This document shows, one piece after another, positions 1-41,787 of a DNA stretch of 41,787 nt. The notes under the pieces were generated by a model that had not been told where the DNA came from, ran no database searches, and saw only the letters and a list, made by a program, of their open reading frames with translations. Each line of letters opens with the position of its first letter. Within the stretch, counting starts at the first letter, position 1. The DNA is from Clostridia bacterium (GTDB taxonomy: Bacteria; Bacillota; Clostridia; Oscillospirales; Acutalibacteraceae): the NCBI GenBank assembly GCA_017549565.1, contig JAFYUI010000028.1, forward strand, positions 1 through 41,787. Reading direction: 5' to 3'. Made by a program: the position numbers and the translations under genes.

Positions 1-642
1 CTCATACCTGTCGTATGCATTTTCGGCAGGGCAAATAACACGCGACACACTTTTTGCACTTGCGAACAAATCGTTGCCTACACCGTTACGGGTAAATTCA
101 CCCTCAACAATAAGAAGCTTTTTATTTTCCCATATTTTTTTTATCTTTTCTATAATAACAGAAGAAAGATTTTTATCCTCTATGCCAACATAAAATCTAC
201 TCACATTAGTCTCACCATAAGTAACATCCGAAGATAAATACGCTTGCCAAATATAAAATTCGGAATTGCGATAATCATCCCACCATTTTTTTGCCATTTG
301 GGTAAGTTTTTCAGTGTTACCCGCCACCATGCTAGGGATACAAATCAATGTGTTGTCGCATTCTGATTTTATTATATTACCAAGGTGACGACTAAGTTCT
401 TTAGAACTTTTTTGAAAACCAATATTTTGACCGCAAATAATCGCCATTTCGCCATCACCAAAGCGTATTACCGAACGCTCTCTTTTCAATATCTCGTCTA
501 TGGTGTCTTCAAAGGACATTACCGATATTTTTTTCTTTCTTTGATAATAACTGCTCAATAAACGTTTATATATTGTAATGACCTTATTGTAAATCGCACC
601 CAATCGTAATTTTTTTCTTATCTTTATAATGTTTTTTCTCAC
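1..642 (-). CDS. GT-D fold glycosyltransferase (SP_1767/DUF1792 family), 3' end cut by window
   Basis: Seen: reading leftward from a GTG at 642 there is an open frame of 214 codons running off the window edge. An AAAGGAGC ribosome site (649-656) precedes the GTG. A second GTG two bases upstream is followed directly by a stop, so 642 is the start. Around residue 60 the protein carries RFGDGE, the signature of the GT-D family (DUF1792, SP_1767 type), whose acidic residues handle the metal and nucleotide sugar. Known: family members extend glycans on wall polysaccharides or serine-rich glycoproteins. It is the last visible gene of the polysaccharide operon, so it probably adds one sugar to the repeat unit. 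The donor sugar cannot be told. The C-terminus is missing only because the window ends. Confidence 0.8.
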   Translation of the reverse strand, partial: MRKNIIKIRKKLRLGAIYNKVITIYKRLLSSYYQRKKKISVMSFEDTIDEILKRERSVIRFGDGEMAIICGQNIGFQKSSKELSRHLGNIIKSECDNTLICIPSMVAGNTEKLTQMAKKWWDDYRNSEFYIWQAYLSSDVTYGETNVSRFYVGIEDKNLSSVIIEKIKKIWENKKLLIVEGEFTRNGVGNDLFASAKSVSRVICPAENAYDRYE

Positions 643-678
643 ACTTAAGCTCCTTTAGATATATGAAATATATTAAAT

Positions 679-1293
679 TTATTTATTCAAAAATTTTATA
701 TAATCAAAACCACCACACTGATAGCCATGTTTGCCAAAAACATTTACAATATCACTTATATATCCCGAAAGCTGTTTCCCGTTTTTGTTAGCAAAAATCA
801 CAGATGGAAAACTCGGATGTTCCTCATTTGCAAAAGCCACTTTTTTATAAGGTAATTTTTCAAAGCGGGCTAAAATTTCGTCACTGCACTCTTCCCTTAC
901 AGTCAGCATTACCCTGATATTTTCCCAATTTATCCGTTCTTTACGACGGTTCCAAGCGTTAACTGCCTGTTCAAAGGTTTTATAATGTACAAACCAAAGC
1001 TTGACATCCCCTAACATACCTACAGGGTATGAAACTGATTTGTCCTCTACCTCAACAATGTCCTTACCAATATATTCTTCTAAATTTTCCGCAAATTTTA
1101 TAAAATCGCTAGGTAATATTTTAAGATTAACGGTGGGACTGTTAAACTTAATACCTAAGTCGTGACAAATAATCCCCCCCATACAATGATTGGTTATAAT
1201 CGAAACTTGTGGATTATTAAACCTTGCGCTATCAATTTTATTTCTAAAATACTTTCTCACGCGATGACCGATTTTTAAAAAAGTTTTATTCAT
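679..1293 (-). CDS. DUF1919 family polysaccharide biosynthesis protein
   Basis: 204 residues, ATG start with a GAGAGGA ribosome site seven bases upstream. The N-terminal third contains ISxxC-type strand 'SIITNHCMGG', followed by 'SPTVNL' and 'SDFIKFAENL', which is the conserved core of DUF1919 (PF08942). Members of this family are found almost only in capsule and exopolysaccharide clusters and are usually annotated as exopolysaccharide biosynthesis proteins. The biochemical activity is not established. It is soluble, with no signal peptide or membrane segment visible. It lies 36 bp before the GT-D gene and 72 bp after a GT2 gene in the same operon. I infer a role in building or modifying the repeat unit. 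Confidence 0.75.
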   Translation of the reverse strand: MNKTFLKIGHRVRKYFRNKIDSARFNNPQVSIITNHCMGGIICHDLGIKFNSPTVNLKILPSDFIKFAENLEEYIGKDIVEVEDKSVSYPVGMLGDVKLWFVHYKTFEQAVNAWNRRKERINWENIRVMLTVREECSDEILARFEKLPYKKVAFANEEHPSFPSVIFANKNGKQLSGYISDIVNVFGKHGYQCGGFDYIKFLNK

Positions 1294-1365
1294 ACAAATC
1301 CTCTCAAAATTGGTAACGCAAAAACAAATATAATGATTTTGCGATACTTATCTTCTATCTTTTAA

Positions 1366-2322
1366 TTAATAAAGCCAAATTTTTATGCCACGTCTATTTA
1401 AGCCAAAGAATATTTTTACGCGCATTTTTCCAAGGAATGATGCGTTTTCGTGAGAAAAAAACAATTTCATTCCCTTTTTCCATGCATCATTAGAGAATCG
1501 CTTTTGTTTGAATTGCTGGAATACAAATTCCTTTCTTTCTTTTTCTGTTAAAACACTGTTCTTACTGTGTTTTAACACAACAATAAGGTGTGTAATAAAT
1601 AAATCACAGGAAATTTCCTCACTTAGTGAATCGCCTATTTTAGACATCAATTTGTCATACATCCGAATCCATTGTGTAGGACGTTTTCCCTTGCCAGAGT
1701 TCATTGCAGAACCTGCCCTATAAACATAGTGATATAATGAATCGGTTATGAAAACAAAAGTTTTTATTACCCTGTAATAACACATATTAAATATATGGTC
1801 TTCGCCGATTTTTTCATCTGTATCATATTCAATATTGTTGTCGCGAATTAAACTTGTTTTAAAGATTTTATCACACGGCGAAGCAGTAATTCCACACTTA
1901 AAATAATAAGACATTAAAAATTCATTAAAATCTTCCACCTGTCCCGAAAGCGCCGTTTTTAGATTAAATTCTAAAAAATCATAATCATTATCTTTTAGAA
2001 AACTTGAAATAATTTCTATAGAATTTGGCTCTATATAATCATCGCTATCAATAAACCAAATATATTTTCCGTTTGCAATCTTAATTCCTGCATTTCGAGC
2101 CGAACTAACACCACCGTTTTCTTTGTGTATTACGGTAATGTAATTATATTTTTCGGCATATTCATCACATATTTGTGGGCAATTATCAGGTGAGCCATCA
2201 TCCACAAGTATGACTTCAAAATTGTGCATGGTTTGATTTATTATACTGTCAATACAGCGGGCAAGTTCATTCTCTACATTGTAAACGGGAATTATAATCG
2301 AAAACATTGGACTATTATTCAT
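1366..2322 (-). CDS. Family 2 glycosyltransferase (EpsJ-like)
   Basis: 318 residues, start fixed by an AAAGGAGA ribosome site before the ATG. The N-terminal 100 residues are a standard GT-A/GT2 domain: 'SIIIPVYNVE' at the start, 'VILVDDGSPD' near 38-47, 'KENGGVSSARN' near 68-78 and the metal-binding DSDD at 92-95. The C-terminal half holds a second acidic patch (GEDHIF) typical of EpsJ/WcaA-like enzymes. It should transfer a sugar from a nucleotide donor to a lipid-linked intermediate at the inner face of the membrane. It is very similar to the next gene upstream (2335-3255), including the 'NASFLGK' tail, which suggests a tandem duplication followed by a change of specificity. Donor and linkage are unknown. 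Confidence 0.88.
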   Translation of the reverse strand: MNNSPMFSIIIPVYNVENELARCIDSIINQTMHNFEVILVDDGSPDNCPQICDEYAEKYNYITVIHKENGGVSSARNAGIKIANGKYIWFIDSDDYIEPNSIEIISSFLKDNDYDFLEFNLKTALSGQVEDFNEFLMSYYFKCGITASPCDKIFKTSLIRDNNIEYDTDEKIGEDHIFNMCYYRVIKTFVFITDSLYHYVYRAGSAMNSGKGKRPTQWIRMYDKLMSKIGDSLSEEISCDLFITHLIVVLKHSKNSVLTEKERKEFVFQQFKQKRFSNDAWKKGMKLFFSHENASFLGKMRVKIFFGLNRRGIKIWLY

Positions 2323-2334
2323 GTAAATCTCCTT

Positions 2335-3255
2335 TTAATATATACCCAAAAACAAGATATAAATTTTAATTTTACCCAAAAAACTTGCGTTTTCGTTATA
2401 CAAAAACTTATTTATTGCTTTTTTAAATACTTTTGCATTAAATTTTGCTTTTGCTTTATATTCTTTAATAATTTTCCTAAACCTTAATAAATTAAAGCCG
2501 TTAAACGACTGATTAAGTCCGCTAACAATATGCATAATAAACAGTACCGCCAAATTTTCTTCAGAAATATCTGCTTTAATAAGGTTTGAAATTTTTAAAA
2601 AAAGACACATTTGCTTTTCATAACGTTTATTGTCTTTTGTTGTCATTGCAGAATTTTCCCGCACCACATAATTATAAAGCTTTTCATCAATAAACAAGCA
2701 GTTTTTCATTTTTTTGTAAAAATTCACATTAAAAAGCAGGTCCTCGCCCACTTTTTCTTCACAGTCGAAGAACAGACTGTTTTCTGCAATGATTTCCCTT
2801 TTATAAACCTTATTCCATGGTTCAAAACCAAAATGATATTTAAAATAATGGTCACAAAGCAGGTTGTCCATATTAATTACTTCATAATATTCATTAAAAC
2901 CGTGCTCAAAAACATAAAGGTCGGCCGTTGTTTTATCAATGTGGCTTTTTAAAATTTCAAGTGCGTTTTCTTCAATATAATCATCACTATCAACAAACCA
3001 AATATAGTCGCCCTTTGCAATTTTTATGCCTTCATTTCTTGCGGAAGAAACCCCACCGTTTTCTTTGTGAATTACGATTATTCTGGCGTCATGCTTTGCA
3101 TATTCATCACAAATTTCAGGACATCTGTCCGGCGAGCCATCATCCACCAAAATAAGTTCGAAATTTTTATAGGTTTGATTAAGTATGCTTTGAATACATC
3201 TATCTAAATATTTTTCAACATTGTAAATGGGTACAATAACACTAACTAATTTCAT
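2335..3255 (-). CDS. Family 2 glycosyltransferase (EpsJ-like), paralogue of its neighbour
   Basis: I place the start at the ATG at 3255 (MKLVSVIVPIYN), which follows a GAAAGGTAG ribosome site; the open frame extends 17 codons further upstream but without a ribosome site. The product is about 306 residues. The GT2 features are 'VSVIVPIYNVEKYLDRC', 'LILVDDGSPD', 'KENGGVSSARN' and VDSDDY. The second half matches the neighbour at 1366-2322 in layout (EKVGEDLLFN versus EKIGEDHIFN; NASFLGK near the end), but the C-terminus is shorter. Twelve bases separate the two genes. The pair probably adds two successive residues to the repeat unit. Confidence 0.87.
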   Translation of the reverse strand: MKLVSVIVPIYNVEKYLDRCIQSILNQTYKNFELILVDDGSPDRCPEICDEYAKHDARIIVIHKENGGVSSARNEGIKIAKGDYIWFVDSDDYIEENALEILKSHIDKTTADLYVFEHGFNEYYEVINMDNLLCDHYFKYHFGFEPWNKVYKREIIAENSLFFDCEEKVGEDLLFNVNFYKKMKNCLFIDEKLYNYVVRENSAMTTKDNKRYEKQMCLFLKISNLIKADISEENLAVLFIMHIVSGLNQSFNGFNLLRFRKIIKEYKAKAKFNAKVFKKAINKFLYNENASFLGKIKIYILFLGIY

Positions 3256-3308
3256 CACTTCTACCTTTCTGTTTACTGCACAAAAATCGTTAATTGTACA
3301 TACCATTA

Positions 3309-4421
3309 TTAAGCGTTTAAGACTTCTTTTAAAAATCCCATAGAACTGCTTCTATATTCATTCAGCTTTTGATTTGCATTTTCGAAATTAACGCCGGTAA
3401 GAAAATCTTTTTCGGGCAAACCATCGGTATAAAGTCGGTCCTGAAGCCCCAAATTATTGAGAAAATCTATCTTTCGGCTGTCGTTATTGTTTTTTGCGTT
3501 TTCTTGGTCCTTTGCAATTGCTGTAATGAATGGTTTATTGAAAATCGTTGCGAAGGCAGTGCCGTGAAAAGAATTTGTATATACAAAGGCCGCATTCTTA
3601 AAAAGCCCAACAAACTCTTCGGGGCTTGCTGAATATTTTTTGTGATAGGGCTTTACAAAATCCCTTATATATTCGTTCAAAAGCACAACTTCATATCCCA
3701 AGGTTTTGTGAAGATAATCAATAAGGTCGCGGCTGCCGTGGTTATTCTCCAAAAAATAAACCAAAATATATGGCTTTTTGTATTTGGGGGCAATAGCAAA
3801 TTCATCCCAATATTTTCTTTCCAACAAAACAACAGGGTCGCACACAATATCAACCTTTTTGTCGGTAAGGCCACTTAAAAGCTCTGCACCGCTTTGCTCT
3901 CTTACAGAAATTTTGTCAAAAGTTTTTATCCACTCTTTAAGCTTTTTCTTTGTTTCATCATCAAACTGCACTTTGCCAAAGCTTGGTGAATATGAGCATT
4001 TAATTGCCTTGTTATCTTTATCTAAAAACTGCAAATAATATGCTGTTTCAAAATCTTGACAGCAAGGGTTCCAAATTTGGTCGCCGCCGCACACATAAGC
4101 AGCATAATTAAACTGCTCATTTCTTAATTCTTCAGTTGTCTTATACTCTTTTGGAGTTATAGGTAAAACCTTATTTATAAATCTTTCAAAATTCAAAAAA
4201 CGCTTTTTTAAAGCAGGATAAATTAAAATCTTAAAAAGGCGACGAACTGTGCTATCAGATTTTTTAAAAATTGTATATGTGTTTTTTTGTGACTGTGGGC
4301 GAAGATTTATAAATTCGGGGCTATGCCCCATAAGCTTCATTTGTTTTGACAGGGCATACGCCTGCAAAACCGAACCATAGTTATGCGAAGCGTGAAAGGT
4401 AAGCATACCAACCTTTTTCAT
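3309..4421 (-). CDS. Polysaccharide pyruvyltransferase family protein (CsaB/WcaK type)
   Basis: 370 residues, ATG start with an AGGAG ribosome site. It begins 'KVGMLTFHASHNYGSVLQAYAL' (in two overlapping motifs: a GT-B-like first strand, then NYGSVLQAYAL), the hallmark of PF04230. Further on are 'GGDQIWNP', 'ADLVVC'-like region 'KVDIVCDPVVLL', and 'NAAFVYTNSFHGTAFATIFNKPF', where the S-x-H-G pair is the conserved active-site region of the family. Known: members such as CsaB or WcaK add ketal pyruvate from phosphoenolpyruvate to a sugar, giving the polymer a negative charge. Some family members in capsule loci may act on other groups, so the pyruvyl donor is inferred. It sits between GT2 genes in the operon. 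Confidence 0.82.
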   Translation of the reverse strand: MKKVGMLTFHASHNYGSVLQAYALSKQMKLMGHSPEFINLRPQSQKNTYTIFKKSDSTVRRLFKILIYPALKKRFLNFERFINKVLPITPKEYKTTEELRNEQFNYAAYVCGGDQIWNPCCQDFETAYYLQFLDKDNKAIKCSYSPSFGKVQFDDETKKKLKEWIKTFDKISVREQSGAELLSGLTDKKVDIVCDPVVLLERKYWDEFAIAPKYKKPYILVYFLENNHGSRDLIDYLHKTLGYEVVLLNEYIRDFVKPYHKKYSASPEEFVGLFKNAAFVYTNSFHGTAFATIFNKPFITAIAKDQENAKNNNDSRKIDFLNNLGLQDRLYTDGLPEKDFLTGVNFENANQKLNEYRSSSMGFLKEVLNA

Positions 4422-4473
4422 GAAAGAATTCTCCTAAACTATTTAAGTCGTGATTTTCTTAAAAGATAAATTA

Positions 4474-5436
4474 CTATGTTTGCTTTTTATTTAGCAAAAG
4501 CATAGTAAGCGCAACTGTGCCGTGAAGCGGGTTTTTATCCGCATTTTTAATTATATCGCGCGCGTCATTATAAATTGGTGATATTTCCTTTAAAAAGGTT
4601 TTATAACCACCTGACAGCACAGCGTTATCAACCGTTGCAAAAACTGTGCCCTCGCGTGCGTTTTTAAGTCTTTCTTCGGCGCCTAAAATACCTTTTTCCT
4701 TTAAAAACTGTGCCTTAAAATCACTTAATTTTTTAAGCATTTGCCATTTGTTTTTTCTATATTTATTAGTCAATGACTGCCCATTTATGCAGTAATAATA
4801 AAGCGGTTTATTTACAATAGAAATTTTTTCTATAACCTGCGAATACATTAAATCAAAAACCACATCCTCGGCAAAATATTCGTTTTCAGAAACAAAAAAT
4901 TCTTCGCTAATTAGTTCCCTTTTCATCATTCTTAAAACAAGGAAACCCGGAATATTTTTAGCGTTTCTTTTATATCCGATAAGTGGCAATATATAATCGT
5001 TTTCAATTTCCTGCTTGCCTTCTAAAATCGGCTTGTCATAAGGCAGAAAGTTTTTAACAGTTTTTTCGGTATATTTAGTGAAATAACTGCAAATGGCCAT
5101 ATCTGAACCATCTTTTATAATGGCAGTCATTAAGCTTTCGAGCATATCGTTTTCTATGTAATCATCACTGTCGACGAAAAGAATATAATCGCCCTTGGCT
5201 TCTTTAAAGCCCGCCACCCTTGCTGATGAAAGACCACCATTTTCTTTATGAATAACATTTATTTGTCCGTGATTTTGCGCTAATTCATCGCACATTTTAG
5301 GGCAACTATCGGGCGAGCCATCATCAACTAATATAATTTCAAAATCTTTATATGTTTGGTTTAAAATGCTTTCAACACAACGGTTAAGATATTTTTCAAC
5401 ATTATATACAGGTACAATGACAGAAATTTTAGGCAT
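4474..5436 (-). CDS. Family 2 glycosyltransferase
   Basis: 320 residues, ATG start four bases after the CapA-like gene stops, with an AGGTAAAG ribosome site inside that gene's end. The GT2 fold is clear: 'ISVIVPVYNVEKYLNRC', 'IILVDDGSPDSCP', 'KENGGLSSAR' and VDSDDY at 88-93. The C-terminal region has an 'EDVVFD' acidic motif and 'KPLYYYCINGQSLT'. It belongs to the same EpsJ-like group as the two GT2 genes downstream but is more diverged. It is expected to transfer a hexose or N-acetylhexosamine to the growing repeat unit. No membrane segment is visible. Confidence 0.88.
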   Translation of the reverse strand: MPKISVIVPVYNVEKYLNRCVESILNQTYKDFEIILVDDGSPDSCPKMCDELAQNHGQINVIHKENGGLSSARVAGFKEAKGDYILFVDSDDYIENDMLESLMTAIIKDGSDMAICSYFTKYTEKTVKNFLPYDKPILEGKQEIENDYILPLIGYKRNAKNIPGFLVLRMMKRELISEEFFVSENEYFAEDVVFDLMYSQVIEKISIVNKPLYYYCINGQSLTNKYRKNKWQMLKKLSDFKAQFLKEKGILGAEERLKNAREGTVFATVDNAVLSGGYKTFLKEISPIYNDARDIIKNADKNPLHGTVALTMLLLNKKQT

Positions 5437-5440
5437 ATCT

Positions 5441-6583
5441 TTACCTCATTTTTTTATTTTCGTTTTCTAAAAATGTTTGTAAAACCTCTTTATGAGCATC
5501 ACATCTAATTAAATTCAGACAAGTTATTTTGGCACGTTTTTTAGCTAAAAGATGAAACAAACGGTTTTTAACGATTCTGTTTAACTTATTGCTAACCCTT
5601 GACCAACATAACAATAACGGCATATAAAGCGGTGCTTGTTTATAGCAAAAGCTTTTCCAATTTTCCTCAATAAAGCTTTTATCCGCAACTTTTTCACTGT
5701 CTTTTTCGAATTCACAAATTCGTTTTTTGGTATTTTGCTCGGTTTCAAGCTTGATTCCGTTTTCTTGCGCAGAAAGCAAACTGTATGTCACCACAGCATT
5801 ACTTTCGGAAATTGTGATTTGAGCCACAAGTCCCTCATTCCAAGAGTTATTACCTGTGCGATATCCAAAAATTGAATTGCCCTGACCATACAAAATTTCA
5901 GCATTGTTATAGCTTTCTCTCGTACCAATACAATGGCTATGCTGACAAAATACTGCGTCTGCACCGCTATCCACCATTGCCCTGCACTTCTTTTGCAGTA
6001 AGGGGGACGGGAATTTATAATACTCTATACCACCGTGATATAAAACAATTACATAATCACTTGCACTTTTGATATTTCTTATAAAATCCAAACTTTCATA
6101 AGGGTCAAACCCGTTAGCCCCTGCCGAATTTTCGGTTGCCAAATTAAATTCGTGTTCTGCAAAAGAAACAAAAGCAATCTTTTTACCTTTAATTTCAACA
6201 ATTAAGGGCTTTTTGGCCTCTTCTTTATTTAATCCGCCGCCAAAATATCTTAAATTGCAGTCATTAGCAAGGTTTAAGGTGTCCTTAACGCCAACTTCAC
6301 CATAGTCTAAAATATGGTTATTAGCAAGCGAAACAGCATCAAAGCCAATATTTTTAAGAAGACCCACAACATTTGGTTTCGCCTTTAAATTTGGGCCTGT
6401 TTTTACAATGGGCTTATCACTGTCAGTTGCAGGACATTCAAAATTACAAATTGAATAATCCGAATTTTGAAGTATAGCGCTAATATCCGAAAACAATGCA
6501 TTTGGGTTATTATCAAACAATTCTTCGTAATCTTTTGTCGGACAAATATCACCCAATATAGTAATTTTAATTTCTTGCGACAA
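5441..6583 (-). CDS. CapA family protein (PGA_cap metallophosphatase fold)
   Basis: 380 residues. The start is TTG at 6583, with AAAGGGGTG eight to nine bases upstream; no ATG lies between it and the conserved N-terminus. Motifs are those of PF09587: 'ITILGDICPTKD', 'SICNFECP', 'VSLANNHILDYG', 'VLYHGGIEYY' and 'CQHSHCIG', which line the two-metal site of the calcineurin-like fold. Known: CapA/PgsA-type proteins are needed for poly-gamma-glutamate capsule, but many members sit in polysaccharide loci with unknown substrates. Unlike PgsA there is no N-terminal membrane anchor. Together with the ATP-grasp gene at 7748-8647 it suggests an amino-acid or peptide substituent on the polymer (inference). 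Confidence 0.85.
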   Translation of the reverse strand: MSQEIKITILGDICPTKDYEELFDNNPNALFSDISAILQNSDYSICNFECPATDSDKPIVKTGPNLKAKPNVVGLLKNIGFDAVSLANNHILDYGEVGVKDTLNLANDCNLRYFGGGLNKEEAKKPLIVEIKGKKIAFVSFAEHEFNLATENSAGANGFDPYESLDFIRNIKSASDYVIVLYHGGIEYYKFPSPLLQKKCRAMVDSGADAVFCQHSHCIGTRESYNNAEILYGQGNSIFGYRTGNNSWNEGLVAQITISESNAVVTYSLLSAQENGIKLETEQNTKKRICEFEKDSEKVADKSFIEENWKSFCYKQAPLYMPLLLCWSRVSNKLNRIVKNRLFHLLAKKRAKITCLNLIRCDAHKEVLQTFLENENKKMR

Positions 6584-6610
6584 GGTTTAAGCACCCCTTT
6601 ATGTTAAAAT

Positions 6611-7741
6611 TTATGAATTGTAAATTTCCTTAACAATAACTGCTTCTGCCAAAATATCAAAGCCCGAATTTCTAACAGCGTTTTCTATTTCGTTGGTATC
6701 AACTATTTTAATTTCAGAATAGTTATTTATTATATAGTCGGCCCATTTTATAGGGTCGTTTCCCTCAACAAAAGAAACCAAATTGGCACCAACATCACAA
6801 AGTGTAGGGAAACCACTTGACAAAACACAGTTTACCCCGCTTGCTTGCGCTTCAACTGCGGTTAAACCTAATCCCTCACGCAAAGATGTGCCCAAATATA
6901 AATCAAAACTGTGGTAAAGTGCGGGCAAATCTTCACAAACGCCGACATAATGAAAGTGTGGGTCATTTGAAAGTTTTTCAAAAAGGTAATTTGCCGAACT
7001 TTCGCTTTGCTTTCTGCCTGCCACAACATAATGACAGTCAAAGCCCCTATCCCAAAGCGCTTTAATTACATCAGCCGCAAATTCATAATTTTTAACCTTT
7101 GCAATTCTGCCTACTGTACCTATTACGAAAGCATCGTTTGGTATGTTAAGTTCATCACGGATAGTTTCGCCCGAATACCTTGAAAATTTTTCAAGGTCAA
7201 TTGCGTTATGTATTACCTGTGCATTTTGGCATTCACAGTGTTTTTTAGTAAAAAGACTTGAAAGTGCTTCTTTTGAGCAAGCCCAATAGTCAGTAGCATA
7301 TTTATTTATCCAATATCTTTGAATATATAATTCGGTATAATTTGCGATTTTAGAAACAATACTTCCGTCAAATTTTAATTTTGCGTGGCTGTGAACAATA
7401 ATCTTTTTAATACCCGCTTTTGCAGCGCATTTTGAAATAATACCGCCCTTTGAATTAAGGTGTGAATGCACCACATCAATATGGCCTATTTGTTCCACAA
7501 TCAATTTAAATTGGCGGGAAAATTCCTTGACACCAACATCCCAAACGGCATCTATGTAATAAATTTCAATGCCCAAAGATTTAAGTTCTTCGTCAAAGTC
7601 ACCTTTTGGACGACTGCCTTTTTTAGTTACAACCAAAAATTTAAAACAAAAATCTTTGTGAAGCTGCCTTACTAAATCCATTAACATCATTTCCGCGCCA
7701 CCGCGGTCCATGGTGCCGGTTACTTGTAAAATTGTTTTCAT
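6611..7741 (-). CDS. Family 4 glycosyltransferase (GT-B fold)
   Basis: 376 residues, ATG start behind an AAGGAA ribosome site. The N-terminal domain shows 'GTMDRGGAEMMLMDLVRQL', the acceptor-side signature of GT4 enzymes, and 'DVVHSHLNSKGG'. The C-terminal domain begins at 'FVIGTVGRIAKVKNYEFA' and contains 'GTSLREGLGLTAVEAQASG', the conserved donor-binding EX7E-type motif. It is a cytosolic or peripheral-membrane retaining transferase acting on lipid-linked intermediates. The gap to the ATP-grasp gene upstream is six bases. The donor is unknown. Confidence 0.88.
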   Translation of the reverse strand: MKTILQVTGTMDRGGAEMMLMDLVRQLHKDFCFKFLVVTKKGSRPKGDFDEELKSLGIEIYYIDAVWDVGVKEFSRQFKLIVEQIGHIDVVHSHLNSKGGIISKCAAKAGIKKIIVHSHAKLKFDGSIVSKIANYTELYIQRYWINKYATDYWACSKEALSSLFTKKHCECQNAQVIHNAIDLEKFSRYSGETIRDELNIPNDAFVIGTVGRIAKVKNYEFAADVIKALWDRGFDCHYVVAGRKQSESSANYLFEKLSNDPHFHYVGVCEDLPALYHSFDLYLGTSLREGLGLTAVEAQASGVNCVLSSGFPTLCDVGANLVSFVEGNDPIKWADYIINNYSEIKIVDTNEIENAVRNSGFDILAEAVIVKEIYNS

Positions 7742-7747
7742 AAACTT

Positions 7748-8647
7748 TTATTCCTTAATATCCCACATATCGCCGACAATTTTGTCATATTCTTTCGGCA
7801 CAAAGTCGGGCGCACCGCCCGCAGGGAAAAATGTGAGCTCACCAAAATACACCTTGCCGCCGACCTGATATAAATCAACACGTACATAAGAAAACGGCTT
7901 TGATAAATCGGCCGCAATTTTTTTCATTTCCTCAAATGCATATGGTTTTTCAACCTTTATGTCAGAATTATGAGGTAATTCTTTACCGAACGGCATAAGT
8001 TCCCAATTCATATTATAAAAATTGCGGGTGTTTTGGGCGGTATAACGGCCAACTTCAAGTTGTAAAAATTCGGGTTTTCCGTTAAAACAATAAAACTTAT
8101 AATCCATAAGTCCGCCCGATTCATCTTCTAAATACTTTTCGGCAACTATGCGCTTTTTAAGTTTCTTATATACCCATTCGCGACCGCTCCAATAAATGTC
8201 TTGTTTAAGCCAAAGTCGCATAAGGGATTTTTCTTTTTTCCAATCTATATCGTCTTTATTACGAACAATAAGATTCCAACCACTTGCGTGGGCGGCCTTT
8301 AAAACAAATTGCTGTGGCAAGTCGTTTATGGGGATATCATTAACCGATTCATAAACACCATAGCTTTCATTAAGCAAATGTTCATATCCACAATCGATTA
8401 TATAATCCCTTACATCGTGCTTGTCAGCACATTTTGACATTAGTGGATTATTCGAATTAAGCTTATACCACTGTTGCTTTTCACTAAAAGTTTTGGGCGA
8501 ATTAAGGTCGGGCGTTATACCGCCTGTTTTTTTCTTATAATAATTAATAACCGCCTTTTCATCACTTAAAATTAGGGGATTGATTTTACATTTTAAAATA
8601 TGATACCAGTGAATTAAATAATTCAAAAGAAATCCTCGTTTTTTCAT
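7748..8647 (-). CDS. TupA-like ATP-grasp protein
   Basis: 299 residues from the ATG at 8647, which has AAAGGAG nine bases upstream; an in-frame TTG two codons earlier is too close to that site. Recognisable motifs are 'NSPKTFSEKQQWYKL' and 'KCADKHDVRDYI' near the N-terminus, 'QQFVLKAAHASGWN' (the ATP-grasp lysine strand) and 'MDYKFYCFNGKPEFLQLE', followed by 'PFSYVRVDLY'. This is the TupA-like ATP-grasp family (PF14305), named for teichuronopeptide synthesis. Known: ATP-grasp enzymes activate a carboxylate as acyl-phosphate and couple it to an amine. In this operon the likely carboxylate is the uronic acid made by the WbpO/WbpP pair (inference). The amine partner is unknown. Confidence 0.82.
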   Translation of the reverse strand: MKKRGFLLNYLIHWYHILKCKINPLILSDEKAVINYYKKKTGGITPDLNSPKTFSEKQQWYKLNSNNPLMSKCADKHDVRDYIIDCGYEHLLNESYGVYESVNDIPINDLPQQFVLKAAHASGWNLIVRNKDDIDWKKEKSLMRLWLKQDIYWSGREWVYKKLKKRIVAEKYLEDESGGLMDYKFYCFNGKPEFLQLEVGRYTAQNTRNFYNMNWELMPFGKELPHNSDIKVEKPYAFEEMKKIAADLSKPFSYVRVDLYQVGGKVYFGELTFFPAGGAPDFVPKEYDKIVGDMWDIKE

Positions 8648-8662
8648 ATGCAAACTCTCCTT

Positions 8663-9727
8663 TTATCTTTGCCAAATAAATCGGAAGGTACCATCTTTAC
8701 CAATTTCAATATACCAAAAGACAAAAAATAAAATTATAATAACCCATTTTGCAAGAATTTCTAATTTTTTGTCTTCAAAGACAACTAACTTACCCATTGC
8801 CATTGGCAAGAAAACCAATAGATAAATATTTACGCGTGATAAATACGGGCTATTCATACCTATAACACTTAACAAACCATATAATATAAGCGTATTAAGA
8901 TAAAATGTTTGTTCTGCATCCTTTTCTGATTTTGAATATAAAAACAAACAAAAAGCTGCCGGCACAACACAAATAATAACCCTTAAAATATTTACCTGAT
9001 TTGACATATATTCAAGAGTTGTGTCTATGGTTTCGTCCTTTAACGCACCAATTAGAGTAAAAATAAACTCATAGTTATAAAGCAAAATAATTGAGCCAAT
9101 GATTAAAATAAGAATATTTTTAACCGAAATTTTATTTCTTAAAATAAAGTAAGGAATAATCATTACAATTGCAGAGGCATGAAAAAGAAATGCCAATAAA
9201 ACACAAAGCAAATATTTCCAGGGCTTTTTATCTAAAATAAATCTGTGGCCCAAAAGAATAATTGCCGCCGCAAAAAACTGTCTAACACCGTTAAATGAAC
9301 CATGCCATATACCAACAAATACAAACAAAAGCGATGAAAATACATAAGTGTCCGTATACTTATAGGTAATATACAATATACTTGCAATTGTAAATGCAGC
9401 CGTGACAAATATAAAAACCGCACCATCTTTTGTAAATAAATTTATTATAGAAGCAATAATCGGAAAACCAGGTTCATCAACTTCCTTGATATATTCCCAC
9501 AATCTTGATGGATATCTTTCCAACGCAGCATAGTAAGAACCATAATCAGTGCCTACCCAATAACGCAAACCAGCAACCAAAACTAAACAGGTGACAACCA
9601 AAAACAGAAATATTTTCGTATTTAAAGTACGTTTAGTTAAGATACTTTCGCCCGTTGTTGCTTCATATGGAAGAGCTAAGCAGGAAAAAATAATAGTTAA
9701 TAAGACTACAACAAAATATACGGTCAT
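8663..9727 (-). CDS. EpsG family polysaccharide polymerase
   Basis: 354 residues, strongly hydrophobic, with about ten predicted membrane segments. After the second segment comes 'GLRYWVGTDYGSYYAAL', the diagnostic EpsG/Wzy motif (PF14897), followed by 'EPGFPIIASI'. It acts in the cytoplasmic membrane and should join lipid-linked repeat units into polymer on the outer face. The start codon directly abuts the stop of the upstream GT2 gene, so translation is probably coupled. It is the only polymerase candidate in the window, and no flippase accompanies it. Confidence 0.85.
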   Translation of the reverse strand: MTVYFVVVLLTIIFSCLALPYEATTGESILTKRTLNTKIFLFLVVTCLVLVAGLRYWVGTDYGSYYAALERYPSRLWEYIKEVDEPGFPIIASIINLFTKDGAVFIFVTAAFTIASILYITYKYTDTYVFSSLLFVFVGIWHGSFNGVRQFFAAAIILLGHRFILDKKPWKYLLCVLLAFLFHASAIVMIIPYFILRNKISVKNILILIIGSIILLYNYEFIFTLIGALKDETIDTTLEYMSNQVNILRVIICVVPAAFCLFLYSKSEKDAEQTFYLNTLILYGLLSVIGMNSPYLSRVNIYLLVFLPMAMGKLVVFEDKKLEILAKWVIIILFFVFWYIEIGKDGTFRFIWQR

Positions 9728-10558
9728 TTATTTATCCTTTTTAACATTGAATTTATTTTTTTGATATTTTCTATACATATCAATTAACGAATAAGGCACT
9801 AAGCCCTTTAAAATTTCTACCACCGCTGGAACAATAAGCGAGCTTATCGGAAAGCCAAGCAATTTATAGCCATTATATCTAATTTTAATTATGTTCCAAC
9901 GCACTTTAAATGTTCTTCTTCTAATAGCGGCAGCGTCTTCACGTACTAAATAAAGCGGCTCGGCTAAATTCACGCCTTTAAAATCCTGGGCAAAAAAGCG
10001 GAACCACAAATCATAATCTTGTGAACGCACCGTCATTTTTGACACACGGTAACCGCCAACCACATCATAAACTCTTTTATAAGTCATAATTGTGGCGTGG
10101 TTAAAGGGCACACCATTTTTTAAATCATATTTGTTAGGAAATTCGGGCTTTAAAACCACATCAATTTCCCCGTCATCGTTAAAGCGCTTCATAGATGTGC
10201 CTACAAGGTCAACATCGGGATGACTTTCTAAAAATTCAACCTGTTTTTCCAAGCGGTCAAGTGTGCTTAGGTCATCTGCATCCATTCTGGCTACATACTG
10301 TCCTGTTGCATATTTTAAACAATGGTTTAAAGTGTAAGACAATTTCGAATTAACTTCATTTTGTATAAGAATAATTTTATCGGGATACATATCGGCAAAT
10401 GTTTTTGCAACCTTATATGTATCATCTGTTGACTTATCATCACACAAAATGAGTTCGAAATTTGAATAAGTCTGGTTTAATATAGAATTTATAGCATCGG
10501 GCAAATATTCACTGCAATTGTATATGCCCATAATTACCGATACTTTTTTATCGCACAT
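9728..10558 (-). CDS. Family 2 glycosyltransferase
   Basis: 276 residues. The ATG at 10558 shares one base with the stop codon of the epimerase gene (TAATG), so the two are translationally coupled. GT2 features are 'VSVIMGIYNCSEYLPDAI', 'LILCDDKSTDDT' and 'YVARMDADDLS', with the DADD metal motif. After the catalytic domain there is a 'PFNHATIMTYKRVYDVVGGYR' acceptor region typical of Cps23F/WaaV-like enzymes, and a weakly hydrophobic C-terminus that may contact the membrane. It belongs to a different GT2 subgroup from the three EpsJ-like genes downstream. Confidence 0.87.
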   Translation of the reverse strand: MCDKKVSVIMGIYNCSEYLPDAINSILNQTYSNFELILCDDKSTDDTYKVAKTFADMYPDKIILIQNEVNSKLSYTLNHCLKYATGQYVARMDADDLSTLDRLEKQVEFLESHPDVDLVGTSMKRFNDDGEIDVVLKPEFPNKYDLKNGVPFNHATIMTYKRVYDVVGGYRVSKMTVRSQDYDLWFRFFAQDFKGVNLAEPLYLVREDAAAIRRRTFKVRWNIIKIRYNGYKLLGFPISSLIVPAVVEILKGLVPYSLIDMYRKYQKNKFNVKKDK

Positions 10559-11532
10559 TACAAATTCTCCTTATACCACTCTATCGCTGCATCAATACCG
10601 CGTTTGAAATCCCATTCGGGGTCATAACCTAAAAGTTCTTTTGCACGGCTTATATCGGCATTGCTGTGCTTAATATCGCCCTTGCGGTCAGGCCCATAAA
10701 TTGGCTGAATATCAACACCAAGCGCTTTTGTAAGACCAAAATAAATATCGTTAAGATATTCACGACCTCCATAAGCGATATTATATGCTTGACCGTCGGC
10801 TTCCTTGGGCGCAAGGCAGGCCTTTAAATTTGCTTCAATAACATTTTCAATATAAGTAAAGTCTCGGCTTTGTTTACCGTCACCATTGATGGTGGGTACT
10901 TCGCCGTTTAAGAGCATTTTAATAAATTTCGGAATAACCGCAGCATAAGCGCCGTTAGGGTCTTGTCTGCGACCAAAAACATTAAAGTAACGCATACCGA
11001 TTGTTGCCAAGCCATAATGCATAGTATATTGCTTTGCCCATTCCTCATCGCAACGCTTTGTAAGTGCATAAGGCGAAAGCAAATTACCCTCTCTACCCTC
11101 TTTCTTAGGTAAATTGGGCTCGTCACCGTAAACGCTTGAACTCGAAGCATAAACAAATTTTTTAACACCACATTGACGGGCGGCTTCAAGCATATTAAGT
11201 GTACCTTGAATATTGTTTAAGCTGTAAAACAACGGCATTTCAAGACTTCTCGGCACGCTACCCCAAGCGGCTTGGTTAAGAACATAATCAACACCTTCAC
11301 ACGCCTTCATACAAGTGTCTAAATCCTTAATATCGCCCTTTACAAATTCATAGTTAGGGTTTTGGATAAACATATCAACATTTGCTTGTTTGCCTGTTGA
11401 CAAATCATCAAGGCAGCGCACCTTATAACCCATTGTAAGTATGGCTTCACAAAGGTTTGAACCGATAAAGCCCGCACCGCCTGTAACTAAAAACAAAGAA
11501 TTTTCAGGGAATTTTAAATGCTTATAACCCAT
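10558..11532 (-). CDS. NAD-dependent epimerase, WbpP/TviC-like (UDP-GlcNAc or UDP-GlcNAcA C4)
   Basis: 324 residues from the ATG at 11532, preceded by TTGGAGA; an in-frame TTG five codons earlier lies inside that ribosome site. It is an extended SDR: Rossmann motif GGAGFIG at 18-24, 'DDLSTGKQANV', 'NQAAWGSVPRS', catalytic serines at 130-133 and YxxxK at Tyr155/Lys159. The 'LDDLSTG' and 'AAWGSVPRS' stretches are the form seen in WbpP and TviC, which work at C4 of UDP-GlcNAc or UDP-GlcNAcA. It follows a WbpO/TviB-like dehydrogenase with a two-base gap, which supports joint production of UDP-GalNAcA (inference). A UDP-Glc/GlcA epimerase is the alternative. Confidence 0.8.
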   Translation of the reverse strand: MGYKHLKFPENSLFLVTGGAGFIGSNLCEAILTMGYKVRCLDDLSTGKQANVDMFIQNPNYEFVKGDIKDLDTCMKACEGVDYVLNQAAWGSVPRSLEMPLFYSLNNIQGTLNMLEAARQCGVKKFVYASSSSVYGDEPNLPKKEGREGNLLSPYALTKRCDEEWAKQYTMHYGLATIGMRYFNVFGRRQDPNGAYAAVIPKFIKMLLNGEVPTINGDGKQSRDFTYIENVIEANLKACLAPKEADGQAYNIAYGGREYLNDIYFGLTKALGVDIQPIYGPDRKGDIKHSNADISRAKELLGYDPEWDFKRGIDAAIEWYKENL

Positions 11533-11534
11533 AA

Positions 11535-12857
11535 TTATAATCTCCAATAAATATATCCCGCATTTTCATATGCCTTGCGGTCAAGAAGTCCCTTAATATC
11601 AGCAAGTACCTTTTTGCTGTTGTCGGCAACCTTAAACATTTTGTCGAAATCAACATTTGACAGGGTTTTAAACTCTTCGTGTGCAACTGCTAAAATTACA
11701 GCATCACAATTTTTAATGTCAGAAATATCAACAAATTCCATACCGTAAAGATGACTTGCTTCATTTTTATCAGCAACAGGGTCAGCAACGGTTGCGGTGA
11801 TGCCGTATTCCTTTAACTCGTTATAAATGTCAATGATTTTGGTGTTGCGGGTATCGGGGCAGTTTTCCTTAAAGGTAAATCCCAAAATAGCAACCTTTGC
11901 ATTTTTAATTGCAACATCGGCTTTAATAAGGTTTTTAACAACGCTTTCGGCAACATATTTGCCCATATCGTCATTTATGCGTCTGCCCGAAAGAATTACC
12001 TGACTGTGATATCCAAGCTGTTCTGCCTTGTATGTAAGATAGTATGGGTCAACACCGATGCAGTGACCACCAACAAGACCGGGATAAAATTTAAGGAAGT
12101 TCCATTTAGTGCCGGCTGCCTCTAAAACCGACTTTGTATCAATACCCATTTTGTTAAAGATAATTGAAAGTTCGTTCATAAAAGCAATATTAATATCGCG
12201 TTGGCTGTTTTCAATAACCTTTGCGGCTTCGGCAACCTTAATTGAAGATGCCCTGTGAACACCTGCATCAACAACGATTTCATAAACCTTTGCAACCTCT
12301 TCAAGTGTTTCATCGTCCATACCTGAAACAATTTTAACAATGGTTTCCAAACGATGCACTTTATCACCTGGGTTAATGCGTTCAGGTGAATAACCAACCT
12401 TAAAGTCAACACCGCATTTAAGACCAGATTCTTTTTCCATAATCGGCACACAAACATCTTCAGTAACACCGGGGTAAACGGTTGATTCAAACACAACTAT
12501 TGAACCCTTTGTAAGATTTCGGCCAACAATTTTACTTGCACCTTCAACAGGGGTAAGGTCAGGTGTATGGTCATCGTTAACAGGAGTTGGTACTGCAACA
12601 ATATGGAATTTGGCATCGCGCAAACGGGTTTCATCCGCAGTAAATTCAACTGTGGTATTTTTAATTGCCTCGTCGCCAACCTCATTTGTGGGGTCAATAC
12701 CCGCTTTATAGGTTTCAATTTTTGCTTTGTTAAGGTCATAACCAATAACCTTTACACCACGCTTTGCAAATTCAATAGCGATAGGCATACCAACATAGCC
12801 AAGACCTACAAGTGAAATAGCTTCTTCTTGTGATTTGATTTTGTCATAAAGTTTCAT
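11535..12857 (-). CDS. UDP-N-acetyl-hexosamine dehydrogenase, WbpO/TviB-like
   Basis: 440 residues from the ATG at 12857 (GAGGAA ribosome site); a TTG two codons earlier is less well spaced. It is a nucleotide-sugar 6-dehydrogenase: Rossmann GLGYVG at 18-23, '[15 protein letters not shown]', '[14 protein letters not shown]', '[11 protein letters not shown]', and '[20 protein letters not shown]', where Cys266 is the catalytic nucleophile. The '[24 protein letters not shown]' region (residues about 252-275) is the WbpO/TviB form rather than the UDP-glucose dehydrogenase form. It oxidises the C6 hydroxyl of UDP-GlcNAc or UDP-GalNAc to the uronic acid using two NAD+. It overlaps nothing and is two bases from its neighbours on each side. 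Confidence 0.87.
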
Positions 12858-12859
12858 AA

Positions 12860-13984
12860 TCAAAATTCCTCTTCTATTATTTTAAATAACATTGACTCAA
12901 CCTTTTCAAGCTCAAAACGGCGACAGCTTTGAATATTAAATTTCCCCATTTCTATACGCTTGTCTGCAACAAGTAAACTCTCAAGTGCATTAACAAAACT
13001 GTCAAGATCATTTGCATTAAATAAAAATCCGCCTTTTTCTTGAACAATTTCCTTGTGACCGCGATTTATCGAGGCGATTATTGGTAAACCACTCGCCATT
13101 TCTTCAATTAAATTAAGCGGTAATCCTTCTCGTTTACTTGCGGATGTGCCTATATCGAATGCGGGTAAAATTTGCGGTACATCATGACGATATCCAAGTA
13201 AAACCACTTGATTTTCAACACCAAGCGATTTTGCAAGCCCGACAAGGTTTTCTTCATTATCGCCCTTGCCAACCAAGAACAGTTTAATATTGTTGTTTTT
13301 AAGCTTAGCAATACCGCGTATCAAAATTTGTTGATTTTTGTTTTGGTTTAGCTCCGCCACGGCAACCAAGGCAATTTCATTTGGTTTTATTCCCAAAGCA
13401 TTACGAAGCTCTTCACGTTTTTCCGCATTTACAGGTGAAAATCTTTTTAAATTTACCCCAATTCCCGGGATATATTTAAAACTTCCGCCTTTTTTAAGCT
13501 TGAACTTTTTACTCGCTTCAAAATCCTCATGGTTAATGGTAACCAAAATATCGGTATATCTTGCCGCAAATTTTTCAATTGTACGGAAAATAAAGTTTTT
13601 AATACCATTATTTCCTTTGAAAAAGTGAAAGCCGTGACAAATATAAATGACCTTAACGCCGCTTTTCCGTGCTGCCAAACGTGTCATTAGGCCCATAACG
13701 GGCTCGTTTGTGATAATTAAATCATAGTCGGCTTCTTTTATTATTTTTTTCAGTTGTTTATATCCTTTAAGGTTAGATAACTTAACAGGACTGCGACTTA
13801 ACTGAACGGTTTTTATTGTGGCCGAAGACAAGTCTTCTAATTTTTTTATCAGTTCGTCTACCCTGTTGCCTACAGGCGAACACACAATATCCACCGCACA
13901 GCCGTTTGTGGACCAAAATTTTATATGGTCAATAAAAAATTGCACTGCCATTAAATCTGTACAGGTTAGCAATATTTTTTTCAT
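12860..13984 (-). CDS. Family 4 glycosyltransferase (EpsD-like)
   Basis: 374 residues. Its ATG overlaps the stop of the transketolase C-terminal gene (ATGA). The N-terminus '[19 protein letters not shown]' and '[13 protein letters not shown]' match the EpsD group of GT4 enzymes (Glyco_trans_4 domain). The donor domain carries '[14 protein letters not shown]', '[11 protein letters not shown]' and '[21 protein letters not shown]'. It acts on the cytoplasmic side of the membrane. EpsD-like enzymes commonly add an early residue after the initiating sugar phosphate, which agrees with its position in the first half of the operon (inference). Confidence 0.87.
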
Positions 13985-14898
13985 TTAATTTTCTCCAAAA
14001 TCTTATTCGCAATTTTTTCGCCGCTCATACCGTATTCGTTTCTTAAATATTTTTGGTTGCCAACTTTAACACAGTATTCATCTGACATGCCAATACGCAT
14101 AAGCCTTGCTTTTGACGGGTTTTCAGCCATAACCTCAGCAACGGCGCCGCCAAAGCCACCCACAACATTGTGCTCTTCACAAGTTACAATCAAATCGTGA
14201 GAGTCAGCACATTCTAAAATTGCTTTAACATCCAATGGCTTAACAGTCGGGAAGGTATAAACAGTGGTGGTTATACCCTTTTCTTCGAGTATTTGACACG
14301 CAATTTCAACCTCTTCAAAAATTGCACCGGTTGAAAAAATTGCAACATCCTTACCGTTTTTAACATTTATTGCTTTGCCGATTTGGAAGTTCTTAATTTC
14401 TTTATGAATTCTTTTTTCGCCGCCGCGACCAAGTCGCAAATAGCAAGTGCCCTCATAATTTGCAATGGCTTTTGTAATTTCTTCGGCTTCGCAAAGGTCA
14501 CCCGGGGCAAACACCGCAACATCAGGTAATGCGCGCATAACGGCAATATCTTCAGTTGCGTGGTGGCTCATACCGAGTGATCCGTAAACAAAACCGCCGC
14601 CAACACAAACTATTTTCACATTTGCATTGTGATAAGCACAGTCATTTCTAATTTGCTCTAAACAACGAAGTGTTGGGAAATTACCGATTGAATAGGTAAA
14701 AACGGTCTTGCCTTCAAGTGCCATACCTGCCGCAAGCGAGGTCATATTTTGTTCGGCAATACCTGCATTTGTAAACTGATTTGGTAACTGCTCGAAATAT
14801 GGCTTTAAAACACCAAAGCCCAAGTCACCTGTAACAAGCTCTATCTTTTCGTCCTCTTTGGCAAGAGAAATTAAAGTTTTAACGAAAGTATCTCTCAT
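13981..14898 (-). CDS. Transketolase, C-terminal subunit
   Basis: 305 residues, ATG start with a GAGGT ribosome site. It contains the pyrimidine-binding domain of thiamine-diphosphate enzymes, with the catalytic glutamate at position 49 in 'AGIAEQNMTSLAAGMAL', then the transketolase C-terminal domain ('GKDVAIFSTGAIFEEV', 'VTCEEHNVVGGFGGAV'). It is half of a split transketolase; the other half lies eight bases upstream. Known: the two halves form one active enzyme that moves a two-carbon ketol unit. A transketolase inside a polysaccharide operon is probably a dedicated copy making an unusual sugar precursor rather than the housekeeping enzyme (inference). Confidence 0.88.
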   Translation of the reverse strand: MRDTFVKTLISLAKEDEKIELVTGDLGFGVLKPYFEQLPNQFTNAGIAEQNMTSLAAGMALEGKTVFTYSIGNFPTLRCLEQIRNDCAYHNANVKIVCVGGGFVYGSLGMSHHATEDIAVMRALPDVAVFAPGDLCEAEEITKAIANYEGTCYLRLGRGGEKRIHKEIKNFQIGKAINVKNGKDVAIFSTGAIFEEVEIACQILEEKGITTTVYTFPTVKPLDVKAILECADSHDLIVTCEEHNVVGGFGGAVAEVMAENPSKARLMRIGMSDEYCVKVGNQKYLRNEYGMSGEKIANKILEKIK

Positions 14899-14906
14899 AA
14901 TATACC

Positions 14907-15842
14907 TCAGCCCTCCTTATTCCATGTGGGGTGCCATGTTGCGCTTGTTGTGTGGTCGTTATAAATATCCGCACCATCAGGAATTTCGGCAGGGTTTTCT
15001 ATTCCATTTGGTGTGTATGGATCAACCACATCAGCGGGTTTATTTTTGTGAAGCGCTAAAACTGCGTTGTCATACTCCCAACCCTCGTGCGGGAAGCGAT
15101 AATGCCATAAAATATCGTTTTCCATAAAGGAAATTCCATATCCCTTAATGGTGTTGGCGATAATAACCGTCGGTTTACTATTCTCAAACTTTTTGTTGAA
15201 TGCATTTTTGAGTTCGTTGTGGTCGTTGCCGTTTATATCAATAACATTCCAACCAAATGCCGACCATTTTGCTGCAAAATTTGAAAGCGCCATTGTCTTA
15301 TCGCAAAAGTCCATGCTTTGCATTTTGTTGTGGTCAACAACAGCCACCAAATTGCCAAGCTCATTATGGTTTGCAAACAAGGCGGCCTCCCAAACAGAGC
15401 CCTCGTCGCATTCACCGTCACCAAGCACAACATAAACCTTATGCGCCTTCTTGTCCTTTTTAGCGGCATAAGCCATACCTGTTGCTGCAGACAAACCATG
15501 ACCTAACGAGCCGGTTGAAAAATCAACACCGGGTAAATGGTGGGAAACATGTCCTGATAAACGACTGCCGTTTTGGTAATGAGTTTTAAGCTCTTCCACA
15601 GGGAAGAAGCCGTTTTCAGCCAAAGCCGCATAAACCGATGCGCCTGCATGTCCCTTGCTTAAAATAAAACGGTCGCGTGTATCGCTTTTGGGGTTGTTGC
15701 AGTCAAAATTTAAAACCTCGGAATAAAGTACAGCCATAATATCCGCAACCGAAAGAATTGCGCCGATGTGGCTGCCACCTGACAAATGGGTCATTTCTAT
15801 GCCGTGTCGTCTAATAAGCCATGCTAAATTTTCGCTTTTCAT
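14907..15842 (-). CDS. Transketolase, N-terminal subunit
   Basis: 311 residues from the ATG at 15842, preceded by GGAAGAGG; the frame stays open 20 codons further but into the end of the acyltransferase gene. It holds the diphosphate-binding domain: SKGH at 62-65, 'GSLGHGLSAATGMAYAAK' and the GDGECDEG motif at 141-148 followed by 'VVDHNKMQS', which binds magnesium and thiamine diphosphate. It pairs with the C-terminal subunit just downstream. The split arrangement is common in Firmicutes and archaea. Possible products include a branched or chain-extended ketose for the polymer, but the substrate cannot be read from sequence. Confidence 0.88.
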   Translation of the reverse strand: MKSENLAWLIRRHGIEMTHLSGGSHIGAILSVADIMAVLYSEVLNFDCNNPKSDTRDRFILSKGHAGASVYAALAENGFFPVEELKTHYQNGSRLSGHVSHHLPGVDFSTGSLGHGLSAATGMAYAAKKDKKAHKVYVVLGDGECDEGSVWEAALFANHNELGNLVAVVDHNKMQSMDFCDKTMALSNFAAKWSAFGWNVIDINGNDHNELKNAFNKKFENSKPTVIIANTIKGYGISFMENDILWHYRFPHEGWEYDNAVLALHKNKPADVVDPYTPNGIENPAEIPDGADIYNDHTTSATWHPTWNKEG

Positions 15843-15855
15843 AAACCTCTTCCAA

Positions 15856-16848
15856 TCATAAGTGATAAAATTTTGTGTTGGTTTTATGCTCAAACCAACC
15901 AATAGCTTTAATAATTGCTATTGGCATAAAAATACCAACGATTAGCATTGCAGGGAAAATTATATAAAAAGATGCATTAAGCAACCTTTCTAATACGATT
16001 TCGATAACCAACTGGCAAGGCCAAGAAAGTATAAAAATTGAATAAGTTTGTGCAAAAACAGATTTTTTGTTGATTTCAAATCTTTTTGATATTTCAAAAC
16101 TAAATAGAAAAACCGAAAATACCATTAAAATTGAAATAATGAATTTTACTGCAATTTGATTTTTTGTAAAAACAAACAAAGCTATACTTAAAGTTAAAAG
16201 TGTGCCTGCTAACAAATAGGAAAATTTATTGGTAGTCAAACAGTTATATTTAGCACACACTATGCCAAGCATAAAATAAAAGCCAAAATGCACAATGTCA
16301 TTAATCGAAAACCAACCTGTTATTTGCGGTAAGAAAAACATTACCGCGCTTAATAATGTGATAAGTAAAATTTTCAAGGTTAACAGCTTTTTAGATTTTA
16401 AGATTACATAGCCAAGTATATTTATAAAAAATATCATTGGCAAAAACCAAAAATGTCCCCAAACGCTGTCACGAGGAACTAAAAACGAACGAATTATTTG
16501 TAAAACATCAAATGAAAGTGTGTCGTTTAAAAATGGACTTAATAAAATTTTAGGAACAACTGCAATAAGAGAAAAAGCGAAATAAGGCACTAAAATATGC
16601 TTTATTCTTCGTAACAGATAATCTTTAAAACTGTATTTTTCGGTTTGGTTTGTGGCAAACATTAAATAACCGCTGCACCAAACAAAAAGCGGCATATGAA
16701 AGTCATAAATGAAATATTGCAGTTTTTCTGCCCAAAACGGAATATCGACAACAAATGGATAGGAGTGCCCAAGAATTACAAGAAAACAACCTATCATTTG
16801 CATCAATGTTATAAATGATAATTTTTTGGCGGGTTGGTTTACACTCAT
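15856..16848 (-). CDS. Acyltransferase 3 family membrane protein
   Basis: 330 residues with about ten hydrophobic segments. The N-terminus has 'MIGCFLVILGHSYPF', with the H-containing first helix, and 'DFHMPLFVWCSGYLMF', both hallmarks of PF01757 (OafA/NodX-like). Known: these integral membrane enzymes carry acyl groups, usually acetyl, across the membrane and place them on sugar hydroxyls. It should O-acylate the repeat unit or polymer. It lies 13 bp before the transketolase N-subunit start and 21 bp after the reductase. The acceptor position is unknown. Confidence 0.85.
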   Translation of the reverse strand: MSVNQPAKKLSFITLMQMIGCFLVILGHSYPFVVDIPFWAEKLQYFIYDFHMPLFVWCSGYLMFATNQTEKYSFKDYLLRRIKHILVPYFAFSLIAVVPKILLSPFLNDTLSFDVLQIIRSFLVPRDSVWGHFWFLPMIFFINILGYVILKSKKLLTLKILLITLLSAVMFFLPQITGWFSINDIVHFGFYFMLGIVCAKYNCLTTNKFSYLLAGTLLTLSIALFVFTKNQIAVKFIISILMVFSVFLFSFEISKRFEINKKSVFAQTYSIFILSWPCQLVIEIVLERLLNASFYIIFPAMLIVGIFMPIAIIKAIGWFEHKTNTKFYHL

Positions 16849-16869
16849 AATTTTATAACCTGCATTTTT

Positions 16870-17808
16870 TTATTTTGAAATTAAATCTAATTCTTTTATC
16901 TCATCATCTGTTAGACACCAATCGGTTGCGGCAATATTGCCAAGAATTTGTGATGGCCTTTTAGCACCGACAAGCACAACTGAATCTTTAAGATAGTCAA
17001 GAATAAAACGAAGTGCCACAGCTGAAACGGGCACATTGTGATTTTCAGCAATAGGTCGCATTTTTTCAACTATTTCAAGGTTTTTTCTAAACTTTTCACC
17101 GTGGAAATTAACATAAATTTCACGGCTGCGGCGGTCGTTACTGCCAAAGGATGCGTTAATATCATACTTGCCTGTTAAAACACCTTGTCCCAAGCTGCCC
17201 CAAGTCATCGGTGTAAGCAAAAGTTGTTTTGCTAAATCGGTAAGTTCAAACTCGTTTTTGCGGCAGGCGAGCGAAAATTCATCCTGCATTGAAACAAACT
17301 TGCCCGAAAATGATTTAAGCTCGTTTAAATCTTCTTCGTAAATGTTTGAAAGACCATAGCTTCTGATATATCCCTTTGCCTTGTATTTTTCAAGGGCATC
17401 AACCACATCACCGATAGGTGTAACACCATCACGGTAATGAATTTGATAAACATCAATATAATCAGTTTTAAGGCGGCGTAAGCTGTCAGTCAAAGCTTTT
17501 TCGATATAAGCGGGCGAATTATCATAAAAGGTTTTGCCGTTTTCTACCCTAACGCCAAACTTTGTTGCAATGACAACATCCTGTCGCTTTTCGCCAAGCG
17601 CCTTTGCCAAGGTTTCTTCCGATTTGCCAAGCCCGTATGTGTCAGCCGTATCAAAAAAGTTAACCCCGTTTTCAATAGCAACATTAACGGTATCTAAAAG
17701 CTCTTGCTCCTGCACATCGCCCCAACCGTACTGCCCCATAGGGCAACCGCCCATACAAATGCGGGAAACCTTAATGTCTGAATTTTTTAAAGTTATGTAT
17801 TCCATCAT
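16870..17808 (-). CDS. Aldo/keto reductase
   Basis: 312 residues. The ATG at 17808 overlaps the stop of the sugar transferase (ATGA), with AAAGGA upstream; the next codon is also ATG and could serve. All four catalytic residues of the family are present: Asp53, Tyr58, Lys83 and His124, in the contexts 'NFFDTADTYG', 'ATKFG' and 'DVYQIHY'. It would use NAD(P)H to reduce a carbonyl in the cytosol. It sits between the initiating transferase and the acyltransferase, two genes from the split transketolase. I infer that it reduces a ketose or keto-sugar intermediate for the polymer; a general oxidoreductase carried along in the operon is also possible. Confidence 0.83.
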   Translation of the reverse strand: MMEYITLKNSDIKVSRICMGGCPMGQYGWGDVQEQELLDTVNVAIENGVNFFDTADTYGLGKSEETLAKALGEKRQDVVIATKFGVRVENGKTFYDNSPAYIEKALTDSLRRLKTDYIDVYQIHYRDGVTPIGDVVDALEKYKAKGYIRSYGLSNIYEEDLNELKSFSGKFVSMQDEFSLACRKNEFELTDLAKQLLLTPMTWGSLGQGVLTGKYDINASFGSNDRRSREIYVNFHGEKFRKNLEIVEKMRPIAENHNVPVSAVALRFILDYLKDSVVLVGAKRPSQILGNIAATDWCLTDDEIKELDLISK

Positions 17809-18536
17809 TTATTTCCTTTAATTATTTTTAAACATTTTTTCAAAACCTTAAAAACCGTTTCAAAAAATATTTTTAAGTCGGTTTTAAAAGAAACATTTGC
17901 AACATATTTCAGTCGCAGTTGATTTTTGCGTTTTAAAACATACTGCTCATAAATTTCGTCAACATTGTCAGTTCCGACAATTTCATCTAAATTTATGAAA
18001 TCCATCGAGCTAAAATCAGTTATACCGGGGCGAACATTTAAAATGTTTTTTTCAAGTTCGTCATACTGGTCGGTATATTTTAAAAGCTCAGGTCGTGGGC
18101 CGATAAAGCTCATACTGCCGTTTAAAATATTGAAAAGCTGTGCGGTTTCATCTAACTTTGTTTTTCTTAAAAACGCACCAACCTTGGTAATTCGGCTATC
18201 GTTTAGTGCGGTAGTGCCCGAACCGATTTTGTCAGCATCCTTTACCATTGTGCGAAATTTAAAAATATTAAAGCTTTTGTTTTTATATCCGCCACGAAGC
18301 GGTTTGTAAAAAACAGGGAAACCCGTATCAACCGCTACCGCCACCGCAATAATAAGCATAAAGGGCCAAACGACCAACAAACCAATTAAAGCAAGGGTAA
18401 AATCTATAACCCGTTTAGCATATAAATTATAAAAACTATGGTATGACTTTTTTAAGCTTTCGTTTGTATAGTCCAAATCTTCCAAAGCAAGTTTGCTTTG
18501 GACTTCATCAGAAAATTTTATTTTTGTTTCTATCAA
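17805..18536 (-). CDS. Initiating undecaprenyl-phosphate sugar-phosphate transferase (Bac_transf)
   Basis: I choose a TTG at 18536 (about 243 residues), with AAAGGTGA just upstream. The frame is open for 48 more codons, but that stretch contains the operon promoter, so those codons cannot be translated. One long hydrophobic segment ('FTLALIGLLVVWPFMLIIAV') is followed by the PF02397 catalytic domain: 'FRTM' after 'SFNIFK', 'KLDETAQLFNILNG' and 'MSFIGPRPEL'. Known: these monotopic enzymes transfer a sugar phosphate from UDP-sugar to undecaprenyl phosphate, the first step of repeat-unit assembly. It lacks the multi-pass N-terminal part of WbaP. Being first in the operon fits its role. Confidence 0.85.
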   Translation of the reverse strand: MIETKIKFSDEVQSKLALEDLDYTNESLKKSYHSFYNLYAKRVIDFTLALIGLLVVWPFMLIIAVAVAVDTGFPVFYKPLRGGYKNKSFNIFKFRTMVKDADKIGSGTTALNDSRITKVGAFLRKTKLDETAQLFNILNGSMSFIGPRPELLKYTDQYDELEKNILNVRPGITDFSSMDFINLDEIVGTDNVDEIYEQYVLKRKNQLRLKYVANVSFKTDLKIFFETVFKVLKKCLKIIKGNK

Positions 18537-18594
18537 AATATCACCTTTATGTAAAGTTTTATCAGGGCATAATAAACGCAATTTTACATCTAAC

Positions 18595-18623
18595 ATTATA
18601 TCACATAGTGCGCCAAATAGCAA
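18595..18623 (-). promoter_or_regulatory. SigA-type promoter of the polysaccharide operon
   Basis: Reading leftward, TTGCTA (18618-18623) and a perfect TATAAT (18595-18600) are separated by 17 bases. Transcription should start near 18588, giving a leader of about 50 bases before the TTG start at 18536. No other comparable promoter was seen within the following 18 kb, where gaps are small. Confidence 0.75.
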
Positions 18624-18666
18624 CAATATTTTAATTATATATAATATATAAATAAATATATGCCAA

Positions 18667-18711
18667 GCCCCCAAAGTCATATAATTATTTATAAGATTTT
18701 TGGGGGTTATT
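18667..18711 (+). repeat. Inverted repeat just before the sigK start
   Basis: CCCCCAAA (18668-18675) can pair with TTTGGGGG (18698-18706 region), with an AT-rich loop between. The right arm contains the GGGGG that I read as the sigK ribosome site, so pairing would hide it. Whether it forms in the message depends on where transcription starts, which I cannot see. Confidence 0.35.
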
Positions 18712-18713
18712 TT

Positions 18714-19391
18714 TTGTTTAATATTATTTTAGAAATTCTATCAGGAATGTATTATTTCGCGCTGCATGTTGTCACAAAAGGGGCTTTCCCTGCACCGCTT
18801 TCATGTGAAAAGGAAAACGAACTGCTGATTAAAAGTCAAAACGGTGACATTGATGCCCGCAACACACTTATTGAACACAACCTGCGTCTTGTTGCCCACA
18901 TTGTTAAAAAATATTATGCCACAGGGGCTGACCAGGATGATTTAATATCTATCGGCACAGTTGGACTTATAAAAGCCGTCAACACCTTTCGCGGTGACCG
19001 CAACATTCGCCTTGCAACCTATGCCGCAAGATGCATTGAAAACGAAATTTTAATGTTTTTCAGAAATCTTAAAAAGAATTCGCAAGAGGTTTTTATAAGC
19101 GACCCGATAGATACCGACGGTCAAGGCAACGCCTTAACCCTTATTGATGTTATTGCCGATAAAAGTGACATTGTCGAAGAAATTGATACGAAGCTTAAAA
19201 TTCAAAAGCTGCGGCTTATTATAAACGGCGTTTTGGATAAACGAGAACTTGAAATTATAAAACTTCGTTACGGCATTGGCGGCAGCCCCGAGCTTACCCA
19301 ACACGAAATAGCAAAACGGCTTAATATTTCACGAAGCTATGTTTCGCGCATAGAAAAATCCGCCTTAGAAAAACTAAGACGGAAGTTTTAA
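18714..19391 (+). CDS. sigK: RNA polymerase sporulation sigma factor SigK (intact, with pro-sequence)
   Basis: Sigma-70 region 2 ('ARNTLIEHNLRLVAHIVKKYY', 'DLISIGTVGLIKAVNTF', 'ATYAARCIENEILMF') and region 4 ('ELTQHEIAKRLNISRSYVSRIEKSAL') are complete. The segment 'ISDPIDTDGQGNALTLIDVI' matches SigK rather than SigE. I place the start at TTG 18714, seven to eight bases after GGGGG, giving about 225 residues. About 20 mostly hydrophobic residues precede 'VVTKGAFPAPLS', like the pro-peptide that keeps pro-SigK on the membrane until cleavage. An ATG at 18747 is possible, but its ribosome site is too close. The gene is not interrupted by a skin-type element. It directs late mother-cell transcription during sporulation and is divergent from the polysaccharide operon. 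Confidence 0.85.
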   Translation: MFNIILEILSGMYYFALHVVTKGAFPAPLSCEKENELLIKSQNGDIDARNTLIEHNLRLVAHIVKKYYATGADQDDLISIGTVGLIKAVNTFRGDRNIRLATYAARCIENEILMFFRNLKKNSQEVFISDPIDTDGQGNALTLIDVIADKSDIVEEIDTKLKIQKLRLIINGVLDKRELEIIKLRYGIGGSPELTQHEIAKRLNISRSYVSRIEKSALEKLRRKF

Positions 19392-19712
19392 TTATTTTCT
19401 GTAATAAGTATAAAAAATCATAATATGGTCATAATCACCCGTAACGGTGTTATGGCCTTTTACTGTTACGCCATCGCCCGAAAGATGCAAAAAATATTCA
19501 GCATCTTTCGCCATACAGCGAAAAACATCAATTTCACCACACAGCACACGAATCTCACCATCAATGCAAACTATTCTTCCCCGCTTTCCCATAATAACGC
19601 TTGTGGGGTTGCCATTTTCATCGGTTCCAATTCGGGTCACATATTTAATTTCACGCCCGTCCATACTTTTTAAAACGGGGTCATCCTTTTTCTTCTTTAA
19701 AAACCAAAGCAT
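19392..19712 (-). CDS. Small conserved-type protein of unknown function, downstream of pyrR
   Basis: 106 residues with an ATG start two bases after the pyrR stop, so it is co-transcribed with pyrR. It has a basic N-terminus (LKKKKDD) and then a run of short beta-strand-like segments with many glycines: 'EIKYVTRIGTDENGNP', 'VIMGKRGRIVCIDGEIRVLCG', 'GDGVTVKGHNTVTGD'. There is no signal peptide or membrane helix. I do not recognise the family. The strand-rich, turn-rich pattern suggests a small all-beta fold. Its stop codon directly abuts the sigK stop from the other strand, leaving no space for a terminator between them. Confidence 0.65.
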   Translation of the reverse strand: MLWFLKKKKDDPVLKSMDGREIKYVTRIGTDENGNPTSVIMGKRGRIVCIDGEIRVLCGEIDVFRCMAKDAEYFLHLSGDGVTVKGHNTVTGDYDHIMIFYTYYRK

Positions 19713-19714
19713 TT

Positions 19715-20266
19715 TTATTCCTCTGTCATCTTTTCATAAAGCTCAACCGCACAAATATCATCATAAGGCGGGATTTTAAGTGAAATAACCTCGTTTTTAG
19801 AGGTGGGAATATTTTTACCAACATAGTCACCCCTGATTGGTAGCTCACGGTGACCACGGTCAATAAGCACTGCAAACTGAATTGAAGCGGCACGGCCAAA
19901 ACGCATTACCGCTTCCATTGCCGCCCTTGCAGTACGTCCTGTATATAAAACATCATCCACCAAAATTACATTTTTATCCTTTACAGAAAAAGGTATGTCA
20001 CAGGGCTGTATAACAGGGTCAAGCGAATTAACCGTTAAATCATCACGATAAAAGGTGATGTCTAAAACAGCTGTGGGGACCTGTACCCCTTCAATTTTAT
20101 AAATATTTTGGGCAATAATCTCCGAAAGTGGTACACCACGGCGCTTTATACCTATTATGCAAATATTTTCGCAACCGTTGTTTTTTTCAACAATTTCATG
20201 TGAAATTCGCATTAACGCACGGCTTACTGCGGGCGCATCCAAAAGTGTTGCCTTAAACTTCTTCAT
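19715..20266 (-). CDS. pyrR: Bifunctional pyrimidine regulator / uracil phosphoribosyltransferase PyrR
   Basis: 183 residues from the ATG at 20266, preceded by GGGGG; an in-frame GTG eight codons earlier lacks a site. The PRPP-binding motif 'VILVDDVLYTGRTARAA' is intact, as are 'ICIIGIKRRGVPLSEII' and the PyrR-specific 'VLIDRGHRELPIRGDYVGKNIPTS'. Known: PyrR binds pyr mRNA leaders in response to UMP and also converts uracil plus PRPP to UMP. No pyr biosynthesis genes are nearby, so it would act in trans on distant operons. I did not see a PyrR-binding leader in the upstream region. Confidence 0.92.
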   Translation of the reverse strand: MKKFKATLLDAPAVSRALMRISHEIVEKNNGCENICIIGIKRRGVPLSEIIAQNIYKIEGVQVPTAVLDITFYRDDLTVNSLDPVIQPCDIPFSVKDKNVILVDDVLYTGRTARAAMEAVMRFGRAASIQFAVLIDRGHRELPIRGDYVGKNIPTSKNEVISLKIPPYDDICAVELYEKMTEE

Positions 20267-20314
20267 CTTAACCCCCAAAAAACAAAACACATAAAAGCAT
20301 TAACCGTTACATAA

Positions 20315-20344
20315 AATATAACCGTACACGCCTTATTGTAACAA
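20315..20344 (-). promoter_or_regulatory. Possible pyrR promoter
   Basis: Reading leftward, TTGTTA (20339-20344) and TATATT (20315-20320) are 18 bases apart. Transcription would begin near 20308, about 40 bases before the pyrR start. The match is moderate, and other AT-rich choices exist nearby. Confidence 0.4.
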
Positions 20345-20540
20345 ATATACCATATTAAAGGTTTTTTGTAAAGTTTATTTACCACAACATTTAGTTATTA
20401 AAGTTAAAAACCACCCATTTAAACCACTATTATTTGTTATTTTGTGGGTTGTTATGCGAAAGTTATAAAGCACAAGGTTGATTTTTTGTATATTTGCACA
20501 AAAGAAATGACAAAAAGTGTCAGTTTTATGCATTTTTTAG

Positions 20541-20580
20541 AAAAGTTACAAGTTTGTAACCTTTTATTTGTAACTTTTTT
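20541..20580. promoter_or_regulatory. GTTACAA dyad plus extra half-site (possible operator)
   Basis: GTTACAA (20545-20551), two bases, then TTGTAAC (20554-20560) form a perfect 7+7 dyad, extended by AAAA and CTTTT flanks. A third TTGTAAC copy follows at 20568-20574, fourteen bases after the previous one. The dyad ends about 57 bases before the -35 of the G5/3D promoter, a position suited to a regulator. No regulator can be assigned. Confidence 0.45.
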
Positions 20581-20616
20581 TGAGCAAACTGCCCAAAAAT
20601 CACATACCTCGATTTT

Positions 20617-20645
20617 TTGACTTTTTTGTAAAAAACGCATATAAT
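20617..20645 (+). promoter_or_regulatory. SigA-type promoter of the G5/3D gene
   Basis: TTGACT (20617-20622), 17 bases, then a perfect TATAAT (20640-20645). Transcription should start near 20652, giving a leader of about 60 bases with an AAAGGAG ribosome site before the ATG at 20714. Confidence 0.8.
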
Positions 20646-20713
20646 AGGCACAGCTTTGAAAAAATGGGCTGTAAAATTTAAGGTTTTGCATCCCAAATTA
20701 AAGGAGTTATTGG

Positions 20714-21778
20714 ATGATAGAAAAAATAAAGAGCCGCTTGGTTGGTATTCTTACTAACAGGCGTGTGCGATTAAGTGCAATAAGCTTGCTCAGTTGCATT
20801 ACCATCGCAGCTGCTGCTTTACTGCACACATCAGCCCATACAATTAAAGTTTTTGATGGTGAAACAACCTATACCGTAACCTCGCTTAATAAAAATGTAG
20901 CTTCGGTTATGTCAGGTATGAAGTTTAAATTCGACAAATACGCTGTTTTAGACACACAGGTTAACCAAAACACCACTTTGGTTGAAATCACCTACGGTTT
21001 CCCTGTTTACATTACACAGGGCGATGTAACAACCGAGGTTGAATGTCTTGGCGGTACCGTTGCTGAGATTTTAAAAGACAATGGCTATACTGTTGATGAA
21101 CACGACTTTGTTGAACCCGCACTTAACACACAAATCAAAGAAACCATTTATATTGATTATACCGATATTTCTTATGAAAACGGTACAAAAGAAGAAGCTA
21201 TTCCATTTAAAACAAAAACCGAATATTCTTCCACCCTTAACAAAGGCACCACAAAGGTTACACAAAAGGGTACAAACGGCTTAAAGCGTGTAAATTACAC
21301 ACAAAAGCTTGTAAACGGTGTTGCCACTTCTACCGATATTCTTTCGGTTGAGGTTTTAAGCAACCCTGTTGATGCAATTAAGCTTATAGGTACAAAGGTT
21401 ACCTATGCCAACCCGAAAAACTGGGTGTCTACCCTTTCCCCTAAAAAAGAAATTGAGCTTGATGCAAACGGTGTTCCCGTTAAGTACAAGTCAAAAATGA
21501 CTGTACGCGCTACCGCTTATACCTATACCGGCAACAAATGTGCAACAGGTGTTGCGCCACAGCCCGGTTACATTGCAGTAAACCCAAAGGTTATCCCTTA
21601 CGGCACAAAAATGTTTATTAAAACTGTTGACGGTAAGTATATTTACGGTTATGCTGTTGCGGCTGATACCGGTGGATTTACCAAAAAGCACCCCACAGGC
21701 GTTGACCTTTTCTTTACAAGTAAATCTGCCTGCACAAAATTTGGTGTGCGCCAAGCAGAAATTTATATTTTAGAGTAA
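20714..21778 (+). CDS. Secreted/anchored cell-wall protein with DUF348, G5 and 3D domains (YabE-like)
   Basis: 354 residues, ATG start. Residues 1-20 are basic, then a hydrophobic segment ('LSAISLLSCITIAAAALL') gives export or anchoring. Two ubiquitin-like DUF348 repeats follow (about 42-85 and 95-135), then a G5 domain (about 145-220, with 'EEAIPFKTKTEYSS' and 'GTTKVTQKGTNGLKRVNYTQKLVNG'), and a C-terminal 3D domain (about 262-354) with 'MTVRATAYTYTGNKCATG', 'IAVNPKVIPYGTKM' and 'AADTGGFTKKHPTGVDLFF', including the three conserved aspartates. Known: this layout is that of YabE and the Sps/Rpf-like wall-remodelling proteins, whose 3D domain resembles the MltA lytic transglycosylase core. A wall-remodelling role at growth or outgrowth is likely. 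Confidence 0.88.
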   Translation: MIEKIKSRLVGILTNRRVRLSAISLLSCITIAAAALLHTSAHTIKVFDGETTYTVTSLNKNVASVMSGMKFKFDKYAVLDTQVNQNTTLVEITYGFPVYITQGDVTTEVECLGGTVAEILKDNGYTVDEHDFVEPALNTQIKETIYIDYTDISYENGTKEEAIPFKTKTEYSSTLNKGTTKVTQKGTNGLKRVNYTQKLVNGVATSTDILSVEVLSNPVDAIKLIGTKVTYANPKNWVSTLSPKKEIELDANGVPVKYKSKMTVRATAYTYTGNKCATGVAPQPGYIAVNPKVIPYGTKMFIKTVDGKYIYGYAVAADTGGFTKKHPTGVDLFFTSKSACTKFGVRQAEIYILE

Positions 21779-21779
21779 T

Positions 21780-21818
21780 TTAAAACCTTTATGTTGACGC
21801 ATAAAGGTTTTATTTTTA
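21780..21818 (+). terminator. Rho-independent terminator after the G5/3D gene
   Basis: A perfect 12-base stem (AAAACCTTTATG at 21782-21793 with CATAAAGGTTTT at 21800-21811), a six-base loop and then ATTTTT. It follows the stop codon within a few bases. Confidence 0.88.
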
Positions 21819-21833
21819 AAAATGGTGATTGAT

Positions 21834-22049
21834 ATGTATTATAGACGACTTAAAGATTTACGCGAGGATAAAGATTTAGTTCAAAAAGAAGTTGCGGCAT
21901 ATTTAGGTATAGACCAACGAGTATATAGTAATTATGAAACCGGAAAGCGCGAAATCCCCACACGATTTGTGGTTATGTTAGCAAAGCTTTATGGTACTTC
22001 AACCGATTATATTCTAAATCTTACAAACAACCCCAAACCATATAAGTAA
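21834..22049 (+). CDS. Small XRE-family transcriptional regulator
   Basis: 71 residues from the ATG at 21834, with GGTGAT six bases upstream; the ATG at 21822 lacks a site. Almost the whole protein is one HTH_3 domain: 'YRRLKDLREDKDLVQKEVAAYLGIDQRVYSNYETGKREIPTRFVVMLAKLYG' in order, ending with 'TSTDYILNLT'. This short form is common in clostridial genomes as a solitary regulator. It lies just after a strong terminator, and no promoter of its own is obvious, so expression may depend on read-through or a weak site in the AT-rich stem. The target is unknown. Confidence 0.85.
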   Translation: MYYRRLKDLREDKDLVQKEVAAYLGIDQRVYSNYETGKREIPTRFVVMLAKLYGTSTDYILNLTNNPKPYK

Positions 22050-22079
22050 AAAATGCACCTCAAAATGAGGTGCATTTTT
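22049..22079. terminator. Bidirectional terminator between the XRE gene and metA
   Basis: A perfect 14-base stem (AAAAATGCACCTCA at 22049-22062, TGAGGTGCATTTTT at 22066-22079) with a three-base loop, and A/T runs on both sides. It serves both convergent genes. Confidence 0.9.
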
Positions 22080-22082
22080 CTT

Positions 22083-23000
22083 TTATTTAATATCCTTAAT
22101 ATCATAAGGTGTTGTTTGGTAAACAAAATAGTTAAGCCAGTTTGAATATAAAAGGTTTGCGTGTGAACGCCAAGTAACAATTGGCTCGTTTTCGGGGTTA
22201 TCATCTGGGAAATAGTTTTTAGGAATTTCAATAGGTTTACCCTCATTTAAGTCCCTAAAATATTCATTCGCAAGGGTGTTTGCATCATATTCGCTGTGAC
22301 CCGTAATAAAAATTTGTTTACCCTCGGCAGTAGCCATTGCGTAAACGCCTGCCTCTTCAGAAGAAGCCAAAATTTTAATTTCGGGTATCTTTTTAATATC
22401 CTCGACATCAACGGTTGTATGGCGTGAATGCGGCACCATAAACTCATCATCAAAGCCACGGAACAAAATAGACTTTTTATAGTCGGCCTTATGCTTAAAC
22501 ACACCAAACATTTTCTTATCTAAGGGCTTTTTGTCTATGCCAAAGTGGTAATAAAGCCCCGCCTGTGCACCCCAACAAATGTGGAAGGTAGAATGAACAT
22601 GGGTTTTGCTCCATTCCATAATTTCGCAAAGCTCTTCCCAATAGGTCACCTCTTCAAAGGGCATATTTTCAACCGGTGCGCCGGTAATTATCATACCGTC
22701 AAAGGTTTGGTCTTTTACATCATCAAAGGTTTTGTAAAAGGCGAAAAGATGCTCGGCAGGGGTGTTTTTTGATTTGTGGCTTTTTGTATGAATAAGCTCA
22801 AGTTCAACCTGTAAAGGTGAGTTACCTAAAAGTCGTGAAAGCTGTGTTTCGGTTTCAATCTTTTTAGGCATTAGGTTTAAAAGCAAAATTTTAAGAGGAC
22901 GGATATCCTGTGTTATGGCACGGGTTTCGGTCATAACAAAGATATTTTCGTCATTAAGGGTTTTTACCGCCGGTAAATCGTTCGGTATTCTTATCGGCAT
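22083..23000 (-). CDS. metAA: Homoserine O-acetyltransferase (MetA family, acetyl-CoA type)
   Basis: 305 residues. MetA-fold active site: catalytic Cys142 in '[12 protein letters not shown]', with His235 and Glu237 in 'GHSEYD'. Residue 111 is glutamate ('GAPVENMPF'). Known from work on Bacillus cereus MetA: Glu111 selects acetyl-CoA, while glycine at this site gives succinyl-CoA use as in E. coli. The product is therefore expected to be O-acetyl-L-homoserine, which is exactly the substrate of the MetY enzyme encoded 19 bp upstream. It is the last gene of the T-box operon and ends at a bidirectional terminator. Confidence 0.92.
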
Positions 23001-23019
23001 AGCTTACTATTTCCTTACT

Positions 23020-24303
23020 TTAAATTTTATCAAGTGCTTGTTTAATATCAGCGATGATATCCTCTGCATCCTCAATACCGCAAGAAAAACGGATAAGGTC
23101 AGGTGTGATGCCTGCGGCAGTTAATTCATCATCGTTCATTTGACGGTGGGTTGCATTTGCAGGATGCAAACAACAGGTTCTTGCATCGGCAACATGGGTT
23201 GCAATAGAAGCAAGCTTTAACTGCTTCATAAAGGCTTCGGCAGCGGCACGACCGCCCTTAACACCAAAACTTACAACACCACAACCGCCGTTTGGCATAT
23301 ATTTCATTGCCAAATCATAGTTTTTATCGCCCTCTAAATGCGGACATCTTACCCAAGCAATACGCTCATCATTTTTAAGTGCCTTTGCAACTGCAAGGGC
23401 ATTTTCAGCGTGCTTTTTAATTCTTAAATGCAAGCTTTCAAGACCAAGTCCCAAAACATAAGCAGTTTGGGCTTGTTGACAGCAACCAAAGTCACGCATT
23501 AACTGTGCAGTGGCTTTTGTTATATATGCGCCCTCTATACCAAAGCGTTCGGTATAGGTGACACCGTGATAGCTTTCGTCAGGGGTGCAAAGGCCCGGGA
23601 ATTTATCGGGGTATTTGGTCCAGTCAAATTTACCGCTATCGACAATACAACCGCCAACAGCACTGCCGTGACCGTCCATATACTTTGTGGTGGAATGCAC
23701 AACAATATCTGCGCCCCACTCAAAAGGTCTGCAATGAACAGGGGTAGCAAAGGTGTTATCGATAATAAGCGGAACACCATTTTTATGTGCAATATTTGCA
23801 AAGCGTTCGATATCCAAAACAGTTAAAGCAGGGTTTGCAATAGTTTCACCGAAAACCGCCTTGGTATTGGGTTTAAAAGCGGCTTGTAGCTCTTCATCAG
23901 AGCAGTCAGGGTCAACAAAGGTAAAGTCAATGCCCATACGCTTTAATGTAACGGCAAACAGGTTGTATGTACCGCCATAAATTGCAGAAGATGCAACAAT
24001 ATGGTCACCACAGCCCGCAATATTGAAAATTGAAAAGAAGGATGCTGCCTGACCTGATGAAGTCAGCATTGCGGCAGTGCCGCCCTCCATCTCACAAATT
24101 TTTGCTGCAACATAGTCACAGGTGGGGTTTTGAAGGCGGGCATAAAAATATCCGCTTGCTTCAAGGTCAAAAAGCTTACCCATATCCTCGCTTGTGTCGT
24201 ACTTATAGGTAGTGCTTTGATATATCGGAATTTGGCGTGGCTCACCGTTTTTGGGGGTATAACCACCCTGAACACATTTGGTGCCCATTAAGAAATCGCT
24301 CAT
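23020..24303 (-). CDS. metY: O-acetylhomoserine sulfhydrylase / aminocarboxypropyltransferase MetY
   Basis: 427 residues. Its ATG overlaps the stop of the amidohydrolase gene by four bases (ATGA). It is a Cys/Met metabolism PLP enzyme: PLP lysine Lys207 in 'VVHSTTKYMDGHG', 'ASSAIYGGTYNLF', 'DNTFATPV' and the C-terminal 'HPANATHRQM' and 'IRFSCGIEDAEDI'. Length and the 'GYTPKNGEPRQIPIYQSTTY' start fit MetY rather than MetB/MetC. It makes homocysteine from O-acetylhomoserine and sulfide (or methionine from methanethiol). No SAM riboswitch lies directly upstream; control must come from the T-box leader at the head of the operon. Confidence 0.92.
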   Translation of the reverse strand: MSDFLMGTKCVQGGYTPKNGEPRQIPIYQSTTYKYDTSEDMGKLFDLEASGYFYARLQNPTCDYVAAKICEMEGGTAAMLTSSGQAASFFSIFNIAGCGDHIVASSAIYGGTYNLFAVTLKRMGIDFTFVDPDCSDEELQAAFKPNTKAVFGETIANPALTVLDIERFANIAHKNGVPLIIDNTFATPVHCRPFEWGADIVVHSTTKYMDGHGSAVGGCIVDSGKFDWTKYPDKFPGLCTPDESYHGVTYTERFGIEGAYITKATAQLMRDFGCCQQAQTAYVLGLGLESLHLRIKKHAENALAVAKALKNDERIAWVRCPHLEGDKNYDLAMKYMPNGGCGVVSFGVKGGRAAAEAFMKQLKLASIATHVADARTCCLHPANATHRQMNDDELTAAGITPDLIRFSCGIEDAEDIIADIKQALDKI

Positions 24304-25115
24304 TTAATTGCCTCCAAATTAAAAAGTTTCTTTGCGTTTATATTAAGTATACTACTTATTTCGTTTTTTTCAAGTGGCAGCGACAAAAAATATTCTAATT
24401 CACTCTTTGGCGACCACATTGGATAATCGGTACCAAAAAGCACCTTATTAGCACCATATTTTCTTATAATTTTAAGCGCTGTTTCTTTAGAAATCCACGG
24501 AAAGCTTGAAGAACAGTCAACATAAAAATTAGGTATTTCGGCATAAACATCAGGCGCTTCATCCCATATGGACCAACCGCCGAAATGGGCGCCAATAACT
24601 GTTAGATTTTTATAAATTTGTAAAATTGGCAAAAGTCGGTTTGGGTTTGAATAATCATAACGATTATCCCCCGTATGCATTAAAATTTTAAGGCCGTTTT
24701 TCTCGCATTCCTCATAAATTTTAAGGCAACGGTAATCATCAATTTTAAACGCCTGAATATCAGGGTGAAGCTTTACACCCAAAAGGCCAAGCTCCATAAG
24801 ATATGCCACATCACCCTTAATATCACTGCTGTCGGGGTGAAGTGTGCCAAGCCCTGTCATTTTGCCATTTGCAGCCGTTACCGACTGTGCGATAAATTCG
24901 TTTATGCTTTTAACCTGTTTTGGTGTTGTTGCAACCGACTGCACAATAAAATGGTCAATTCCCGCCTTTTCGCCTTCAATAAGCAAATCGCTGACAGTAC
25001 CCTTGCAAAAGGACTTGCAGTTGTAAAAATTATCAGTACCCGCAACCGCCCTTTCGGCAATTTTTTCGGGATAAATATGGCAGTGTGAATCGATTACATA
25101 TATTCCGTTTACCAC
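24300..25115 (-). CDS. Amidohydrolase family protein (Amidohydro_2 TIM barrel)
   Basis: 271 residues with a GTG start at 25115 that shares one base with the stop of the fusion gene (TAGTG). Metal and catalytic ligands of PF04909 are visible: His11 and His13 ('DSHCHIYP'), His117 ('VKLHPD'), His147 ('LMHTGD'), His177 ('IGAHFGG') and Asp230 ('LFGTDYPMW'). Known: members hydrolyse or decarboxylate small carbonyl and amide compounds. It is cytosolic, and the substrate is unknown. Its coupling to the isomerase/ligase fusion upstream and to metY downstream suggests it works in the same pathway. Confidence 0.85.
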   Translation of the reverse strand: MVNGIYVIDSHCHIYPEKIAERAVAGTDNFYNCKSFCKGTVSDLLIEGEKAGIDHFIVQSVATTPKQVKSINEFIAQSVTAANGKMTGLGTLHPDSSDIKGDVAYLMELGLLGVKLHPDIQAFKIDDYRCLKIYEECEKNGLKILMHTGDNRYDYSNPNRLLPILQIYKNLTVIGAHFGGWSIWDEAPDVYAEIPNFYVDCSSSFPWISKETALKIIRKYGANKVLFGTDYPMWSPKSELEYFLSLPLEKNEISSILNINAKKLFNLEAIK

Positions 25116-27607
25116 TATTTCTTCAGTCCTAATTTCTCTACTGCGTTTTCACGCATTTTATATTTCAAAATTTTACCTGCGGCATTCATTGGGAAAGCAT
25201 CAACAAAGTCATAATAACGCGGCACCTTATGTCTTGCCATATGGTCGGCAATATACTGACGCATTTCATCCTCAGTCATACTTTCGCCATCTTTTAAAAT
25301 GATGCAGGCCATAATTTCTTCGCCGTATTTTTCGTCCGGCACACCGATAACCTGAACATCGCTAACCTTGGGACAGGTGTAAATAAATTCCTCAATTTCC
25401 TTGGGGTAAATATTTTCACCACCACGAATTATCATATCCTTTAAACGACCTGTTATACGGTAATTACCGTCATCATCCTTACAAGCAAGGTCGCCTGTAT
25501 GAAGCCAGCCGTCCTTATCAATGGCCTCGGCTGTGGCTTTGGGCATTTTGTAATAGCCCTTCATAATATTATATCCACGAGCAACAAATTCGCCATTAAC
25601 ACCGTTTTCGCAGTCCTCCCCTGTTTCGGGGTTAATAATTTTACATTCAACATTTGCAAAAGCGCTGCCAACAGTTTCGGTGCGAACCTCCAAGCTGTCA
25701 TAATAACGGCTCATAGTGCATCCCGGGGCTGCTTCAGTTTGACCGTAAACCGACACGATTTCACGCATATTCATATCAACGGTTGCGCGTTTCATAAGGT
25801 CGGCAGGACAGTTTGCACCCGCCATAATACCAACACGCATATATGAAAAGTCGGTTTTTGCAAAGTCAGGATGCTCCATCATTGCAATAAACATTGTGGG
25901 AACACCATTAAAGGTTGTGATATGCTCGTTATTAACGCAAGCAAGTGCTGATTTTGGTGAAAAATAAGGAAGCGGTGACATTGTAGCACCGTGTGTCATT
26001 GCGGCAGTCATTGAAAGCACCATACCAAAGCAATGGAACATTGGCACCTGAATCATCATTCTGTCGGCGGTGGAAAGCTCCATCTGGTCGCCGATAAACT
26101 TACCGTTGTTTACAACATTATAGTGTGTAAGCATTACACCCTTTGGAAAACCTGTTGTGCCCGAGGTGTACTGCATATTGCAAACATCATCCTTATCAAC
26201 GCGGGATGCCATGCGATAAACCTCTGACAATGGCACCTGACCTGCACGGTCAATGGCATTTTCCCAAGTAAGACAACCCTTTTGCTTAAAGCCGACGGTG
26301 ATAACATTGCGTAAAAACGGCAAGCGCTTACTGTGAAGCAAATCGCCAGCTTTTGTGCTTTCAAGTTCGGGGCAAAGCTCGGCAATAATTTCGCCGTATT
26401 TACAGTCCTTTGCACCCTCGGTCATAATAAGTGTATGTGTGTCAGACTGCCTTAAAAGGTATTCAATTTCGTGTATTTTATAAGCGGTATTAACCGTTAC
26501 AAGAACAGCGCCAAGCTTTACAGTTGCCCAAAACGCAATATACCATTGCGGCACATTAGACGCCCAAACCGCAACATGTGTACCCGCTTTTACACCCAAG
26601 GATATGAGCGTACGGGCAAATTCATCAACATCATCACGGAATTCACTATATGTTCTTGTATAGTCAAGGGTTGTATATTTAAAAGCATATTGGTCTGGAA
26701 ATTCTTCAACAACCCTGTCAAGCATTTGTGAAAATGTGTTGTCAATCAAACGGTTTCTTTCCCAAATATAGCAGCCGGTGTGAGCGCGGTTAAAGTAAAG
26801 CGAATTATCGCTTTTTGAAGTGTCGCTAAACTGCTTCATATAGGTAACAAACTGTGAAAAAATGATTTCCAAATCGTCAATTTCTTCACACCACTCAGGC
26901 ACCCATTCAAGCGAAACAAAGCCATCAAAATTAACCGAACGAAGCGCCAAAATCATATCAGCGATAGGCATTTCACCCTCGCCAAGCAAACGAAATTCTA
27001 CACCCCTGTCAGTTTTAACAGCATCCTTTAAATGCACCTGCTTTACATAAGCACCAAGGTTTTTAATTGTGGTTTCGGCATCCTCTTTATTGTAAAAATA
27101 AGGTGCGTACATATCCCAAAGCGCCGCCAAGCTATCAGATGCGAAGCTGTCAAGCAAATCACGAAGCTTTGCGGTGTCAGCAAACACACCCGAGGTTTCA
27201 AGCAACAACACAACCTCGTTCTTTTCGGCAATCGGCAAAATTTCGGCTATAACACCGCGGATATATTCTATATCCTCAAAGTCGTATGCTTTAATACGAA
27301 CATAGGGTATATGCAAATTGTTTGCAATTTCTATGCAAGCCAAAATTTCTTTTAAAGTAGCATCCTTTTCGGTGGCATTTGCCAAATTGCAAATGCTGTC
27401 AATACAAGGTATGCCAAGCTTTTTTTCATAAAGCTTTCTAAGTGTTTTAGGGGCGGCCGATGCGTGAAAAGCACCATCCTTTTGGGTAAAAAGCTCGTTA
27501 TGAATATTGTGAAGCTCTATACCCTGAAATTTTAAATCAACGGCAATGTCGCAAAAATCATCAAAGCTGCGGCCGTGCCAACCCTTTGTTGAAAAAGATA
27601 ATTTCAT
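25115..27607 (-). CDS. Fusion: sugar-isomerase-like TIM barrel + AMP-forming acyl-CoA synthetase
   Basis: 830 residues in one frame. Residues 1-260 are a xylose-isomerase-like TIM barrel (PF01261) with the expected metal ligands Glu137 ('LLLETSG'), Asp165 ('LWDMYAPY'), His192 ('KQVHLKDA') and Glu234 ('VSLEWVPEW'). Residues about 285-830 are an AMP-binding synthetase: P-loop 'YTSGTTGFPKG' (480-490), 'VYGQTEAAPG', 'GWLHTGDLACKDDDGNYRITGR', 'IIRGGENIYPKEIEEF' and catalytic Lys812 in 'AAGKILKYKMR'. Both halves look catalytically complete. Known: such synthetases make acyl-CoA through an acyl-AMP. I infer that the barrel forms or reshapes an acid which the second half activates. The substrate is unknown. 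It begins five bases after the LeuA-like gene. Confidence 0.85.
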   Translation of the reverse strand: MKLSFSTKGWHGRSFDDFCDIAVDLKFQGIELHNIHNELFTQKDGAFHASAAPKTLRKLYEKKLGIPCIDSICNLANATEKDATLKEILACIEIANNLHIPYVRIKAYDFEDIEYIRGVIAEILPIAEKNEVVLLLETSGVFADTAKLRDLLDSFASDSLAALWDMYAPYFYNKEDAETTIKNLGAYVKQVHLKDAVKTDRGVEFRLLGEGEMPIADMILALRSVNFDGFVSLEWVPEWCEEIDDLEIIFSQFVTYMKQFSDTSKSDNSLYFNRAHTGCYIWERNRLIDNTFSQMLDRVVEEFPDQYAFKYTTLDYTRTYSEFRDDVDEFARTLISLGVKAGTHVAVWASNVPQWYIAFWATVKLGAVLVTVNTAYKIHEIEYLLRQSDTHTLIMTEGAKDCKYGEIIAELCPELESTKAGDLLHSKRLPFLRNVITVGFKQKGCLTWENAIDRAGQVPLSEVYRMASRVDKDDVCNMQYTSGTTGFPKGVMLTHYNVVNNGKFIGDQMELSTADRMMIQVPMFHCFGMVLSMTAAMTHGATMSPLPYFSPKSALACVNNEHITTFNGVPTMFIAMMEHPDFAKTDFSYMRVGIMAGANCPADLMKRATVDMNMREIVSVYGQTEAAPGCTMSRYYDSLEVRTETVGSAFANVECKIINPETGEDCENGVNGEFVARGYNIMKGYYKMPKATAEAIDKDGWLHTGDLACKDDDGNYRITGRLKDMIIRGGENIYPKEIEEFIYTCPKVSDVQVIGVPDEKYGEEIMACIILKDGESMTEDEMRQYIADHMARHKVPRYYDFVDAFPMNAAGKILKYKMRENAVEKLGLKK

Positions 27608-27612
27608 TAAAT

Positions 27613-28965
27613 TTATGCCTCCTCGTAAACAATTTTGTTTACAGCATTTATATACGCCTTAATAGCGGCGGCGATAATATCGGTAGAAATACCGTTACCC
27701 GAATAAAGCTTGCCGTTCACACGAAGCTTTACAACGGCGTTACCCATAGCGCCCTTACCTTCGGTAACCGACTGAATTTGAAAATCGTCAAGCTCGTAAC
27801 GGCAACCAATGATTTGTTCAATGGCGTGGAAAGCCGCATCAATAGGGCCGTCACCCGTGCTGATGCCCTGCTTTTGTTCGCCCTTAACATCAAGTGTGAT
27901 TTGTGCCGAAGCAGTAATAATATTACCGCTGTTTACAACAAAGTTTACAAGCTTAAAGGTGGGCTCAACCTGAAGTGCAACAGTAGCTACAATAGCATCA
28001 AGCTCTTTTGAAGTTACCTTTCGGTTTGCAGCAACACGCAAAAATTCTTCATAAACCTTTGCACTGTCATCCTCTGACAAATCATAACCAAGGCGTGAAA
28101 CTGTATCTAAAACAGTTTGCTTGTCATCACTTTCGGTCAATGACAATTCATCGGTTAAATCATCGGCTTTAACAAAATCCTTTGTGTCATTAGCATTGCC
28201 CATAATCCAATCAATTTGGTTTATAATGCGATTAAGCTGTGTGTATTTGACAGAGCTTTCGATATTTAAATTATTTCCGCAATTTTTAATAACGCCTGCA
28301 AAGGTTAAAAGGTCAATTTCGTTTGAAACTGCGGTTTTAACTGTGTTTGCGCCATTTTTAACTGCCATAACTGCATTTGCCACAGCAAGACCGTTTTTGT
28401 TTTCGCAAACAACACCGTCAACTGCCAAATCCTTTACAAATGCGCCAAATTCATCAGGCATCATTTCGGCGGCAGTGTCACAAACTGTAATTACATTAGC
28501 GCCCGCATTTCTTGCAGCGCTTATTGCTTCTTTCAAGAAGTCCACTTCGGCACGGGTTGCGTCCACGGCAACAAATTCAACATCCGAAATTTTTTCTTTT
28601 GCGTACGAAACCAATTCTTCAATAAGCTTTAACATTTTATCCGGCTTTTTATGTAAGCTGTACTCCATACCGACAGTTGACACGGGAAGTTCAATTCTAA
28701 CCCTGCCCTTTGCGGCAGTATTAAGCGCCAAAACTGCATCATCAATACCTTTTTTAGTAGGCGCAGCAGCAAGTGATAAAACCGCATTTTTTACAAAATA
28801 TGCAATGGTTTTAACAAGCAAAGTGTCGGTTTTAACATTTTCCATTATTGGAAGTTCAATAGCTGAAACCGATAGCTTTTCAAGCTGTCTTGCTATTTCA
28901 ATTTTCTCCTTAAAACTGAAATTTGCCTTTAAAGATAAAGTTCTGTCAGCGATTTTGATGTTCAT
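27613..28965 (-). CDS. LeuA-like protein lacking catalytic motifs, with intact LeuA regulatory domain
   Basis: 450 residues from the ATG at 28965 (AGAGGA upstream); the open frame continues upstream only because the T-box leader has no stops. Residues 1-255 align with the isopropylmalate/citramalate synthase barrel, e.g. 'NFSFKEKIEIARQLEKL' and 'VITVCDTAAEMMPDEF'. But the N-terminal TLRDGEQ motif is replaced by 'RTLSLKANF', losing the catalytic Arg and metal-binding Asp, and the HxHND metal site is replaced by 'VCENKNGLAVANA'. The C-terminal LeuA dimer/regulatory domain (about 330-445) is well kept ('QGISTGDGPIDAAFHAIEQII', 'NGISTDIIAAAIKAYINAVN'). It is about 60 residues shorter than LeuA. 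It may be a pseudoenzyme, an effector sensor or an enzyme with new chemistry. Confidence 0.8.
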   Translation of the reverse strand: MNIKIADRTLSLKANFSFKEKIEIARQLEKLSVSAIELPIMENVKTDTLLVKTIAYFVKNAVLSLAAAPTKKGIDDAVLALNTAAKGRVRIELPVSTVGMEYSLHKKPDKMLKLIEELVSYAKEKISDVEFVAVDATRAEVDFLKEAISAARNAGANVITVCDTAAEMMPDEFGAFVKDLAVDGVVCENKNGLAVANAVMAVKNGANTVKTAVSNEIDLLTFAGVIKNCGNNLNIESSVKYTQLNRIINQIDWIMGNANDTKDFVKADDLTDELSLTESDDKQTVLDTVSRLGYDLSEDDSAKVYEEFLRVAANRKVTSKELDAIVATVALQVEPTFKLVNFVVNSGNIITASAQITLDVKGEQKQGISTGDGPIDAAFHAIEQIIGCRYELDDFQIQSVTEGKGAMGNAVVKLRVNGKLYSGNGISTDIIAAAIKAYINAVNKIVYEEA

Positions 28966-28980
28966 AAAAAATCCTCTTTC

Positions 28981-29273
28981 AAAATAAAAAATAAAGCCCT
29001 GAGACTGCAACAAAGCAATCTCAGGGACGAAAGTTTTCGCGGTACCACCCTGATTACCGTTTTTAAAAACGGTCACTCGATAAAGCTCTAACAAGCTTTT
29101 TGCCAAGATAACGGGGCAAGCCGTAGCCACTTACTATAATTTCAGAAGCTCTGCTCAGGAACGAGACTTGCACTTTTTGACCGTACCACCTTGCACCGAA
29201 ATGGCGGCTCTCTTAAACGGGTGAAAAAAGCAATAATTCCGTCAACGCATTTAATATAATGATATTAAAATAT
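28981..29273 (-). promoter_or_regulatory. T-box riboswitch leader (tRNA-sensing) of the LeuA-like/met operon
   Basis: Reading leftward the elements occur in canonical order: AAGAGAG (about 29207-29213), the GGTGCAAGG loop, CCTGAGC...TTCTGAA with a following AGTAAG, stem III (perfect palindrome 29056-29073), the T-box AGGGTGGTACCGCG (29038-29051) and GTCCC pairing to make the antiterminator, then the terminator (28997-29026) with a T-rich tail. The specifier triplet, judged by its place just before TGAA/AGTA, reads TTC (Phe); CTT (Leu) is the alternative one base away. Uncharged cognate tRNA binding should favour read-through into the operon. Confidence 0.85.
28985..29026 (-). terminator. T-box intrinsic terminator
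   Basis: CCCTGAGATTGC and GCAGTCTCAGGG pair over 12 bases (one G-U) around a short TTTGTT loop at 28997-29026, followed leftward by CTTTATTTTTTATTTT. The CCCTG arm is shared with the antiterminator, so the two structures exclude each other. Confidence 0.88.
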
Positions 29274-29279
29274 AAAATG

Positions 29280-29308
29280 ATTATAACACCCCTAAACCGC
29301 TTTGTCAA
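29280..29308 (-). promoter_or_regulatory. Consensus SigA promoter of the T-box operon
   Basis: A perfect TTGACA (29303-29308), 17 bases, and a perfect TATAAT (29280-29285) reading leftward. Transcription should start near 29273, some 308 bases before the LeuA-like start codon. The promoter lies inside the hairpin described at 29286-29326. Confidence 0.9.
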
Positions 29309-29326
29309 GCGTTTTAAGGGTGTTTT
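29286..29326. terminator. Long hairpin between abrB and the T-box operon, overlapping its promoter
   Basis: Reading leftward, AACACCCTTAAAACGCTT pairs with AAGCGGTTTAGGGGTGTT over 18 positions with one mismatch and one G-U, around a four-base loop. On the plus strand the stem is followed by TTTTTT. On the minus strand, from abrB, the tail is only moderately U-rich. It can stop abrB transcription, and its DNA includes the -35 and spacer of the next promoter. Confidence 0.65.
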
Positions 29327-29334
29327 TTAAATTA

Positions 29335-29592
29335 TTAAAGTTGGTCTTTAAGTTCTTTAAGCTTATCAATACAGTTAACACAAATTTTATGACCATTGTA
29401 TTTCACAAGCTCATCCATTTTGTTACACAAAAAACAGGCGGGTCTGTGTTTTCTTAAAATAATACAATCGTCTTGAATGAAAATTTCAACACTGTCAACA
29501 TTGCTTTCAATGTTTAACTGTTTGCGAATTTCTTTTGGGATTACCACCCTGCCCATTGAGTCAATATCACGAACAATACCTCTTGCTTCCAT
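29335..29592 (-). CDS. abrB: AbrB/SpoVT-family transcriptional regulator with C-terminal cysteine motif
   Basis: 85 residues, ATG start with a strong GGAGG site eight bases upstream. The N-terminal swapped-hairpin domain is typical of AbrB: 'ARGIVRDIDSMGRVVIPKEIRKQL'-type sequence across residues 3-26, then 'VEIFIQDDCIILRKH'. The C-terminus has two CxxC pairs (Cys54/Cys57 and Cys72/Cys75) that look like a small zinc-binding knuckle, a form common in Clostridia and different from Bacillus AbrB. Known: AbrB proteins repress post-exponential genes by binding AT-rich DNA. A dyad overlaps its own promoter, which would suit autoregulation (inference). Confidence 0.88.
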   Translation of the reverse strand: MEARGIVRDIDSMGRVVIPKEIRKQLNIESNVDSVEIFIQDDCIILRKHRPACFLCNKMDELVKYNGHKICVNCIDKLKELKDQL

Positions 29593-29621
29593 TAAGCATA
29601 CCTCCGTAAAATACTGAAAGT

Positions 29622-29650
29622 ATTATAACACTTTTGACAAAAAATGTCAA
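29622..29650 (-). promoter_or_regulatory. Consensus promoter of abrB with a dyad over the -35
   Basis: Reading leftward TTGACA (29645-29650), 17 bases, TATAAT (29622-29627). The -35 hexamer is the left half of TTGACA-N5-TGTCAA (29634-29650), a perfect dyad that could be an operator. The promoter begins two bases after the ung stop codon. Confidence 0.85.
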
Positions 29651-29652
29651 TA

Positions 29653-30309
29653 TTACCAATTTATTGGTTCTAAACCATTGGCTTCTAAAATTTCATTTGT
29701 CTTAGAAAAGTGCTTGCAGCCAAAAAATCCGCGATAAGCCGAAAGCGGACTTGGATGCACCGCCGTAAGCTTTTTATGAATTGGGTTTGTAATAATTTGT
29801 GCCTTTTTTTGCGCAGGACTTCCCCACAGTAAAAATACAACGGGGGTTTTCTTTTTATTAAGCTCACTTATAATTCGGTCGGTAAACACTTCCCACCCCT
29901 TATCCTTATGGCTTTGGGGCTGACCTTCACGAACGGTTAGCACATTATTAAGCATTAAAACGCCCTGCTTTGCCCAATGGGTAAGGTCACCGCTTTGGGT
30001 GACAGGTCTGCCGACATCGTCATAAAGCTCTTTGAAAATATTGTTAAGCGATGGTGGTGGCTTCACACCCTCTCTAACCGAAAAGCAAAGCCCATGCGCC
30101 TGATTAAAGCCGTGATATGGGTCTTGCCCGATTATAACCACCTTTGTATCCGAAAAGGAGGTGTATTTTAAAGCGTTAAAAACATCTCTCTTAGGGGGAT
30201 ACACGGTGTGTTTATCATAATCCTCGTGCAAAAAAGCAAAAAGCCCCGTTAAATAGGGCTTTTCCCACTCATCTTTTAAAATTTCATCCCAATCATTGTT
30301 CAGTTTCAT
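29653..30309 (-). CDS. ung: Uracil-DNA glycosylase
   Basis: 218 residues, full family-1 UDG. The water-activating motif GQDPYH is at 61-66 (Asp63), 'GLCFSV' follows, and the minor-groove loop 'HPSPLSAYRGFFGC' starts at His185. It removes uracil from DNA at the start of base-excision repair. The start codon lies 17 bases inside the end of the upstream regulator gene, so the two are translated from one message, and no separate promoter is visible. It is an unusual partner for a membrane-bound XRE regulator. Confidence 0.95.
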   Translation of the reverse strand: MKLNNDWDEILKDEWEKPYLTGLFAFLHEDYDKHTVYPPKRDVFNALKYTSFSDTKVVIIGQDPYHGFNQAHGLCFSVREGVKPPPSLNNIFKELYDDVGRPVTQSGDLTHWAKQGVLMLNNVLTVREGQPQSHKDKGWEVFTDRIISELNKKKTPVVFLLWGSPAQKKAQIITNPIHKKLTAVHPSPLSAYRGFFGCKHFSKTNEILEANGLEPINW

Positions 30310-30889
30310 TGTTCTTCCACGTCCTTGACAAGATTATAATTGCAATTTGCAGCGGGATGCCAATGAACAAAATTTTCCAAATATTTGCTATACTTAAAAA
30401 TTGAAGCGCAAAACAAATTAAAAGCGACCAAATCAACACAGATAAAAGCCAAAAAAGAGCTTTTCTTTTATGCCAAACACAGTCGAAAATTATTGACGCA
30501 ACACAACTTGCGGGTACTGCCCACAAAAATAATATCCACATCCATTTTCCTGTTGTGAAAATGTCAAAAATAACGAAAAGTAAAAGTGCAACAAACCAAA
30601 TACCAACAATTGTTAAATTTGTTATACTGATATAAATACGCTTTTTATCATCGTTTTTAATGGGTTGCGGAATTACAACCTCGTCACCGATTATATAGTC
30701 AAGACTAACACCGTAAAGCTTGCTAATCTTATAAAAAACCTCGACCGATGGCAAGGATTCACCCTTTTCCCATTTGGAAATTGCCTTGTCAGAATAGCAA
30801 AGCTTTTCGGCAAGCTCTGCCTGGGTTAACTTATTACGTTTTCTAAGATATAAAAGTTTTTTTCCTATAATTTCATTTAAATTTTCCAT
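30293..30889 (-). CDS. XRE-family regulator with membrane-spanning C-terminal domain
   Basis: 198 residues. Residues 8-68 are a clear HTH_3 domain ('GKKLLYLRKRNKLTQAELAEKL', 'SDKAISKWEKGESLPSVEVFYKI', 'YGVSLDYIIGDE' in order). After a short linker come four hydrophobic segments (about 85-110, 115-132, 140-163 and 168-188). Known: such HTH-plus-membrane proteins are frequent in Firmicutes; they may sense membrane or small-molecule signals, but targets are rarely known. The ATG at 30889 is six bases after the -10 hexamer, so the message is predicted to be leaderless. It overlaps ung by 17 bases. Confidence 0.85.
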   Translation of the reverse strand: MENLNEIIGKKLLYLRKRNKLTQAELAEKLCYSDKAISKWEKGESLPSVEVFYKISKLYGVSLDYIIGDEVVIPQPIKNDDKKRIYISITNLTIVGIWFVALLLFVIFDIFTTGKWMWILFLWAVPASCVASIIFDCVWHKRKALFWLLSVLIWSLLICFALQFLSIANIWKILFIGIPLQIAIIILSRTWKNNETEQ

Positions 30890-30895
30890 AAATTC

Positions 30896-30924
30896 ATTAT
30901 ACCATTTTAAAATAATTTAGTCAA
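30896..30924 (-). promoter_or_regulatory. Promoter of the XRE-ung unit, predicting a leaderless message
   Basis: Reading leftward TTGACT (30919-30924), 17 bases, TATAAT (30896-30901). Six bases separate the -10 from the A of the ATG at 30889, so the expected +1 falls on the start codon itself. No ribosome site exists. Confidence 0.8.
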
Positions 30925-30969
30925 TAAATTAAAATATTTTGCCGATATTATAAAATAAGGGGTGATTTT

Positions 30970-31143
30970 TTGGGTATTATACAGTGCGCCGAAAACTGCC
31001 GTTTTCAAAACGACGGTTACTGCGCGTTAGACTATTGCTGCAACATAAATTCAACCGAACACACTTGTCCTTATTTTATTTCAAAATCATTTAACAGCAT
31101 CGATTGCCTGTCGCAAATTGCTGACACCGATAAGGTCGATTGA
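30970..31143 (+). CDS. Small cysteine-rich protein of clostridial type (57 residues)
   Basis: A TTG at 30970 preceded by AAGGGGTGAT opens a frame of 57 codons ending in TGA at 31141-31143. The product begins 'MGIIQCAENCRFQNDGYCAL' and contains six cysteines (6, 10, 18, 23, 24, 33) in its first half. From memory, the CxxxC-x(7)-C start resembles a family of about 60-residue clostridial proteins that databases label, misleadingly, as hydroxymyristoyl-ACP dehydratase. Function is unknown; metal binding is possible. Its last 57 bases overlap the end of radA on the other strand, so only the first two thirds evolves freely. It is divergent from the leaderless XRE gene. Confidence 0.65.
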   Translation: MGIIQCAENCRFQNDGYCALDYCCNINSTEHTCPYFISKSFNSIDCLSQIADTDKVD

Positions 31144-32451
31144 AGCGGGACAGTCGGTAATTTGCTTTATACACGCTTTTGGCAAAATACATTTTGTAAA
31201 ACCAAGGCGGGCTGCCTCATTAACACGGGCATTCGCACGGGAAACCGAGCGTATTTCACCCGAAAGACCAATTTCGCCAAACACCATAGTTTGTTCATCA
31301 ATTGGCTTATCCATAACACCCGAAACAAGCGATAACGCCACCGCCAAATCGGCCGCAGTTTCATCAATTTTCATACCGCCGACAATGTTAAGATATGCAT
31401 CTAAATTTGAAAAGCAAAGGCCGATTCGCTTTTCTAAAACCGCCAAAATTAAGCTTAAACGGTTATAGTCAAAGCCCGTTGCAGTACGGCGAGGATTACC
31501 AAAGCCCGTTGTGGTAACAAGTGCCTGAACCTCAGACAAAATTGGGCGTGTACCCTCAATAATACAGGTGATACAGCCACCCGAAACATTTGCCATTCTG
31601 CCCGACAAAAGCTGAGCTGAAGGGTTTTCAACCTCAATAAGCCCGGCTTCGCTCATTTCAAAAACGCCAATCTCGTTTGTTGAGCCAAAACGATTTTTAA
31701 TCGCCCTTAAAATGCGGTAGGACTGATTGCGCTCACCCTCGAAATACAAAACAGTGTCTACGATATGCTCCATAACCTTAGGGCCTGCAATTTCACCGCC
31801 CTTATTCACATGACCAACAATTAAAATTGGAATATTAAGCGCCTTGCCGGTGCGTAAAAGCATATTGGTAGATTCACGAACCTGTACGATACTGCCCGCG
31901 CTTGAAGAAAGTTCGGAAATAGTCATTGTTTGAATTGAATCTATCATAACAAGGTCGGGCTGTGAGGAATTTATATATTCACAAATTGCCTGTGTGTCGG
32001 TAGCAGTCATAATTTTAATGCTGTCGCCCTGCACACCAATTCTTTCGGCACGCATTTTAATTTGCACCGCCGACTCTTCACCCGACACATAAAGCACATT
32101 TAATTTTTCCTGTACGGCCTTGCAAACCTGTAAAAGTATTGTGGATTTACCAATACCCGGGTCACCGCTTAACAGCACAACCGAGCCCTTAACAATGCCG
32201 CCGCCAAGTACACGGTCAAATTCCTTTATATTTGTGACAAAACGCACTTCATCTGTGGCGGTGATTTCATTTAAAGCTTTTGCCGACACCACACTATATG
32301 CCGAATTTTGTGACATACGCGCGGTTGGGATATCTACCTTTACATCCTCCTGCAAGGTGCCCCAAGCATTACAGGACGGGCATTTACCCATCCATTTTGC
32401 TGTTTCATAGCCACACTCGCTACAAACATAAACAACCTTTGATTTTGCCAT
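31087..32451 (-). CDS. radA: DNA repair protein RadA
   Basis: 454 residues from the ATG at 32451 (AAAGGAG upstream); upstream codons in frame belong to the end of cwlD. The N-terminal zinc finger is Cys10/Cys13 and Cys24/Cys27, the Walker A GDPGIGKST is at 96-104, and the RadA-specific KNRFGST motif lies near 254. The C-terminal domain is the Lon-protease-like fold ('GGMKIDETAADLAVALSLVSG', 'GEIGLSGEIRSVSRANARVNEAARLGF' in two stretches). It is a RecA-related helicase-like protein that processes branched recombination intermediates. It is the last gene of the azlC-azlD-cwlD-radA run. Confidence 0.95.
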   Translation of the reverse strand: MAKSKVVYVCSECGYETAKWMGKCPSCNAWGTLQEDVKVDIPTARMSQNSAYSVVSAKALNEITATDEVRFVTNIKEFDRVLGGGIVKGSVVLLSGDPGIGKSTILLQVCKAVQEKLNVLYVSGEESAVQIKMRAERIGVQGDSIKIMTATDTQAICEYINSSQPDLVMIDSIQTMTISELSSSAGSIVQVRESTNMLLRTGKALNIPILIVGHVNKGGEIAGPKVMEHIVDTVLYFEGERNQSYRILRAIKNRFGSTNEIGVFEMSEAGLIEVENPSAQLLSGRMANVSGGCITCIIEGTRPILSEVQALVTTTGFGNPRRTATGFDYNRLSLILAVLEKRIGLCFSNLDAYLNIVGGMKIDETAADLAVALSLVSGVMDKPIDEQTMVFGEIGLSGEIRSVSRANARVNEAARLGFTKCILPKACIKQITDCPASIDLIGVSNLRQAIDAVK

Positions 32452-32474
32452 TATATACTCCTTTAATGCATCTG

Positions 32475-33182
32475 CTAAACACCCGATGCACTGAAATAAT
32501 CTAAAATTCCTGACATTATACAAAATGCCATTTTTTGCTGATATTCACTGTTTTTAAGGCGTTCAAGCTCGGCCCTGTTACTTAAAAAACCGCACTCGAC
32601 CAAAACCGCAGGCACAGTTGCGTTATAAAGCAAATAAGTACTGCTTGTCGCCTGCTTATTAACCCTTTGATTTTCGGGTTGAAGATTTTTAACAATAGAT
32701 TTTTGAATAAATTCACCAAGCAGCTTTGATTTATCATCCTTGCTGTAAAACACCTGCGAGCCATTTGCCGCCGAGGTAGTAAATTTATTCAGGTGGATGC
32801 TTATAAAAACACTTTCGGGGTTATCCTTCATAAGCTTTAATCGGTTTTCCAAATCCTCACGCTTTAAAAAGGCGCCACCCAAAGAGCCGCCGCTATCGGT
32901 TGAAACATCCTCTTCCCTTGTCATTATAACTTCAAAACCGTAAAGTTTCAAGAACATCATAGTTTGCTTTGCAATTTTAAGGTTTATATCCTTTTCAACC
33001 GTGCCGTCGCTTGCCACCGCACCGCCATCATAACCGCCGTGACCGGCATCTAAAATTATAATTTGGCGGGGCTGGGTGTTGGTATTTGTTGCCAAGTATT
33101 CACCGCCTGCCTTTTCACCGATATATATTACCGAACAGACAAACAGTAGGCACAAAAGCACCGAAATCCGTTTTTTCAGCAC
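32475..33182 (-). CDS. cwlD: N-acetylmuramoyl-L-alanine amidase CwlD (germination-specific)
   Basis: 235 residues with a GTG start (GGTGG site seven bases upstream). A signal-anchor segment (about 5-22) leads to an Amidase_3 domain with zinc ligands His48 ('LDAGHGGYDGG'), Glu63 and His130 ('SIHLNKF'), and catalytic Glu196 ('VLVECGFLSN'). Length and membrane leader fit CwlD. Known: with PdaA it makes muramic-delta-lactam in spore cortex, needed for cortex hydrolysis at germination. Upstream, 'CTATACA' and 'CATAATTT' are spaced roughly as SigE elements, but the match is weak. It supports the organism being a spore former. Confidence 0.87.
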   Translation of the reverse strand: MLKKRISVLLCLLFVCSVIYIGEKAGGEYLATNTNTQPRQIIILDAGHGGYDGGAVASDGTVEKDINLKIAKQTMMFLKLYGFEVIMTREEDVSTDSGGSLGGAFLKREDLENRLKLMKDNPESVFISIHLNKFTTSAANGSQVFYSKDDKSKLLGEFIQKSIVKNLQPENQRVNKQATSSTYLLYNATVPAVLVECGFLSNRAELERLKNSEYQQKMAFCIMSGILDYFSASGV

Positions 33183-33254
33183 ACAAAATCCACCTTTTAT
33201 TTTAAAATATACTTTAAATTATGCAAATTTTGTGCTGTATAGAACTTTCAAGTT

Positions 33255-33575
33255 TTATAGATATTTAATAAGCATTTCAACCACGAACGCCACCCCACAG
33301 GATGACACCGCTACACCAAAAAGCGAAACACCCTTATATGCCAAAATAACACCTGTCACAAGAGCCAAAATACCCGAATAAATACTGCCTGTTGAGTAAA
33401 TTATTGCGGGAAAGGTCATAACCGCTAAGGTGACATAAGGCACATAAAAAAGAAATGACCTTAAGGTTTTGTTTTTAATCTTTTTTCTAATTAAGGTTAG
33501 CGGTAAAACACGAATTAAAAAAATGGTTAGCGCCATTACCGCAATATAAATGTAAATATTATGTGGCATCTTCAT
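33255..33575 (-). CDS. azlD: AzlD-family branched-chain amino acid export subunit
   Basis: 106 residues with three to four hydrophobic segments and the AzlD signature 'LTIFLIRVLPLTLIRKKI' followed by 'FLFYVPYVTLAVMTFPAI'. It overlaps the end of azlC by 17 bases, so the two are translationally coupled. Known: AzlC and AzlD together form an exporter for branched-chain amino acids and analogues such as 4-azaleucine. It acts in the cytoplasmic membrane. Confidence 0.88.
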   Translation of the reverse strand: MKMPHNIYIYIAVMALTIFLIRVLPLTLIRKKIKNKTLRSFLFYVPYVTLAVMTFPAIIYSTGSIYSGILALVTGVILAYKGVSLFGVAVSSCGVAFVVEMLIKYL

Positions 33576-34275
33576 CCTCCTTTACAGGAAAAATGAAAGC
33601 CAATATAAGCGAAATCAAAACGGTTAAAATTATAACCTGCATACCTGATGAAATATTGTTTTTAATAATGGGTAAAACGCTGAAAACAAAGCTTAAAACA
33701 AAGGATGCAATAACCCCACCCATTATAACCTTGTTTTGCTTTGCAGGCGGTATGATTATTGCCAAGAACATACCAAAAATGCCCACGCTTAAAGCCGAAG
33801 CAACTATCTCAGGTAGGGCGTTGCCGATTATAACCCCAAGTGCCGCACCGCTTGCCCATGCGGGTATTGCCAAAGACATTGCACCATAATTATAAAAAGG
33901 GTTAAGCTCGCCCTTAACGGCTGATGAAATGCCGAAAATTTCATCCGTCACACCAAAGCCCAAGACCATTCGATGCAGGGTATGTGTTTTTTGTGAAAGC
34001 TTTTGGCTTAACGCAAAGGACATTAAAAGATACCTGGCGTTTACAACAAGCATTGTTATAAACATTTCAAGATATGTACCGTTTTCTTTAATAACATTAA
34101 AACCCGCATAACCTCCGGCCGATGCCAAAGTAAGCGCCGCCGCCCAAAAGGTCTGGAAAGCGTTTGCGCCCGCATCCCTTGCGGCAATGCCAAGGGTAAA
34201 GCCAACTGCCAAATAACCCAAAGCAATAGGTATGCCGTCGCGCATTCCCCTTTTATACCAAAGTTTATTATTCAA
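33559..34275 (-). CDS. azlC: AzlC-family branched-chain amino acid exporter, large subunit
   Basis: 238 residues. I choose the TTG at 34275, which has GGTGAT five bases upstream; earlier in-frame codons (TTG 34287, GTG 34284) lie at or next to the predicted transcription start near 34286. Typical AzlC sequence: 'GMRDGIPIALGYLAVGFTLG', 'GAGANAFQTFWAA'-like region and 'GFGVTDEIFGISS', with seven or eight membrane segments. It works with AzlD. It heads the run azlC-azlD-cwlD-radA. Confidence 0.85.
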   Translation of the reverse strand: MNNKLWYKRGMRDGIPIALGYLAVGFTLGIAARDAGANAFQTFWAAALTLASAGGYAGFNVIKENGTYLEMFITMLVVNARYLLMSFALSQKLSQKTHTLHRMVLGFGVTDEIFGISSAVKGELNPFYNYGAMSLAIPAWASGAALGVIIGNALPEIVASALSVGIFGMFLAIIIPPAKQNKVIMGGVIASFVLSFVFSVLPIIKNNISSGMQVIILTVLISLILAFIFPVKEDEDAT

Positions 34276-34292
34276 AATAATCACCAAACAAT

Positions 34293-34321
34293 ATTTTACA
34301 TTTTTTAAACTTTTAAGTCAA
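34293..34321 (-). promoter_or_regulatory. SigA-type promoter of azlC
   Basis: Reading leftward TTGACT (34316-34321), 17 bases, TAAAAT (34293-34298). The predicted start near 34286 leaves a leader of about eleven bases that carries the GGTGAT site. Confidence 0.7.
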
Positions 34322-34339
34322 TATTAAAACCTATTTTTC

Positions 34340-34366
34340 ACCGATTTCGGATAAAAACATATTATG
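34340..34366 (+). promoter_or_regulatory. Possible SigK-type promoter of the cysteine-rich gene
   Basis: ACC (34340-34342), 15 bases, then CATATTATG (34358-34366). This resembles the mother-cell SigK consensus (AC, 15-17 bases, CATAnnnTA) except at the final base. No good SigA promoter was seen in the same space. Confidence 0.35.
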
Positions 34367-34417
34367 GTAGTGAAGTTGGCTTAACAACTTACAAATAAAT
34401 TAGGAGGCAATCATTTT

Positions 34418-35242
34418 ATGGCAGATTTCAAAAACATAGAAAACTGCAACGATTCGGTTTGCATTGATGCCGGCAGAGTGTATGATTCTTGCTGTGATCG
34501 CGACTGTCTTGAGGATTTGCGGTGCTTCTTCTTGCCCGAAACCCAAACACTTATAAACAACGCTTTAAGCGTTCGTCTTCGCGGTGCCGAGGTATTAAAT
34601 GTCTTTATCGATGTTGAGCCCGTAAACTTTAACAAAGGATATTATTCCTGCGATTTGACATTTTTCTTCCTTTTATCCTTTGACCTTTACACCTCTCCAA
34701 GCAGCTGCCCACAGGTAATACACGGTATTGCAACCTTTAATAAAAAGGTTATACTTTACGGTAGCTGTGGCTCGGTTAAAACATTTTCAAATGTTTTAGG
34801 CGACCAATGCAAAAACCACCATAGCAACACCGTTTTAGGCAATAACACACCAAAATGTGTTGTAAGTGCAGTTGACCCTGTTCCCCTTTCGGCAAGAATT
34901 GGCACAATTAAAGATTGTTATGAATGTTCTTGCTGTATTCCCGATTGCGTTTGCGATGCAATAGGCGGTCATGTTGTAACCGATATCCCACACGGCACAC
35001 CTACAATTTATGCAACAATTGGTCTTTTCACCGTTGTACAGCTTATTCGCAATGTTCAAATGCTAATCCCCGTTTATGATTTTTGTATTCCGCAAAAATC
35101 CTGCGACCATAACGCAAACACCGAGCCCTGCGATACCTTCAGCCGAATTCAGTTCCCTATTAACGACTTTTTCCCACCCCGCCCCGACAGCGTGGATGAT
35201 GCCAAAAGCTGCGGCTGTATCGACGGCCTTACCGACGAATAA
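34418..35242 (+). CDS. Cysteine-rich protein of unknown function (possible spore-coat protein)
   Basis: 274 residues, ATG start with AGGAGG ten bases upstream. It has 22 cysteines, clustered at the N-terminus ('DSCCDRDCLEDLRC'), the middle ('CYECSCCIPDCVC', residues about 168-180) and the end ('CDHNANTEPC', 'SCGC'). There is no signal peptide or membrane helix. The 'VCIDAGRVYDSCCDRDCLEDLR' type start is, from memory, repeated in uncharacterised proteins of Clostridia; I cannot name a domain. High cysteine content without export signals suits disulfide- or metal-cross-linked spore layers, and a SigK-like promoter lies upstream. This role is inference only. Confidence 0.75.
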   Translation: MADFKNIENCNDSVCIDAGRVYDSCCDRDCLEDLRCFFLPETQTLINNALSVRLRGAEVLNVFIDVEPVNFNKGYYSCDLTFFFLLSFDLYTSPSSCPQVIHGIATFNKKVILYGSCGSVKTFSNVLGDQCKNHHSNTVLGNNTPKCVVSAVDPVPLSARIGTIKDCYECSCCIPDCVCDAIGGHVVTDIPHGTPTIYATIGLFTVVQLIRNVQMLIPVYDFCIPQKSCDHNANTEPCDTFSRIQFPINDFFPPRPDSVDDAKSCGCIDGLTDE

Positions 35243-35248
35243 CATAAA

Positions 35249-35285
35249 AAGGAGAGTCAAAATTTTATAAATTTCGACTCTCCTT
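35249..35285 (+). terminator. Hairpin after the cysteine-rich gene
   Basis: AAGGAGAGTC (35249-35258) pairs perfectly with GACTCTCCTT (35276-35285), with an inner AAATTT pairing. The following TAAATTTTAT is only moderately T-rich, so it is a weak intrinsic terminator or a processing structure. Confidence 0.6.
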
Positions 35286-35328
35286 AAATTTTATAAAGCT
35301 AAGCAATTTTGTCAAGCTTAAAATTTAG
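35285..35328 (+). repeat. Imperfect inverted repeat before the small unknown gene
   Basis: TTAAATTTTATAAAGCT (35284-35300) can pair with AGCTTAAAATTTA (35315-35327) if two or three bases bulge out. It ends about 25 bases before the next start codon. It has no T-run and no known function. Confidence 0.35.
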
Positions 35329-35352
35329 TCCTTACTTTTGGGGGCTTTTAAA

Positions 35353-35670
35353 ATGACCCTGTCAACACTGCAAAGAAAAACCGAAAAGGGAGAAATACTT
35401 TTTGTTTTTAAAAACAGCGAGGATTTAACCGACGGTATAATCTTTTTATTCAACAAAAAGCCGTTAATCACAAGCTCACTTTATAAAACTGCTAATGACT
35501 ATCGGCTGATAATAAACGCAGATGAGCGTTGGCCAACAATGAAACGGCTTTCCGAATTTTCAAAATTTAAAACCAAAAGCTATATTCACATTGCCGTAAC
35601 ACGCGAACACGCCAAGCCGCTTATTTTAAATAATGCCGTAAAAATTTACGGAAAAGCATTTTTAAAGTGA
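35353..35670 (+). CDS. Small protein of unknown function
   Basis: 105 residues from the ATG at 35353, with TGGGGGC upstream; a TTG five codons earlier lies inside that site. The sequence alternates short hydrophobic strands and charged turns ('GEILFVFKNSEDLTDGIIFLF', 'YRLIINADERWPTMKRLSEF', 'SYIHIAVTREHAKPLI'), suggesting a small alpha/beta fold. There is no signal peptide, membrane helix or cysteine motif. I do not recognise the family. Its last nine bases overlap the end of rpe on the other strand. No strong promoter is visible; a weak TTGTCA-17-TTACTT lies at about 35309-35337. Confidence 0.65.
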   Translation: MTLSTLQRKTEKGEILFVFKNSEDLTDGIIFLFNKKPLITSSLYKTANDYRLIINADERWPTMKRLSEFSKFKTKSYIHIAVTREHAKPLILNNAVKIYGKAFLK

Positions 35671-36306
35671 TTTTAAAAATGCCACATTTTCTTCCATTTT
35701 GTCAGAAAATACATAACTGCCTGCAACCAAAACGGTAGCACCTGCCTCAATTGCCAAGGGTGCGGTTTCGGCATTTATTCCGCCATCAATTTCAAGCTCG
35801 ACATTAAGACCTTGGCGGTCAATTTCTTGTTTTAAAACGGCAAGTTTATCAAGGGCGGACGGCATAAACTTTTGTCCGCCAAAGCCGGGCTCAACCGACA
35901 TTACAAGCACCATGTCACAAAGGGGTAACAAATCAAAAATTTCTTCGGGTGCGGTGCATGGCTTAATTGTAAGACAAGATTTACAACCCAAATTTCTAAT
36001 TTCTTTCAATAGCTCGGCGCTATCACTTCCCGCTTCAAAATGAAAACCAAGCCAGTCAGAAACGGCGGCAAAATCTTTTATATAGCGGTGTGGACGGTCG
36101 ATCATTAAATGAACATCAAGTGGTATGTTAGAATGTGCTTTTATTGATTTTATAACCGGCACACCAAACGAGATATTTGGCACAAAGATACCATCCATAA
36201 CATCCAAATGAAGCATATCGCACCCTGCCGCTTCAAGCTTTTTAATGTCATCGGCCAATGTCAAAAAATCGGCAGTCAGCACCGACGGAGAAATTTTAAT
36301 AGACAT
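35662..36306 (-). CDS. rpe: Ribulose-phosphate 3-epimerase
   Basis: 214 residues from the ATG at 36306, with AAAGGTGAT upstream; codons further upstream overlap the promoter. Complete (beta/alpha)8 epimerase: 'ISPSVLTADFLTLADDI', 'MLHLDVMDGIFVPNISFG', 'LDVHLMIDRPHRYI', 'MSVEPGFGGQKFMP' and 'ELEIDGGINAETAPLAIEAGA', with both catalytic aspartates and the metal histidines. It interconverts ribulose-5-phosphate and xylulose-5-phosphate in the pentose phosphate pathway. It is a single-gene unit with its own promoter. Confidence 0.95.
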   Translation of the reverse strand: MSIKISPSVLTADFLTLADDIKKLEAAGCDMLHLDVMDGIFVPNISFGVPVIKSIKAHSNIPLDVHLMIDRPHRYIKDFAAVSDWLGFHFEAGSDSAELLKEIRNLGCKSCLTIKPCTAPEEIFDLLPLCDMVLVMSVEPGFGGQKFMPSALDKLAVLKQEIDRQGLNVELEIDGGINAETAPLAIEAGATVLVAGSYVFSDKMEENVAFLKSL

Positions 36307-36334
36307 AATATCACCTTTAAAATAATATATTATA

Positions 36335-36363
36335 ATTCTATATTGCATTTGAAATTTTGTCAA
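36335..36363 (-). promoter_or_regulatory. Promoter of rpe
   Basis: Reading leftward a perfect TTGACA (36358-36363), 17 bases, TAGAAT (36335-36340). Transcription should start near 36328, about 20 bases before the rpe start. Confidence 0.75.
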
Positions 36364-36375
36364 CACAAGAAAAGC

Positions 36376-36402
36376 AAAAAAGCGGCTTCAAAGCCGCTTT
36401 TT
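36376..36402 (-). terminator. Terminator of the TVP38-family gene
   Basis: AAAAAGCGGCTT and AAGCCGCTTTTT form a 12-base stem with a tiny loop. Read leftward it directly follows the stop codon and ends in TTTTTT. It lies just upstream of the rpe promoter. Confidence 0.85.
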
Positions 36403-37075
36403 ATTTGTTATTCTTGCTTATTTTATTATAAACAAGCCAACCGATAACGCTGATTAAAAATGTTATGCCAAAAGCAATTACTGCCAAAAGATATTTTTCG
36501 CTGCCAAGTAAGCTGCCACCAATGGTGGAGGTTATAACCGAAGGTATACGGGCGATGGCGACAATAAACAAAAATTCTTTAAAGCTGATTTTTGTAAGCC
36601 CAACAAAATAAGTTATTAAATCTTTAGGTGTGCCGGGCAAAAAGAAAAGGAAAAAGGTTATAAGCGCCAAGCGTTTTTTGTTTTGCAAAAAGGTAAGTGA
36701 TTTTATTTTTTCATAGGTAAAAAACACCTCTAAAAGCTTGACACCAAACCTGCGGACAAGCCAAAAAACAATTAAACTTCCAACAGTAATGCCAACAACG
36801 CAAAGCACGGTGCCCCATAAAGCACCAAAAGCATACCCTGCCCCGATTTCAAACGGCTCGCCCGGTACAAAGGCGATTACAACGTGAAAAATTGTCATAC
36901 CGACAAAAGCGACCATACCGAAAATTCCGCTTGTCCCTACCCAAGCGCGAAATTTTTCGGGCTCACCCACAAAATGTATAAGCGGTCTGCCCACAAACCA
37001 CCCAACAAGCGAGCAAAACAGTATAAAAGCCAAAATAACTGTGGCGCTTACTATCTTCTTTTGCTTTTCGGTCAT
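36401..37075 (-). CDS. TVP38/TMEM64 (SNARE-associated/VTT) family membrane protein
   Basis: 224 residues, ATG start with GGAAG upstream, five to six hydrophobic segments. The family core (PF09335) is seen as 'FVPGEPFEIGAGYAFGALWG', 'GSLIVFWLVRRFG' and 'FLFFLPGTPKDLITYFVGLTKISF' across residues about 145-170. Known: DedA/VTT relatives move or scramble membrane lipids; some bacterial DedA members flip undecaprenyl phosphate or phosphatidylethanolamine. The role of this TVP38-type member is not known. It acts in the cytoplasmic membrane. Confidence 0.87.
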   Translation of the reverse strand: MTEKQKKIVSATVILAFILFCSLVGWFVGRPLIHFVGEPEKFRAWVGTSGIFGMVAFVGMTIFHVVIAFVPGEPFEIGAGYAFGALWGTVLCVVGITVGSLIVFWLVRRFGVKLLEVFFTYEKIKSLTFLQNKKRLALITFFLFFLPGTPKDLITYFVGLTKISFKEFLFIVAIARIPSVITSTIGGSLLGSEKYLLAVIAFGITFLISVIGWLVYNKISKNNK

Positions 37076-37101
37076 ATTTTCACTTCCTTTTTACCACTTA
37101 T

Positions 37102-37130
37102 ATAATATCATCCGCCGTTAAAAGTTGCAA
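37102..37130 (-). promoter_or_regulatory. Promoter of the TVP38-family gene
   Basis: Reading leftward TTGCAA (37125-37130), 17 bases, TATTAT (37102-37107). The -35 hexamer is palindromic and is the same six base pairs used as -35 by the promoter of the recombinase gene on the other strand. Confidence 0.65.
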
Positions 37131-37153
37131 TATTATATTTTAAGTGATATAAT
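37125..37153 (+). promoter_or_regulatory. Promoter of the recombinase gene
   Basis: TTGCAA (37125-37130), 17 bases, a perfect TATAAT (37148-37153). Transcription should start near 37160, about 23 bases before the ATG, with a GAGGT ribosome site. It shares its -35 with the divergent promoter. Confidence 0.75.
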
Positions 37154-37182
37154 GAATTATACTAAATATTTCGAGGTATTAT

Positions 37183-38166
37183 ATGAAGCTGGAAATTTTG
37201 CAGAGCTGTCCCCCTGTTATACGCGACTTTTTGACATATAACGAAACCATTAAGGGCAAATCCTCCCGCTCGGTAGAGGGTTATTTTATCGATTTGCAAA
37301 GCTTTTTCCGTTATATTCTTAAAATTCGCGGCATTGCCGACAAGGACACCCCCTTTGAAAAAATTGAAATTTCGGCGGTGGATATAAATTTAATTAAAAC
37401 CATCACCGTTTCTGATTTATATGCCTTTTTGGTTTTTTGCAAAAACGAGCGCCAAAACAATGCGGCAACAAGGGCGAGAAAAACCTCTACCCTGCGTATT
37501 TTCTTCCGCTTTTTGTGTGAACAAACCCACCAGCTTGACCAAAACCCCGCAATTTTGCTTGAATCGCCAAAGGTTAAGCAGTCACTGCCAAAGCATTTAA
37601 CCCTTGAAGACTCGTTAGAGCTTTTAAATTCGGTTGATGGGGCAAACCAAAAGCGTGATTATTGCATTTTAACCCTGTTTTTAAACTGCGGTCTCCGTTT
37701 AGCTGAGCTTTGCTCGCTTAATGTGAACGATATTAAACCCGACAACACAATGGTTGTAACAGGTAAGGGCAACAAAGAACGGCTTATTTATCTTAATGAC
37801 GCTTGTATGAACGCTATCAGAGAATATTTAGCAGTTAGACCAAGCGAAAACATTATTTACGACGACCGAAATGCACTTTTTGTAAGCCGTAACCGCCGTA
37901 GAATTAGTCCCAAAACCGTTCAGCATTTGGTTAAAACCTTTTTAGAAAAGGCAGGTCTTGGCGGGCAAGGTTTTTCAACACACAAGCTTCGCCACACCGC
38001 AGCAACACTTATGTATCAGCACGGCGATGTTGACATTCGCGTGCTTAAAGACATTTTGGGGCATTCAAATTTGGGCACAACCCAAATTTACACCCATGTA
38101 TCCGACAGTCAAATTAAAAACGCAGTTGACTCAAACCCATTAAGCAAAATACATAATAAAAAATAA
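37183..38166 (+). CDS. Tyrosine recombinase, XerC/XerD type
   Basis: 327 residues. N-terminal SAM-like core-binding domain (about 12-120) and catalytic domain with all active-site residues: Arg172 ('NCGLRLAELCSL'), Lys195 ('TGKGNKER'), His267 and Arg270 ('STHKLRHTAATLMYQHG'), His294 ('ILGHSNLGTTQIYTHV') and nucleophile Tyr303. Length is slightly above the usual 295-300 owing to the N-terminal part. It most likely resolves chromosome dimers at dif. There are no phage or integron genes around it, so a mobile-element integrase is less likely. It cannot be assigned to XerC or XerD without comparison. Confidence 0.88.
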   Translation: MKLEILQSCPPVIRDFLTYNETIKGKSSRSVEGYFIDLQSFFRYILKIRGIADKDTPFEKIEISAVDINLIKTITVSDLYAFLVFCKNERQNNAATRARKTSTLRIFFRFLCEQTHQLDQNPAILLESPKVKQSLPKHLTLEDSLELLNSVDGANQKRDYCILTLFLNCGLRLAELCSLNVNDIKPDNTMVVTGKGNKERLIYLNDACMNAIREYLAVRPSENIIYDDRNALFVSRNRRRISPKTVQHLVKTFLEKAGLGGQGFSTHKLRHTAATLMYQHGDVDIRVLKDILGHSNLGTTQIYTHVSDSQIKNAVDSNPLSKIHNKK

Positions 38167-38187
38167 ACCGCCAATATTGGCGGTTTT
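38165..38187. terminator. Bidirectional terminator between the recombinase and mazF genes
   Basis: AAACCGCCAAT and ATTGGCGGTTT form a perfect 11-base palindrome overlapping the recombinase stop, followed by TATTTTT on the plus strand and ATTTTTTATT on the minus strand. Confidence 0.88.
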
Positions 38188-38193
38188 ATTTTT

Positions 38194-38562
38194 CTATATC
38201 GTAAACCCCACCGGGTCTATGTCAAGTCCAAAACTGACGCTTAACGCCTTGTCCACCTTATTCATAGCATCGGTGTCAAGACTGCCCATTTTTTCTTTAA
38301 GTCGCTTTTTATCAATAGTTCGCACCTGTTCAAGCAATACTATTGAATCCTTTGCCAAACCGCAATTTTCCGCACCGACTGTTATGTGTGTAGGCAACTT
38401 TGTTTTGTCCTTTTGGCTTGTAATTGCCGCTGCAATAACGGTTGGGCTGTATTTATTGCCAACATCGTTTTGAACAATTAAAACAGGGCGCACTCCCCCC
38501 TGTTCAGACCCAATAACAGGGCTTAAATCAGCATAATAAATTTCTCCACGCTTTATATTCAT
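38194..38562 (-). CDS. mazF: MazF/PemK-family mRNA interferase toxin
   Basis: 122 residues, full length for the EndoA/NdoA group. Catalytic Arg25 ('[13 protein letters not shown]') and Thr48 ('AAITSQ') of the Bacillus enzyme are both present, as is '[14 protein letters not shown]'. Known: MazF cleaves mRNA at short specific sites and is held in check by a MazE-type antitoxin normally encoded just upstream. No such small gene lies in the 124 bp between it and the terminator of clpE, so it is a solitary toxin gene here; the antitoxin may be encoded elsewhere. A TATAAT about 25 bases before the start may be its -10, but no good -35 is paired with it. Confidence 0.9.
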
Positions 38563-38655
38563 ATTATTTTCACACTCCGATTATATTCTTGCCTGAATTT
38601 TTAAAAAATAATCAGATAACACAGTATATGCCAAAAAAATATGAATGTTAATTTT

Positions 38656-38683
38656 AAAAGCCACCTTAAAAAAGGTGGCTTTT
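38656..38683. terminator. Terminator after the ClpE-like gene
   Basis: AAAAGCCACCTT and AAGGTGGCTTTT form a 12-base stem around a four-base loop, just past the stop codon of the ATPase gene. The T-run is better on the plus strand (TTTTTTG) than on the minus strand (TTTTAAAATT). Confidence 0.75.
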
Positions 38684-38686
38684 TTG

Positions 38687-40999
38687 TTAATTTGCATTTA
38701 TTTCGATTTTTTCGTTATATGCAGCGGTGATTTGCTTTAAATTACCCTCGCCCTTTTCGATTATAATGTCAACAATGGGTGCTTCAATTTCGCGGCGGAT
38801 AAGGTTGCGAAGCTCACGCGCACCTTTTTTAATGCCGTCGCACTTGTTTGCAAGATAACCGCAAACCGACTTGTCATAAGAAAAGTCAATAAGCTTTTCT
38901 TTAAGGGATGCCTTAAATTCGTCAAGCATAATTGAAGCAATTTTTTGAAGTGATTCATCAGACAAGGGTGAAAATACCACAATTTCATCCACACGGGCAA
39001 TAAATTCGGGGCGTAAAAAGCTTTCAAGTGCTTTAAGTGCCTTTTCTTTAGAACCGTCGGCCTGACTTTTGCCAAAGCCCAAAAGGTTTTCGGTTTTGTC
39101 ACTGCCCGCATTCGAAGTCATAACCACAACGGTGTTTTCAAAATTAACCTTTCGGCCTTGTGCATCGGTGACTGTACCGTCATCAAGAATTTGCAAAAGG
39201 ATATTTAAAACATCAGGGTGGGCTTTTTCAATTTCATCAAAAAGCACTACTGAATAGGGCTTTCTGCGTACCTTTTCGGTAAGCTGACCTGCCTCGTCAT
39301 AGCCAACATATCCGGGAGGCGCACCAATAATGCGTGAAACCGAATGCTTTTCCATAAATTCTGACATATCAAGGCGAATTAAGGTTTCAGGTGTGTCAAA
39401 AAGTTGCTGTGAGAGCACCTTTACAAGCTCGGTTTTACCAACACCTGTTGGGCCCACAAATATAAAGGATGCGGGGCGGTGAAGGTTATTTGTGCGAACG
39501 CGTGAGCGCTTTACAGCCGATGCCACAAGGCGTGTTGCCTCACCTTGACCGATGATTTTTTCGTTAAGGGCATCCTCCAAGGTGGCAAGCTTTTTAAAGT
39601 CGCTTTCCTGCACCTTGGTTGCGGGAATACCTGTCCAAAGTTCGATAACCTTTGCAATGTCCATATCGGTAACAACGGTTGAAACGGTGGCTTCGCAAAG
39701 CTCGTTTGCTTGCTTTTTATATTTTTCAAGGTCGGCCTTTACCATTGCCTGCTTTTCATAGTCGGGGTTTTCAACATCTGCCTCTAACTCTTCAAGCTTA
39801 ATTGAGCATTCGGCAACCTTTTTGTTTACTTTATAAAGTTCATCCACCGCAGTATTCGCAAGACTTGCACAAGCACAGGCCTCGTCTAATAAGTCAATTG
39901 CCTTGTCGGGCAAATAACGGTCGGTTACATATCTTTCGGAAAGAATAACCGCCTTTTTAACAATGCTGTCAGGGATAGTTACATTATGGAAACCCTCGTA
40001 ATAACCCTTAACACCCATTAAAATGTTTTCACTTTCAGCCAAAGACGGCTCTTCAATAGTAACGGGTTGGAAACGGCGTTCAAGTGCGGCATCCTTTTCG
40101 ATATACTTGCGGTATTCCTTGAAGGTGGTGGCACCAATTACCTGAATTTCACCGCGTGAAAGGGCGGGCTTTAAAATATTTGCGGCATTCATCGAACCCT
40201 CTGCCGAGTCACCCGCACCAACTAAATTATGAATTTCATCAATAAATAAAATGATGTTGCCGGCTTCCTTAACCTCGCTGACTAAACCTTTTACACGGCT
40301 TTCAAATTGACCTCTAAACTGTGTGCCTGCAACAAGACCTGTTAAATCTAAAAGGTGAATTTGTTTGTCCAAAAGACGCGCGGGGGCTTCTCCCCTTGCA
40401 ATTTGCAAAGCAAGACCTTCGGCAATGGCGGTTTTACCAACGCCCGGCTCACCAATAAGGCAGGGGTTGTTTTTAGAACGGCGGGAAAGAATTTGAATAG
40501 TTCTGTAAAGTTCTTTATCTCTGCCGATTATAACATCAATTTCACCGTTTTTTGCCTTTTCGGTAAGGTTTGTACAGTATTGCTCGATAAAACGGTTGCG
40601 CTTTTTCTTATTTTTTTCCTTTTTATCGGCCTTTTTATCATTATCGGCAGTTTCGTTATTTGCGGTTTTTTCACCTGTTAAATTGCCGAAAATTTTATTT
40701 AAAACCGACATTGGCGGCATTGCAGGTGCGGTACCCAAATCAAAGGTATCATCATTAAGCTCGCTGTCGTCGATATCCTCGCCATCTTCATTAAGCGCCA
40801 TTATATCCATAAACTGGTCGCTCATTTGCTCGATATCCTCATCCGATATATTCATTTTTTTAAGCATATCCTCAACAGGTTTAATTCCAAGCTCCTTAGC
40901 GCAAACGAGACAAAGTCCGCTTGGCTCGGCATTGGGGTTTGACATATCCGAAACAAAAACAACTGCCGGACGCTTTTTACATTTGGAACAAAGCTTCAT
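38687..40999 (-). CDS. clpE: ClpE-like AAA+ unfoldase (Clp protease ATP-binding subunit)
   Basis: 770 residues, ATG start with AGGAG in the end of cvpA. The N-terminus is a zinc-binding module (Cys4/Cys7 and Cys30/Cys33) rather than the double Clp-N repeat of ClpC, which is the ClpE layout. A charged linker (about 70-135, rich in Asp, Glu and Lys) precedes AAA+ domain 1 (Walker A GEPGVGKT at 183-190, '[14 protein letters not shown]'), a short coiled-coil M region, and AAA+ domain 2 ('[14 protein letters not shown]', '[19 protein letters not shown]'). It unfolds proteins for ClpP. No CtsR or McsA/B genes accompany it, and no CtsR box is visible near it. Confidence 0.88.
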
Positions 41000-41002
41000 T
41001 CT

Positions 41003-41695
41003 TTAAAATTCTCCTAAACTAATTAAAAATCTGAAAATATAGGTTTGCTCAATATTTTGAGCATTAAATATCCAAATACCGTTGTCGGTAATAGGTAACA
41101 AAAATTTAATAACATAGCAAAGCACCAAGACAAATGCCACGCCTTTTATAAGTCCGCAAAGACCGCCAAGGGTTTTATTAAGCTTGCCGACAATGCTGAA
41201 AGAAAAGGTTTTATTTAAAATACCGGCCAGTATCTTAACGATAACAACCGCTACCGTAAAAATTACAACCGAGTATATTGTGGATAAAATCCTAACTGTT
41301 ACAGGTTTAATGGTGTTTTGCGAAATTTCGGTGATATAATCAGTCGTGCTGTTTGAAATTTCACCATTATTTTCAGCAACAATTTGGTCGGCAATGCCGG
41401 AGCTTTCTATATACCCTTGCAAAAAGTCGGGCAAGCTTTCAATAACACTGTCAACCGTTTCTTCAACGGTGTCGTGCACCTGTTCGTTGGTGGCGCTTAC
41501 TATCGGTGGTTCAATTATTTTATCATAAGTAGCAATACTAAGTGGTGTACAAACTGTTAATGTAAAAATTACCGCTGCAACAATGCCAACCGCTTCAACC
41601 AAAACACGCACAAAGCCGCGCCTTGCCGAAGTGATGACAAACAAAGCCACAATAATTAGCAAAATACCATCAATTAAAACCGAATACCAATTCAT
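41003..41695 (-). CDS. CvpA family membrane protein
   Basis: 230 residues, ATG start with GAGGTGA upstream. Four hydrophobic segments: two at the N-terminus (about 8-24 and 30-52) and two later (about 140-165 and 182-205), with a long polar extracytoplasmic or loop region between ('VHDTVEETVDSVIESLPDFLQG'). 'GGLCGLIKGVAFVLVLCYV' matches the CvpA/colicin V production core (PF02674). Known: the family affects envelope integrity and colicin V export in enterobacteria, and its role in Firmicutes is unclear. Three bases separate it from the ClpE-like gene, so the two form an operon. Confidence 0.82.
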   Translation of the reverse strand: MNWYSVLIDGILLIIVALFVITSARRGFVRVLVEAVGIVAAVIFTLTVCTPLSIATYDKIIEPPIVSATNEQVHDTVEETVDSVIESLPDFLQGYIESSGIADQIVAENNGEISNSTTDYITEISQNTIKPVTVRILSTIYSVVIFTVAVVIVKILAGILNKTFSFSIVGKLNKTLGGLCGLIKGVAFVLVLCYVIKFLLPITDNGIWIFNAQNIEQTYIFRFLISLGEF

Positions 41696-41699
41696 AAAA

Positions 41700-41787
41700 T
41701 CACCTCTGTGAAAATTTCACCTTGCTGATTTGATTGTCGCTTATAACCGATATTTCGTTTTGTGACACAACCACAAGTCTTACCGCG
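41700..41787 (-). CDS. 3' end of an unidentified gene, cut by window
   Basis: Reading leftward from the window edge, one frame gives 28 codons ('VRLVVVSQNEISVISDNQ', then 'ISKVKFSQR') ending in TGA at 41700-41702, inside the ribosome site of cvpA. The composition looks like a real C-terminus with strand-like hydrophobic stretches. It distantly recalls the tail of RemB-like (DUF370) proteins, but there is too little to assign it. Another frame is also open to the window edge but gives unlikely, basic sequence. Confidence 0.45.
   Translation of the reverse strand, partial: AVRLVVVSQNEISVISDNQISKVKFSQR

Follow-up and report, generated by a model that had tools for sequence, protein, structure and literature searches.

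HisZ of the HisG-HisZ pair is a catalytically dead paralogue that is kept to control another enzyme. T-boxes turn genes on upon shortage of the cognate amino acid, and gut bacteria use branched-chain acids as growth factors. Rumen bacteria convert isovalerate to leucine by reductive carboxylation (Allison, Bryant, and Doetsch 1962, as cited in PMC7356843), and the conversion by ruminococci has been cited since 1962. For Prevotella, PMC7709123 names a reverse reaction of a ferredoxin oxidoreductase (EC 1.2.7.7) as a theoretical possibility. MbcS, the methylbutyryl-CoA synthetase of Staphylococcus aureus, uses 2-methylbutyrate and isobutyrate, with isovalerate being a poor substrate (PMC10026030). 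Our search of open-license literature found no paper in which the conversion of isovalerate to leucine is connected with ligase genes, T-boxes or a dead LeuA.

Here we analyzed a window of 41,787 nucleotides, the whole stretch of one contig from the genome of a gut bacterium of the Acutalibacteraceae (order Oscillospirales), which carries a LeuA paralogue that we call pLeuA. It shares with LeuA (EC 2.3.3.13) a common ancestry, an HMGL-like barrel and a LeuA_dimer domain, and a few intact LeuA relatives also have a leucine T-box. However, pLeuA lacks the metal and catalytic residues, the GERAGN loop and the GIHQHG subdomain, no leuBCD genes were found in its own genome, and its apparent partner is an acyl-CoA ligase. 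The rumen isovalerate route depends on three kinds of enzyme, namely acyl-CoA ligase, Vor-type oxidoreductase and transaminase, all of which are present in the same genome, whereas the ligases, their T-boxes and the dead LeuA are not tied to this route in the literature that we found. Like HisZ, pLeuA may be regarded as a dead paralogue of a metabolic enzyme proposed to control another enzyme, but it would stem from the very pathway that was replaced, and its regulation is one that we infer. We propose that pLeuA is probably a regulatory pseudoenzyme of a leucine-from-isovalerate operon, serving as the leucine-sensing subunit of an isovaleryl-CoA ligase. The features on which this proposal draws are listed in Table 1.

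Table 1. Features of the pLeuA locus and of the companion cluster, in window positions unless a locus is named
Feature	Position	Strand	Basis
pLeuA, LeuA paralogue without catalytic residues, 450 aa	27613..28965	-	open reading frame, Pfam, alignment
TIM barrel of pLeuA (HMGL-like, aa 12-213), active-site residues gone	28327..28932	-	Pfam; residue counts
Regulatory domain of pLeuA (LeuA_dimer, aa 317-445), conserved	27631..28017	-	Pfam; column counts
Fusion protein, AP_endonuc_2 barrel (aa 20-236) plus AMP-forming acyl-CoA ligase (aa 297-812)	25115..27607	-	Pfam
AP_endonuc_2 barrel of the fusion; putative ligands E137, D165, H192, E234 all kept	26900..27550	-	Pfam, alignment
AMP-binding acyl-CoA ligase domain with C-terminal domain, signature motifs intact	25172..26719	-	Pfam, alignment
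Amidohydrolase (PF04909), frequent third gene	24300..25115	-	Pfam
T-box leader RNA (RF00230) upstream of pLeuA	29020..29254	-	Rfam, 120.3 bits (gathering score 93), full length
Specifier codon CUC (leucine)	29163..29165	-	Rfam alignment, sequence, pattern parse
C2 cluster of the window's own genome: two T-box ligases, VorB-A-C and BCAT	L179 (G000:C2) 3715-13994		

Loss of the LeuA active site in pLeuA

The 450-codon open frame of pLeuA matched HMGL-like (PF00682) with 113.9 bits (cut-off 29) and LeuA_dimer (PF08502) with 114.9 bits (cut-off 24.9), as expected from the original prediction, which had described an open frame with recognizable barrel flanks and a preserved C-terminal LeuA regulatory domain. 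Seventeen NCBIfam models matched the protein, none of them at its own cut-off (best, 266.8 bits against 532), and the LeuA equivalog cut-off was not reached by the window copy.

The same prediction had noted that the catalytic motifs are gone. We take the Arg and Asp of TLRDGEQ to be catalytic and HxH and GERAGN to contain metal ligands. In the alignments, the Arg of TLRDGEQ is changed to Ser while DGEQ falls in a gap, and HCHND reads VCENK. The predicted replacement was thus right for TLRDGEQ and HxHND; the GERAGN loop, said to have been replaced by unrelated sequence, instead lies in a gap and was deleted. A subdomain of about 28 columns with GANAFAH..GIHQHG, located between the barrel and the regulatory domain in LeuA and not mentioned in the original prediction, is also absent. 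All 141 pLeuA sequences have gaps at the Glu and Arg of GERAGN and at the His of GIHQHG. An alternative alignment restoring the motifs was sought among three alignments, with the catalytic columns counted in two of them, and none was found. We scored 12 catalytic, metal or loop residues that are present in 19 of 19 intact LeuAs from the same taxonomic order. The window copy keeps none of the 12; across all 141 pLeuA sequences, the window copy included, 107 keep none, 32 keep one and two keep two.

To compare the domains, columns were called invariant in real LeuA when shared by at least 18 of 19 sequences, and kept when the same residue occurs in at least 80% of pLeuA sequences. By this measure, pLeuA retains 26 of 86 invariant columns in the barrel, 1 of 28 in the linker and 16 of 23 in the regulatory domain, so the loss is targeted at the active site. 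Six of the 23 regulatory invariants are changed, so the effector of pLeuA could have shifted, which weighs against the leucine-sensing role proposed above.

The original prediction had also suggested new chemistry, and a related reading is that the pLeuA barrel is a working pathway enzyme with a new catalytic or ligand-binding role, for example toward an acyl-adenylate, CoA or isovalerate. The barrel is under purifying selection, and three residues that differ in real LeuA are nearly invariant in pLeuA, namely P94 (140/141), K107 (141/141) and K210 (132/141); these residues keep the door open to such a role. However, most of the old active-site positions are variable, including the former His1 metal position (K in 37 sequences, S in 17, Q in 16, R in 15, A in 11 and M in 9), the active-site loop and the subdomain are absent, and the evolutionary rate of the barrel is roughly double that of the regulatory domain (mean distances, 0.90 vs 0.42). 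We therefore regard a working barrel as unlikely, and new chemistry has little support.

In a tree of 61 pLeuA, 19 LeuA and 7 CimA-like sequences, pLeuA was monophyletic (support 100/99) and sat adjacent to real LeuA, with a long stem of 1.13 changes per site. Support for real LeuA as a group was weak (87/55), so pLeuA possibly arose within it. Comparison of the window copy with six pLeuA relatives gave dN/dS values of 0.09-0.16, and in five of six pairs the regulatory domain had a lower ratio than the barrel; these ratios apply among pLeuA sequences only, and for the more divergent pairs dS reached high values of up to 3.4. Hence pLeuA, of which 141 sequences were compared, is one old clade under purifying selection. 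Pseudogene status was considered and ruled out by the single clade and the low dN/dS. Together with the family-wide loss of motifs, these results strongly support the pseudoenzyme that had been predicted.

Copies of pLeuA occur in 82 of 300 genomes of the family. The order sample, with 394 genomes, has pLeuA in 86 of them, across 14 families, when fragments at contig ends are included. A scan of species genomes gave at least 575 relatives, perhaps including intact LeuA. The best 80 of these, which were fetched, came from metagenome-assembled Clostridia, including Oscillospiraceae, Clostridiaceae, Ruminococcaceae and Ruminococcus sp., and many of their record titles name animal gut samples.

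The fusion ligase and the T-box leaders

In the window, the gene for the fusion protein starts 5 nt downstream of pLeuA. Counted across genomes, as the original prediction had proposed, the two genes are on the same contig in 81 of the 82 family genomes with pLeuA and no more than 60 nt apart in 79 of 82; in the 82nd (L135), the contig ends inside the fusion gene. The ligase motifs are conserved in nearly all of 119 aligned fusions. Of 85 loci with sufficient downstream sequence, 60 have the amidohydrolase gene on the same strand no further than 4.5 kb downstream.

At least 35 genomes of the sample have the fusion but no pLeuA, and 27 of these 35 retain ilvC. The fusion can thus work alone, which weighs against the role proposed for pLeuA. 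We fetched 20 such loci from 19 genomes, 19 of them with enough upstream sequence. A T-box core preceded the fusion in 4 of these 19, and the codon at the specifier position, read from the sequence, was CUC or CUG in all four, so a leucine regulon can include the ligase even where pLeuA is absent.

In sugar isomerases and epimerases of the AP_endonuc_2 type, E-D-H-E presumably represents four metal ligands. These putative ligands were complete in 20 of 20 fusions without pLeuA and in 30 of 99 pLeuA-linked fusions, among them the window copy. As the site is incomplete in the other 69, catalysis by this barrel seems dispensable in many pLeuA lineages. The retention of all four ligands in the window copy weighs against the mechanism proposed here.

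Several variants of the locus were observed. At L229 (G599:C7, 1569-8797), the AP_endonuc_2 (30% identical) and ligase (54%) parts exist as separate genes near an intact LeuA, and this pair is a possible forerunner of the fusion. The fusions without pLeuA at L173, L174 and L176 adjoin an oxidoreductase-like gene (427-444 aa, identified by eye), and the fusion reading frame is 1052-1077 aa at L174 and L176, compared with the usual 840. Stand-alone ligases at G014:C4:20838-22496 and G227:C18:2565-4244 each contain one in-frame TGA.

Beyond the leader in the window, a T-box above the gathering score preceded pLeuA in 29 of 32 other loci searched with Rfam (20/20, 6/8, 2/3 and 1/1 by batch). A pattern parse of 135 pLeuA upstream regions yielded a specifier in 115, of which 103 were leucine codons (96 CUC and 7 CUG) and 12 were other codons, at least one of the latter (L029) being CUC by Rfam alignment; the remaining 20 regions were unparsed. 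By pattern, the T-box core motif was absent from 25 of the 135 regions, which weighs against general leucine control of pLeuA. These counts shift with the choice of rule, as GAGCAGAGC offers two possible anchors for the parse. An earlier rule gave 95 CUC and 5 CUG among 112 parsed regions, and another gave 76 CUC, 5 CUG and 31 others among 112, mostly from the second anchor. In PMC2494555, the specifier codon lies 1-5 nt ahead of a conserved GAG, whereas the rule used here places 6 nt between them. We favored this rule because it reads UGG before a TrpX-like gene and because a shift of one nucleotide turns the GUAG cases into a stop codon. The TrpX-like gene is that of L118 (3399-7086), where a UGG (Trp) T-box lies upstream of a transporter gene that NCBIfam matches best to TrpX (290.9 bits, cut-off 390).

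T-box leaders were found at 2 of 9 intact LeuA loci by Rfam (L118 and L213, both CUC) and at 2 of 19 by pattern (L118 and L124). Since some intact LeuAs carry such leaders, albeit rarely, the leader of pLeuA may have come along with its gene. The shared CUC type also fits the view of pLeuA as a decaying leuA remnant hitch-hiking on a leucine T-box. Against this stand its single clade on a long branch, its low dN/dS, and its presence in 14 families with the ligase nearly always adjoining, and we consider such a remnant very improbable.

At seven loci (L058, L068, L076, L087, L088, L092 and L110), pLeuA follows Vor and BCAT genes on the same strand with no T-box directly ahead, and in four of them (L058, L068, L076 and L092) the upstream ligase has a Val box. 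Control at such loci is therefore not by leucine tRNA alone.

Branched-chain amino acid genes in pLeuA genomes

In the window's own genome, a draft of 96% completeness in which an absence can equal a gap, we found no second LeuA_dimer protein, no match for ilvC or ilvD, and no second aconitase or second Iso_dh. The one aconitase and the one isocitrate/isopropylmalate-dehydrogenase-type gene both lie beside a Re-citrate-synthase-like gene. An intact second LeuA was looked for in this genome and not found; there are two other HMGL-like genes. By eye, we take the first, beside the aconitase and isocitrate dehydrogenase, to be of the Re-citrate-synthase type and the second to be of the oxaloacetate/pyruvate-carboxylase type.

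Across the family sample, LeuC was scored by a proxy of at least two matches, since aconitase gives one; this proxy misses a LeuC-type ORF beside LeuA in G194. LeuC so defined was present in 7 of 82 pLeuA genomes and 156 of 218 others, and ilvC in 11 of 82 and 153 of 218. By these two markers, most pLeuA genomes are without the ordinary leucine pathway. Conversely, VorB (2-oxoisovalerate oxidoreductase) was present in 75 of 82 pLeuA genomes compared with 88 of 218 others. Coordinates were listed for 72 of these genomes; VorB lies no more than 12.5 kb from pLeuA in 42 and on another contig in the other 30. Among 77 loci with 6 kb of upstream sequence, the genes found upstream on the same strand were VorB (28), VorA and VorC (29), the branched-chain aminotransferase (23) and a ligase with HTH and cupin domains (24). 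VorB and IlvE of L126 scored above their NCBIfam cut-offs, as did VorB of the window's genome, whose BCAT is 79% identical to that of L126. Nevertheless, 7 of 82 pLeuA genomes show no VorB, 11 of 82 have ilvC, and G194 has pLeuA plus a real LeuA, LeuC and IlvC, all of which weighs against pLeuA serving a replacement route throughout. A CbiA-like P-loop NTPase (L126:4359-5030) accompanies VorB in 28 of 28 upstream Vor clusters.

The C2 cluster of the window's genome holds an Ile T-box (AUC; 105 bits), an MbcS-like ligase with HTH and cupin domains, and a gene of about 210 aa. It also holds a Val T-box (GUA), a second MbcS-like ligase, a P-loop protein, VorB, VorA, VorC and BCAT, so that acyl-CoA ligases, the oxidoreductase and the aminotransferase occur together. 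The Val T-box scored 88.6 bits in Rfam, just below the gathering score of 93. Of 31 regions upstream of HTH/cupin ligases, 11 had an Ile specifier, 15 a Val specifier (12 GUA and 3 GUC), and 5 were not parsed. At L134, L150 and L225, Ile-box and Val-box ligases stand side by side together with pLeuA and the fusion; a Leu leader was found at L134 by Rfam, and the pattern parse found none at L150 and L225.

MbcS was the best NCBIfam match of the three HTH/cupin ligases tested, at 434-443 bits. They differ from it in scoring below the cut-off of 850 and in the HTH and cupin domains in front of the ligase, which in these relatives form a transcription-factor-like front end on a metabolic ligase. 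As isovalerate is a poor substrate for MbcS (PMC10026030), leucine would be left to the pLeuA-linked ligase. The genome of the window thus has Leu, Ile and Val T-boxes, each ahead of its own acyl-CoA ligase. One T-box per ligase is the arrangement expected if leucine, isoleucine and valine are made from isovalerate, 2-methylbutyrate and isobutyrate, respectively, a physiology long known from rumen bacteria (PMC7356843).

The same enzymes might instead run backwards, from leucine to isovalerate, or the ligase might take another acid, with pLeuA tuning that activity. The reactions of Vor and BCAT are generally known to be reversible, which would allow this. Yet the response of T-boxes to amino acid shortage fits synthesis, and the normal synthesis genes are absent from most of these genomes, making degradation or another acid improbable.

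Co-evolution of the barrels and a proposed role for pLeuA

We examined whether the pLeuA barrel and the AP_endonuc_2 (AP) domain of the fusion evolve together. At 65 loci, their distances correlated at 0.75 given the ligase part, whereas the control correlation between the pLeuA barrel and the neighboring amidohydrolase was 0.33, falling to 0.01 once the AP domain was also removed. In a larger set of 94 loci the correlation was 0.70 and was reached in 0 of 300 permutations, a test that ignores relatedness. Contact between the two barrels would be the simplest explanation, although the fast evolution of both could inflate the correlation, and correlation is no proof of contact.

A different possibility is that pLeuA senses leucine and acts elsewhere than on the ligase, either as a scaffold for Vor, ligase and aminotransferase or in the control of gene expression. 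The clustering of pLeuA with Vor and BCAT would suit this view. However, the fixed neighbor is the fusion ligase, Vor being near in 42 of 72 genomes, and it is the AP domain with which the barrel co-evolves. In addition, Pfam found no DNA-binding domain in pLeuA, and the T-box already controls expression. An action away from the ligase therefore seems doubtful.

The original prediction had offered a regulatory partner for another enzyme as one option. This reading is likely, as the Leu T-box, the co-evolution of the two barrels and the constant proximity of the fusion ligase gene support it, and it now comes with a named partner, pathway and effector. The T-box, the missing leu and ilv genes, the 2-oxoisovalerate oxidoreductase clusters and the Ile and Val T-box ligases, which account for this context, go beyond what that prediction mentioned. 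With the usual pathway absent, the leucine-sensing part conserved and the ligase adjoining, the dead enzyme is most likely a feedback sensor of the replacement route.

In the mechanism that we propose, the substrate of the ligase, the direction of flux, leucine binding, the complex and the direction of control are what we infer beyond the sequence itself. Uncharged tRNA-Leu would act on the Leu T-box and so induce both pLeuA and the fusion. Its ligase would convert gut isovalerate to isovaleryl-CoA, VorBAC would reductively carboxylate this to 2-oxoisocaproate, and the branched-chain aminotransferase would yield leucine. Without catalysis of its own, pLeuA would dock by its barrel on the AP_endonuc_2-like barrel of the ligase, and leucine on its regulatory domain would shut the ligase down.

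More tentatively, and with somewhat less than even confidence, we suggest a swap of the isopropylmalate route for isovalerate import and carboxylation, in which the dead first enzyme was kept solely as a leucine sensor and re-wired to a new first enzyme, the acyl-CoA synthetase, with the two-barrel joint relaying the leucine signal. Such a history appears unusual, as the dead first enzyme of a lost route would guard the first enzyme of its replacement, and pLeuA may exemplify how a dead enzyme can pass allosteric control on to another pathway. Together, the pLeuA locus and its companion cluster form a testable gene set, with one ligase per branched acid, each under the T-box of its own amino acid, together with Vor and BCAT. 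This set would predict which uncultured species rely on their neighbors for branched-chain acids.

Other genes in the window were also recorded. Downstream, positions 22083-24303 encode MetA (above the NCBIfam cut-off for the acetyl form) and an O-acetylhomoserine sulfhydrylase (above its NCBIfam cut-off), relatives of which are each found downstream in 14 of 85 related loci. Positions 679-18680 contain a polysaccharide-type cluster with a sugar-transferase-like gene, a nucleotide-sugar dehydrogenase gene and a separate N-terminal half of transketolase.
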